64,000 bases of DNA from Rhizophagus irregularis. Taxonomy: Eukaryota > Glomeromycota > Glomeromycetes > Glomerales > Glomeraceae. This document shows, in pieces, positions 1-64,000 of the stretch. Position 1 is the stretch's first letter. Each line of letters opens with the position of its first letter. The position numbers and the translations under genes were made by a program. The DNA lies in NCBI RefSeq assembly GCF_026210795.1, contig NC_089438.1:2501501-2565500 (forward strand), given 5' to 3'. The notes beneath the pieces were generated by a model that had not been told where the DNA came from, ran no database searches, and worked only from the letters and a program-made list of their open reading frames with translations.

Positions 1-689
1 ATTACTGTTTTTATCGGTTTAAACAAATTAATTTTATTAATATTATTTTTAAACGCTAATTTGAAACGTATTGCGCTTAATAATGATAAAATTGTAATTA
101 AGCTTTTTTAATTTCCTCTGATCCCTTTTAAAGAAATGAAATCCTTTAACTTTCAAAATATGAAAGATACAGGTATTGTATGTTTGAAACAGTAAATGGG
201 AAAAATGGGATAATATTCGCTTAATATCCGATTTGAGTATTAAGTTGACAAATTAAGCAATTTCATAGTAGATTTTCATGATTTTTTTTTTATTTTTATC
301 TTTATTTCACAGAGTAAAGAAAGTTTCAGTACAGACTACAAGAGACTTTATGCAGATAGAATCGAAAGTAGTACAAAATAGAAAACTGTAAACCAAGTCG
401 CCTAGTAGAAGACAACTTTTACGACACGTGATCATTTTCTGGAAAATTTTTTATAGGGAATAGTTAACATAAACAAAATAGCACACACCAGCAGAAAAAT
501 AAAATTGCGAACTAAATAAAAACAAATATGAAAAGACAGAGAAGAAAAAAATTAAATTATAAGAAATAAATCTATTGTATATACTCGAATGTAAAAAATT
601 AGAAGTCCATCGAATGTGAGCAGACTTGAATAAGGTTCTTTGATAAAAAATCTATTGTCTGAGTCACGTGATCTGTTTTGAATTAGAGC

Positions 690-2655
690 ACTAATAAGTT
701 CTAGTAATTATTGTACAATAACTGAATACATGATCATACATAACTACGGCGTTGTTACTATCTATTTGTGTTGATGTCACATGATGGTAAACAGAACAAT
801 TTATTGAATAAAATGTAAAAATTACATAGAAAGTCAAAAAAACTGGTTGAATTCATAAGGTAAAATTCTTTATAAATTAAAAAAAGCAAATGTACTTCGA
901 TTAATTAATGAAAGTTTTTCATCTAACTCTCTTTTATTTCATTTATAAATATAAATGAGATAATGTGTCATAGCTTATTTAAATATTTTAAATGAATTTT
1001 TTTTTCTGGAAATAAATAGATTGATTATCCAAAATTATTTATCAGAATATAACTATTGTTACGCCAGTTCTTTTAGTGTTTACAAATGTAATCAAATGAA
1101 AAGGTAACAGGTTATTAAAATAAGAAAAATAAGAAATTAATACAAATAATCTAATCAAACATGAATAAAGTACAGCAACTACCCTGACATATCAATCAAA
1201 TGTAATAAAGGATCTATTAATACTTAAATTAATTCTTAAACTAAATAACCTAGAGCGTTTTCCACCTCTCATTTTGTCTGCAGCATTGTATTTATATAAA
1301 ATTAACTATATATTTTGACATAACAATAATAATCAATAAAATAAATATAATAATTATATAATATACGACTAATAAAACTAGTAAAATATTCATATAATAT
1401 ATAATAAATAAAGTAAATATAACAACTGAAGTAACAACTATATACGATCTATTACATATTTTTTTTTATTTCTAAAAGTGAACTAAGCTACAGTAGTGCG
1501 AATTGCATATACTAGAATCGGAAAGTAATTCAATATTTAAACTGTAAACCGTCATTTGTTGCTAAACGTCACGTGACCAGTCATTTGAGTCATTTGATGG
1601 GGTAGATTAAAAAAATAATAAAATACTCAAAATAGCTAGTCATGTTTCTGGTTTATACGGATATAAAAGTCTATCATTTGAGAATGTGTATATGACTAAA
1701 AATATAAAATAATATTTTTCATATTTTAATATATAACATTACGCAAACTATTACGCTTGGAGGACAATTATATAGAATGTGGGAAGAAAAGATATAAAAT
1801 TTGAAGAAATTTACCCAAAAATTTATCATATGCCAGCTCGGAAATTATTTCTTTTTTCTAAATGTATTACCAAAATTTATCTGCTGTATCTCCACGTTCA
1901 CTAAGATATCCAAATACTTGTTGTATTTCTTTTTACATTGACTATCGAAACCTATTTATATCTACTTTGCTCAAAACTAAAAATAAATAACATCACTAAA
2001 TTTTGGAGGATTCAATATTGCACATTATTGTAAAGTATTTAAATTGTTAATTTTTTGCGCAAAAATAGGAATATTATTTTACAATTTATTGCAAAATATT
2101 GTGCATGTCAAAATATTGATATAAAATTATGTATCGGGATATCACGTGATGTAATACTAATGATCGATCTATTGATCTGCGCATAAAAAATTTAGTGATG
2201 AATTAAAATATCACTAACTATATCAGAGTTAGTATAATACCCTATAAAAATGATCATTTATTGGAGTTTTTCCAGATTTTTTTTTCAGGGATATTTAGCA
2301 AGTTCGGTATTTTAAGTTGAAGTTTTTTTAAGACAAAGCTCTTCTTTGTCCTAATAGACAATGTAGCACGCTTTTTTCTTAAAACAGTGTGAAATATGGT
2401 ACATTTTTTGTTACATTTCTTTGTTAAATTGTTAAAAGACGATGGTTTTGATTTACACCTGCCTAAAATAACAATTATTTATGATTTATAAATTAACATA
2501 CGTTACATTAAGAATAATCTGAAAGAAAAATTCTTCAAACATATCAAACAGGTTTTTTTTTTAAAAAAAAAAAAAATGGTTAACATATTTAAACATATTA
2601 AGGATATTATTACAAGAGAAGTCATTTTATTTTTTTTACATGATATCGTGATGTC
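690..2655. other. AT-rich stretch present only in copy A
   Basis: Copy B passes directly from the GTCACGTG motif at 57462 to the TAATCGAGCATCTA motif at 57511, while copy A has about 2 kb between the equivalent motifs. I see no convincing ORF, transposon ends or RNA gene here. There are long A/T runs and TCACGTGA palindromes at 1569 and 2142. It may be an insertion in A or a deletion in B. Confidence 0.6.
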
Positions 2656-3435
2656 GTTGTAATCGAGCATCTATATCGATCGGTTAATCACGAATAAATT
2701 TAGATTTAGGTATTTGAAATATCGTTAAATTTATATCAATAATTTATTTTGGCTTGAGAAGATAGTTTCAATAGGTTATCACGAATTATTTTATCGAGTT
2801 CCGTTCGTAATGAGCCATGAATTTTAATTAGTGTATATTGCGCTATTGCTGGCTATTGTTTAATATCGCTTAAAGTACAAAGAAATATATCACGCTATCA
2901 TATCATCACGATTTATTATCACATTTTTTTCGTTTTATACTGACGGAATTATTTTATTTCATAATATAGGTTTAACTTGCTGCTTTAGTTATTTCATTTG
3001 TTAGAGAGAAAACTTATCTATATTAAACTTTTACGTTATTTAGTTTGTTAAATAATTGTACATTTTTCTAAAAAAATTTAGCTTTAAAATCTATTTTTAA
3101 AATTTATAATATTAATCTTCAATTATTTGTTTATTTAGACGATGTGTGAATACTTTGGCTCACTTGATTCTCTTTTTACAAATTTTCTCCCGGTTTTAAA
3201 TTCGGGAGGAGCTGGTTCGTATGTTACTATTAAAGAGTTAACTAGTTATTAGTATTGAGTAAAAAATGAATAAAGAGAATAAAGAACAAAATTTACATAC
3301 TATATGTTGACATATTTTTATTGAAATTTTTATGACACCTAATGGTGTTCCATGTTGATAATGCCAAAACAATCCAACATAAACACGCTAATAATATATG
3401 TATATATTTTTAAAAAAGATTATTAGTATAATTTA
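2656..3435. other. Region 3' of the membrane-protein gene, copy A
   Basis: No gene is visible. The stretch is conserved in copy B (about 57511-58146), including the block around GACGATGTGTGAATACTTTG at 3139 and 57845. The similarity is no better than that of neighbouring non-coding sequence, so it is probably just part of the duplicated block. Confidence 0.5.
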
Positions 3436-4678
3436 CTAATTTAAAAACAATATAAAATATGTGAAATTAGTAGTATTACCGTATAAAGAAAACATATTAA
3501 TAACCATATTATACTGAAGGCATTGTAACGGGGAATCTAATTTTTTAATAAAAGCGTATTTTTTACAGTAACTTTCCAGATCAAGATATAAGAATATGGC
3601 TTGAATAACATTTCCGACGTATACAATGTACATCAAATAACGTTTTTCGTCCCTCACCTAAATATGTTGGTATATGCATAAAAGCAAATTTGTTTTAGTA
3701 TAATAACAATATATTAAAGAACAAAAAAACAATGTACTTACACCTTTGAGCATAAAAAACGAATAATAAAGAAAAATTATGTTAAATGGCACTAGATAAT
3801 TTATAAATAAATTTCGAGCCCTAATTCGTCTTTTTGTTAGTAAAACCAGGTCTATACCAATTACTCCTGTCAAATAGGCAACTAACCATAACCCTATCAT
3901 CATAGTTTGGGCATGGAACAATGGAAATTGTACTTCATAGGTTGCATGCATCCCTAAGCAAGAAAGAGAAGAATTTAGAAATTAAACATATATACTATAT
4001 GTTGAAGGATTTGAATAAATGAATTATTTACCCTTAATCTCGTCATGTCTAGAATGTTTGAATTCATATACTAAAGGCCATATTCTAAATAAAAAAAATG
4101 AAATAAAAAGTAAATTTAATTATTATTTTTTTTTGTTACGCAATTAAAAGACATTATCATTTACCTTTTCTTCCATATTAAGTACACATATAATGTATGT
4201 AGCAATTGAAATATAACTACAAGTGCAACTAAAAGACCCACACCTGCATAATATATTGGATTATTTGCGTTACATACGGTAGTTTTGTCTCTGCAATGAA
4301 AATATTGAGTGAAAAAATAAGATATTCCTCCAAAAACAGGAAACGAATGTACACCAAGGAATGCTAATCCATGGTAAACAGTTTTACCATAGAACTATAA
4401 ATAATAAAATAAATTAATTACTAGTATTAAATATATTAAACAATCTTCAGTATAAAACATTATATTACCATAATTAACCCTGATATTGTAGGAAAAAGTA
4501 ATATTGGAAAAAGTATGTAATTAATTTCGGCATCTCCACTTAAGACCATAGTGGCAATGAACAGAAAACTATATGTGACCATATCTATAATATATGTATA
4601 CAAGAAAATTTTTTCTATGCGCTTTAATTCTCTATAAAATTTACGAAATATTTTATAAAGAATAACTAGTGAATTCAT
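3436..4678 (-). CDS. Multi-pass membrane protein, five exons (copy A)
   Basis: The gene assembles by canonical GT-AG introns from exons 4469-4678, 4165-4394, 4032-4084, 3742-3953 and 3436-3657. These give 927 coding bases and 308 residues with no internal stop. The protein starts MNSLVILYKIF and has a basic N-terminus. About seven hydrophobic helices follow (TYIIDMVTYSFLF, YILFPILLFP, LAFLGVHSFPVFG, GVGLLVALVVIFQLL, MIGLWLVAYLTG, LVPFNIIFLYYSFF, MYIVYVGNVIQAIFL), and the C-terminus is hydrophobic and Asn-rich. Exon 2 encodes a CRDKTTVCN segment that could form a disulphide outside the membrane. The paralogue at 58147-59371 keeps every exon boundary and phase, which strongly supports the model. 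I do not recognise the family. The topology would fit a receptor, transporter or membrane-remodelling protein, and none of these is shown by a diagnostic motif. Confidence 0.85.
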
Positions 4679-4850
4679 TTTTAAGAAAAAAAAATAAGGT
4701 AATAAGGTGCTTTATGTGGGTGGGTAGCTATTGGAAGTCAAGCTAGTAAGCACTATTGCTGGGAGTTAAAATTATTAAGAAGATAACGAAGAGATAAAAA
4801 TTATTAAAAGATATCTATGAAGTACCTTTTTTATCATGCCAACAATTTTT

Positions 4851-4880
4851 GTGAGCGGGTATATATATCTTTTAAATACA
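4851..4880 (-). promoter_or_regulatory. Conserved TATA-like promoter element, copy A
   Basis: About 180 bases upstream of the start codon, the minus strand reads a TATATATAC block followed by CCGCTCAC. The block and its surroundings are conserved in copy B at 59507-59528, whereas most neighbouring non-coding sequence has drifted. It is plausible as the core promoter of the membrane-protein gene. No transcription start can be seen directly. Confidence 0.4.
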
Positions 4881-6210
4881 AAGAAAAATATCCCGTTTTA
4901 GGCTGTTACTCATGATTAAACGCACTTTGTATTTAGTATTTACAAGAGTTTTATATTTACAAAGAATCGTGATGATCATGTATCACAAACTCAAAAAGCT
5001 TTTTATTGTAAATAAAAAATTTAATTTCTTTTTGTTTTATGAAAAATAATTAATTATGTAAGTAGAATATATATTTTTGATAAAACATTACGCTAAAGTT
5101 TCCCATAAGTTCTATCACACGAAAATAGAACTTTTGGATCATCCTGCAAATTTCAAGGAAAAGAACGTCTTTAAGATAGAGTCTAGATATTTTTTTGTTA
5201 ATTTTTTAAAAAAAAGTTTTCGTTGAATTCTCTAGGAACTTTATAAAATTTTCTCCTGTGCCACTAAAACATAACAATTTATGAATTATACGTTTATTTG
5301 ACCTTTTTTTATTCGTTGAAGTACTTTGTTAAAAAAAATTATCGTTATCAAAAAAATTGAAGCGCATTTACTGACTCGGATATACCTGTAACCTTTGTCA
5401 TTTTTCTGTATTTTTAATAACAATCCGTTTTATCCATAATATATTTTAAATATTTGAGTAATCGAAAAATATAACCGCAGTCAAAAGTTTACAATCATTT
5501 CTAAACAATAATTTAATACATTTAAACAAAGAATTCTTTTTGACATTCTCTTTATTCTAAAACTGGAAATAATGATGAAAATCTATGAAATTGCCTTAAT
5601 ATTATTAAACATATTACACTGTTTCAAGCATACAACGCTTAGATAAATTTGTAATATGTTTTGAAAATGTGAGAGATTTCATGTCCTTAAAAGGAATTGT
5701 CCGGAGCGTTTAAATGAAATAAACGAAATGTACATGCAAAACTGAGCACTGTACGATAAAGTTTATTAATAAATTGAAAGTAGAATAAAGAATATTTTTT
5801 TTTTCTCATTTGCCTTTTTTTTTAATAGATTAATAAAATTCATAAGATTTTCCTGTACTCAAAAAAATTTACATATATACATATATATATATTACTGTTT
5901 ATATTTTATATATATTATACATACATTATACACATCCTATATGCACGAAACTACAAATCAATTATTAACTGTACACCAATATTTTTTTTGATTATACAAG
6001 CCCACATTACTATCAAAAAAAGAAATTTGTATAACTGCACAAATCTCACTTTATTTGAATATGTATGACTCCTGAAATATACCAAATAAATATATTAGAC
6101 GTAACACTTGCATTTTTGAAAATCCGTTTATTGGTCAGATTTCACATGATAATAAACACTGATTACCAATAAAAATTTCTGATTTCACGTGATAATCAAT
6201 TTTTAATGAG
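4881..6210. other. Upstream region of the membrane-protein gene, copy A
   Basis: No gene is visible. Most of the stretch is alignable with 59530-60825 in copy B, so the duplication includes more than 1 kb of 5' sequence. The duplication ends just after a block containing TTTCACGTGATAATC (6184 and 60798), beyond which the two copies are unrelated. Confidence 0.6.
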
Positions 6211-6242
6211 CCAATCTTTCTGCTTGTTCAAGTGGAATATCA

Positions 6243-6469
6243 ACTACCCTAGCGTTCCCAAGAAAAAAAGCACTTGGTGGCCGGCATTATTCCTGTCACG
6301 TGAACTGTGCGGTGACAAATAATATGTGACGAATAAGTTTTTACCAACTCGCTCTCAGATAAATATAAACAATGAAAACACGGTGTGACGGATGTGATGA
6401 TTTTTACACGGTCACGTGACAAGTGCTTTTTTTCTTGGGATTTGGGAACGCTAGGCCGCTAGGGTAGTT
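6243..6469. mobile_element. Inverted-repeat element (MITE-like)
   Basis: The left end CTACCCTAGCGTTCCC is mirrored at the right end (GGGAACGCTAGG...CTAGGGTAG). The right arm has an extra internal GGCCTAGCG-type duplication. Subterminal GCACTTG and GTCACGTGA blocks are also mirrored. It is about 227 bp with no ORF. I could not find a matching target duplication, so the superfamily is open. Confidence 0.65.
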
Positions 6470-7461
6470 TGGTCAATAATTAAATTCTAGCTTTTGATTG
6501 GCTTTTATATGTATTATGTGATTGCTTACATAATTTACAAATTAGAATTTTTTTTATTTAATAAATTGATTCTTTGTCCATTTGAATAATTAGCGCCATA
6601 TAAAAACAGTTTGTACACAAATCATATTGAATATATTCAGAAAATGTACAAAAGAGTCATTATTTGTCTGTAAAATAAACAAATTTTTGCGATTGTATAT
6701 TATTGGTTATAAAAATTGTATGATAATTGATTATTTATATGTACAATAACAAATATTGTTCAAACTTCGTGCAAAATAAAAACCATTCTGTCTACAAAAT
6801 TATACAATAACTGACATATTTTTACAATTTGTACAATAATTGATAATGCAACTATTTGAAATTACAGTATATGACCATTCTTCATCTTTATCAATTATTT
6901 ACTATATGGGTTACTATTGGAGACAAGCCGTCTGAAAAAAGGTAGTATAATAATAGTAAATTTAAGATGGGGTCTGGAGGTCTCGTATCTGTATATTAAA
7001 TTTTATAAAATATTTTCATGAACTGAATAGCCATGCACAATTAAGATAATGAATTACTTAACCTTAAAAGTTGGTTCCTTTTAAGGTTCATCATTGCGAA
7101 AAAATGATGATTCATTCACTTATCTGCTGGTGATCAGCTTATATGACTAATACAACTAATTTTCTCATCTTTACTCCAAATTTTCACAATATTAATGTAA
7201 ATACAAATGAAATAAAAAGTTCATACAAAAAAAAAACAAATATAATAAATAAATCGGCTAAAAATAATTTTTCTCCATTCTGGAACGTGGGAATCTCACC
7301 AGGATTATCTCCTTTTTCTAGACATAGATTTAAATAGTTTGTATTGCGATATAAATCGCTTTCATAACATTTCTCTATAGTTCTCATCTATAATTTTTAT
7401 AATCAATAATTATTTCTTGTATCTTGGAATGGTTTCATTCCTTTTTCCTAACATCAGAGCG
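6470..7461. other. No gene seen
   Basis: AT-rich sequence with several dispersed GTACAATAA/TTGTACA motifs (6630-6850). Small ORFs of 64-67 codons around 7143-7387 lie on both strands and overlap each other. They have low-complexity composition and no support, so nothing is called. Confidence 0.5.
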
Positions 7462-7687
7462 TAGGGATTAGAATTGATTAATCGAAAATTGACAAAACAT
7501 AGTAAAATCGATTCTCGAGAATCGATTCTCAGCAATTTTTTACATATAAGTTAACCTGACTCCAAAGTAATTTTTGATGCCGGCCAAGTGCTGATTATTT
7601 TTACTGAAATTAGAAACTGATTCAAAGTCAGGTTGGTCGTCTATAAGAAAAATCTTGAAAAGATTTGATTTTTGATTCCAATTCCTA
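7462..7687. mobile_element. hAT-like MITE with 8-bp TSD TCAGAGCG
   Basis: Ends read TAGGGATTAGAATTGATT and, on the other strand, TAGGAATTGGAATCAAAA. They are bounded by perfect copies of TCAGAGCG at 7454-7461 and 7688-7695. The TAGGG-type terminus and 8-bp duplication are typical of hAT elements. The 226-bp body is non-coding and contains a perfect palindrome, ATCGATTCTCGAGAATCGAT. Confidence 0.85.
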
Positions 7688-7695
7688 TCAGAGCG

Positions 7696-8128
7696 ATGCT
7701 GTCTTTATAGGCAGTTTTGTAGTGTAATAGTTTGGAACTTCTTGCTTATATATTTTAAGTTTATTTAGTTCATTTTACCTATGTGTGCGCTTGGATTATA
7801 AAAATAAAAACAAAAATCGGCATTAAAAATTTCTTCTAAAAAAGTTACATCATTCAATCATCTTCTCAATTGTTAATATTTCCTAATATAGGGATAATCA
7901 AAGAATATTCTTATTAATGTACTGATGCAATTGCAATATGAATTAATAAAGTTAATTCAATTTATATAAACAATTACAGTATTAATCCATATATAGATTA
8001 AATTTTATTGACATAATATTAATAAGTTAGTAGTCAAATTAGACTAATATTTGACTTTGCCGAATATTTGAAATAGTGAAAGATAATTAAAAAAGTTAAT
8101 ATTTAAACCTTTTTTTAAATTTTCTTAG
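7696..8128. other. Sequence 5' of the micro-exon array
   Basis: This would contain the promoter and first exon(s) of the array gene at 8129-9212 if it is functional. I could not find a start codon with a plausible secreted N-terminus: ATGs near 7693 and 7781 stop within a few codons. The 5' end of that gene is therefore unresolved. Confidence 0.4.
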
Positions 8129-9212
8129 GATCTTTTTGACTTTGATTCCTCTTGGATAAAGGTAAATAAATATATAATTTTATTTTTCTTAAAAACAAAA
8201 TTTTCACGAATGGCATTTTATTTGTTTTAGCTTTGGTCTGTAAGTACATAGATAAGCTCCTTTGGCTTCCATTTTAGCTTTGGAAGGTAAGAGCTTTTTT
8301 TAAAATTAACTTTGTAGAAATGTTTTACTAACATTTCATTTTTTTTTTTGTAGAAACTACCAGCCAGAACGAACTGGACATTAAGGTGAGAAGGAGGTGA
8401 AACTTTTTTTTATCTTTTTTTTTTAATTTAAGAAACGTTTTAACATTTTTTTTCATTAATTTTTTTTTTTTGTAAGATGCCAGCTTGAACGAAGCAGACT
8501 TTAAGGTAAGAAAGTGTCAGAACTTTATTTTTTTATCTTTTTTTTAATTTAAGAAATGTTTTAACATTTCTTTTTATTATTTTTTTTTTTTGTAAGGCAT
8601 TAGCTGAACATGAAACTGAACTTTAAGGTAAGAAATAGAGAGGAATTTTCATTTTAAATTTAAAAAATAAACTAATGTTTATTTTTCATTGCTTTTTTTT
8701 TATAGGATACTGGCTTAGACACAAACTAAACTTGAAGGTAAAAAATAGGGAAAGAGGAAAAAGGAAGAAGATTTTTTTATTTAAATATAGGAACAACTAA
8801 CATTTCGTTTTGTATTTTTTTGTAGAATGCCAGCTTAGACTATAAGGAGGAAATTCAGTAAGGAAGTTTTTGACTTTTGTAAATAATACTTTCAATGAAA
8901 CGTATAACATTCCATTTTTATTCTTCTTTTTGTAAGCTGCTGTTTCTTCAGAATCTTTGAACGCATGGGCTCAATGGTTCAAAATTTTTTTTAAAAATTT
9001 TTTTTTTAATTTAATTTTTCTTTTTTTTGTAGATATCAGTTTCTTCGGCTTTGGGACTTGGATATGCTGATGTAGTAAGTTTCTATTCAAAACTTATCAG
9101 TAATAATATTTTTAATTTGTTTTTTTATTAAAAAATTTTGTCTTTTTTTTTGTAGACATCTGGTTCTTTTGGTGATGCAACTCAACTCGTAAAAGAAAAT
9201 CTGCAACAGTGA
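8129..9212 (+). CDS. Micro-exon array gene, 3' part (uncertain)
   Basis: At least nine short exon-like segments are each preceded by a long T-tract ending in TAG or AAG. Most are followed by GTAAG or a near match. Clear in-frame ones are 8129-8161 (33 nt, DLFDFDSSWIK), 8231-8239 and 8278-8286 (9 nt each, LWS and LWK), 9033-9074 (42 nt, ISVSSALGLGYADV) and the last, 9156-9212, ending TGA. Between 8354 and 8853 five diverged repeats of one exon (8354-8385 is the first) occur every 110-125 bp, with a core like ASLNEADFK. Several central copies have stops or need alternative AG sites, so this part is decayed or alternatively spliced. One intron carries a textbook TACTAAC branch site at 8326. Tandem-exon secreted effectors such as SP7 of Rhizophagus are a loose analogy only. 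Confidence 0.4.
8354..8853 (+). repeat. Tandem exon-plus-intron repeat, five units
   Basis: Five units of about 110-125 bp each contain a T-tract acceptor, a 29-33 nt segment resembling GCCAGCTTGAACGAAGCAGA, and an intron that starts GTRAG in four units (the fifth reads TAAGG) and contains AACGTTTTAACATT-type sequence. Both exon and intron are repeated together, which points to unequal crossing-over of whole exon-intron cassettes. Confidence 0.75.
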
Positions 9213-9283
9213 AATCCAAAAAATCTGACAAAATTAATAGTCAATTAATTTCTCACAGATAATCTGTAAAAGAAAGTCTACAA

Positions 9284-9654
9284 TAGAGGTCTGCATTGAC
9301 CACTATTTTACAATCCGGCCTGGCCTGCACTTGGAAATTAACATAAAGTGCCCGGCCCAGCCCGGCCCAGACTTAAAATATTAAAAACCTGGTCTGGACC
9401 AGACCCGGACTTTTATTATATCATTTTGTTGTAAAAACAAAAAAATCGGCCAACTTAATTTTGGCCAGTTTAATTTCGGCCAGAATTAAGGCGATTTTGG
9501 CCAGAATTATGAAAATCCGGGTTCAACGAAAATTCATGTGCTGGCCCGGACCCAGCACAGGTGAATTTTGAAGAAAGTTTGCCAGCCCAAACCCAGATCC
9601 GGATCCGGGCCGAGTTAGGGTTTCCGGGTTCCAAGTCCCGTTTGCAGACCTCTA
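9284..9654. mobile_element. hAT-like MITE with GGCCCGG subterminal repeats
   Basis: The termini are TAGAGGTCTGCA at both ends (inverted). Flanks GTCTACAA and GTCTATAG match at six of eight positions, consistent with an aged 8-bp target duplication. The 371-bp body carries inverted GCCCGGCCCAG and CCGGGTC oligomers and three GGCCAGAATTA-type motifs. It sits just 3' of the micro-exon array and interrupts a frame that otherwise continues VKESLQ...AVVEAERLIKVKK. Confidence 0.8.
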
Positions 9655-10028
9655 GTCTATAGCGGTAGTAGAAGCTGAAAGACTCATTAAAGTTAAGAAA
9701 CCATTAACTATTCGTTAAGCAACTCACAAAAAGAAATAGAATCTTGAAGGAATTAATATCGATTAGCGATACTTAATTATTAAAATAACTTGCTATTTAA
9801 TATATATTTTATATATATTTTACAAACAAATTTAAGTATGTATTATTATGTACATTAACTAAATTTACAAATAAACAAATTTCTTTCAGTTTATAAACAA
9901 AATTTAAGCAAAATATGTTCATATAACATTCAATTTGAACTCGTTTTTTTTTACATATCATGTATATATCATGTGTAAATTATATATAAATAACGAATGA
10001 TTTTCAGTTGATTAATGAACAACAAATA
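9655..10028. other. No gene seen
   Basis: The first 65 bases continue an open frame (AVVEAERLIKVKKPLTIR then TAA) that may be the old 3' part of the micro-exon gene. The remainder is AT-rich and featureless up to the Tigger end. Confidence 0.4.
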
Positions 10029-10167
10029 CAGTCAGCTCGCTTTATAACGAATTTTAATGTAACGAATTTTTTAGTATAATGGATCTTCACTGTGGTCCAG
10101 AATTTTACATATTAAAAAAATCTTGTTATACCAAATTTTACTAATTAAATGCTGTATAACATATAAC

Positions 10168-10411
10168 TAAAGTTGCTTGCCGAAACCTAGGGGTTTAGGC
10201 AAGATGGCGTTTCGCCGAAAAGCGAAATTCTGCTGAAACTATATTAAAGTTATATTAAAAAACTGGCAAAACTTTGGAGAAAGGCGAAACTGCCGAAACT
10301 TATTATAAATGCCGAAACTGCCGAAACTCTGCCGAAACTATAATAAATCTATAGTAAAATTTTGATGAAACTAATCGTAGGATTTTGAAGAGGTTTAGAC
10401 AAGCAACCTTA
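10168..10411 (+). mobile_element. hAT-like MITE with 8-bp TSD CATATAAC
   Basis: The element begins TAAAGTTGCTTGCCGAAACC and ends GGTTTAGACAAGCAACCTTA. Perfect CATATAAC copies lie at 10160-10167 and 10412-10419. It is 244 bp, non-coding, full of CCGAAACT-type repeats, and inserted inside Tigger 1. A second copy of identical length lies inverted at 45873-46116. Confidence 0.92.
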
Positions 10412-10698
10412 CATATAACAAAGTAGAATGTGTAAACTTCATATATAAAATGAGTCGCTTTGTAACGAATTTTTTTTATACCGAATTTTTTTAAATATTA
10501 CAAAGATTTTTGCAATTTTTTTTATGGAGGGCTATTTTTTTGCAAATTTTCTATAAAGGACAATTTAGCATTTATTTTACACTGAATCATGTTTCAAATA
10601 TAGCAATACTGCATATTCTGTAATTTCATATAAAAATAATAATAGATAATGATTAAAATTCATGTTTCGCGTTTTTATTTTTTATATTTTTTTAAAAA

Positions 10699-12411
10699 AT
10701 GCCAAAAATTAAACCTACTAACCTATCCAAAAAACAACTTTCTAATGAACCTTCAATTACTAACAAATGTAAGTCTCTTACTGCTGCACAAAAAAAAGAA
10801 GTTTGTTTAAAAAAATATCCATACCTTCCTTAAAACAAAAAGAACTAGCCAAAGAGTATGAGGTTAGTGAAGGGATGATTAGTGATATTTTAAAGGAAAA
10901 AGACCGTTGGCTTGCAGTGGATCTTAGTTCATATCAAGCTAGTCTGCGACGTGAAAGAAAGCTTTCATTTATTAATATTGAAGAGGCTTTAACTCTTTGG
11001 GTAGAAAATGCACTCCTGGCTGGCCTTATTATTAGTGATGATATTCTTTCAACTAAAGCCTTGGAGTTTGCTTTTTTGTGCAATGAAGAAAAATTTAAAG
11101 GATCAGAAGGGTGGGTTGACAATTTTAAAAAACGGCATAACCTTAAACAATATAATATGCATGAAGAAGCAGCAAGTGCACCACTCCAAGATCTTGATAT
11201 AATGCGTGAAAACTTGCACCAAATTCTTAAAAATTATGACTCTAAGGATATTTTTAATTGTGATGAAACAGGTCTTTTTTGGAAAATGTGACCCAATCGC
11301 ACTATATCTAATGGTCCTGTTGCTGGAACAAAACAATCAAAAGATCATATAACTGTTTTATTTACTTGTAATGCAACTGGAACTGAAAAAATGCGCCCAT
11401 TATTCATACATAAATATGAAAATCCCCGAGTTCTTAAAAATATTAATAAGAAGACTCTTCCAGTAAATTATTACTGAAACTCAAAGAGCTGGATGCAAGT
11501 ATCAATCTGGAATGAATACCTCAAAAGCTTGATACTCAAATGAGAGCACAAAACTGAAATATTATTCTTCTTGTTGATAATGCACCAACTCATTCTTTAT
11601 ATGAAAATACAAGTCTTACAAATATTACAATTGAATTCCTTTCTCCAAACACTACTGCACACCTCCAACCATGTGATCAAGGAATTATCAATAGTTTTAA
11701 GGTGAGCAAATTTAATCTCTATTTTGCATTAGTGATACTTAAATTTTTATTGATTATTACTTTATTATTTTTTTTTATTTTAGGCATAATACCGAAAGTT
11801 GTTATTACATAATAGAGTTAAAACTTTTGATAATTATAATGAATATGGCATTGAACCTATTGAAATTAATATCAAAAAGTGCATCAAATATATTGCACGT
11901 GCATGGAATGCTGTTATGCAATCTACAATTGAAAATTGCTGGTTAAAAACGGGTATTTTACCTAAAGATGATGAAGTTGAAATTGATTTAGAATTTCATG
12001 CTGAAACACAAGTTCATCTAATGCATATGAGAGAACTAGAAGAAGTTCAAGATTTAATTGATCAACTTTATCTTGAAAATCCTTTTACTGCTGATGAATT
12101 TATTCAATATGATAATTTCAGACTTACAGCAGAAATGATATCCAATGAAGAAATTTTGAAAGCTATTCTCCTTAATAATCCCAATAATCAAGAGGAAGTA
12201 GAAGATTTTGATCCTTTACCACCCATTACTCATAATGAGGCTATCAAGCATTATGATAAGATGATTTTGTATTTGGAGCAACAAGAGGATAATTTTGATA
12301 TGAAAAAAAAATGAATTAAATTTTGTTAAAAAGCTAAAAAAAGAAGCTTTAAAACAACGTTTTATTTCTGCAAGACAAACTAATCTCAATAATTTTATTA
12401 ATATTACTTAA
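10699..12411 (+). pseudogene. Tigger/CENP-B-like DDE transposase, decayed
   Basis: The product would bind the terminal repeats through N-terminal helix-turn-helix domains and cut DNA with an RNase H-like DDD catalytic domain. Visible parts in order are an HTH region (QKELAKEYEVSEGMISDILK), the CENP-B-type second HTH ending GWVDNFKKRHNL, then catalytic aspartates in NCDET (codon 11262), VDNAPTH (11576) and QPCDQG (11675). A short intron, 11702-11783 (GTGAGC...TTTTAG), lies just after the third aspartate. Lesions: a frameshift near 10803-10830, in-frame TGA after WKM (11289) and after NYY (near 11476), TAA just after the intron, and a frameshift in the A-run near 12305. The ORF at 11799-12314 is its C-terminal part, with the acidic tail usual for the family. 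Confidence 0.9.
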
Positions 12412-12685
12412 TCCATTAATTTTCGTAATAATATAATAATTGTATAATAATTACAAATACAACAATAATAATTAATAAATAATACATAATTAACTAAATA
12501 AAACTTTTAAAAAATATAGAAAAATATTTAACGAATTTTAAAATAATGCAATAAATATTCGTTATACAATATTACGAATTTTCATTATATATACCGAATA
12601 ATTCACTGTGGTGTTACCGAATTTTTCCATAACGAAGGTCAGATCGGCTGGAACGGCAATTTCGTTATAAGGTGAGCTGACTGTA

Positions 12686-13434
12686 ATTATTATTTTTGAA
12701 CGTTTAATGAACAATTATTTTTTATAGGAACATAATAGTCCTATTTGACCGAAGAGTAAGGTCCTACAGGTGATGAAGTTCTGGGTTCTATATACATATA
12801 TTAGTTATTTTACGTGAAAATGCTATCTACTTTTATTAGTAATAGTCTTAGATCTACTACTCTTTTAGAAATAAAATAAAATAAATAAAATAAATTGATT
12901 CTTTGTTTCATAGAGTTTAAATTTTTAAATAAGATCAGATTATTGGAATCAATTTTTTTTAGTTTCTATTATAAACTGTCTGCATTGTATAATGTTCTGC
13001 TAATCATATGCATTCAAGGCAGAATTCTTGAGTGCAAGAGTCATTTTGACAAATTTTCCATATACCTATATTACTAGAAATTTTGTTAAGATAGTCTCTC
13101 ATCTTTTAAGTAATTAACATATTGCATTATTATAATAAATGCCAATTTTTGGAAAACTTGACAATAACAAATTTAAGGTTGTTTTAGAATTAAAATTGAC
13201 AAAAATCAAGAATCCATAAACCCTGTTATTCTAGCATACAATATATATTAAATATTTTACTTTTTCAGTTGAAACAACACAATACTCAAAGGCAATATAC
13301 AAAATATGAAAGACATTAAATTTTCTTATTACTTGAGAAATTTAGTCACCATGAAAGTGACAAATTAATTGAATTATTGGTTGCTAGATTATTTCCTTTG
13401 AATTGTCACATTTTTTTTTATTTTATTAGAATTA
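12686..13434. other. No gene seen
   Basis: AT-rich sequence between Tigger 1 and the next hAT-like element. A 60-codon ORF at 12895 has biased composition and no context, so it is not called. Confidence 0.5.
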
Positions 13435-13442
13435 AAACAAAC

Positions 13443-14282
13443 TAGTGCTCCGAAACGAGTCGAGTTGACTCGCGAGTTGGTCAAATCGAGTTGAGTCGAG
13501 TCGAGTTGAAAATTACAATCAAATCTAATTGATTCGAGTCGAGTTAATAATTTAATAAAATCGAGTCGAGTCGAGTTAAGCCGAATTAAACATAATTCCA
13601 GCCAAATTTATGGAATTTCCTTTTTTGGAAATTATGTTACACAAAATCCGAGACGAAAAATTTTTGAAAATTACAAAAATGGAGGTCGTCTAAAGCAGGG
13701 CAAATCACGTAACTTCGAAAAAAATTGTTTTCATAAAATAAAACTTTTTACCATATATTCAACCATTCTAAACACACATCTTAAATGCATTTTTGCCTGC
13801 TCTGCAAATTTACTTAGAACGCAGAGTAGGGTTTTGAATGCTGTTTTTGATTTATTTGACTTTTTCAATTTCGTTATCCATTTTTGAATATAATCGGCAA
13901 AGTTTCGTTCATTCATATGTAAAGTCAAAAACAATATTCATAATCCACTTTTTTTCCTTAAGTAAACTTGCAAAGCAGATAAAAATACGCTTATATTATG
14001 ATTTTAAAGTTTCTATTAATCTTTCTTTATAAAAAATTAATCTAATTAAAATTACACTGAATCACGTGATTTGCCCCCGCTTTAGACGACCTCCAAAAAT
14101 GGAATTTTGTGGAACGGCTATCGCCAAAAAAGGAAATGATTGGTATAGCCGAATAAAATCACGTGATTTAATTCGACTCGACTCGATTCGGTTTGACGGG
14201 CCAACTCGACTCGAATCGAGTTGAGTTTATATTTTTATAATTTTAATTCAACTCAACTCGACTCGACTTGTTCGGAGCTCTA
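13443..14282. mobile_element. hAT-like element with CGAGT subterminal repeats, TSD AAACAAAC
   Basis: Ends read TAGTGCTCCGAA and, inverted, TAGAGCTCCGAA. Perfect AAACAAAC copies lie at 13435-13442 and 14283-14290. Both subterminal zones consist of degenerate GACTCGAGTCGAG oligomers in inverted orientation. The 840-bp element has no transposase and contains the nested element 13683-14094. Confidence 0.93.
13683..14094. mobile_element. hAT-like MITE (GTCGTCTAAAGC ends), TSD AAAAATGG
   Basis: Inverted ends GGTCGTCTAAAGC/GCTTTAGACGACC lie between AAAAATGG at 13675-13682 and 14095-14102. The family member at 36341-36753 has the same length and organisation, with TCACGTGA close to its ends. ORFs at 13731-14032 on both strands are non-coding filler of the element. 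Confidence 0.85.
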
Positions 14283-14290
14283 AAACAAAC

Positions 14291-14714
14291 TTAACTGTTA
14301 ATATATATTTTCTTTGATAATTATATAACACTCATATAACAACCCTGTTATATTTATATTTTGTAATGATTTGTGATATGACTGCTATTATAATTCAATA
14401 TATATTAAACACTATGTTAGAATTTGCATTATAACACTATTATAATATGTATTATCATATAATTACAATAATATTAATGCTGCGCTTTATTTGTAAAATG
14501 TATGTCAATATTAATACTATAACATTATTATAATATTTGCAATATATATTCATTATTATTTTTATTTGCATTACATAATTATTATATAATAAACTCAATA
14601 TTTTAATAACTATCTAGGCTGAAAAAACTTAAAATGAACTGTTAGAAACCATTTATTTTAAAATAGCTTTCAGTGCATAGCTCTAGTGTAGTATAATGTA
14701 AAAAAGAGACTAAT
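14291..14714. other. No gene seen
   Basis: Very AT-rich sequence with dispersed TATAATA/ATAACACTAT words. No element ends or ORF are recognisable. Confidence 0.5.
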
Positions 14715-14716
14715 TA

Positions 14717-15023
14717 CCGTATATAGCGGGCCACAGTACCCCGGGTATCTTGCAAAAATCAGAGTTTGACCCTGTATCCCGGGTACTAAACAAAGTCTAA
14801 AAATTCCATTTTTTGCGAATATCTCATGATCTACCAGTCCAATTTGAACAATAATTTTTTATTTTAAAGAGCTCAATGAAAGCTATCAAACAAAAAAAAG
14901 ATGGCTTAAATCTGATCACTAGATCAAAAGATAATTGTAAAATATCCCCAGATACTATATAATTCTATGAAATTTTTCAAGGGGGTACTATGCATAGGGG
15001 GTAGTATGGCCCGTGATATATGG
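14717..15023. mobile_element. TA-flanked MITE (CCGTATATAGCGGGCC ends)
   Basis: Left end CCGTATATAGCGGGCCACAG is mirrored on the right by CCATATATCACGGGCCATAC. The flanking dinucleotide is TA on both sides (14715-14716, 15024-15025), pointing to a Tc1/mariner or pogo mobiliser. About 307 bp with no coding capacity. Subterminal ACCCCGGGTA blocks are also mirrored. Confidence 0.8.
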
Positions 15024-15148
15024 TAGTAGCAATAAGCAAAAGCGTGGAAGCCAGGTGTGAGGATATGGGATATGATAGAGAATCCCTCAGGAAGTACCCC
15101 TTCATGACATTGTTAAAAGGCAAAAAAAATTTGAAAACATACACTTAC

Positions 15149-15420
15149 CAAAACCCAAAAATCTGAAAGAATCATCTAAAAAAAGAAATGAAATGAACTA
15201 AAAATAAAAATAAAATTTTACTTGTCAAATTTCCATGTCCAAAGAGATTTGAAGAATCATCTAAAAAAAAAAAGAACTGAACTGTTATTAATAGTTTGTT
15301 AAAATATTAAAGAAAAAAAATGAAAAATATACTTACTGAAATCTGATTTTCCAAAAAACATTAAATTTCACAACAAATTGTGAAACTTTTCATATCTAGA
15401 AGAAAATAAAACCTACAAAA
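15149..15420 (-). pseudogene. Micro-exon array fragment (minus strand)
   Basis: On the minus strand, short exons lie between T-tract TAG acceptors and GTAAGT donors. Exon 15149-15175 (27 nt) reads MILSDFWVL in frame. Exon 15226-15260 (35 nt) begins MILQISLDME but its donor is degraded. A further segment ends at a GTAAGTAT donor at 15334-15341. The exon start ATGATTCTTTCAGATTT closely matches exons at 39043-39066 and 38910-38966, so this is a decayed relative of the larger array at 37877-39262. Confidence 0.5.
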
Positions 15421-16598
15421 GAAATGAGAAAAGTTAATAACTTTTCTCAAAAAAAAAGAAAAAAAAATTGTTTCATATTGAAATTGAATCTAAGTTTATT
15501 TTTAGTTTATTGCCATTTTCAAAATAGTATATGCAATGCCAATTATCAAATAAAAAAAATTTTTAAATTTTTGCTGAATGTTTTAAATTTCATAAATTAA
15601 ATGTGTCTTTTTTTGGTAAATACTTAAGATTATTTGGTTTCAGCAATATTTGTATTATTACATTTATTTACAGCTTTTCATTGAGTTTTAGGCCAAGTTA
15701 TTGTGTACTATTTGACATTTTTTCGCTTAAAATTTGCGATTTTTTAGAGATTTTTCAATTTTAAAAATTTTCATATTTTTTTTCTGATGGCTCGTTCTTT
15801 TAGTAAAGACTTGAAGTGGTGAATTGTTTATCTTTATCATAATGGTTGTAGATGAAAAAAATTGCTAAGTTATTACATATAAGTAAAGCCACTGTTGATA
15901 AAGTTCTGCAAATATATATATAATGGTATAGGGAACTGAAGTAAATCCTTGGTAAAAACTACCAGGATGTTATAAAACACTAATTAGAAATGAAATGAAG
16001 GTAATTGTGAATGAAAAAAGAATATAATGCATCTTTTTTATAGGATCTTGGATATTTCCAAAACAGGTCATAAGTCACACTTTTGGCAAATTAGCCCATT
16101 TTTCAAGAGCAAAAAAATCATTTTTTGTAAATATCTTGATATCCAGTAGTCCAATTTTGATGAAAATTTTTTTAAATTGTAGAGCTAAATGAGGGCTACA
16201 AAATAAAATAAAAAGTTCATCAAAATTGAATCACTGGATGCTGAGATATTTACAAAAACTAATTTTTTAAGTTTTAGCAAAAAGGCGTGTTTTTAGCTAA
16301 AGTTGCCTGCCAAAATTAGGGAGTTTCAGCATGTTAAAATTGTTAAAACTATTTCAACATTTCGACATTAGCTTTCTGATTTGTCAAAATGCCAAAATAG
16401 TTTTGATATGTCGAAATTGTCGAAACTTAAAAATATTACATTTTACGTAAAAACTCGGTATCTAATAATCGTAGAAAGATGCACTATAGTTCGTTAGAAT
16501 TGTCTCGTAACAACGAGTTGAATGGTAGTTAGATCATCTTCCCATAATCACTGGATGCCAAGATATTAAGCGAAATGTCAAAAATTGGCATTTTGTAT
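15421..16598. other. Old repeat debris, no gene
   Basis: No ORF. The segment 16045-16290 resembles the interior of the TA-flanked MITE at 14717-15023 (CCAGTAGTCCAATTTGA-like words). Position 16300 begins TAAAGTTGCCTGCCAAAATT, a diverged left end of the 244-bp hAT-like family, with no matching right end. The stretch near 16480-16600 resembles, inverted, the ATTCGATTCGTCT repeats inside the pogo-like element. Confidence 0.45.
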
Positions 16599-17047
16599 AC
16601 TACACCTATATTCATGAAAATTAATATTTAAGCAGAATCAACCCACCTGAACAACTTTCAATTAATAAATGAAGTTGATTTCATTTATCCAAAGTGGAGA
16701 TATTACGCTCTAAATTAAAAAAAACAGAATAAAGAGTTAATATCATCAAGAAAAATGCAATCTTCTCTAAGCACTACACCTATATTCATAAAAATTAATA
16801 TTCAAGCAGAATCAACCCGCCTGAACAACTTTCAATTAATAAATGAAGTTGATTTCATTTGTCCAAAGTGGAGATATTACGCTTTAAATTAAAAAAACAG
16901 AAAAGAGAGTTAATATCATCAAGAAAAATGCAATCTTCTCTAAGCACTACATCTACATTCATGAAAATTAATATTCAAGTACTTTTAACCTGCCTGAACA
17001 ACATTCAATTAATAAATAAAGTTGATTTTATTTGTCCAAAGTGGAGA
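16599..17047. repeat. Tandem repeat of about 174 bp, 2.6 copies
   Basis: Units start at 16599, 16773 and 16946 at the ACTACACCTATATTCAT block. Each contains AATTAATAAATGAAGTTGATT and CCAAAGTGGAGATATTACGC. The same unit type recurs, diverged, at 35464-36060, 41250-41580 and, inverted, 46170-46640. The ORF at 16859-17053 is produced by the repeat and is not a gene. Confidence 0.85.
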
Positions 17048-17181
17048 TTATAGTGTGTTTGAAAAAAGAAGTTTAATTTAAAAAAATTTTATATAAAAAA
17101 AAATGTAATATAAAAATTAAGAACTGAGTTAACAAAAATTTGAAATAACATGAATTTTAAATTAATTCTTTCATTAATTAT

Positions 17182-18597
17182 TAGTCAGTGGAAATGTCCT
17201 CAAAAATTAGAGAGAGATTTTTTGTACTATGATATCTCAATATAAATTATTGGGACAGTATGGCTATATGGCATATAGTATATATGTAAACTTAAGGTTG
17301 GCCAAAGTTGGTACAAATGGCTAAAATTGACAATTTTCAGATCTTAATTCTGGCCAAAATTTTCTTAATTCTGGCCGAATTTGTAATGCTGGTCTAAATT
17401 ACATTAAAATCGAAATTTTTGGGTCAAAGGTAACACCATATTTATGCAATGTAACATTTTTTCCAACAATAGTAAATATGTTCGTTCAAGGTTTGAAAAA
17501 TATTTTTAAACCTTTTAAAAGTCAAAAACTTCACTTTATTCGGTTGCATCTGGCCAAAGAAAGTAGTCAATTATATGGTTATTTTAATACAACAAACTAA
17601 TAAAAATTAAGAAAATTTATTTAACCTTATTCTTTTGCTTATTTTTTTTAAATATTCAATAAATATCTTTTATTTTAATGCTACTTTAGATACTTTTATA
17701 TATATAAAAAAATATTTTACTTATTCATATTATACTATTTGTATTTATGACTTAACAAAGTAAATAGACCTAATAGTTAATAAGAATTTTTCTATGAATA
17801 AATAATTTTTGTTTTATTTTCTTGTTAAACGAACTAAAATTAAAAATTTTAAAGTTTTTTTTAATGTTATAATAATTTACATGATTACTATAATATTAAG
17901 AATTAAGGCATTAAATGTCTAATTTAAATAAACAAATAAAAACATAATATTTAACTATTTTTGCAATTAAACCTCATTTATAACACCCAAATAGACCTAA
18001 TAATATTATTTTAATAAAAAAAATTTTTTTTATTAGCATTATAATTAAAAAATTCAACAAAATTTATAAATAACAAAAAATCTAGCTTAATAATCACCAT
18101 TCTAAGCTTAACAAAAGTTGTTCATTTCACCAAATTATACCTAAAATGAAATAATTGCTGGTTAAAAAAGCTTTTGTTAAGAGTTTTATTGAAATCAAGA
18201 AAAATTTTTTTTATTATAAAAATTGGTTTTTTGCAGTTTACACAAAATCTCCCTAAATAACTGCCTTTTTTAACTTAATAAATCTTTTTCTTCTCATAAA
18301 ATTACATATATTTGCATTATTTAAATTGTATTTTATACCCACCTTTAAGTTGTATTTTGAGGAAAACTTCATTTTTAAGACGAACTTTTTTGTAATATGT
18401 AAAGAAAAAAAAATATTACTAAAGAGGAAATGATGCCGAATATTTATAGTACACATGATGAACTATTAATTTACTTAATTTGTATAAGTATTGTATTAAA
18501 AATTTCTTTTTTAGCTACGTAATGATATATTCAATTATAGTTACACAAAATTATTTTAATTAATGATCGGCAAGAGAAATGACATTTCCACTGACTG
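17182..18597. mobile_element. Non-autonomous element with AGTCAGTGGAAATGTC ends
   Basis: The left end AGTCAGTGGAAATGTCC is mirrored on the right by GACATTTCCACTGACTG. The element 34933-36867 has the same ends and matching subterminal blocks with repeated TTCTGGCCAAAATT words, so the two form one family. About 1.4 kb and non-coding. The target duplication is unclear, and a CAGTCA terminus would fit pogo-like elements. Confidence 0.7.
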
Positions 18598-18602
18598 TTA
18601 GA

Positions 18603-18882
18603 TTTTAAAATTTAAACGCACCCCCCATGGTATAAGTCAAAAATGAAGTTTTAAACCCCTTTTATCATAGTCGGTAAGTAAAGTTGTAGAGGAGGCAAAA
18701 ATACGTATATAATGTGAGTTTATTTATAGATGTATAAGGTATAAATTGCGTTTATTCAAAAAAATCAGAAATTCACCAGTATTACGTGATAAAATGATCA
18801 GCATTTTTATTATATAAAAATTTCCAAAAAAGGGGGTGCATTCAAAACGCAGGTGCATTCAAATTTTAATCCCTTTTAGTTA
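18603..18882. mobile_element. Inverted-repeat element (ATTTAAACGCACC ends)
   Basis: TTAAAATTTAAACGCACCCC at the left is mirrored by GGTGCATTCAAATTTTAA at the right, with a second GGGGGTGCATTCAAAACGC just inside. No ORF and no certain target duplication. Confidence 0.5.
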
Positions 18883-19130
18883 TATTAATTTTTATTAATC
18901 AATTAGCAATAAAAAAATAATGCTTATCAAATACAAGCTGCGTTAAAACTTGTTTAATAAGCACTTAAATTAAATATTCTTAAAGCATTTAATAAATGGT
19001 TGGTAAATACTTGGTTTAATTTCGTGATGTAATAGTAATACAAAATATTTTTCTTCAAGAATTATGATGTAATAAATAACATCATATAACTAATTTATAC
19101 TTATGTAATAGGAGTAATGCCTATCATCTG
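18883..19130. other. No gene seen
   Basis: AT-rich spacer before the pogo-like element; nothing recognisable. Confidence 0.5.
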
Positions 19131-19186
19131 TACAGTCAACTCTCTTTATAGTCACACATTTGGGACAGTCCATATTTGGTGATTAT

Positions 19187-20189
19187 TTTACAAGTGTATT
19201 GTACGTTTAGTGGCCACTACTTTCCGCACCCTCTATTGAAGGTTATGGAGGTAGGTCGTTCATATCCTCGCCATCATTGAACCACCAGATGTCATCAAGG
19301 CCACCTTTTAACCAAGACAACTTATCCAGCACGTCCATCAATCAGGCATACCCCAGGGACCCGAAGGCCTTTGGATCAGAAGAACACCACCCTACTCGTC
19401 CTTTAATCCGTTGTATGATACTGTAATGGCTACTATTATAAACCCCTCACCACTACTACTGTCACATAGGACTTTCGTCAGATAACCTTCAAACATCTAG
19501 ACCCCTTCCATACCACTATATTAGGTAACAGGTCTCACTCAAAGGCCACTACAGCCCGCGATTACCCACCACCGATAGTACAGTTGTAATCCCCAAGTGG
19601 TATACTTTGTAGTGACCACCTGGACAGTAAGCTTGTAGGTGTTACTCAGGATCATCCCTTATGGTGGGTATAAACCACCAGGAATCACCAACCAGGGCCC
19701 ATCAGAGAAAGGAATCGAACCCAATCACCAAGCTATCTGTCTGTGCATGAACACCTTGGTTGGTCTAAGACCTAACAGAAGGTCAAACTACCACTAAGAC
19801 ATTGCACCCTCAGCTTTACCATCTAGGACGACCATCTAGCCATTACTGACCTCAAGTGGTATCCTGGAGTGACCACCCAGACAGGAAGTCCCTTCCAAGG
19901 TATAGTAGTGACCTCAAGGACAGGACTGCGCACATACCAATGGCCTCATAGGGAACGTTAGCAGGACACCATGACCCTTAATTGAAATGTGCGGCCTAAC
20001 CGTACACACTAATTCACCATGATGCAGTCCAACTACACTAATCCCTGTACCTTCACGCTATTGGTTGTAGCGTCCGCAGTAAAATTCTTTTTATTTCCAT
20101 GGTCATGGGAATCGAACCTGCGACCTCACCATACTCAGGCTTAATGAGGGTCTCAGTGACTAACCACTGAGATAGGGTAACCAACCCAT
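19187..20189 (-). mobile_element. Long SINE-like retroelement, unit M1 (full length)
   Basis: Reading the minus strand, the unit starts near GGGTTGGTTACCCTATCTCA, with a tRNA-like box A/box B pair (GGTTCGATTCC). It continues for about 1 kb without a long ORF and ends AAACGTACAATACACTTGTAAAA next to the target duplication. Its 3' half differs from the plus-strand units, so it represents a second subfamily sharing the same 5' head. Confidence 0.85.
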
Positions 20190-20204
20190 ATATTTGGTTA
20201 TTAT

Positions 20205-20871
20205 TTTACAAGTGTATTGTACGTTTAGTGGCCACTACTTTCCGCACCCTCTATTGAAGGTTATGGAGGTAGGTCGTTCGTATCCTCACCATCATTGAAC
20301 CACCAGATGTCATCAAGGCCACCTTTTAACCAAGACAACTTATCCAGCACGTCCATCAATCAGGCATACCCCAGGGACCCGAAGGCCTTTAGATCAGAAG
20401 AACACCACCCTACTCGTCCTTTAATCCGTTGCATGATACTGTAATGGCTACTATTATAAACCCCTCACCACTACTACTGTCACGGAGGACTTTCGTCAGA
20501 TAACCTTCAAACATCTAGACCCCTTCCATACCACCATATTAGGTAACAGGTCTCACTCAAAGGCCACTACAGCCCGCGATTACCCACCACCGATAGTACA
20601 GTTGTAATCCCCAAGTGGTATACTTTGTAGTGACCACCTGGACAGTAAGCTTGTAGGTGTTACCCAGGATCATCCCTTATGGTGGGTATCAACCACCAGA
20701 AATCACCAACCAGGGCCCATCAGAGAAGGGAATCGAACCCAATCACCAAGCTATCTGTCTGTGCATGAACACCTTGGGTGGTCTATGACCTAACAGAAGG
20801 TCAAACTACCACTAAGACATTGCACCCTCAGCTTTACCATCTAGGACGACCATCTAGCCATTACTGACCAT
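20205..20871 (-). mobile_element. SINE-like retroelement, unit M2 (5'-truncated)
   Basis: Same 3' sequence as M1, but the 5' end stops at GGTCAGTAATGGCTAGATGG, so the first tRNA-like module is missing. It sits between two copies of the array's target duplication. 5' truncation is the usual result of incomplete reverse transcription. Confidence 0.85.
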
Positions 20872-20886
20872 ATATTTGGTGATTAT

Positions 20887-21892
20887 TTTACAAGTGTTTT
20901 GTAAGTTTAGTGGCCACTACTTTCCGCACCCTCTATTGAAGGCTATGGAGGTAGGTCGTTCATTGCATCATCCTCACTAAGCCATGATGTAACCATCCCC
21001 GCCACCTTTTAACAGGGACAATTCAACACCACAACCGAAACGCAAGGACATATCCCAGGGACCCGAAGGCCTTCGAATCTGCTGAACACCACCCTACTCG
21101 TCCTTTAATCCGTTGCATGATACTGTAATGGCTACTATTATAACCCCTCACCACTACTACTTTCACGGAGGACTTTCGTCAGATAACCTTCAAACATCTA
21201 GACCCCTTCCATACCACCATATTAGGTAACAGGTCTCACTCAAAGGCCACTACAGCCCGCGATTACCCACCACCGATAGTACAGTTGTAATCCCCAAGTG
21301 GTATACTTTGTAGTGACCACCTGAACAGTAAGCTTGTAGGTGTTACTCAGGATCATCCCTTATGGTGGGTATCAACCACCAGGAATCACCAACCAGGGCC
21401 CATCGGAGAGGGTCGAACCAACCCAATCACCAAGCTATCTGTTCTGTGCACGAACACCGTGGTTGGTCTAAGACCTAACAGAAGGTCAAACTACCACTAA
21501 GACATTGCACCCTCAGCTTTACCATCTAGGACGACCATCTAGCCATTACTGACCCCAAGTGGTATCGTAAAGTGACCACCCGGACAGGAAGCCCCCCAAG
21601 GTATAGTAGTGGGACCTCAAGGACAGGACTGCGCACATGCCAATGGCCTCACAGGGAACGTTAGAAGGACACCATGACCCTTAGTTGAAATGTGCGGCCT
21701 AATCGTACACACTAATTCACCATGATGCAGTCCAACTACACTAATCCCTGTACCTTCACGCTATTGGTTGTAGCGTCCGCAGTAAAATTCTTTTTATTTC
21801 CGTGGTCATGGGAATCGAACCTGCGACCTCACCATACTCAGGCTTAATGAGGGTCTCAGTGACTAACCACTGAGATAGGGTGACCAACCCTT
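20887..21892 (-). mobile_element. SINE-like retroelement, unit M3 (full length)
   Basis: Starts on the minus strand at GGGTTGGTCACCCTATCTCA and ends at AAACACTTGTAAAA. It carries the first tRNA-like module with box B GGTTCGATTCC at about 21814-21824. The second module is altered to GGTTCGACCC. No ORF. Its left-hand part is more diverged than M1/M2 in the block 20960-21070. Confidence 0.85.
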
Positions 21893-21907
21893 ATATTTGG
21901 TGATTAT

Positions 21908-22373
21908 AAAGAGATGTGACTATATAAAAAATTTCTTATATTTGTATATCATAATTCCGGCCAAAAATTAACATAATTTTAGCCAGAATTATACTTAAAA
22001 CTTTATTGTATCGTAACTTCGCCAATATTAATCGTAGAGAGATGATCTTACCGCCATTCGATTCGTCTTGATGAGACGGTTCTAATGGTATAAAATACGT
22101 CGAAATCCAATCACTAGATTAATTTCCGAAATTAAAAAAAATATTAATGGTTTTTGTGTAATAACTCTGCCAATATTGATCCTAGAAAGACGATCTTACT
22201 ACCATTCGATTCGTCTCGATGAGGCGATTCCAACGAGCTATAAATCGTCTTTTTACAATCACTAGGTACTGAGAAATCTAGCAAAATGTTAAATGGCGCA
22301 GTAAACGTAAATCAAGAAATATTATAATGACGATGTTTAACATTTTGTTGAATAACTCGTCAGCCAGTGATCA
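21908..22373. other. Interior of the pogo-like element
   Basis: This stretch aligns with 51034-51644. It contains two degenerate copies of a block including ACCATTCGATTCGTCT and CGATTCCAACGAGC, plus a TTCCGGCCAAAAATTA motif. No gene. Confidence 0.8.
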
Positions 22374-22387
22374 GAAAAGGATAAAAC

Positions 22388-23366
22388 ATCAGGGTTGGTC
22401 ACCCTATCTCGGTGGTTAGTCACTGAGACCCTCATTAAGCCTGAGTATGGTGAGGTCGCAGGTTCGATTCCCATGACCACGGAAATAAAAAGAATTTTAC
22501 TGCGGACGCTACAACCAATAGCGTGAAGGTACAGGGATTAGTGTAGTTGGACTGCATCATGGTGAATTAGTGTGTACGGTTAGGCCGCACATTTCAACTA
22601 AGGGTCATGGTGTCCATCTAACGTTCCCTATGAGGCCATTGGTATGTGCGGCATCTGTCCTCGAGGTCACTACTATACCTGGGGGATTTCCTGTTCAGGT
22701 GGTCACTCCACGATACCACTTGGGGTCAGTAATGGCTAGATGGTTGCCCTAGATGGTAAAGCTGAGGGTGCAATGTCTTAGTGGTAGTTTGACCTTCTGT
22801 TAGGTGGCTTGACCATCCAGGTGTTCGTGCGCGAACAGGTAGCGTGGTTATGGGGTTCGATTCCCCACTTCTTGGGTCCTGGTTGGTGATCCCTGGTGGT
22901 TGATACCCACCATAAGGGGTGATCCTGGACAGAAGCCTGCTACTTCCTGTCTGAGTGGTCACTACAAAGTATACCACTTGGGGTAAACAACTGTACTATC
23001 GGTGCTAGGTAATCGCGGGCTGTAGTGGCCTTTGAGTGAGACTTAGTATCTAAAATGGTGGTATGGAAGGGTACTAGATGGTTGATGTTACCTGTCGAAA
23101 GTCCTCCATGAAAGTAGATGCTCTCTAAAGGTCGTTAAATAAATTGAGTATCAGTATCATGCAATGGGTATAGAATGAGTAGGCGGCGTGTACCTAGCTT
23201 CAGATCAGCCTATAATGGCCCGATGGGAGATGTCTTCTATAGTGGTGCTGTTACCTGAGGAATTAAGTACTCGGTATAATGGTTGCCCATTGAAGATGAT
23301 AGGACACAGACCCGAGATTAGTCTCATAAGAGGCAATGGGTGGTCTGGCCGTAAACATTAGCAAAA
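22388..23366 (+). mobile_element. Long SINE-like retroelement, unit U1
   Basis: Full-length plus-strand unit starting GGGTTGGTCACCCTATCTCG and ending with a GTAAACATTAGCAAAA tail at the target duplication. Box B motifs GGTTCGATTCC occur at about 22462 and 22856, each about 40-80 bases after an A-box-like word. About 980 bp. The short ORFs at 22570-22977 are by-products of the element. Confidence 0.88.
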
Positions 23367-24244
23367 GAAAAGGATAAAACATCATCTTCTTTGGCTTTCT
23401 ATTCGACAACTTATCAAGGACCGTAATCTTAATGTTGAATTGATTAAAGTCCCTGCTCATGGCGATGATATTTACAATATACAAGCGGATTATTTGGCAA
23501 AAGACGCTCATTCGTCTTTACAACCCACTACTCTACTTTCAACATTTTGTTATGCTCCATGCTTGTTGACCTTTAACTCCCTACCTATTGACGTGAATAT
23601 TCGACATTTTCTCCGCTCTATTGCAGATGCTCGTGCTCTTTTATCTTTCTGTTCACTAGCGCGTTTTACTGCTCTCGGTTCTCCTTCACTTTTTGATTGG
23701 GCTGGTATATATTTTTGCCTTTCACAAATTAAAGGTTTTGCTTCACATAGGAATGGTCGTCCTGAATTTTGGATCTTCCGCATTAAACTTCTTTTGGATA
23801 TGTTGCCTACCTTAACTACTCTTCAACAACGTAAACCTTACTTATATTCTCCTGACTGGCTCTGTCCGCAGTGTAATTCTGCTCCTGAAGATTTAAATCA
23901 TCTTTGGACTTGTCCTTATATTTTACCAGATTTAAATCCCTGTTTAACACACCGGTCTGAAGTCATTAAATTTAGAGATTCTTGTTTATCTTCTTTCTTA
24001 TCCTTGAAATCTTTGGATAATTCCTTTCATACTGAGTTCTTTGCTTTGGATTGCTGGAACTATGAAGCTCCTTCTTCATCCTGTCTTTGGCTTACTCGAG
24101 GATTGTTGCCTGCGCATTTAACGGCATTTTTGAATCAATACTTTCCTCTCTCTGTTATATACAAGATTATTTCTCCCCTTCTTAATGACTTCCAAGTCGA
24201 ATTATATGGTGAAATTTGGCTGTGTCGGAATGTTCTTTTCCATG

Positions 24245-25272
24245 TAGAGCTCCGAACGGGTCAGGTCAACCCGGGTGACCCGACGGGTTGACCCGAAAAA
24301 TTCGGGTCGGGTAGCAAATTTAATGACCCGACCTCGGGTCGGGTCAGTCACAAGTCGGGTACCTGACCCGACCCGTTGACCCGATATATTTTGGGTCAAT
24401 AAAAGACGTTTCAGCATTTTTTATATATAAAAAATGCCAACCCGTTTTTTTTGACCCGAATCTGACGTTTGTTCATAAAAATAATAATAATAAACGTCTT
24501 TTTTTAATGAAAAAACGCCGAACCCGACGTTATTTCATTAAATAAATCAAAAAAAACGTTTTTTAATGAAAAAACGCTGAAACCGACGTTATTTCATTAA
24601 ATGAATGAAAAAAAAATGTTTTTTAATGAAAAAACGCCGAACCCGACGTTATTTCATTAAATAAATAAAAAAAAACGTTTTTTTAATGAAAAACGCCGAA
24701 TCCGACGTTATTTCATTAAATGAATAAAAAAAAACGTTTTTTTAATGAAAAACGCCGAATCCGACGTTATTTCATTAAATGAATAAAAAAAAACGTTTTT
24801 TAAATGAAAAAACGCCGAACCTGACGTTATTTCATTAAATGAATAAAAAAAAACGTTTTTTTAATGAAAAAACGTATAACCCGACGTTATTTCATTAAAT
24901 AAATCAAAAAAAAACATTTTTCATTAAATGAATCAAAAAAACGTTTTTTTTTTTAAACATCAACGGGTTGGGTCGGGTACCCGACCCGACCCGATATAAA
25001 AAACGTTTTGGCGTAATCTAATATGTAAGAAAAATGCCGAAACGTTCTTTTCCACAAAATAATTGTAAAAAAAACGTTTAGAGTTTTTTCTTATAATTTG
25101 ATATATAAAAAACGCCGAAACGTTTTTTTTGATCCAAAATATCGGGTCAACGGGTCGGGTCGGGTACCCGAACTGACCCATGATATTCGGGTCGGGTCAT
25201 CAAATTCGTGACTCCCCTCGGGTCGGGTTAAGTCAATGATCCACCCTTACCCGGAATCTGCCTTCGACTCTA
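24245..25272. mobile_element. hAT-like element with GGGTC subterminal repeats, TSD TTTCCATG
   Basis: Ends are TAGAGCTCCGAACGGGTC and, inverted, TAGAGTCGAA. Perfect TTTCCATG copies lie at 24237-24244 and 25273-25280. The homologous uninterrupted LINE sequence is at 29555-29575. The subterminal zones are inverted GGGTCGGGTCA oligomers; the middle is a 60-bp tandem repeat. No transposase. Confidence 0.93.
24470..24955. repeat. 60-bp tandem repeat, about eight units
   Basis: Units contain AACGCCGAACCCGACGTT then ATTTCATTAAATAAAT and an AAACGTTTTTT run. They differ by a few substitutions and one- or two-base indels. They form the core of the hAT-like element. Comparable blocks lie inside the elements at 32184 and 53225. 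Confidence 0.9.
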
Positions 25273-25780
25273 TTTCCATGCTTGGGAGGAGTCGCAGGGT
25301 ATCTCGGCTGCTTCCAAATTACGTGGCCCGTCTACAAATTCCTTCCCTAATACTACTTCTCCACAACAACACAACTCTTCTTTGGCGTCAGTTTCTCAGG
25401 ATTCCTGGATTTCTTGGATATCCTCTTCTATAATTCGGGGTGGATCTTGGATCTCGCACTTGGATTTTCTGCGCCGCTTAACAGTTCAACCTCTTAGGAT
25501 CTCTTTCTGGTAACGGACTGGATTTTTGGATGTTGGATAGTTGACTCACACTGGCCTTCGGGTAAAGTTGGGGTATGCGATTCTGTAATAGTTCAGTTTT
25601 TCTTTGCTTTAATTTTATTTTAGTTTAGATTTCTTTACTTGTATGAGTCGTGAAGCTACTCTTTTTATTTTTTATTAGTTTATTTTCTTATTTTTGTAAT
25701 ATTGTTCGATTACTTTTCGAAATGCAAAGTATAAATAAAAGATAAAGTCATAAGACTGTTTGCACAGAAAAAAATAAAAC

Positions 25781-26317
25781 ACAGAACAGGTAGCATGGCT
25801 ATGGGGTTCGATTCCCTACTCCTTGGGTCCTGGTTGGTGATCCCTGGTGGTTGATACCCACCATAAGGGGTGATCCTGGACAGATGCCTGCTACTTCCTG
25901 TCTGAGTGGTCACTACAAAGTATACCACTTGGGGTAAACAACTGTACTATCGGTGCTAGATAATCGCGGGCTGTAGTGGCCTTTGAATGAGACTTAGTAC
26001 CTAAAATGGTAGTATGGAAGGGTACTAGATGGTTGATGTTACCTGTCGAAAGTCCTCCATGAAAGTAGATGCTCTCTAAAGGTCGTTAAATAAATTGAGT
26101 ATCAGTATCATGCAATGGGTATAGGATGAGTAGGCGGCGTGTACCTAGCTTCAGATCAGCCTAAAATGGCCCAATGGGGGATGTCTTCTATAGTGGTGCT
26201 GTTACCTGAGGAATTAAGTACTCGGTATAATGGTTGCCCATTGAAGATGATAGGACACAGACCCGAGATTAGTCTCATAAGAGGCAATGGGTAGTCTGGC
26301 CGTAAACACTTGCAAAA
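25781..26317 (+). mobile_element. SINE-like retroelement, 5'-truncated unit
   Basis: Begins inside the second tRNA-like module (ACAGAACAGGTAGCATGG) and continues to the normal 3' end CGTAAACACTTGCAAAA, between two copies of the array target duplication. Confidence 0.88.
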
Positions 26318-26331
26318 GAAAAGGATAAAAC

Positions 26332-27312
26332 TAGGGTTGGTCACCCTATCTCGGTGGTTAGTCACTGAGACCCTCATTAAGCCTGAGTATGGTGAGGTCG
26401 CAGGTTCGATTCCTATGACCACGGAAATAAAAAGAATTTTACTGCAGACGCTACAACTAATAGCGTGAAGGTACAGGGATTAGTGTAGTTGGACTGCATC
26501 ATGGTGAATTAGTGTGTACGGTTAGGCCGCACATTTTAACTAAGGGTCATGGTGTCCTTCTAACGTTCCCTATGAGGCCATTGGCATGTGCGCAGTCCTG
26601 TCCTTGAGGTCACTACTATACTTTGGGGGGACTTCCTGTCCGGGTGGTCACTTTACGATACCACTTGGGGTCAGTAATGGCTAGATGGTCGTCCTAGATG
26701 GTAAAGCTGAGGGTGCAATGTCTTAGTGGTAGTTAGACCTTCTGTTAGGTCTTAGACCAACCAAGGTGTTCGTGCACAGAACAGGTAGCATGGCTATAGG
26801 GTTCGATTCCCTACTCCTTGGGTCCTGGTTGGTGATCCCTGGTGGTTGATACCCACCATAAGGGGTGATCCTGGACAGATGCCTGCTACTTCCTGTCTGA
26901 GTGGTCACTACAAAAGTATACCACTTGAGGTAAACAACTGTACTATCGGTGCTAGGTAATCGTGGGCTGTAGTGGCCTTTGAGTGAGACTTAGTACCTAA
27001 AATGGTGGTATGGAAGGGTACTAGATGGTTGATGTTACCTGTCGAAAGTCCTCTATGAAAGTAGATGCTCTCTAAAGGTTGTTAAATAAATTGAGTATCA
27101 GTATCATGCAATGGGTATAGGATGAGTAAGCGGCGTGTACCTAGCTTCAGATCAGCCTAAATGGCCCGATGGGGGATGTCTTCTATAGTGGTGCTGTTAC
27201 CTGAGGAATTAAGTACTCGGTTTAATGGTTGCCCATTGAAGATGATAGGACACAGACCCGAGATTAGTCTCATAAGAGGCAATGGGTGGTCTGGCCATAA
27301 ACACTTGCAAAA
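26332..27312 (+). mobile_element. Long SINE-like retroelement, unit U2 (reference copy)
   Basis: About 980 bp from TAGGGTTGGTCACC to ACACTTGCAAAA. Two internal RNA polymerase III-type promoters are visible: box A TATCTCGGTGGTTAG 26347-26361 with box B GGTTCGATTCC 26403-26413, and TGTCTTAGTGGTAGT 26719-26733 with GGTTCGATTCC 26800-26810. The first module can be drawn as a tRNA with a TGGTCA/TGACCA acceptor stem and a CTCA-TTAAGCC-TGAG anticodon arm, which would suggest Leu(AAG). That folding is by eye. No long ORF, so it must borrow LINE enzymes. Confidence 0.88.
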
Positions 27313-27326
27313 GAAAAGGATAAAAC

Positions 27327-29794
27327 TGTTAGCCTTGCTTTTCTTGAAACTTCCTTTCTCTATTCAAAATGCCTTTTATCGTTTTCTCTCTTCTCATGTG
27401 GCTTCTTGGCAAAAGATCTTCATTCACCCAGATTTCCATGAGTTTGCCAACTATGCCATCTCTTATCTTCAAGGGTTTCTGGGCGCTAAAAGTTGCCCGA
27501 CTACTATTAATCTAGAGCCGTGGTCACAAGTGGTTTCCTTGCGGATGCATACCTTGTTTAATTCTCTTTTGTTCTCCTCGAGGCTTCATATCATGTGGTC
27601 CTCCTCCTTAATTAGGCCTCCGAGGCGTGATCTACAACCTGCTCTGCCACTCCGATCTATTCTACCACATTCTGTTTTTCAAACAAGTTGGAAACTTTGG
27701 AAGAACCTGAATATTTTTGTGCTCGCCCAATTGGCTTCTCCTTGTGGACGTTATCTTATGAATTGGTCTGACCTTTATTACCTTGGTATCGTTGGCCATA
27801 AAGGACGGATCCCTACTTGGTTTAATTTTATTAAAAATAATTTTATTTCTTCTTCTTTTTCTTCTTTATTTTTATCTATGTATTTTATTAATTCTTCTTT
27901 TACATTAGCTTCACCTTGTTTATTAGATGATACTGTTAAAGATTATCATTTTTACCCTCAATGGGCTATTAATTTTAACCTCGCTACCCAAACTTTGTCT
28001 GTTGGTCGTGTATGTATCACTTACAAGAAACAAGACTCCGCTATCATGTCACATTGGCTTCCTGTATCTGCTTCTGCCGATGAACGATCTTATAATCCTT
28101 GCCCTAGTTGTTCTTATAACGTACCTGCTTTGTCTAAGAAAGCCGCGATTAAACAATGTTGTAATAGCGAGAAATGTTTCTTCAATGTTTCTTTATCTGA
28201 AACTGTTGGTTATCCCTCGAAGAATGCCAAAGTTTTTGCAGCTTATCTTCCTATAACTTTGTCTACATCCTGGAGTTATGCTACTTCTTTGGCCCTTACA
28301 TATCTGCAGAGTGTTTCGCCTGCTTCTTTTGGTAATCCCCTTTCTTCGATATCGAGGAATGATATGGATGTTAATACCCTTGTTCCAATCTTACCTTCTT
28401 CAGTATATACGTCATACACTGATGGTTCATTCCGCCGCGCATCAGATTCTACTCCTCCTTCTATGTCATCTGCTTGGTTAGCTCTTGATGATGACGGATT
28501 TATATTGGAATCCTTTTCTATAAGCCTTCCTTCGTGTTCACCCTCAGCTCTATGTTCAGAAATTTATGCTGTGGTATTAGGACTTCAAGCTCTTCCTTTT
28601 GGTTCTTCCATTATAATCAATACTGACTGCAGTCAGCTAATATCTCTTTAGAATAGTTTTGTGGATGTTCCGTTTTCGCCAAAACTGCTTCGACAACCTA
28701 ATCATCTTCTTTGGCTTTCTATCCGTCATATTGTTAGAGATCTTGATTTGAAAGTCAAATTGAACAAAGTCCCAGCTCACGAAAATGATGCACATAACAT
28801 TCAAGTAGATTCTTTGGCTAAAGACGCTCACTCATTTTCGCAGCCCACCTTTTCGCCAATGGCTGTTTATCAAGTTCCATGTTTACTTAAATTTGATTCC
28901 TTACCTATTGACATGAATATTCGTCATTTTCTTCGCTCTATCACGGATGCTCGTGCCCTTTTATCCTTTTGTTCCATGGCATGCTTTACTGCGCTTGGCT
29001 CTCCTGCGCTCTTCGATTGGGCTGGTATATATTTTTGCCTCTCACAAATTAAAGGTTTCGTCTCACATAAGAATGGTCGTCCTGAATTTTGGATTTTCCG
29101 TATTAAACTCCTCTTGGATATGCTGCCTACTTTAACTACTTTACAACAATGCAAACCTTATTTATATTCTCCTGATTAGCTTTGCCCACAATGTAATTCC
29201 GCTCCTGAAGATTTGAACCATCTCTGGACTTGTCCTTATATCCTTCCCAAACTTAATCCGTGTTTAACACATCGAACTGAAGTTATTAAATTTAGGGATA
29301 CTTGTATAACATCATTTCTATCTTTGAAATCCTTGGATCTTTCCTTTCAAGAAGAATTCTCTACTTTGGATTGTTGGGATTTTGAAACTCCTTCTTCGTC
29401 CTGTCTTTGGCTTACTCGAGGACTGCTTCCTGCTCATTTAACTTTTTTTTTGAAACAATACTTTCCTCTTTCAGTCGTTTACAAAACTATTTCTCCGCTT
29501 CTCAATGATTTCCAAGTTGAATTATATGGTGAAATTTGGCTTTGTCAGAATGTTCTTTTCCACGCTTGGGAGGAATCGCAGGGTATTACTGCTACTTCAA
29601 AATTACGTGGCCCTTCTATTACTTCAACCTCTACTGTTTCCCCTCATTGTCACAACTCCTCTCTGGCGACAGTTTCTCAGGATTCCTGGATTTCTTGGAT
29701 ATCCTCTTCTATAATTCGGGGTGGATCATGGATCTCACACTTGGATTTTCTGCGCCGCTTAACAGTTCAACCTCTTAGGATTTCTTTCTGGTAA
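27327..29794 (+). pseudogene. LINE ORF2 C-terminal half with RNase H and CCHC
   Basis: One reading frame runs the whole length, broken only by two TAG codons (28649-28651 and 29177-29179). It contains a Cys-rich linker (NPCPSCSYN...QCCNSEKC). An RNase H domain follows with acidic residues in YTDGSF (codon 28421), SEIYA (28559), NTDCSQ (28625) and VDSLAK (28808). Next come a C-x2-C-x8-H-x3-C motif after 29180 and the conserved LINE tail ending LRISFW. RNase H removes the RNA template during target-primed reverse transcription. The apparent start at 27161 is false: its first 55 residues are translated SINE sequence. Confidence 0.88.
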
Positions 29795-30048
29795 CGGTTT
29801 GGATTTTTGGATGTTGGATAGTTGACTCACACTGGCCTTCGGGTAAAGTTGGGGTATGCGATTCTGTAATAGTTTAGTTTTTCTTTACTTAAAAATTATT
29901 TTAGTTTAGATTTCTTTACTTGTATGAGTCGTGAAGCTACTCTTTTTATTTTTTATTAGTTTATTTTCTTATTTTTGTAATATTGTTCGATTATTTCCTC
30001 AAAGTTAAAATTTAAATAAAAGATAAAGTCACAAGACTGTTTACACAA
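27327..30048 (+). mobile_element. 5'-truncated LINE copy L2
   Basis: About 2.7 kb, lacking endonuclease and reverse transcriptase. It ends in a 3' UTR with TAAAGTTGGGGTATGCGATT and AGACTGTTTACACAAG before the target duplication. The 5' junction abuts the target duplication directly. Confidence 0.9.
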
Positions 30049-30062
30049 GAAAAGGATAAAAC

Positions 30063-31043
30063 TAGAGGGTTGGTCACCCTATCTCAGTGGTTAGTCACTG
30101 AGACCCTCATTAAGCCTGAGTATGGTGAGGTCGCAGGTTCGATTTCCATGACCACAGAAATAAAAAGAATTTTACTGCGGACGCTATAACCAATAGCGTG
30201 AAGGTACAGGGATTAGTGTAGTTGGACTGCCTCATGGTGAATTAGTGTGTACGGTTAGGCCGCACATTTCAACTAAGGGTTATGGTGTCCTTCTAACGTT
30301 CCCTATGAGGCCATTGGCATGTGCGCAGTCCTGTCCTTGAGGTCACTACTATACCTTGGGGGACTTCCTGTCCGGGTGGTCACTCTACGATACCGCTTGG
30401 GGTCAGTAATGGCTAGATGGTCGTCCTAGATGGTAAAACTGAGGGTGCAATGTCTTAGTGGTAGTTAGACCTTCTGTTAGGTTTTAGACCAACCAAGGTG
30501 TTCGTGCACAGAACAGGTAGCATGGCTATGGGGTTCGATTCCTACTCCTTGGGTCCTGGTTGGTGATCCCTGGTGGTTGATACCTACCATAAAGGGTGAT
30601 CCTGGACAGATGCCTGCTACTTCCTGTCCGAGTGGTCACTACAAAGTATACCACTTGGGGTAAACAACTGTACTATCGGTGCTAGGTAATCGCACGCTGT
30701 AGTGGCCTTTGAGTGAGACTTAGTACCTAAAATGGTGGTATGGAAGGGTACTAGATGGTTGATGTTACCTGTCGAAAGTCCTCCATGAAAGTAGATGCTC
30801 TCTAAAGGTCGTTAAATAAATTGAGTATCAGTATCATGCAATGGGTATAGGATGAGTAGGAGGCGTGTACCTAGCTTCAGATCAGCCTAAAATGGCCCAA
30901 TGGGGGATGTCTTCTATAGTGGTGCTGTTACCTGAAGAATTAAGTACTCGGTATAATGGTTGCCCATTGAAGATGATAGGACATAGACCCGAGATTAGTC
31001 TCATAAGAGGCAATGGGTGGTCTGGCCGTAAATACTTGCAAAA
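30063..31043 (+). mobile_element. Long SINE-like retroelement, unit U3
   Basis: Full-length unit with the same 5' head (GGGTTGGTCACCCTATCTCA), a first box B altered by one base downstream (GGTTCGATTTC), a second module with a one-base deletion (GGTTCGATTCCTAC) and the standard 3' end. Flanked by the array target duplication on both sides. Confidence 0.88.
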
Positions 31044-31056
31044 GAAAAGGATAAAC

Positions 31057-32045
31057 CTAGGGTTGGTCACCCTATCTCAGTGGTTAGTCACTGAGACCCT
31101 CATTAAGCCTGAGTATGGTGAGGTCGCAGGTTCGATTTTCATGACCACGGAAATAAAAAGAATTTTACTGCGGACGCTACAACCAATAGCGTGAAGGTAC
31201 AGGGATTAGTGTAGTTGGACTGCATCATGGTGAATTAGTGTGTACGGTCAGGCCGCACATTTCAACTAAGGGCGGTCATGGTGTCCTTCTAACGTTCCCT
31301 TTGTATGTGCCATTGATGTGCGCAGTCCTGTCCTTAAGGTCACTAGTACTATACCTTGGGGAAACTTCCTGTCTGGGTGGTCACTCTACGATACCGCTTG
31401 GGGTCAGTAATGGCTAGATGGTCGTCCTAGATGGTAAAGCTGAGGGTGCAATGTCTTAGTGGTAGTTAGACCTTCTGTTAGGTCTTAGACCAACCAAGGT
31501 GTTCATGCACAGAACAGGTAGCATGGCTATAGGGTTCGATTCCCTACTCCTTGGGTCCTGGTTGGTGATCTTTGGTGGTTGATACCTACCATAAGGGGTG
31601 ATCCTAGACAGATGCCTGCTACTTCCTGTCTGAGTGGTCATTACAAAGTATACCACTTGGGGTAAACAACTGTAATATCGGTGCTAGGTAATCGCGGGCT
31701 GTAGTGGCCTTTGAGTGAGTCTTAGTATCTAAAATGGTGGTATGGAAGGGTATTAGATAGTTGATGTTACCTGTCAAAAGTCCTCCATGAAAGTAGATGC
31801 TCTCTAAAGGTCGTTAAATAAATTGAGTATCAGTATCATGCAATGGGTATAAGATGAGTAGACAGCGTGTACCTAGCTTCAGATCAGCCTAAAATGGCCC
31901 GATGGGGGATGTCTTCTATAGTGGTGCTGTTACCTGAGGAATTAAGTACTCGGTATAATAGTTGCCCATTGAAGATGATAGGACACAGACCCGAGATTAG
32001 TCTCATAAGAGGCAATGGGTGGTCTGGCCGTAAACACTTGCAAAG
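31057..32045 (+). mobile_element. Long SINE-like retroelement, unit U4
   Basis: Last unit of the array. Full length, with a small tandem duplication (GGGCGGTCATGG) near 31270 and a first box B changed to GGTTCGATTTTC. It is followed by the final GAAAAGGATAAAAC and then the pogo-like element sequence ACCACCATTCGATTCG. Confidence 0.88.
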
Positions 32046-32183
32046 GAAAAGGATAAAACTACCACCATTCGATTCGTCTCAGTGAAACGATTCTAACAAG
32101 TTATGATACATTTTTGTTCGATTATTAGATGCCAAGTTATTTAATATATTCTTTATATAACTGTGATTATAAACGGTTCTTTT

Positions 32184-33705
32184 CTAGGGCTCTGATCAGT
32201 ATCGGTAAATACCGAACTGAACCGATCGGTTTTGGTATCAGATCGGTTTCAGTTTTGCAATTTACCGATACCGAATCATTTGGTAAATTACCGATTGGTT
32301 TCGGTAACTGCGGTTTCGGTATCGGTTTTGCGATTTACTGAACCGATTTACTGAACCAAAACTTTCGATAAGTTTACCGATCAGTTTTGGTAAATTTTAC
32401 CATCAGTTTCGGTAAATATTTACTGACAGTTTCGGTAAATTTTACCATCAGTTTCGGTAAATATTTACCGTCAGTTTCGGTAAATAGTTATTTAAAAAAA
32501 CGTTTCGCAACATTTTTATTAAAATAGTTAAAAAACGTTGCGAAACATTTTTTAACATGTAAATTAATGAATAAAAAAACGTTTCACAACGTTTTTTTAT
32601 TTTAACAGTTAAAAAACGTTGCGAAACGTTTTTTAACAATTAAATTAATGAATAAAAAAATGTTTCGCAACGTTTTTTAACATGTAATTTAATGAATAAA
32701 AAAACGTTTCGCAACATTTTTTTATTTTAGCAGTTAAAAAACGTTGTGAAACATTTTTTAACAATTAAATTAATGAATAAAAAAACGTTTCGCAACGTTT
32801 TTTATTAAAATAGTTAAAAAACGTTGTGAAACGTTTTTTAACATGTAATTTAGCAAATAAAAACGTTTTTCGCAACGTTTTTAATTATTTGAACAAAAAA
32901 CGTTGCGAAACATTTTTTATTAATAATTTCATAAAAAAAAAATGTTTTTCGCAAACGTTTTTAATTGTTTTTCCAAAAAACGTTGCGAAAATGTTTTTTA
33001 TCAAGTAATTTAAAGGTAGTGTGTAGTATGTGATTTTTTAATATATATTGTATGGCAAATTTTTTTGCCGATCATTTGTTTACATTTTATATATCATCGC
33101 GTGTTACATTTAATATAAACAACCAATAAAATTTAAGATTGCCTATTCGCAAAATCATATATTCCTATTCGCAATTTCATATGAGGGTTTTTGAAAATTT
33201 TTTTTAAGGAATAAAGTTTTTTAAAGTCAATAGACAAAGTTCGAAAATGTGGCTTTCTAACCATATAATTTTTATCCTTTTATGTTAAGTATAACAAAAG
33301 TTTATATTGCACAGAAATTTGCGTTACTATATTTTATAAAATTTGCCATGTCAATCAATATGAAACTATCACGTGATACACAATACCTTTAATAATAAAA
33401 AACGTTTCGCAACATTTTCAATTGTTTTAACAAAAAATGTTGCGAAAACGTTTTTTATTAATAATTTCACCAAAAAAAAAAGTTTTCGCACGTTTTTTTA
33501 ATAAAAAACATTACGAAAATGTTAAAAACGAACCGCGATAATGAATCAGTAAATCGGTTCAGTTTTCGGTAATTACCGGTCAGTTTCGGTATTGATGATT
33601 ATCGAAACCGATCGGTTTCGGTAATTAACAATACCGTTACCGATCAATTCGGTTCGGTTTCGGTTTTGGCAAAAACTGTACCGAACAAAACCGATCAGAG
33701 CCTTA
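32184..33705. mobile_element. hAT-like element with CCGATCGGTTT subterminal repeats, TSD GTTCTTTT
   Basis: Ends are TAGGGCTCTGATC and, inverted, TAAGGCTCTGATC. Perfect GTTCTTTT copies lie at 32176-32183 and 33706-33713. The uninterrupted site is at 51773-51781 in the second pogo-like copy. Subterminal zones repeat CCGATCGGTTTCGGTA in both orientations. The 1.5-kb body has no transposase. Confidence 0.94.
32480..33000. repeat. Hairpin-forming tandem repeat inside the hAT-like element
   Basis: Repeated blocks AAAAACGTTTCGCAACGTTT and its inverse AAACGTTGCGAAACGTTTT alternate with TTAATGAATAAAA spacers. Each pair can fold into a stem. A degenerate continuation is seen at 33395-33520. Confidence 0.85.
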
Positions 33706-33872
33706 GTTCTTTTTAATATAAGATTTTTGAGGATAGGTGTGATAGTGACTATAGATAGATTGTGACTATATAGGATAGATTTTAATAATAAAGTGTTTTG
33801 AACATTCAACTGGTGTGACTATATAGTAGAATGTGACTATAACGGGAGTGACTATAGAGGGAGTTGACTGTA

Positions 33873-34479
33873 CATCATATCTTTATATAGATCGTATCCT
33901 GGATCAGTTTATATTCATAACTCAGAATAATGATCTGCATTATTGGTGAATCTTTAATTCTATTTCTTTAATTCCATAATTCCTACTTTACCTAGTATGA
34001 CTTTTATTTTCATTAATTCTATACTTGGTTTTTGCTGATTATATCGGCAAATGATCGGTAAAGTGATATAAAGTATGTCCACTATGTCTTTCTCCACAGC
34101 AAAACAGAAGATTATAAAAATATAAAAATGTAAAATTTGTTTATCTTATGCAAAACGTCTACATTTTGACATTTTGTGTTATTTCCTTTTTTGAATCCTA
34201 AAATATTCTTATATAACTTTATAAATTGTGGATCATATATACATATATATTGCAGCCTAACAGGGCAGACATCCCCATATTATCACAATATTGCTGATCA
34301 TTTTGCCGATCACTTATCTAATATTATCATATAAAAAAATACCATTGAATTAATTTTTTCACAAATTCTACATAATTATGTATAAAATTTTGATTTTTCA
34401 CTTTATTTTATTTATTGTTAATAAATTAGTTCCTAAAATAATTCATAAAGATTTTACCAAATATCAGACATATATTAAT
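33873..34479. other. No gene seen
   Basis: AT-rich unique-looking sequence between two elements. The 63-codon ORF at 34378 runs into the next element and is not supported. Confidence 0.5.
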
Positions 34480-34888
34480 TTTACAATAATTGGGGATGCC
34501 CGCAGCAAAAGCCGGGGCTCGGCAAATCACGTGATTTTGCGAAAATCACAATTTAATATTATTGGTTAATTTAGTAAATCGCAATTTATTTTATCATTTT
34601 TAAAGATTTTTGAAATCAGTTTTTTGCAAACTAGGGTAAAATTTTGCAAGAAATTCATTAAAACATTGGTTTTTTTTCTAGCAAGTTTATATTATCCATT
34701 AAATATAATAAAATAAAAATACAAAAATCATAAATTATAAAATATTATATTTTTTTAATATGCTATGAATAAAAAATTTTTTTTTTCTCTAAAAGATTGG
34801 ATTAATAAATATATAATTATAATAAAATTTTAAAATCAAAATTTTGGCCGAGCCCCGGCTTTTGCTGTGGGCGTCCCCAATTGTAAAC
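34480..34888. mobile_element. Inverted-repeat element (GCAAAAGCCGGGGCTCGG ends)
   Basis: A 36-bp near-perfect inverted repeat lies at each end: ATTGGGGATGCCCGCAGC left, and ATTGGGGACGCCCACAGC right when reversed, both continuing AAAAGCCGGGGCTCGGC. TCACGTGA lies just inside at 34527. No ORF. No convincing target duplication. Confidence 0.75.
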
Positions 34889-35463
34889 ATTTATTTAATG
34901 ATAACTTTTGAGTTATCAAAAATTATTCATATCAGTTACCGGAAATGTCACAAAAAAAGAAGGCAAAATTTTTTTACTAAAGTTGGTAAAAAAAAATTTG
35001 TGATACAATATTCTTTTTAAGTATACAATATATGTATATAATCAAAGTTGGCCAAAATTAATTAAATCAGGATAAATTTGCAAATCAATAATTCATAATT
35101 CTGGCCAAAATTTTGTTAATTCTGGCCAGATTCATAATGCTGGCCTAAATTTAGGTAAAATGAAAAAATTTAGGTTATATATCACATCATATTTATACAA
35201 TATAATCAGTTTAATTAAAAAAAAAATTTTAAACTTAGTGACCACTTCTACAATTTTATTAAAAAAATATTCACATAATCTTTATTATTCAACTTGAATC
35301 TTTATTTAAAGTTAATGTATTTTTTATATTAAAAATAAAAAAAATAAAAGATCAAAAATTAGTACTATTATGATGAACAATGACAATTGCGCCATAAGTA
35401 TTAATCAAAAATTCATAAAATTTAAAATACAAATACTTTTGACATTACTGACATTTTTTACTT

Positions 35464-36060
35464 AATTTACAAAGTCAATTTACTTAGAGCCAAAGTGCTG
35501 AAATTACGCTCTGAAGTTTCAGATCAGGTATATAAAATATAAACACTAATTACGCCATAAGCATCAATTAAAAATTCATGATAATTAAGATGTGAGTAGA
35601 TTTGACAATACTGAACAATTTTCACTTAATTTAATAAGATGATTTACTTAGATCGAAAGTGCCAAAAATACACTCTGAAGTTGTTGATCAGGTGTAAAAA
35701 AATTTAAAGATCGAAAATTAGTACTGTTACGAATAATGACAGTTGCATTATGTGTATTAACTAATAATTCACAAAAATTAAAATACAAGTATTTTTGATT
35801 TTACCGAACATTTTTCACTTAATTTACAAAGTCAATTTACTTAGGTCCAAAGTGCCGAAATTACGCTCTGAAGTTGCTAAACAAAATTTAAAGTTAGTTT
35901 AATTATAAAAATTAAAGTAGTTACGCCAGTATTATTAATAAACTTACAAAATTTGAGATATACATAGGTAGTTTTGATCTTTTTGAACAATATTCACTTA
36001 ATTTACAAAGGCGATTTACTTAGAACCAAAATGGAAAAATTACGCTCCAAAAGTTTAATA
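35464..36060. repeat. Tandem repeat of 164-193 bp, four units
   Basis: Units start at 35464, 35628, 35821 and 36000 with AATTTACAAAGTCAATTTAC and then CCAAAGTGCCGAAATTACGC. They are related to the 174-bp units at 16599 but more diverged from one another. Confidence 0.8.
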
Positions 36061-36340
36061 ATATTAAGAAATAATGTAATTTTTCTATTTTTTCATATTT
36101 TATGTAAAACCTACCCAAATAACCTCCATTACAAGCTTAGAAAATCTTTTTCTACTCATAAAATTACATATATTTTTGCTTTTAAAACTGCATATTTTTT
36201 TATACTTCAACTTCAATCTTGAAAAAATGCGTTTTTAAGGGGAGTTTTAAAAAAAAAATTGTTAATAAAGATCGGAAAATAAAGATAGAAATTGATAGAA
36301 TACATGATAATCTATTAATTTTTTAACTTGTATAAATATA

Positions 36341-36753
36341 GGGGACGTCTAAAGCGGAGTCAAATCACGTGACTTCGAAAAAAATTTATTTTCTAAATAA
36401 AATTTTTCGCAATATATATACGACCTTTTAAACATATATACTAAGTGTATTTTGGCCTGCTCTGCAAGTTTACTTAGAATGACAAAATGAGTTTTGAATG
36501 CCGTTTTCGATTTATTTGACTTTTCATTTTTGTCTATCCATTTTTGGATATGATCGGCAAAAAAGCTTTTGCTAATATATAAAGTGAAAACCAGTATTCA
36601 AAATCTACCTTTTAACCTTAAGTAAACTCGTAGAGCAGGCTAAAATACACTTATTTTATGATTTTCAAGTTTATGTTAAACTTGATTCATAAAAAAATTA
36701 GTTCACTTATATTATATCGAATCACGTGATTTGACTCCGCTTTAGACGACCCC
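36341..36753. mobile_element. hAT-like MITE (GTCTAAAGC ends), TSD TAAATATA
   Basis: Perfect TAAATATA copies at 36333-36340 and 36754-36761 bound a 413-bp element starting GGGGACGTCTAAAGC and ending GCTTTAGACGACCC. Its interior aligns with 13683-14094. TCACGTGA lies near both ends (36365, 36722). Confidence 0.9.
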
Positions 36754-37171
36754 TAAATATAGTATATTGGAATTTAGCATTTAACTATAAAATAACATAA
36801 TTTGCTCAATGTTACACAAAATAATTTTAATATGAAAATGATCTGCATGTGACATTTCCAGTGACTGATATTTATTTTAGCCATTTATTCTTGAATACCT
36901 AAATAATATACTGTAAAAGTTTCAAGTTTTGTCTAAAGATCTGTGACTTTGCTTAAGGCTTTAAAGTCAGATATGATTGGTATATATATAGCATATATAT
37001 TAATTATTGAAAATTAGACATAAAATCTAACTTTGGAAACACACTTTATTTTGCCAGGACCCCAGAAAATGCTTATATATGTAAGGTACCAAGGTGCTTC
37101 ATCGGTAATGTTTTAGAAGTCAGGATCTACGTGAAATCCTTATTTTCCGTAAATAGTAAAGATTCACGTGA

Positions 37172-37876
37172 ATCCTTCTCCACCTCAATGGATCCTTAGA
37201 ATTAAAAAAGTTTAAAGAATCCCTAAGGATAGGAAAGAATCCTTAGGGATATTTATTTAATTTTTATTAATAGATTATTTATTGATTTTTATTAAAATCT
37301 ATTTATTAATTTATATATTTAATGTGTATTTATTTATCTTTAATATTATTGTATATATTATGTATTTCTCTAGTTAATAAAAATAAAACAATAATTTAAA
37401 TATAAAATATAAAAACAACTAATAAATAAAGTTAAAAAAAAATAATTATGTAAGTTTCACAATGAAACTTATTGCTTTTTCTTAATTCTTCTGTTGATAT
37501 CCAGACAACCTAAAAAAAATTAAACATCATTTAACGCTTTTATTAAAAAGGAAGCAATTGAAGTTTCGCAATGAAACTTACCTATTATTAAATTATTTTC
37601 TCTCTAATCGATACCCAGATCATGGTATAATGTCAATAGCGTCATTTGATTTTGAAGCAGGAGGGTTATCGATCCTAATTGCTTGCATGACTTTTACAAT
37701 ATCTGGGTGATTTCCAATTGAAAAAGTATCAATCTGTTCATGGATTCACTAATAGCTGATCTATAGCAAGCGATAGTATTCCCCTATTGAAACCTACTCG
37801 TCTAAAAAAAAGAAAAAGATTGAAACGTTAATAAACGTTTTATTAAAATAAATAATTTAAAGAAGCCTTCACTTAC
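37172..37876 (-). other. Possible 3' part of the micro-exon array
   Basis: Candidate donors on the minus strand (GTAAGTTTCATTGCGAAAC near 37563-37582) suggest further exons, but reading frames are interrupted. The outer part (37172-37440) is AT-rich with GGATCCTTAGAATT-type repeats belonging to the insert's terminus. Confidence 0.35.
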
Positions 37877-39262
37877 CAAGTTTCCACACGTCTAAAGAAA
37901 TCAAAAGAAATGGCCATCTAAAAAGAAAAAAATCAAACATTAGTAGATATTTTGCTACAGTAAAATAAAAATTTAAATAATTCCCCACCAGTTTCTAACG
38001 TGTTAATGACCCATTCTATCTAAAGAAAAGAAAAAATTGAATTTTTTTGTTTTCAATACACTTGTTGAAACAACTTATAGTGCGTGTCTAATACTGAAAT
38101 TAATCCGAAAGATGTCATCTTCGATATCTTTTTTCCTTTGTCATTATTCTGTAAGTATTTTACGTCCAGAGATATTTAAAAAAGAAACACCTAAAAAAAA
38201 ATGAAAATGAGCAGTTAGTAATGCTCGTTAATATAAAAAAATCTGAAATAACTTCTTTTTTTGTTACTTACCAGTATCCAAGTTGAAAAAACACCTAAAA
38301 AAGAAAAAAAAATGAATATTTAGTATTTGTCAAAATAAAAAAAAAATTGAAACAAATTTTTTATGAAACTTACTGGTATCCCACATCAAAAAATTCCTAA
38401 AAAAGAGAAAAAATGAACAATTAGTAATGTTTGTTAAAATAAACAAAAAGAAAAAAAATAATTTTTTTTACACACTGGTATTCCGCGTCTAGAAAGGCTC
38501 AAAACCACCTAAAAAAAAAGAAAATGAACAGTTAGTGATGTTCGTTAAAATAAATAAAAAGAAAAAAAATAATTTTTTTTCTTACTTGCCAGTATTTCAC
38601 ATCCAAAAAGGCTCAAAATTACCTAAAAAAAAGAAAAACGAACAGTTAGTAATGTTTGTTAATATAAAAAAAATGAAATTTTTTTTGTTTACTTGTAAAA
38701 GTCCTATTCGAATATCCAAACCCAAAAAAAAAAAATAGAATAGTTAATAATATTCATTAATATGAAAAAATGAATAATATTTTTTTACTTGCCAAAATCC
38801 ATGTTCAAGTACCTGAAAAAAAGGACGTCTAAAAAAAAGGAAATAAAATGAAACGTTAGTTAAGGCAACATACCATTAAAATAAATAAAAAATTAAAGTG
38901 TAAGCTTACCGAAATGCCACATGCAAAGGAAATCTGAAAGAACCTAAAAAGAAAAGACCTGACCGTCTAAAAAAAGAAAAATGAAAATGAAACATTAGTT
39001 AATGTTTCGTTAAAATAAAAAAAATTGTAAAAAAAAACTTGCCGCAAGAAAATCTGAAAGAACCGTCTAAAAAAAGAAACAACTGTTAGAAACTATTCAT
39101 TAAAAGAAAGGAAAAAAAAGTTTAAAACTTACCAGAATATCACCTTCAAAGTAATCCAAAAAAACCGTCTAGAAAAAAAAAACAAAAAAATGAATTAGAA
39201 CCTGCTCATTAAAAGAAATAATTAAATATATAAAAAAAACCTTACCAAAATCTGACTGCTGA
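37877..39262 (-). CDS. Micro-exon array gene (minus strand, uncertain)
   Basis: Reading the minus strand, at least ten short exons lie every 80-120 bp, between T-tract TAG acceptors and GTAAGT or GCAAGT donors. In order: 39246-39262 (17 nt), 39133-39168 (36), 39043-39066 (24), 38910-38966 (57), 38793-38828 (36, stop unless the inner AG is used), 38590-38622 (33), 38476-38508 (33), 38374-38396 (23), 38272-38294 (23) and 37877-37917 (41). The 36, 24, 57, 33 and 33 nt exons are exact codon multiples and open in phase 0: TVFLDYFEGDIL, TVLSDFLA, TVRSFLFRFFQISFACGIS, VILSLFGCEIL, VVLSLSRRGIP. Introns share TTAACTAATGTTTCATTTTC. Start and stop codons are not resolved and more exons may continue to about 37440. 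The product is unknown; many exons are hydrophobic. Confidence 0.45.
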
Positions 39263-39867
39263 CTAAAAAAATAGCGAAACATTATTTAATGTTTCATTAT
39301 GGATTTTGTAGAGAGAGGGAAAAGAATAGGGTAAAGAAATAGAACGAGAAAGGGAAAAGGTGAGAGAGGGAATAAAGACGAAAGTTTTGTAAAAAAAAAA
39401 TTCCATATCAAGATATCAGATGGCCGATCATTAAACATTAAGATTATAACACGTGATACACGTAATTTTTTAATTTTAAAATAAAAATAAAATTTTTTAA
39501 AGATTTAGATATAAGGAATATATAAGGATTTTTTATATGGAATCTTTAAAGAATCTTTAAGGATCTGTAAACTTATAGATTCCTTAAGGGTATTTTACAA
39601 ATCAGTATGGATTTTTAAAGAATCCATAAAATTACAGATCCTTAAGGATTCTAAAGTAATTTATGGAATCTTTAAGAATCTATATTCCAAAAAATTTACT
39701 GATGTTAGCCAACATAGTAAAGTTTTATAATGTAAGAATTTTATAATGCTTAATTTTAAGAAAATTTTATACTATGTAAGATAATTAAATTGCATATTTT
39801 TGGTATTATTTTAAGACTGTTGCTAACTTTCTCTCCGAGTAAAGATCACTTAGGGTGATTTCACCCA

Positions 39868-40005
39868 GGTGATTTCATGTCCTATAAAAATTTAATTGAA
39901 AAAATCAGGTGATTTCACGTCCTATAAAAATTTAATTAAAAAAATCAGGTGATTTCATGTCCTATAAAAATTTAATTGTAAATCAGATGATTTCACTTGA
40001 AAAAA
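39868..40005. repeat. Tandem repeat of about 44 bp in the MULE terminus
   Basis: Three to four units of AGGTGATTTCATGTCCTATA followed by AAAATTTAATTGAAAAAATC lie directly outside the transposase stop codon. Subterminal repeats of this kind are commonly transposase binding sites. Confidence 0.85.
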
Positions 40006-40950
40006 AAAATAGTCGGTAATTCACTCATATAAAAAATTTTATTATCTGTTATTATTATATGATATTTAATAAAATGACCTATACATCTCAAAAAAATTAT
40101 TAAACATTTGGACATTGTGGGGCATAATGACCAGTTTGATGGCATTTTTTACAATATCTTTCTCTTGTTTTACCAGCTTGAGTTGCTACAACTCTCTCTT
40201 CATTTTCATTATTAGTGATATTAGTTATATTTCGCATATGCCTTGCTTTCTTTTTTTGGGTTCACCACATGATCTGTACCTATTAGATTATCTACCTTTA
40301 TGTTGTACTCTTAATGGATTACCAATATGCATAGAAACTATATTTTCCTGATGTTCGAATAATTCTACTTTTGTATTTTCAATAAAACATTTTACTTGAT
40401 TGACAAATTCATCAACTTTATCAGTTCGAATAGCAAATCAAGAGCTTTTTTAGCATATCCCATACCAAATCTATACTTTTGTTTAGGACCCTGCAGTTGT
40501 ACAATATTAGGAGTTTGCCTAAAATTTGCGAGATGTTGAAATGATAATTGAGGTATGGGCTGTTCTAACTCACTCAACTTATTTTCTCCAATATGATATA
40601 TTGGCATTACATTTTTCTCATGTTCATTATATTTACTATTATTATACCATCGTTGAGAAACAAGTGATATATGAAACTGTGCAGTAGTTGAATAAGACAT
40701 AACCCGAAAAAAGTGCCTGCATATAATTCCTCTATTAATAAGCCAAAGACAAGTACATAAATGTGAACTATCATCAAGAAGAATAACATATTGTGGTTCT
40801 GATTTTTGTCCACGATGTCTAGTTACTTTCCATACTTGCTGAATACTATTGTGTGATATATTTTCAATTAATGAAGAAAATAGAGATTGAGGTTGGTCAT
40901 AATCATCTTCTCTAGCCATTTTTTGTTGATAAAAATCATTTCCAATCTAA

Positions 40951-42044
40951 AAAAAAAAAATATTTTTTATTAGTAGCTCTAAGCACAGGTTTTTACTATG
41001 ATCGCTAAGCATTGTTGATATCTAACCTTAAAAATTATATAAAAATAAGCAAATCAATCTTCTAACCTAATTAAATTTTTATTATAACACATATAATTTA
41101 TAAAATATATTTATTAATTAATATATTTTATTAAATCCAATTTTAAATATGTTGTGAAGCTATAAAACTAAACATAATATACAAGTAGATTAATAATATT
41201 CAATTAATAAAGTTAATAAACAGTAAGAGAAAAATTCGAAATTAATACTATTACAAAAAATGTAAATTTCTCCATAAGTATTATACTTATACCTATAAAA
41301 ATTAATATGTAGGTATTTTTGACCTTGCTGAACAATTTTCAATTAATTTAGAAAGTCGATTTCATTTGACTGAAGTAGTGTAATTACGCTCTGAAGTTAT
41401 AAACGAAAAAGTAGTTATTACCGTTAAAAAAAATATGCTTTTCTATATAAATATCATACTTAGCCTTATGAAAATTAAAATACAAGTAGATTTAACTTGC
41501 TGAATAACCTTACTTAAGCATAAAAGATAATTTGATATAACTAAAGTGGTAAGTAGTGAAATTATATTTTAAAGTAAAACATATTTACAGTAATTTTATT
41601 TAACAAAATAAACATGTATAATATAGTAATTTTATATTAAAAATAATGCACTGAGTTTAATAAAAATTAAAAAGATACTATTGAAAGATAATCAATAAAA
41701 CATTGAAAAAAAAAACTGAAATTCCATCAAAAAAAATTTTTGTTTATGTATTTATATAAAATCGTGAAATGTAGTACAAAATTAACACTTACCGTTAGTG
41801 AAAATAAATAAAAATTAATTATAAATTCAATATATAATAATTTAAAAAGTTCTATAAATATGAAAAATAAGCAACTAGAAACTCTTAGTATTTTAAAATA
41901 ATACCAAAAATATGCAATTTAATTATCTTACATAGTATAAAATTTTCTTAAAATTAAGCATTATAAAATTCTTACATCATAAAATTTTTCTATGTTGGCT
42001 AAGCACCTTGGTACCTTACATATATAAGCATTTTCTGGGGTCCT
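40951..42044 (-). mobile_element. Second copy of the ATTTTGCC-element, inside the MULE intron
   Basis: The reversed sequence aligns with 37056-37101, 39713-39829, 45004-45236, 45828-45872 and 46117-46940, in that order. It therefore supplies the uninterrupted version of the host element. Its right end keeps AGGACCCCAGAAAATGC (reversed, ending 42044); the other end lacks the terminal repeat and merges with the polypyrimidine tract of the intron acceptor. Confidence 0.8.
41250..41580 (-). repeat. Two units of the ~170-bp repeat family
   Basis: Contains TTTCAATTAATTTAGAAAGT, then GTGTAATTACGCTCTGAAGT and a second, weaker unit. The inverted counterpart is 46170-46640. They show that the repeat is an ancestral part of the composite hAT-like element. 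Confidence 0.75.
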
Positions 42045-42229
42045 GCCATAATTATAATTTGGGATGTCATAATTCATTCGGTTTATATATAATTTACTAT
42101 GTAAAGTGCCAAAATAATTTGGGATGCCATAATTGAATTTGGGATTTTACTTATAATTACAGCAGTTTAAAATAATTTGGGTGGCATGTATAATTAATAC
42201 TAACATTAAGTTCTCACTTTAATTAACTA
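42045..42229. other. Short ATAATTTGGGATG repeats in the MULE intron
   Basis: Four imperfect copies of ATAATTTGGGATGYCATAAT lie at 42053, 42113, 42135 and 42170, some inverted. They may be the remains of another small element at the intron's 5' side. No coding function. Confidence 0.5.
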
Positions 42230-44640
42230 TTAGTAACTTACGTCCAAAAGTGGCAACCAATCTTTAATCAATATTGTATCATAGTATAATGATTGAGCCA
42301 TTTGATCATGTTGTTTTTGAAGAATTTGTGGTATCAAATACTCTCGCAAAATCTTATCAAGTTCTGGAAAATATTCATCCATTATAGATGGTATTCCTTT
42401 TGTTGGAATTTCATTTTTACATTCACTTAGTATTGCTTTTTTTGATTGTTGATCAAATGTTTTTTGAACTTCTTTAACAACATCAGTTAAACATGAAGAT
42501 CTATTCAATTTATCTTTAATTATTTTGTTCATTACTTCTACCTGTTGTGTGCTTTGAATCCCTGCAGTAAAATTTTGGTTGATAGCGTAACTTGCCCAAC
42601 TACGTTTACAAGGATATAAAACTCTTGTAAGATATTGTTCACAAGCTGGAAATTTGTCGGTAAGTGCTTTCCATTCTATTTCAAACTTTTTATGGCATAA
42701 AAAATTACGCATTGCTAAAAATTTAGCACGAAAAAGTTCAAATTGATCGTGTAATTTTCCTTTAAGTTTTTTTCTTAAATTCAAATCTATATGAAAAATA
42801 CAATGAAAATGCTGTGTTACTGAATAATTTTTTTTTACAGCCGTTATTAAGGCCGGATCAGCATCAAAATATAGGGCTGTTGGTGTTATGTCACATGAAT
42901 TTTTTAATTCTTGTAAAAGCCACGAAAAAGTAACTTCAGTCTCATCTTCTAAAACAGCTGCTGCTACTATTAAACTTTTGAAGTTATTATCAACCACTAT
43001 AATTAGCATCAACAACATATCAAATTGATTAGTTTTTGATGTTGTATCAATAATTACAATATCATGATATCTTTCATAAGCATTTACTTGGTCAGGAGAC
43101 ATCCAAAATAATGAATTTAACCTTCTTTCATCAAGGTCAAAACGCGGCTTTATAATCCATCTTGAATCAATTTCTTTCTTCAAATATAAATCGGTAAGCA
43201 TTTGACATGCATCATTTTTATTAGGTTTTGCTTGTTTTTTAAATTGCTGAATAGCGTTACTTAAATCCTTTTTGTTAATTACTTTATCTGGAAACAAGGC
43301 CACCAGGAGATTGTATTGAGTTGATATGTCCATTTTGCCTTAAATCATTCAAAATTTAACTTTTTCAATCATTTTGTCAGTTAATTTTCGATATTTTGGT
43401 GCTATTTCACCAACAAGTGGGTTCATATCATGATTGTGTTTACCAATTATACTGTTAATCTGAACACCATTTGAAGATTTAGGAAATGCAAGATTAATAT
43501 GCCAAGAGCATCCAATCATTTCAGAATCTCTATCCCTCCTATTTTCCACTAAGATAGTCTTTTGAGTTTCATGTGTTTGGACATGTGAGCATTCATACGT
43601 TCTGCGTCTAGTAATTGTTTTATCATTTGGATCTGGTATACGCCTTTTTTTACGAAGGCAGAATCCTTGTTGTTTTGCATATTTGTCAAGGTATGACTCA
43701 GCAAGTTCCCATGAACTAAATTCTTTTCCTTGATTTAATTCTAATCCGTTTTCTTCTTTACTCTCATACTCACTCTCATATTCACTATCGTCATATTCTT
43801 CTTCATGATGATAATTTTTCAAATGATTTCTTACGGTATTTATACTTTCATTTCCTGTTTGATTTTCGTTATCTGTTCATAATTTTTAAGGAATAGATTA
43901 AAAGAATCATATGAGAAATCAAGTATCAGATTGGGAAAATCAAATAATAAGAACAGAATAACAGGTTAGAATTTTTGATCGTAGTACTCACTATTTTCTT
44001 CCTGATGATCATCCAAATAATTTCCTATAATATCGTTTCCTAGTTGAATTTCGTTATCTGTTCATGATTTTGAGAAACGGATCAGAAAATCATGTAAGAA
44101 ATTAAGTATTGAACAATTCAATAACAGGTTAGATTCGTTGATCATAATACTCACTATCTTTCTGACGGTCTTTCATATGATCTTTTAAAAAATCTACTAA
44201 ACTTTCATTTCCTATTTGGATTTCATTAGCTATCTCATCATTTTTAAGAAACAAGTCAGAAAAATCATATGAGAAATTAAATAGCGGGTTAAAAGTATCA
44301 ACTGAAGAATTATAGTGAGAGTTCGATAAAAGATCAGAATCATTATATGAAGAGTCATAATAAGAGTTAAATAGTGGGTCAGAACTATCATACAAATTAT
44401 TATAAGAAAAGTTTGTATTTAAAACTATATTTTCCATTGTAAGTGACTTTAAAGTTCTGTATTGCAGTTTTATGTAAGTGATATCAGCAAATAGAAACAA
44501 AAGTGATACTAATTTTATTAATTTTATTCGGAAACTAATTCTTTAGAGAAGTGAAACAAGATAAAAGTTTTTTTTAACGAAATCAGAGTGAGAATTTTTG
44601 AAATAGTTCGTAAATACAATAACGATAACAATGCGGTATA

Positions 44641-44797
44641 AGGGCAGTGACATTTATTACGTAATATTTTAGGGGGTGGGAGGGTATTTAAAGGTCATAT
44701 AACATATAAGTATAACGTAAGATTTTTCATATTACATGGGGGTGGGGGAGTATGGGCTTATAGTAAATAGATATTACGTAATAAATGTCACTGCCCT
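44641..44797. mobile_element. Small MITE (AGGGCAGTGACATTTATTAC ends)
   Basis: About 30 bp of near-perfect terminal inverted repeat (AGGGCAGTGACATTTATTAC at both ends) encloses 157 bp with two G-rich GGGGGTGGG stretches. Flanks AACAATGCGG and AACAATAGTA suggest an aged 9-10 bp duplication. Located in the 5' flank of the MULE transposase gene. Confidence 0.8.
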
Positions 44798-45236
44798 AAC
44801 AATAGTACCACAATCAATGTAAACATTATATCATCGCAAAATATTTAATTTTGTTTTTCAGGTGATATCACCTATATTAAAATAAAATTTATTAATAAAA
44901 TTAATAGGTGAAATCACCTAGGTTAAATCACCTATTTAAACTTATTAAATTATAATAAAATCGATAAGTAATATCACCCGAGAGATATCACTCCAGGTGA
45001 AAATTAGTTATAATCTTTTAAAATATTATATATTGAATTTATAATTAATTTTTATTTTATTTTCACTAACGGTAAGTGTTAATTTTGTACTACATTTCAC
45101 AATTTTATATAAATACATAAACAAAAATTTTTTTTTGATGAAATTTCATTTTTTTTTTTCAATGTTTTATTAATTATCTGTCAATAGTATCTTTTTAATT
45201 TTTATTAAACTCAGTATATTATTTTTAATATAAAAC

Positions 45237-45827
45237 TAGTGTTCACCTGTTATTTACGACAACAGTTAATATGTAATTCCGGCCAGAATTAAAAGATCTG
45301 CAAAGAATTTCCTTTTTTGGAAATTTGAGCAACACAATTTTTAATTTTTCTGAAAAGTAACAGAAGACAAAATTTCCTTTTTTGGAAATTTGTGTAACTG
45401 ACAATTTCCTTTTATGGAACCCTGTGTAACCCAAAATTTGTAAATCTTACCACACCACCTCACGTAGTACAGGTGATAATTTTGTCACATAGTCACGTGA
45501 TGGCGGTGGCCTTGTTGTTTATATTTATCTCAGCGACTTAGAAATTTTTTTGCGGTCTGATCTCTATTTGTCACTTGCATAAAATGTCACGCCCTTTATG
45601 CAGTGTAACCAACACTATTAATATTCGTAACACACGAGGTGGTGTGGTAAGATTATTTCCCAAAATTTCAGTTTTTCGCCAGAAATAAAATTTCCTTTTT
45701 GGTTTTATGTAACATTGGCGACGAATAGGAGTAGGGTTACACAATTCAAATGACTTATTTATATGGTTAATCTAAACATAACGCCCAAGTGATTGCAGTG
45801 TTTTTTAATATATAGATAGATTACTAT
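45237..45827. mobile_element. 0.6-kb insertion in the composite element
   Basis: Absent from the intronic copy, where TAATATAAAA and TTACTATATTAT are joined. It starts CTAGTGTTCACCTG and contains several AATTTCCTTTTTTGGAAATT palindromic words plus the nested MITE 45443-45654. The 63-codon ORF at 45243-45434 is made of these words and is not a gene. Confidence 0.65.
45443..45654. mobile_element. MITE with perfect AATCTTACCACACCACCTC ends
   Basis: A perfect 19-bp terminal inverted repeat encloses 212 bp containing TCACGTGA at 45493. Both outer flanks read CCCAAAATTT but diverge beyond, so the exact duplication is unclear. Confidence 0.8.
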
Positions 45828-45872
45828 ATTATATATGTTTATTTTATTAAATAGTAAAATTACTATAAATAT

Positions 45873-46116
45873 TAAGGTTCCTTGTCTAAACCTCTTCAAA
45901 ATCCTACGATTAGTTTCGTCAAAATTTTACTATAGATTTATTATAGTTTTGGCAGAGTTTTGGCAGTTTTGGCATTTATAATAAGTTTCGGCAGTTTCGC
46001 CTTTCTCCAAAGTTTCGCCAGTTTTTTAATATAACTTTAATATAGTTTCAGCAGAATTTCGCTTTTCGGCGAAACGCCATCTTGCCTAAACCCCTAGGTT
46101 TCGGCAAGCAACCTTA
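45873..46116 (-). mobile_element. hAT-like MITE with 8-bp TSD ATAAATAT
   Basis: Inverted copy of the element at 10168-10411, identical in length (244 bp) and very similar in sequence. Perfect ATAAATAT flanks lie at 45865-45872 and 46117-46124. The intronic copy of the host element has the empty site (ACTGTAAATATGTTTTAC, reversed). Confidence 0.93.
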
Positions 46117-46169
46117 ATAAATATGTTTTACTTTAAATATAATTTCAATACTCACCACTTTGGTTATAT

Positions 46170-46640
46170 CAAATTATCTTTTATGCTTAAGTAAGTTTGT
46201 TCAGCAAGTTAAATCTACTTGTATTTTAATTTTCATAAGGCTAAGTATGATATTTATATAGAAAAGCATATTTTTTTTAATGGTAATAACTTTAAAATTT
46301 TTCACTTTTTTGTTTATAACTTCAGAGCGTAATTACACCACTTCAGTCAAATGAAATCGACTTTCTAAATTAATTGAAAGTTGTTCAGCAAGGTCGAAAC
46401 AACTTATATATTAATTTTCATGAGTGTGGGTATAATACTTATGGAGAAAAGTGCATTTTTCATAACGGTACTAACTTCTGAATTTTTTATTTCTCTGTTT
46501 ACAACTTCAGAGCGTAATTAAACCTCTTTGGTCAAATGAAATCGACTTTCTAAATTAATTGAAAATTGTTCAGCAAAGTCGAAACTACCTACATATTAAT
46601 TTTTATGGGTGTAAGTATAATACTTATGGAGAAATTTACA
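46170..46640 (-). repeat. Three units of the ~170-bp repeat family (inverted)
   Basis: ACTTCAGAGCGTAATT blocks at about 46319 and 46503, and a weaker TTGGTTATATC unit near 46160, recur every 180 bp, each followed by TTTCTAAATTAATTGAAA. Confidence 0.8.
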
Positions 46641-47395
46641 TTATTTGTAATAGTATTAATTTCAAATTTTTCTTTTACTGTTTATTAACTTTATTAATTG
46701 AATATTGTTAATCTACTTGTATATTATGTTTAGTTTAGCTTCACAACATATTTAAAATTGGATTTAATAAAATATATTAATTAATAAATATATTTTATAA
46801 ATTAAATGTGTTATAATAAAAATTTAATTAGGTTAGAAGATTGATTTGCTTATTTTTATATAATTTTTAAGGTTAGATATCAACAATGCTTAGTGATTAT
46901 AGTAAAAACCTATGCTTAGAGCTACTAATAAAAAATATTTTTGGGACCTTACCTATATAAGTATTTTCCGGGGTCCTATTTTGCCACAATACTTTCATAA
47001 ATTGTCAGAACTCAGAACATTTATTGCTTGGAATAAAGCTTCAAATTTAATGTAATATCTAGTGTTCTAAACAGATCAGATCAGGTCGGGTAATCTGTCT
47101 TACCTAACATGAAAAAAAATCAGGTCAGATTGGATAACCCGTCTTACCTGACCTGACTTGCTTGACCCATTTGACCTGACATAATATTTCAGGTCAGATG
47201 GGACAAATATGTAAAAAAATGCTGAAATGTTTTTTTTTTGTATTAATTATTAAGAAAAAACATTTTTGGCATTTTTTCATATAATAATATTATTAAAAAA
47301 AACGCTAAAAATGTTTTTTTTGATTAGTTATTAAGAAAAAATGTTTCAGCGTTTTTTTAATAATATTATATGAAAAAATGCCAGAAACATTTTTT

Positions 47396-48602
47396 TAAAG
47401 ATGTTAGCTGTAACTGTAATATTAAGACATAGTGTCATATGTAATAGGTTGCAACCTATCTACATTAAAAAGCAAAAGTTGTAATGCTGTAATTAGGTTG
47501 TAATGCCATAATTAGATCGTAATACTGTAATTAGGTCTTAATGCCGTAACTAATCTGTAATGCCGTAATTCCGAAATTAAGTATGTAATTTCGGCCAGAA
47601 TTATGCACTTAATTTTAGCAGAAATTAACAAATATCCTAAAAAGGAAAGTGATGTTACACAAAATTCCAGTGTCATTCCCACTAAAATCAATTTTTGTGG
47701 AACGGCTATCACCAAAAAAGGAAAGATCTGCATTCCGTTAATTTCGGCCGGAATTATATTTCGGATTTTCGGATTTCGTATTTTAGGAAATATGTGACCG
47801 TATAATTTCAATTTTAAGGGGTAAATAATATCAAAATAATAATAATAATAATTTTTTTTTTGTAAAAAAGTTTATATGTAAATTATGCATAAAATCATCT
47901 AATTATTAAAGATATTAGGCCAAAGAAATAAAATTATTCGTTTCTCATGAAAAAAAATTGCTAAATTTGACCCGGCCGCCCAGAAAAAAAATTTATTTTC
48001 AAAAAAAAATTTAGCCGTTTCCTAGAAGATGATTGGTTGATTTAATAAATTTTTTGCGGTTATAGGTGGAAAAAAAAATTATTTTTTTATGATTATGATT
48101 GGTCAAACCCAAAATCACATGACCAAATAAAATAAATTTTTTTATCTTTTCGTAACATTTACATGACCCGCCCGGTCATAAGAAACGAATAAATTTATTT
48201 ACTTGGCCTTATGCTAATTTAATATAATTTTTTTGAAAAAAACTTAATATTTCCTACCTTCCACCCCCGACCCCTAGGGATTTTAGTTCATTATATAATT
48301 TTTTTCTTTACACGAACGTGTATACAAAATACAAAAAAAAACGTGACCCCCTAAAAATTAAAATTACATGACATATAAACTATTGTAATTTACTTTTATA
48401 ATTCATTACTTTTATTTTAAATTTTTATGCCATTAAAAATTACGACATTACAGCCTAATTATAGCATTACGACCTAATTACAGCATTACGACCCAATTAC
48501 AGCATTACGGCCTAATTACAGTATTATGAAAAGTGTTGTAACTGTAATGCTGTATGCTGTAATATTACGGCATCAGCCAATCAATTACGGCTAACATCTT
48601 TA
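47396..48602. mobile_element. hAT-like element (TAAAGATGTTAGC ends), TSD CATTTTTT
   Basis: TAAAGATGTTAGCTGTAA and, inverted, TAAAGATGTTAGCCGTAA lie between perfect CATTTTTT at 47388-47395 and 48603-48610. The start resembles the Tam3-type hAT terminus. Subterminal zones repeat TAATTAGGTCGTAATGCTG in both orientations. A further inverted-repeat element lies inside (47916-48215). The 1.2-kb element is non-coding; ORFs at 47512-47811 are artefacts of repeats. Confidence 0.92.
47916..48215. mobile_element. Nested inverted-repeat element (TTATTCGTTTCTCATGA)
   Basis: GGCCAAAGAAATAAAATTAT at the left is mirrored by ATAAATTTATTTACTTGGCC at the right, each followed inwards by TTCGTTTCTYATGA and a GGCGGGTC/GGCCGCC block. 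About 300 bp, no ORF, edges approximate. Confidence 0.65.
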
Positions 48603-48686
48603 CATTTTTTTTGATTAGAAAAATGTTTTCAGCGTTTTTTTATATAATATTATTAAAAAAAAATACTGAAAAGATTTTTTTGGTTA

Positions 48687-48858
48687 CAGTCAAACCTTGA
48701 TATAGCGAATCCTTGATATAGTGAATTTTTCAGACAACTATAATAAATTTCCCCTTGCTATAACGAATTAACCAATCAAATCTCTTAAAATCTTTACTAT
48801 AGCCCTATAGTGAAGTTGAGGTCTGGAACCTAGGGTTCGTTATAACAAGGGTTGACTG
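48687..48858. mobile_element. Pogo-like MITE, TA flanked
   Basis: 172 bp with ends CAGTCAAACCTTGATATAGC and, inverted, CAGTCAACCCTTGTTATAAC, and TA on each side (48685-48686, 48859-48860). The ends are related to those of Tigger 1, whose transposase type could mobilise it. Confidence 0.88.
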
Positions 48859-48860
48859 TA

Positions 48861-49177
48861 GTTATTAATAGCTGATCTGCCTAAAATCGGTACTGCATTA
48901 CTAATAAAATTTGGAATAATAGCGATAATAAAAAAAGCATTTTTTGCATCTCACGCGTAAAATAAGTTCACCCATTTTACAAACAGAAATATCATAAATA
49001 CAATATTTTCTTTCATTTTATGGCAAGTCATATTTGCCAAAAAATTTTACAATTATATTTCTGTACTGGTTTTCTTCAACTTTCACTTGTTTTTAATAAT
49101 AAAAATATTTCAACAAAGCTTTTAAAAACAACTTTATAAGCTAAAAATTATAGGTTTTTATTGTAAATAACACAATA
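48861..49177. other. No gene seen
   Basis: Includes GATCTGCCTAAAATCGGTAC, also present at 53981, so it probably belongs to the tail of a hAT-like element. Otherwise featureless. Confidence 0.45.
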
Positions 49178-50160
49178 CACAGGCAATCTCGATAAATTGG
49201 ATCCTTGATAAACCAGATTTGGCACTATTTCAGATTTTTCTTCTGGAACCAAATCATCTATATTAAAACAGTTTTGATATGTCAGACTTTATTAGTAAAA
49301 TCTCGATATTTCATAAATCAGATTTTATTCTAGATCAACTATAGTTAAAAAATCTTGATATGACATATTAATTTTTTCAGAGTCCGAAATAATTATATTA
49401 ATCATTTATTAATTAGGCAAACAATTTTTCTCACTGTTTTTTTTTCAAACTATACTTTAGCATGAGAGAAAACAAAAATACGAATAATAAAAAGAAGAAA
49501 TCTTTAACATTAGCTCAAAAGAAAGAATTCTGCAAAAAACGAAGAGATCAAAAACTTAGTGGTGTTAAATTAGCAGCACAATATGGAATTTCCACTAGCA
49601 CAGTTTCTGATATTTTAAAAAGATCAGAACATTAGCTTTCCATTGATACCACTTTACCAAATGCAAATAATTTTCGTGAAAAATCTAGTGTTTATCCACA
49701 ACTAGAAGAAGTAATGAGCATTTGGGTTGATCAACAAATTTCAAGAAATTTAACTATAAATGGGTCTATTATCCAACAAAAAGCAGTAGAGTGTGCTAAC
49801 TTACTTGATATCACCAACTTTTCAGCATCTGCAAGATGGTTAAGTAACTTTAAACAGAGAAATAATTTGCATATATATAAAAAAAAAGGAGAAGCTGGCA
49901 GTGTTCCTATTGATGAACTTCCACAAATAAGAGCTGAATTACAAGAAATTCTTCAAGTATATGAACTAAAAGATATCTGGAACTGTGATGAAACTGCTCT
50001 TTTTTGGCGTTTAGAACCATCCAAAACAATAGCACATGATCCTGTACTTGGTAAAAAATGTCCTAAAGAACGTGTTAGTATTTTGGCAACTTGTAATGCT
50101 TCTGGTGATGAAAGATTGCCTTTAGTTTTTATTCATAAATATGAAACACCACGTGCATTA

Positions 50161-50616
50161 TTGCCGTTTTCAGAAATGTTGACATTAGAATGTCGATCAT
50201 TTCTATAAATCGAACACACCGAACACACACCGAACACAGTAATTAAAATTAAAAAAAAACAAATTTTCCTTTAAAAAAAGCAAAATTAAAACTTTAGTAA
50301 TATATTTTTAGGTAGTGTGCATAAAAAAATGTATAAAAATTATATTATTTGCATATATGTATTCACTTGTATTTGCTTGTATTTGCCAATGTTCGGTGTG
50401 TTCGGTGTGTTCGTTTGTGTTCAGTGTGTGTTCGGTACAAATTTTCATATTTTCAATTTTATTCATATCTAAAAAGTGACAAAAATAGTTTTTATATAAA
50501 GTTATGCATGAATACTTCAAGTTTGCATAATTTTTTGTATGTGTTCACGGTGTGTTCGGTGTGTTCGGTATAAAATGGTCAAAATTTCAGATTGTCAACA
50601 TTTCTGAAAACGGCAA
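50161..50616. mobile_element. TA-flanked MITE with TTCGGTGTG minisatellite
   Basis: A perfect 24-bp inverted repeat beginning TTGCCGTTTTCAGAAATG bounds 456 bp, with TA at 50159-50160 and 50617-50618. Inside, CGAACACAC/GTGTTCGGT oligomers are repeated on both flanks. It interrupts the Tigger 2 transposase between the first and second catalytic aspartate. Its own small ORFs are repeat artefacts. Confidence 0.92.
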
Positions 50617-50990
50617 TAAAGGGAATTGAAAAAAGATCTCTCACTGTTTGGTATTATTGGAACTCTAAAGCTTGGATGCAAAGGAGTATTTTCAAATAAA
50701 CATTATCTTGAAAGATTAAATTCCAAAATGCTTAGAGAAAATTGGCATATTATTTTACTAATAGATAATGCTAGATGTCATGAATCTGAGAACATCAATA
50801 GTCTTTCAAATATTAAGGTTCATTTTTTTACTACCAAATACAACATCATTTCTTCAACCATTAGATCAAGGCATTATTTATAGTTTAAAAGCACAATATC
50901 GCAAATTGCTATGTCAAAATCGTATTCAAGCTTATGATTTTTATGAAGAGGGAGACCCCATTCCACCCCCAATTGATATTTTTGATTCAA

Positions 50991-51939
50991 TTTATAGTCA
51001 CACATTTGGGACAGTTCATATTTGGTGATTATAAAGAGATGTGACTATATAAAAAATTTCTTATATTAGTATATCATAATTCCGGCCAAAAATTAACATA
51101 ATTTTGGCCAAAATTATACTTAAAACTTTATTGTATCGTAACTCCTCCAATATTAATCGTAGAGAGATGATCTTACCGCCATTCGATTCGTCTTGATGAG
51201 ACGGTTCTAATGGTATAAAATACATCGAAATCCAATCACTAGATTAATTTCCGAAATTAAAAAAATACTAATGGTTTTTGTGTAATAACTCTGCCAATAT
51301 TGATCCTAGAGAGACGATCTTACTACCATTCGATTCGTCTTGATGCGACGAATCTAATGGTATAAAATACATAGAAATCCAATCACTAGATCAATTTCCG
51401 AAATTAAAAAATATTAAATAGTTTTTAAGTAGTAACTCCGTCAATATTGATCATAGAGAGATGAGCTTACCACCATTCGATTCGTCTTGATGAGGCGATT
51501 CCAACGAGCTATTAAACGTCTTTCTACAATCACTAGGTACCGAGATATTTAGCAAAATGTTAAATGGCGCAGTAAACGTAAATCAAGGAATATAATAATG
51601 CCGATGCTTAACATTTTGTTGAATAACTCATCAGCCAGTGATCGTAAAAGGATAAAACTGCCACCATTCGATTCGTCTCAGTGAGACGATTCTAACAAGC
51701 TATGGTACATCTTTGTACGATTATTAGATGCCAAGTTATTTAATATATTCTTTATATAACTGTGATTATAAACGGTTCTTTTTAATATAAGATTTTTGAG
51801 GATAGGTGTGATAGTGACTATAGATAGATTGTGACTATATAGGATAGATTTTAATAATAAAGTGTTTTGAACATTCAACTGGTGTGACTATATAGTAGAA
51901 TGTGACTATAACGGGAGTGACTATAGAGGGAGTTGACTG
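50991..51939. mobile_element. Second pogo-like element (empty-site copy of 19133-33870)
   Basis: Aligns with the left, middle and right parts of the 19133-33870 element, without its retro-arrays and hAT-like element. The right end GGGAGTTGACTG abuts TA at 51940. The left end starts at TTTATAGTCACACATTTGGG, lacking the first 13 terminal bases. It interrupts Tigger 2 just downstream of its third catalytic aspartate. Internal ATTCGATTCGTCT blocks are repeated three to four times. Confidence 0.92.
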
Positions 51940-52629
51940 TATCTAAAAAAACAATTCTTAACAGTTGGGCTAAAGTTGGAATCCTTCCCAATAATAATAT
52001 GGAAGATTCTGAATGTTTAGACAATTCCGATTATGAAGAAGATAATATTGGATATGAATTACAATCATTAATTGATGAGTTAGAATTCATAAATCCTTTA
52101 GCTGTGAATGATTATATTAATATTGATAATAGAGTATCTGCTGAAGAGGAATTATCATTACAAGAAATTGTTGATGTTGTAAAGGGAACAAATGAAAGGG
52201 AAATTGAAGAGGAAGAGGAGCAAGATGAAATCTCTACAATAGTTGCGTTAAATAGCATTGAAAATGTAATTAAATATATTCAACAAAAAGATTTAGAAAT
52301 TGGTAATTTAGAAATGAAAAATTTAATTAAATTGAAAAAAAGGATCTTTTTTGATAATATAAATGAAAAAAGGCAAAGTAAACTAAATGAATATTTTGAT
52401 TTTAATGTATTACAGATAGTTCTTTTATAATAATAAAATTATATTCATTTTTGAATAAAATTTTGAAAATTTTGAACGAAAAATCACGTGATTTCTTGGT
52501 ATTTCAGATTTTTCATATATTTTTATATAAATCCAGTTTGGCGAGATTTTTTTGATATATCGGATGTCTTGATATATCGGATATTTTTACTGGAACCAAC
52601 TGATCTGATTTATTGAGATTGCCTGTGTA

Positions 52630-53224
52630 TATTGCTCAAAAAAAGGAAATTCCGTCTAGTTTCTTTAATTTATACATAATATAATTAATTGTTATATTGT
52701 TATTATTAGAGAATGGGAGGAGTGGGTTAATTATCGAAATGTTTTTAAAGTTTAGTTTGTTAGACCCTATAAAAATTTTTCAGAAAAATGATCATGTGTC
52801 TGAGTTTCTTCGGAATGAAAACTAAAAAAATGATCATTTATAGGAGTTTTTTAATTTTTTTTGTAGAAAGATTTTAAATAGTTTCATTTTCACCGTTGAA
52901 GTAGATTTATTGTCTCTTCTTTTAGTTTAGATTATTTTGTTATTTCTTATAATTATATGTATACTAACTAATTACTGGTAAAATAAAAATAAGAATAAAA
53001 CCATAATTAATTGTTATTGTGGTTTAAGATTTTATTATTTTTTTCTTTTATATATTTTTCTTTAAAAAATTGTACATAATAGAAGAAATTATTAAACTAG
53101 AAGGAATTTATACATTTTCTTTGATTTAAATAAAAACTAGAAAATGGAAACCAGTCGCCGCAAGGTGGACATGCATTATATCACAATGTCGATCACTTGC
53201 CAATCATGATATATGTGATATCAC
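52630..53224. other. No gene seen
   Basis: AT-rich sequence. One block (AAAATGATCATTTATAGGAGTTTTT near 52829) also occurs at 2250, suggesting an old dispersed repeat. No ORF. Confidence 0.5.
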
Positions 53225-54050
53225 TAGTGTTTCAAACGGGTTGGATCAATTCAAGTGACCCATTGGGTTGACCCAAAAATTTCAGGTCAGGTCATCAAAT
53301 TCATGACCTGATCTCGGGTCAGGTCACAGTTTGATGATCCAACCTGTTTGACCTGCTTGACCCATTACTTAAAAATGTCAAACTTGACATTTTCGTTAGT
53401 TTGATATTTTTGTTAAAAAAGAATGGGGTTTTTTAATTGAGAACGTCAAACCTGATGTTTTTAATTAAAAAAACCAAAAAAAAATCATTTTTTTAATGAA
53501 AAATGTCAAATCTGATGTTTTCATTAAAAAAGAATAAAAAAATGGTTTTTTAATTGAGAACGTCAAATCCGATGTTTTTAGTTAAAAAAATAAAAAAAAT
53601 CAGGTTTTTTTAATGAAAAACGTCAAATCTAATGTTTTTAGTTTTAAATAAAAAAAAGTTTTTTTTTTAATGAAAAATGTCAAATCTGACATTTTTTAGT
53701 TTAAATAAAAAAATAAACTTTTTTTTAATGAAAAACATCAAATCTGACATGTTTTTAGTTAAAGAAAAAATAAAAAACATTTTTTTTATTAAAAAAATAA
53801 AATTGTATAATAATTTAATGTTAAGAAAAATGTCACAGCATTTTTTTTTTTATAATTTTATGTGAAAAAAATGCCCAAACGTTTTTTCTTAATAGTAATA
53901 ATAAAAAAAACCGTTTTCAGCATTTTTTTTTAATAATATTATATAAAAAAATGCCAAAACCGTTTTTTCTTAATTGCAGATCTGCCTAAAATTAGCACTG
54001 CATTACTAATAAAATTCGGGGTTAAATTTGCCGATTTTGTGCTAGAACAC
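53225..54050. mobile_element. hAT-like element with GGGTCAGGTCA subterminal repeats (probable)
   Basis: Starts TAGTGTTTCAAACGGGTTGG, continues with inverted TGACCCATTGGGTTGACCC oligomers, then a 60-bp tandem repeat and hairpin units, exactly the plan of the 24245-25272 element. The right end is probably at TGCTAGAACAC (54040-54050), but no clean 8-bp duplication was found. Confidence 0.6.
53370..53960. repeat. Tandem repeat of about 60 bp
   Basis: Units AAAACGTCAAATCTGATGTT followed by TTTAGTTAAAAAAATAAAAA recur eight to nine times, then change to hairpin-type AAAATGCCAAAACCGTTTTT units. The 62-codon ORF at 53677 is part of it. Confidence 0.85.
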
Positions 54051-54248
54051 AAACTTCAAAAAAGGATATCTCATAGATGGCATATTGACTATAAAAAAAA
54101 ATCATATGATATACTGAAAAAATAATTGAAAAAAACGAATTTGCAAAAAAAAGTTATACATTCATATGCAAAATAATGAGTTTACTATGCGTGTGTGTCA
54201 GATTTACACCTTAAAATATACAAAATTTTAATATTTCATTTTACTATA

Positions 54249-54728
54249 CACTGTGAAATTCGATAAACCGGATCTTCGATAAACCGGATTTGGGCCTAAA
54301 CCGGACTTTTTTGCTGGAACCAAATCACGTATATTAAAATAGTTTTGATATACCGGAGTTTACTAGTAAAAGCTCGATATTCGCTATAATGGATCAATTT
54401 TCAAACCAGCTATTCAATAAACTGGATCCCATAATCATTGACCAATAAAATTTGAGTAACGTGATGCAGTAAATCTTAATTTTGGCCAGAATTATAAAAA
54501 TCTTAATTCCGGCTAAAGTTATGTATTACATACTCAATTAAAAATCATTTTTATGGCCTATATGACTTAAAACTAAGATGAAAAAATTAAATTATAGTGT
54601 ATATTAGTTTATTAGCATGAAAATTTTAGTATAATAGATTTTCAATATATCGAAAATTGTTTCGCTATACCGATAAACCGGATATTTTTAGTGGAACCGA
54701 TAGATCCGATTTATCGAATTTCACTGTG
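54249..54728. mobile_element. Pogo-like MITE, TA flanked (CACTGTGAAATTCGATAAA ends)
   Basis: 480 bp with terminal inverted repeats CACTGTGAAATTCGATAAAC and CACTGTGAAATTCGATAAAT, and TA at 54247-54248 and 54729-54730. The sub-ends (GATAAACCGGAT, GCTGGAACC) match Tigger 2 ends, so it is a likely deletion derivative or client of that family. Confidence 0.9.
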
Positions 54729-54730
54729 TA

Positions 54731-55421
54731 TCTATTTCAATTCGACATCTCTATATCATCACGAATTTGCCGATCATTTATTGACATTGTCACATTGGCT
54801 ATTTTTATGCAGATCCGATTATTGTCCGTCAAGGTAAAAAAGAAGAGGAACATCCCCTGTTGCTGAAAAGCGGCGTGAGACGATATTTCCTTTTTGGAAA
54901 TTAATGTAACCAAAAATTTCCTTAGGAATACTATTCCTTTTGGATTTGATTAAACATAACCGACGAGTGGGAGAAAAGCTACACAATTACACAATTCAAA
55001 AGAGTCTTAACGTGACACCACATGACTGCAATGATTTCAAATAATATAGATAAAGATAGATAATACAACAATATAGTATTTTAGGACAATACTCGTACTG
55101 AATTTTTAAAAAATATTGTTCACACAGAAACATGGTGAAAATATTGTCTGTATGAAAATTCTTTTGTTTGTTGTGATGTTTCAGCTCCTACGTATTGTAG
55201 ATCAATTACTAATTGTTTTTCAAACACGGAGACATGGGTAATGCACACAATATTAAAAGTTTTTCAATCCAAAAGTATGAAAAAGTATAAATTAGCAAAA
55301 AATTTTCTTAAGACAGAAAATTAAAATTCAATCAAAAAAAAAAAGAAAAAATACTTTGATAGTTTTTTTCGCATAATTCAAACTCTTAAAATCAATTAAA
55401 TTCTTTAAATTTCCTAACAAA
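54731..55421. other. Upstream region of the CaaX micro-ORF
   Basis: Contains an ATTTCCTTTTTGGAAATT word near 54889, a possible TATA box (AGTATAAATTAGC at about 55282) and an A-rich leader ending AACAAAATG. No other ORF. Confidence 0.4.
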
Positions 55422-55523
55422 ATGAACCAGACTGAAGTTGTCATTAAACTATCCATTCCATCTATCGCAACTGCTGAAGCCACTGAAAAACCGCAAGATG
55501 ATGGTGGTTGTACAATTATGTAA
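55422..55523 (+). CDS. 33-residue peptide with C-terminal CaaX box (CTIM)
   Basis: ATG at 55422 in a strong fungal context (CTAACAAAATG) opens a 33-codon frame. It ends ...DDGGCTIM followed by TAA. The last four residues fit the prenylation consensus Cys-aliphatic-aliphatic-X, and X=Met favours farnesylation. The rest is rich in Thr, Ala, Glu and Ile with no signal peptide. Fungal lipopeptide mating pheromone precursors (a-factor type) are short, lack a signal peptide and end in CaaX, so this is a candidate of that kind. It could equally be a chance ORF or the last exon of a small prenylated GTPase-like gene, though no upstream exon is evident. The composition is less AT-skewed than its surroundings, which supports coding. 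Confidence 0.5.
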   Translation: MNQTEVVIKLSIPSIATAEATEKPQDDGGCTIM

Positions 55524-55734
55524 TAAAATAAAAGTCTTTACATATACGAACTTTTATCGTCAGATCTGATTGAAAATTAAACATTTATGTATTGTTAAAT
55601 AATCATTTGTCTATAGTTTATCTATTTATTTGTAATAATATATTGTGCCTTTCGTTAGTTTACTTGTGTTATTATATTATCAAATTACTTAATAATTCGA
55701 GTCACTATTCATATTTTGTCTTATATTCTGTAAT

Positions 55735-55912
55735 TAGGGACGTGGTTTAAAACGATTTCGGAGTTTTAAAACATGTTTTAAAAAAATGTTTTGAAAACAC
55801 TTTGATATTATAAACTTAATGCTTTAAATCTTAAATTTAGGTTAAAAAATCAATTTATATATAAGAAAAAACTGTTTTAAAACATGTTAATTTAAATTAC
55901 GTGCCATACCTA
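55735..55912. mobile_element. hAT-like MITE, TSD TCTGTAAT/TCTGTATT
   Basis: Begins TAGGGACGTGGTTTAA and ends, inverted, TAGGTATGGCACGTAATTTA. Flanks TCTGTAAT (55727-55734) and TCTGTATT (55913-55920) match at seven of eight bases. 178 bp with internal AAAACATGTTTTAA palindromes. It lies 0.2 kb downstream of the CaaX ORF. Confidence 0.75.
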
Positions 55913-56226
55913 TCTGTATTCTATCGTTTGTGTATTCTAAAAATTACAAAAATAAAATCACATCTTTAAATTCATTATTTAAAATGTTCTAAATTCTAAT
56001 AATTTTGATGAGTTTGAGGTTGCCTTAAAAGTTGTCTAAACCATAATAAATCTGACTAATTTTCTAATAGTGTACACGGGTTCCAAACAGAAAATTTTCT
56101 ATGCTGATCACTTAAAGAAAAAAAAAATTTTTTTGATGCTTTAGCAGGCAAAATACACAATATTTATTAGGACCAGTTGATCATCTTTATAAGTAACGAA
56201 AAATTAATATTTTTGTTAGAAGACAT

Positions 56227-56374
56227 AATTCCTGTAAAAGATTTATCCGTAATTTCTATATTTACGGAAAAATAACTAAAAATCTATACATTTTGATGCT
56301 ATAAATTCCGAGAATGTAATACATTTACGGAAATAACAGAATAAAAAACACGGAATAAATTTATTACAGGGAAT
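56227..56374. mobile_element. Small inverted-repeat element (ATTCCTGTAA ends)
   Basis: ATTCCTGTAAAAGATTTATC is mirrored by CGGAATAAATTTATTACAGG, with inner TTTACGGAAA/TTTACGGAAAT words. About 148 bp. A relative may lie at 61388-61502. The third duplication copy after the gap begins inside the equivalent of this element. Confidence 0.65.
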
Positions 56375-57203
56375 CCTATATTATTATTAAGATAAACACA
56401 AAGTTAATAATTAAAAACTATCAGTATGTAAAGAGTCCTTTTATTGAGCTGCAAAAAAAACAAAAGTTTATGGATGAAAAAATTTTATTGCTAGCTGCGA
56501 GTGTAACGTTAGGAAATGAGCCCGGCTGACGCTTGTTCTTTCATGTTTAACGTATTTTTATTACGTAGCTGATTCTCAGACTAGACCTTCCCTTCGTATC
56601 AGATTGAACCCAAACCTTGAACGTACGATATTAATTTATTTTCTTTAATAAATTACTGTTTTTGTCAGTTTAAACAAATTAATTAATATTATTTTTAAAC
56701 ATTAATTTGAAACGTATTGCGCTTAATAATTGATAAAATTGTAATTAAACGTTTTTAATTTCCTTTAATCCCTTTTAAAGAAATGAAATCCTTTAACTTT
56801 CAAAATATGAAAGATACAGGTATTGTATGTTTGAAACAGTAAATGGGAAAAATGGGATAATATTCGCTTAATATCCGATTTGAGTATTAAGTTGACAAAT
56901 TAAGCAATTTCATAGTAGACTTTCATCATTTTTTTATTTTTATCTTTATTTCACAGAGTAAAGAATGTTTCAGTAAAGACTACAAGAGACTTTATACAAA
57001 TAGAATCGAAAGTAGTACAAAATAGAAAACTGTAAACCAAGTCGCCTAGAAGACAACTTTTACGACACGTGATCATTTTTCTGGAAAATTTTTATAAGGG
57101 AATGGTTAACATAAACAAAATAGCACACACCAGAAAAATAAAATTGCGAAATAAAAACAAATTAATATGAAAAGACAGAGAAGAAAAAAATTAAATATAA
57201 GAA

Positions 57204-57355
57204 CTTTACAGAAACTTCAAGATCGTAGCGATGGCTTAATGCGCAGTAACTGCATATATGTAATTTCTTTACGATTACATAATGTGGTCACTGTGTATTT
57301 ATAACGCAGTTACTGCGCATTCAGCCATCGCTACGATCTTGAAGTTTCTGTAAAG
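57204..57355. mobile_element. 152-bp MITE with about 50-bp terminal inverted repeats
   Basis: CTTTACAGAAACTTCAAGAT and its inverse at the right end begin an almost perfect 50-bp inverted repeat. The loop holds AATTTCTTTACGATTACATA. Copy A has the empty site (ATAAGAAATAAATC at about 560), so insertion followed the A/B split. The same element is at 63682-63833 in copy C. Confidence 0.92.
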
Positions 57356-58146
57356 AAAATAAATCTATTGTATGTAAAAAATTAGAAAAAGTCCATCGAA
57401 TGTGAGCAGACTTAAATAAGGCTCTTTGATAAAAAATCTATAATACTTTCTTATTATCTGGGTCACGTGTTCTATTGTGAATTCAATAATCCGGTGGAAA
57501 ATTCTTCATGTAATCGAGCATCTAGTATGTCGGTTAATTACGAATAAGTTTCTTAGGTGTTTGAAATTTATAATATCATAATGATATAATGATTTTGGCT
57601 TGAGAAGTAAGTTTCAATAGGTTATCACGAATTATTTTATTGAGTTCTGTTGGACTATTTTATTTCGTAATTTAGCTTCAACTTGCTGCTTTGTTATTTT
57701 ATTTGTTTCTAGAGGGAAAACTTGTTTATATTAAACTTTTACGTTATTTATTAATAGAATTGTACATTTTCTCTAAAAAAATTTAGATTTAAAATCCATT
57801 TTTAAATTTTATAATATATTAATATTCAATTAGTTGTTTATTTAGACGATGTGTGAATACTTTGGCTCATTTGATTCTCTTATTACTAATTTTCTCCCGG
57901 ATTCAAATTCCGGAGGAGTTGGTTCGTATGTTACTATTTAAAGAGTTAATTAGTTATTAGTATTGAACAAAAATGAATAATGATAACGAAGAACAGAATT
58001 TACATACTATATGTTGACATATTTCTATTGAAATTTATATGACACCTAATAGTGTTCCATGTTGATAATGCCAAAACAATCCAACATAAACACGCTAATA
58101 ATATATATATTTATTTTTAAAAAAGATTATTAGTATAATTTCATTA

Positions 58147-59371
58147 CTAATTTAAAAACAATATAAAATATATGAAATTAGTATTACCGTATAATGAAAA
58201 CATATCAAAAATCATATTATACTGAAAGCATTGTGACAGGGAATCTAATTTTGCTAAAAAAGCATATCTTTTACAGTAACTATTCAGATCAATATATAGT
58301 AATATGGCTTGAATAACATTTCCGACATATACGATAAACATCAAGTAATGTTTTTCGTCCCTCACCTAAATATGTTGGTATATTATTTTAGTATAATAAC
58401 AATATATTATATTAAAGAACAAAAAAATAATGTACTTACACCTTTGAGCATAAAAAACGAATAAAAATGAAATATTATGTTGAATGGCACTTGATAATTG
58501 ATATATAAACCTCGAATCTTTATTTGTCTTTTTGTTAGTGATAGCAGGTTTAAACCAGTTATTCCTATAAAGTAAGTAACTAACCACAACCCTATCATCA
58601 TAATTTGTGCATGGAACAATGGAAATTGTACTTCATAAATCGCGTGCATTTCTAAGAGAAGAATTTAAAAATTAAACATATATATACTATGTTGAAGGAT
58701 TTGAATAAATGGATTATTTACCTTTAATCTCATCATGTCTGGAATGTTTGAATTCATATACTAAAGGCCATATTCTAAAATGAAATGAAAATAAATTTAA
58801 TTACTATTATTTTTTTTGTTACATAATTGAAAGATATCAGATATTGTCACTTACTTTTTCTTCCATATTAAGTACACATATAATGTATATAGCAATTGAA
58901 ATAAAAATACAAGTACGACTAAAAGAGCTACACCCGCATAATATATTGGATTATTTGCGTTACATACGACAGTATGTTCTCTACAATGAAAATATTGAGT
59001 GTAAAAATAAGCTATTCCTGCAAAAATAGGAAACGAGTGTACACCAAGGAATGCTAATCCATGGTAAACAGTTTTACCATAGAACTATAAATAATAAAAT
59101 AAATTAGTTACTAGTATTAAATATATTAAACAATCTTCAGTATAAAACATTATCATATTACCATAATTAACCCTGATATTATAGGAAAAAATAATATTGG
59201 AAAAAGTAAATAATTAACATCGAATTTTCCACTTAAGTATAAAGTGCCAATGAACAGGAAACTATATGTGGCCATATCTATAATGTATGTATACAAGAAA
59301 ATTTTTTCTATACGTTTTAATTCTCTATAAAATTTACGAAGTATTTTATAAAGGACAACTAGTGAATTCAT
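58147..59371 (-). CDS. Multi-pass membrane protein, five exons (copy B)
   Basis: Exons 59162-59371, 58855-59084, 58722-58774, 58440-58651 and 58147-58365 give 924 bases and 307 residues. All intron positions and phases match copy A and there is no internal stop. The protein again starts MNSLVVLYKIL and ends YFILFLN, with about seven membrane helices and a CREHTVVCN extramembrane segment in exon 2. Differences from copy A are spread along the length and are mostly conservative (for example FGGISYFF to FAGIAYFY). Exon lengths are the same except for one codon missing in exon 5. The persistence of both frames suggests both genes are under selection. Family and function unrecognised. Confidence 0.85.
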
Positions 59372-59506
59372 TTTTAGGATAAGATAAATCCAAGAGACCA
59401 GCTGATGGAAAAGAAAAGAAGATAAGGGGACGAAAATTATTAAGAAGATAACAAAATTATTAAAAAATAACTGTGAAGTATCTTTTTTATCATGTCAACA
59501 ATTTTT

Positions 59507-59530
59507 GTGAGCGGGTATATATATTTTTAA
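59507..59530 (-). promoter_or_regulatory. Conserved TATA-like promoter element, copy B
   Basis: The GAGCGGGTATATATAT block is retained about 140-160 bases upstream of the start codon, as in copy A. Candidate core promoter only. Confidence 0.4.
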
Positions 59531-60847
59531 ATACAAAGAAAAAATATCCCGTTTTAGGCTGTTATATGATTAAACGTATTTAGTATTTACAAGAGTTTTA
59601 TGTTTACAAAGAATCGTTGTTTTTTCTAAACCATGATGATCAAATTAAAACACCACAAACCAAAAAAACTTATTGTAAATAAAAAATTTAATTTTTTTGT
59701 TTTATGAGAAAATAATTTTCCGATATCAATTATGTAAGTAGAATATATATTTTTGATAGAACATTATAACACTAAAGTTCCCTATAAGTTATCACACGAA
59801 AATAAAGAACGTTCTTTATGGTAAAGTCTAGATATTTTTTGAAAAAAAATTTTTTTCGTTGAATTCTCTAGGAGCTTTATAAAATTTTCTTCTGTGCCGA
59901 TAAAAAATAATAAGTTATGATTTTTATTCGTTGAAGTTCTTTTGTTAAAGAAGTTATCGTTATCAAAAAAATTGAAGCACATTTACTGACTGTATGCGAC
60001 TTGGGTATACCTGAAACCTTTGTCTTTTTTCTGTATTGTTAATAACAATCCGTTTTTTCCACATATTAATTATATTTTAAATATTTTGAGTAATCGAAAA
60101 ATAGTTTGTCACACTGCTGTCATGAGTGCGTTTCTAAACAATAATTTAATACATTAAACATATTTAAACAAAGAATTTTTTTGACCGTAATAATTTATTC
60201 TCTTTAATTCTAAAACTGGAAACAATGATGAAAATCTAAGAAATTGCCTATTTCGTTAACTTAATACTATTAAACGCATATTACGCATATTGCACTGTTT
60301 CAAGCGTACAACGCTTAGATAAATTTGTAACATGCTGTTTGTCCTTAAAAAGGATGGCAAAACTGAATTAAAGTCAAAGCACTGTACGATAAAGTTTATT
60401 AATAAATTAAATGTAGAATAAAGGTTATCATAATTAATTTAACCCTTTAAATTAATATTTCTTTTTCTCATTTGCATAACTTTTTCCTTTTTTTTTAAAT
60501 AGATTATACTCAAAAAAATTTATATATATATTACTATTTAAATTTATAGTATACTATACATTATTATATGTACGAAACTACAAATCAATTATTAACTGTA
60601 CAATACTATCATAAAAAGTAGCTGTACGATGAACATTTAAAAAAAATATTTACTTCATTCATGATTATATGTAACACTACCTATATGATTCCATACCAAA
60701 TAAATATATTAGACGTAACACGTGTAAATTTTTAAATCCGTTTATTGGTCAGATTTCACATGATAATAAACACTGATTACCAATAAAAATTTATGATTTC
60801 ACGTGATAATCAATTTTCAATGAGTTAGTAAATCAAATTCATTTTCA
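59531..60847. other. Upstream region of the membrane-protein gene, copy B
   Basis: No gene. Alignable with 4881-6210 up to about 60825. The ORF at 59782-59982 is not conserved in copy A and is not called. Confidence 0.6.
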
Positions 60848-60861
60848 ATGTTTTCAATGTC

Positions 60862-60999
60862 CGACTCCTCTACCAGTGCCTGGGGGGTTGGATAAACTCG
60901 CGTTAGCTTAGTTTTGTATCGTTTTTGTAATTCGTTCGTCTAGCAGTGGCTTGTTGTCCCAGTTCTCGTCTCTTATATGAAAAATAAAAATAAAATAAA
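60862..60999 (+). mobile_element. Short 3' fragment of a LINE or SINE, TSD ATGTTTTCAATGTC
   Basis: Perfect 14-bp copies of ATGTTTTCAATGTC at 60848-60861 and 61000-61013 bound 138 bp. The fragment is clearly less AT-rich than its surroundings (GTCTAGCAGTGGCTTGTTGT) and ends in an A-rich tail (GAAAAATAAAAATAAAATAA). This is the mark of a strongly 5'-truncated target-primed insertion. Its 3' end differs from the 23-32 kb LINE, so it belongs to another family. Confidence 0.9.
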
Positions 61000-61013
61000 A
61001 TGTTTTCAATGTC

Positions 61014-62202
61014 AGATTCCATTTTGTAAACGCTCATTAAATGATACCGAAAAAAATTTCAGATAAGCAGACGCAAATAAATTTTTTGTAAATTGTAATA
61101 CTTCTTAATTTGCCTTGGGTGTTCATACATCATGTATCACGTGACTTTATTAAAAGTTATATAAAAAAATTTTTAATAAATATAATTTCAAAAGGAGCAT
61201 GCAATATGTGTATTTTTGTCTGTTCTATAGTTTACTTAAAGCGTCAAAGCTGATTTCGAATGTCAATTTTGATTTATTTTTTTTTCTCGTTTTTTTTCGT
61301 TAAATTTAATTCTGCCCAACATTAAATGATCAGCATAGAAAATTTACTTTTTTGGAAACCCGTGTTGAACACCTACTTTTTTTATCCTATCCTATAAAAA
61401 TTTTTATTCGAATATTTCCATTATTTCTCCGTGACTTCCGTGAAAATTTACACGGAAAAAACATGGAACGATAAAACAAGGATCAAATTTTTTACAGGAT
61501 ATACACAAATACAATTTTAGATTTATTAAATAATACTAGAAATTTGTACATAGTATTGCAACATATAAACTTGTAATTTCGCAAGTCAAAAATCTCAACG
61601 TTTGCAAAGATCCTAACTCAGGAACTTAAATATAGCAAAAGATTATTGCTGAAAAAATTTTATTTATTAATCTGAAAACAAAATAGAGTGTACTATTACG
61701 GACTTAGAATCATCAATTTATTAATCAATATCCAAAATCACGAGATTACAAGCATTAGAAAATAACAGCCCTATAATGTGGGCTGGCACTATTGGGCTGG
61801 CCAGAATTAATATCATTACACCGACACAATATCCTTATTTAGAAATTTCATAATTCTTGCCGAAGCTATGAATTTGGCCAACATTATTGCCGATCAGTAT
61901 CTTTCGGGTAGATGTAACAAATTTTTTTTTAAAAAAACTGTTTAATAATAATAAAATAATTTTTATCAAATTGTTAATTGCAAATTTCTTTAAATTCAGC
62001 TTAAATGAGTTTCTTTTTGTATTAGCAGTTATATTTCTTTTTCATAAATTTTTTAAGACCACTTTTTAGACCACTTTTTATATGTCAATTTTTTTTTTAA
62101 CGTAATACCAAATAACTTTATTTAATTAAGAGATAGATTTTACAATTTTTTTATGATTATATATATTACTCTAACTACTATCTATATAGAATTTGCTATT
62201 TA
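61014..62202. other. No gene seen
   Basis: AT-rich. Contains a small inverted repeat at 61388-61502 (TATCCTATAAAAATTT / AAATTTTTTACAGGATA) and a GGGCTGGCCAGAATTAATAT word at 61792. The 60-codon ORF at 61887 is low complexity and not called. Confidence 0.45.
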
Positions 62203-62527
62203 TCAGGTATCACTTTTATCAATTAATTGTATACCAAATTTATTAGCGACATCAAAATACTTTTGATCGATTTTATGACTTCCAACAATTTCTAAATATT
62301 TCAATTTACTATTGTTATTTAAACACTCTTCAAAGAAGCATTCTAAGTAATTAACTTTGAATACCGGATCAAACACATCTTTAAATTGAATCTTTTGTAA
62401 ATTTTTAGGGATTGATTCACCTAAATTTTTAAATTTTATTCCAGTCCAAGATATATCATTTGTTAATGTTGTACTAAGATAAACTAATTGAGTACATAAT
62501 TTAAATATAAGAATCAACTCATATGGA
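62203..62527 (-). CDS. F-box/LRR-type protein, C-terminal fragment cut by gap
   Basis: The minus-strand frame is open from the gap edge to the TAA at 62203, about 108 codons. It includes leucine-rich spacing (ESIPKNLQKIQFKDVF, LKYLEIVGSH) and a hydrophilic end (FGIQLIDKSDT). This pattern is common at the C-terminus of the large F-box/LRR-like family of Glomeromycotina, where the protein would serve as a substrate adaptor of SCF ubiquitin ligases. The F-box itself would lie in the missing sequence. A start at 62517 would need a TTG codon and is not real. The assignment rests on recognition by eye. Confidence 0.6.
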
Positions 62528-62727
62528 NNNNNNNNNNNNNNNNNNNNNNNNNNNNNNNNNNNNNNNNNNNNNNNNNNNNNNNNNNNNNNNNNNNNNNNNN
62601 NNNNNNNNNNNNNNNNNNNNNNNNNNNNNNNNNNNNNNNNNNNNNNNNNNNNNNNNNNNNNNNNNNNNNNNNNNNNNNNNNNNNNNNNNNNNNNNNNNNN
62701 NNNNNNNNNNNNNNNNNNNNNNNNNNN
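62528..62727. other. Assembly gap, 200 N
   Basis: Exactly 200 undetermined bases, which looks like a scaffold placeholder of unknown true size. The sequence on its right is a near-copy of sequence 6.5 kb to its left. Confidence 0.98.
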
Positions 62728-64000
62728 TAATTTCTATATTTACGGAAAAATAACTAAAAATCTATACATTTTGATGCTATAAATTCCGAGAATGTAATAC
62801 ATTTACGGAAATAACAGAATAAAAAACACGGAATAAATTTATTACAGGGAATCCTATATTATTATTAAGATAAACACAAAGTTAATAATTAAAAACTATC
62901 AGTATGTAAAGAGTCCTTTTATTGAGCTGCAAAAAAAACAAAAGTTTATGGATGAAAAAATTTTATTGCTAGCTGCGAGTGTAACGTTAGGAAATGAGCC
63001 CGGCTGACGCTTGTTCTTTCATGTTTAACGTATTTTTATTACGTAGCTGATTCTCAGACTAGACCTTCCCTTCGTATCAGATTGAACCCAAACCTTGAAC
63101 GTACGATATTAATTTATTTTCTTTAATAAATTACTGTTTTTGTCAGTTTAAACAAATTAATTAATATTATTTTTAAACATTAATTTGAAACGTATTGCGC
63201 TTAATAATTGATAAAATTGTAATTAAACGTTTTTAATTTCCTTTAATCCCTTTTAAAGAAATGAAATCCTTTAACTTTCAAAATATGAAAGATACAGGTA
63301 TTGTATGTTTGAAACAGTAAATGGGAAAAATGGGATAATATTCGCTTAATATCCGATTTGAGTATTAAGTTGACAAATTAAGCAATTTCATAGTAGACTT
63401 TCATCATTTTTTTATTTTTATCTTTATTTCACAGAGTAAAGAATGTTTCAGTAAAGACTACAAGAGACTTTATACAAATAGAATCGAAAGTAGTACAAAA
63501 TAGAAAACTGTAAACCAAGTCGCCTAGAAGACAACTTTTACGACACGTGATCATTTTTCTGGAAAATTTTTATAAGGGAATGGTTAACATAAACAAAATA
63601 GCACACACCAGAAAAATAAAATTGCGAAATAAAAACAAATTAATATGAAAAGACAGAGAAGAAAAAAATTAAATATAAGAACTTTACAGAAACTTCAAGA
63701 TCGTAGCGATGGCTTAATGCGCAGTAACTGCATATATGTAATTTCTTTACGATTACATAATGTGGTCACTGTGTATTTATAACGCAGTTACTGCGCATTC
63801 AGCCATCGCTACGATCTTGAAGTTTCTGTAAAGTAAAAAATAAATCTATTGTATGTAAAAAATTAGAAAAAGTCCATCGAATGTGAGCAGACTTAAATAA
63901 GGCTCTTTGATAAAAAATCTATAATACTTTCTTATTATCTGGGTCACGTGTTCTATTGTGAATTCAATAATCCGGTGGAAAATTCTTCATGTAATCGAGC
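62728..64000. repeat. Partial third duplication copy (C), nearly identical to 56250-57519
   Basis: Matches copy B at an offset of 6478 bases, changing to 6481 after a small insertion beside the MITE (AAAGTAAAAAAT versus AAAGAAAAT). I noticed no other difference. It includes the 152-bp MITE at 63682-63833. It ends at the window edge. This may be a recent tandem copy, an allelic contig or an assembly duplicate. Confidence 0.9.

Follow-up and report, generated by a model that had tools for sequence, protein, structure and literature searches.

The window analyzed here is a 64,000-nt stretch of the Rhizophagus irregularis genome. On the minus strand of 37877–39262 it contains a series of short exon-like segments, which the initial annotation compared in architecture with the schistosome micro-exon genes for variable secreted proteins, suggesting a possible host-targeted protein family. 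This raises the question whether the segments are real, what kind of element carries them, and whether a protein or something else would be made from them.

Exon-like segments in the window

Eleven exon-like segments following T-tract acceptors were identified on the minus strand, which confirms the array as annotated. They are listed below in minus-strand order. The first nine are based on the window sequence and the copy comparison, the last two on the window sequence, and the main run on intron lengths, profile matches, column conservation and pairing tests.

39246–39262, minus: exon-like segment, 17 nt
39133–39168, minus: exon-like segment, 36 nt
39043–39066, minus: exon-like segment, 24 nt, GC donor
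38910–38966, minus: exon-like segment, 57 nt
38793–38828, minus: exon-like segment, 36 nt, GC donor, in-phase TGA
38590–38622, minus: exon-like segment, 33 nt, GC donor
38476–38508, minus: exon-like segment, 33 nt, donor GTGTGT
38374–38396, minus: exon-like segment, 23 nt
38272–38294, minus: exon-like segment, 23 nt
37989–38019, minus: exon-like segment, 31 nt, weak donor GTGGGG
37877–37917, minus: exon-like segment, 41 nt
38191–39245, minus: main run of about ten exon-intron units

A GTAAGT or GCAAGT donor had been described for every segment. The motif G[T/C]AAG is present in 9 of the 11; the second 33-nt segment and the 31-nt segment are followed by the non-standard donors GTGTGT and GTGGGG, respectively. 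Two further units are damaged, one with both sites broken (between a 36-nt and a 33-nt segment) and one lacking a donor (between a 23-nt and the 31-nt segment). Six of the eleven lengths are divisible by three. The five multiples of three named in the annotation (36, 24, 57, 33 and 33 nt) are all present and open in phase 0, whereas the sixth, the 36-nt segment at 38793–38828, was omitted there and has an in-phase TGA.

The intact introns of the main run are 66–81 nt long, and the YTAAY branch site often lies within a palindrome of the type GAACATTACTAACTGTTC. Using a joint intron pattern (G[TC]AAG..YTAAY..pyrimidine tract-AG, within 135 nt), eight complete introns were found on the minus strand of 37480–39320 and none on the plus strand, compared to a mean of 0.13 and a maximum of 2 in 500 dinucleotide shuffles. 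The exon-like segments are therefore real and not a product of chance. The remaining 61 kb of the window contain four introns of this pattern (one plus, three minus). For the actin loci, which served as a small yardstick, the pattern candidates included ones with GTAAGT and GTGAGT donors and 74–138 nt.

The transposon carrying the array

The similarity of three copies (L001, L003 and L005) to the window stops at 37097–37100 and 39704–39706. From these limits, the flanks and the comparison of 5′ ends, the following features were derived.

37100–39704, minus: whole 2,605-bp TIR transposon, non-autonomous, with Plavaka-type ends
39705–39706: left 2-bp target site duplication (AA on the minus strand)
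37098–37099: right 2-bp target site duplication (AA on the minus strand)
39545–39704, minus: 5′ terminal/subterminal repeat region, starting with CATCAGTAAATTTTTTGG (TIR pattern; 77% identity to L019 and L020 over 160 bp)
39290–39465, minus: CACGTG palindrome and then a CT-rich tract, a putative promoter-like region
37624–37780, minus: 157-bp fragment of a putative DIRS-like retrotransposon that now forms an exon-like block of the element (86–87% identity to L015–L017)

The 5′ end of the window element is CATCAG and its 3′ end CGATG, which is one base off the TGATG found in L001 and L005. Among the 14 elements with both ends read, identical 2-bp flanks were found in 11 (the window, L001, L003, L005, L009, L010, L020, L021, L022, L023 and L024) and non-matching flanks in L012, L013 and L019, a count that leaves aside loci with one or no end read and L006, which adjoins another element. 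Allowing at most one mismatch, the TIR pattern matched 88 times in the 147-Mb genome compared to 0 for the reversed control. A DNA search of the genome with the array returned at least 71 matching pieces, the window's own included, with 40 of 329 candidates scored; at least three other long copies, 95–97% identical to the array query, are among the matches listed. Copies are located, for instance, at C6:2406505, C9:3889455 and C2:1023053. The terminal repeats, the target site duplication and the dispersed copies thus bear out the earlier description of a mobile insert. A plasmid search gave no match.

Upstream of the array, 9 of the 15 5′ ends compared contain an exact CACGTG, and 13 contain a 60-nt stretch whose pyrimidine content is ≥0.88, from which we infer a promoter region. 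The captured 157-bp piece is flanked in the element by an acceptor and a donor. Its source ORF in L015–L017, which adjoins a reverse-transcriptase-like frame in L015, presumably encodes a DIRS-type tyrosine recombinase; a Pfam search of this ORF gave no match.

Relationship to Plavaka transposons

The TIR of the array element is shared by two 6.2-kb elements, L019 and L020, with 77% identity over the first 160 bp. The L019 ORF matches the Plavaka family PF18759 (E = 1.2e-18), and a genome-wide Plavaka search (123 matches scored) gave matches at both loci (1.5e-20 and 1.0e-19). Both are devoid of the array and contain no complete intron. No transposase match was found in the array element itself. 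The available part of a report on PlavakaB in Agaricomycotina describes CATCA..TGATG termini and target site duplications of 2 or 3 bp (PMC12730594). Because its ends are common to the Plavaka-encoding L019 and L020 and fit the published PlavakaB, the array element is, as judged from its sequence, a non-autonomous relative of Plavaka. According to the accessible part of another report, Plavaka is prevalent in several R. irregularis strains and is among the superfamilies upregulated in colonised tissue (PMC11075540).

Two other candidates for the mover were considered. A MULE transposase ORF (PF10551) and flanking ORFs directly adjoin the element on its outside (40392–43822, minus); they were rejected since these positions are beyond the ends of the element. 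A 175-aa ORF beside the MULE ORF, which resembles a SWIM-type end, had no Pfam match. In L013, a 7-kb array element, pogo-like ORFs with a DDE_1 match are located at 2058–3812, possibly as a nested insertion. Pogo elements duplicate TA, a sequence present in no more than 3 of the 11 matching duplications, for which reason the pogo-like transposase is not favoured.

Distribution of the array in the genome

A profile of the exon-intron unit gave 182 matches in 21 of 27 sequences (the window and 26 loci) with 2 to 13 matches per sequence, where the 12 matches of the window include two from a relic at 15 kb and the L006 entry spans two elements. Complete introns numbered 1–9 per copy on the array strand and 0–1 on the opposite strand in the 13 array elements counted. 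The palindrome pattern was matched 80 times. Of these matches, 54 (19 of 38 clusters) have a TIR match within 6 kb, compared to 0.7% expected if the two were independent; some of the other 26 fall in array copies with unrecognised ends. A single-gene origin of the unit was sought in seven outlying loci and rejected: all seven have at least one unit match (E ≤ 1) and six at least two, some of them weak.

Several further observations were made in the same sequences. The relic of the exon-intron unit in the window (15100–15460, minus) has two profile matches and no recognised TIR. The G+C content of 18001–32000 is 0.33–0.46 compared to about 0.23–0.31 in the rest of the window (2-kb steps). In L035, an exon-like block with a short open frame, presumably resembling a fungal kinase, follows the array (722–880). 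A second dispersed repeat, L039–L041 (95.6–95.8% alike), by eye has similar small exons and palindromic branch sites; the micro-exon-like segments lie at 1900–3400 (L039), 1130–2640 (L040) and 1800–3070 (L041), and the palindromes are of a different sequence.

Conservation of the splice signals

The acceptor G, donor +1 G and donor +5 G rank first to third of 15 G columns (mean 0.88 vs. 0.62, exact p = 1/455) across 70 units with less than 85% identity, with the exon −1 G column set aside. For 30 units below 75% identity, the corresponding ranking gave p = 1/560. Since this profile had been cut at the splice sites, a second one was cut in the middle of the intron. It gave 208 matches, and the splice-site G columns were again first at both thresholds, with values of 0.88, 0.86 and 0.81 (73 units below 85%) and 0.94, 0.88 and 0.81 (31 units below 75%). 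Donor position +2 is T in 51, C in 18 and A in one of the 70 units, and the TAA of both YTAAY motifs hardly varies. The conservation of the motifs may be overstated by these profiles, because both were seeded with hand-cut units of the window and weak units are lost from the search. The better conservation of the splice-critical positions in two differently cut profiles agrees with the annotated intron-like nature of the units.

The arms of the branch-site palindrome pair better within a unit than after swaps between units (5.90 vs. 5.46 of 8, sd 0.12, reached in 0 of 300 swaps), as determined for 42 non-redundant contexts from both strands of 30 sequences, some of which are not array introns. 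Covariation per column was found at four of the eight palindrome pairs (p < 0.001) in a weak test, in which two shifted control pairs reach p = 0.000 as well and relatedness is uncontrolled.

In the four closest copies, varying sites amount to 25/282 in exons, 26/619 in introns, 1/54 in donors, 0/27 in acceptors and 3/90 in branch sites. Five copies compared to the window differ at 93/1322 exon, 163/2916 intron, 14/259 donor, 3/121 acceptor and 11/429 branch-site positions. In the distant copies L005 and L006, the donors (5/54 and 8/49) are as variable as the introns (61/607 and 63/549), so that each of these copies taken singly looks unconstrained.

Coding potential of the exons

An excess of codon-multiple exon lengths, which the annotation had predicted for the genome-wide copies, was formally obtained. 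Among non-redundant intact units, the exon length is divisible by three in 20 of 35 below 85% identity (p = 0.003), 11 of 20 below 80% (p = 0.04) and 8 of 13 below 75% (p = 0.035), where only units with both sites intact are counted (35 of 81 below 85%) and the p-values ignore the descent of units from one another. The intron part has no such excess (13/35, 9/20 and 6/13, respectively). Shared ancestry of the 33- and 36-nt units may explain the result. In a wider set, 61 of 102 unique segments are divisible by three; this set includes unrelated stretches, because the window entry spans the 15-kb relic and the L006 entry two elements. Stops in phase 0 were found in 32 of these 102 segments, some of them outside the array, compared to about 50 in shuffled exons.

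Near-identical copies, including the window and its close relatives, differ inside the exons by frame-breaking lengths. At 38793–38828, the phase set by the adjoining segments gives a TGA in the window as well as in four of the five compared copies; in the remaining copy, L002, this exon has lost 1 nt and the phase is shifted. No purifying signal was found in the annotated phase 0: 40 distinct changes comprise 31 non-synonymous (N) and 9 synonymous (S) ones, an N fraction of 0.78 compared to 0.68 in simulations (P of as few N = 0.953). In phase 1, which is closed by stops, the number of N changes is below expectation (15 N, 19 S, P = 0.001). A start frame common to the subfamilies was not found among 15 aligned 5′ ends, five of which have no ATG frame of at least 20 aa; one upstream ATG frame with a hydrophobic stretch begins alike in the window, L001, L003 and L005.

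Given the frame-breaking lengths, the in-phase stop, the missing purifying signal in phase 0 and the missing shared start, these comparisons show the exons to be under no apparent present coding constraint. An ancestral unit that encoded protein, or a protein-coding master copy elsewhere, is possible. On the same grounds, the secreted, host-targeted micro-exon protein family of the initial annotation is not supported and was rejected in the form proposed.

A probable transposon-borne splicing array and its alternatives

A transposon with a built-in splicing array appears more likely than a gene for variable secreted proteins, because the splice signals look preserved and the exons look non-coding. 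The favoured reading, to which we assign a probability of roughly 55%, is that of a transposon-borne, probably spliceable, non-coding intron array moved by a Plavaka-type (CMC/EnSpm-like) transposase. The transposase would act in trans from elsewhere in the genome, as the shared ends suggest, and the array of about ten exon-intron units would have grown by tandem duplication of an ancestral unit with subsequent drift. Transcription would start in the CT-rich tract and cross the array along the minus strand; removal of the introns would leave short, variable, non-coding RNAs. The lineage that stayed mobile would have kept its donors, branch sites and acceptors while the exon bodies drifted.

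As to a role, the array may disguise RNA crossing the element as an ordinary spliced transcript and thereby limit read-through and silencing. This idea draws by analogy on Cryptococcus, for which the available part of a report describes that spliceosomes stalled on transposon introns recruit RNAi (PMC6232588). A bolder version is considered improbable. In it, a class of fungal transposons would have evolved a dedicated splicing array of tandem mini-introns with about one quarter GC donors and covarying branch-site palindromes, and a single mobile element would yield combinatorial spliced RNAs and, in a master copy, perhaps short peptides; the similar intron plan of the second dispersed repeat (L039–L041) would then point to a general strategy in this genome. 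Against the favoured reading, several units of the window have broken donors or acceptors, and neither the excess of lengths divisible by three nor the fewer N changes in phase 1 is predicted by a non-coding array.

The alternative that deserves most weight, possible but in our view doubtful, is a passive minisatellite, in which a captured exon-intron pair was duplicated in tandem and its splice-like motifs were inherited without being used, so that the array would have no function. It fits the units being homologous tandem copies, the variable number of unit matches between loci and the similar rates of change in exons, introns and donors of the five copies. In the same five copies, however, branch sites and acceptors change less. 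The passive reading is also opposed by splice-critical G columns being the best conserved G columns in two differently cut profiles, by T or C at donor +2 in 69 of 70 units, and by palindromes pairing better within units.

A micro-exon protein gene, with symmetric exons spliced into variable and perhaps secreted proteins either now or in a master copy, is regarded as clearly unlikely. The exon lengths divisible by three, the reduced number of phase-0 stops in the partly impure segment set and the hydrophobic upstream frame begun in the window and three close copies speak for it; they are opposed by frame-breaking lengths between near copies together with the in-phase TGA, by an N fraction in phase 0 no lower than simulated and by the absence of a start frame across the subfamilies. 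Phase 1, with its fewer N changes, is closed by stops. Least probable, with very little credence given to it, is a role at the DNA level, where palindromes every ~110 bp would bind a dimeric transposase or accessory protein and the splice motifs would be incidental. Subterminal repeats of CACTA elements are described as having such a role, and the palindromes recur in divergent copies with better pairing within than between units. Yet the branch motif has an asymmetric TAA whose conservation equals that of the palindrome arms, the conserved donors and acceptors fall outside the palindrome, and the Plavaka-encoding L019 and L020 have no array.

If the introns of this probable splicing array are spliced, the element would be a transposon selected for splicing and not for protein, and its closely spaced, naturally occurring mini-introns would allow a direct comparison of intron recognition, GC donors and branch-site hairpins. 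Such arrays could also be mistaken for effector genes in mycorrhizal genomes.

Comparison with known systems

Among the titles and abstract openings covered for R. irregularis microexons, Plavaka in Rhizophagus and transposon intron arrays, none describes such an array. Schistosome micro-exon genes, which in the available part of the report consist mostly of short (≤36 bp) symmetric exons (PMC8293314), are similar in their runs of short exons, many of which are divisible by three. The likeness drawn in the initial annotation concerns these short exons, of which six of eleven in the window and 20 of 35 non-redundant intact units, not independent of one another, are symmetric; it does not extend to an open frame across the exons, which is interrupted by the TGA and frame breaks. 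The array differs from these genes in that no conserved coding frame was found and that it sits in a non-autonomous transposon.

The SP7-like effectors of arbuscular mycorrhizal fungi, as far as covered by the available text (PMC11333574), are likewise repeat-containing genes of fungi of a similar kind. In SP7, hydrophilic repeats are part of the coding sequence and a conserved intron precedes the first of them, whereas every unit of the array contains an intron and no protein frame is retained.

The fungal PlavakaB elements of the CMCT clade, in the available part of their description (PMC12730594), agree with the array element in the CATCA-type termini and 2-bp target site duplications, to which the same-ended 6.2-kb PF18759 elements can be added. 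The array element differs from them by its internal intron array and by the absence of a transposase match in the search performed.

Introners share transposon-borne splice signals with the array element, and in many families also TIRs and target site duplications, according to the part of the report available (PMC9860276). Their share of GC donors ranges from 0 to 50% across families and is often high, as in the array units. An introner, however, is itself a single intron, whereas the tandem exon-intron units of the array element, up to about a dozen in number, lie well within its ends.
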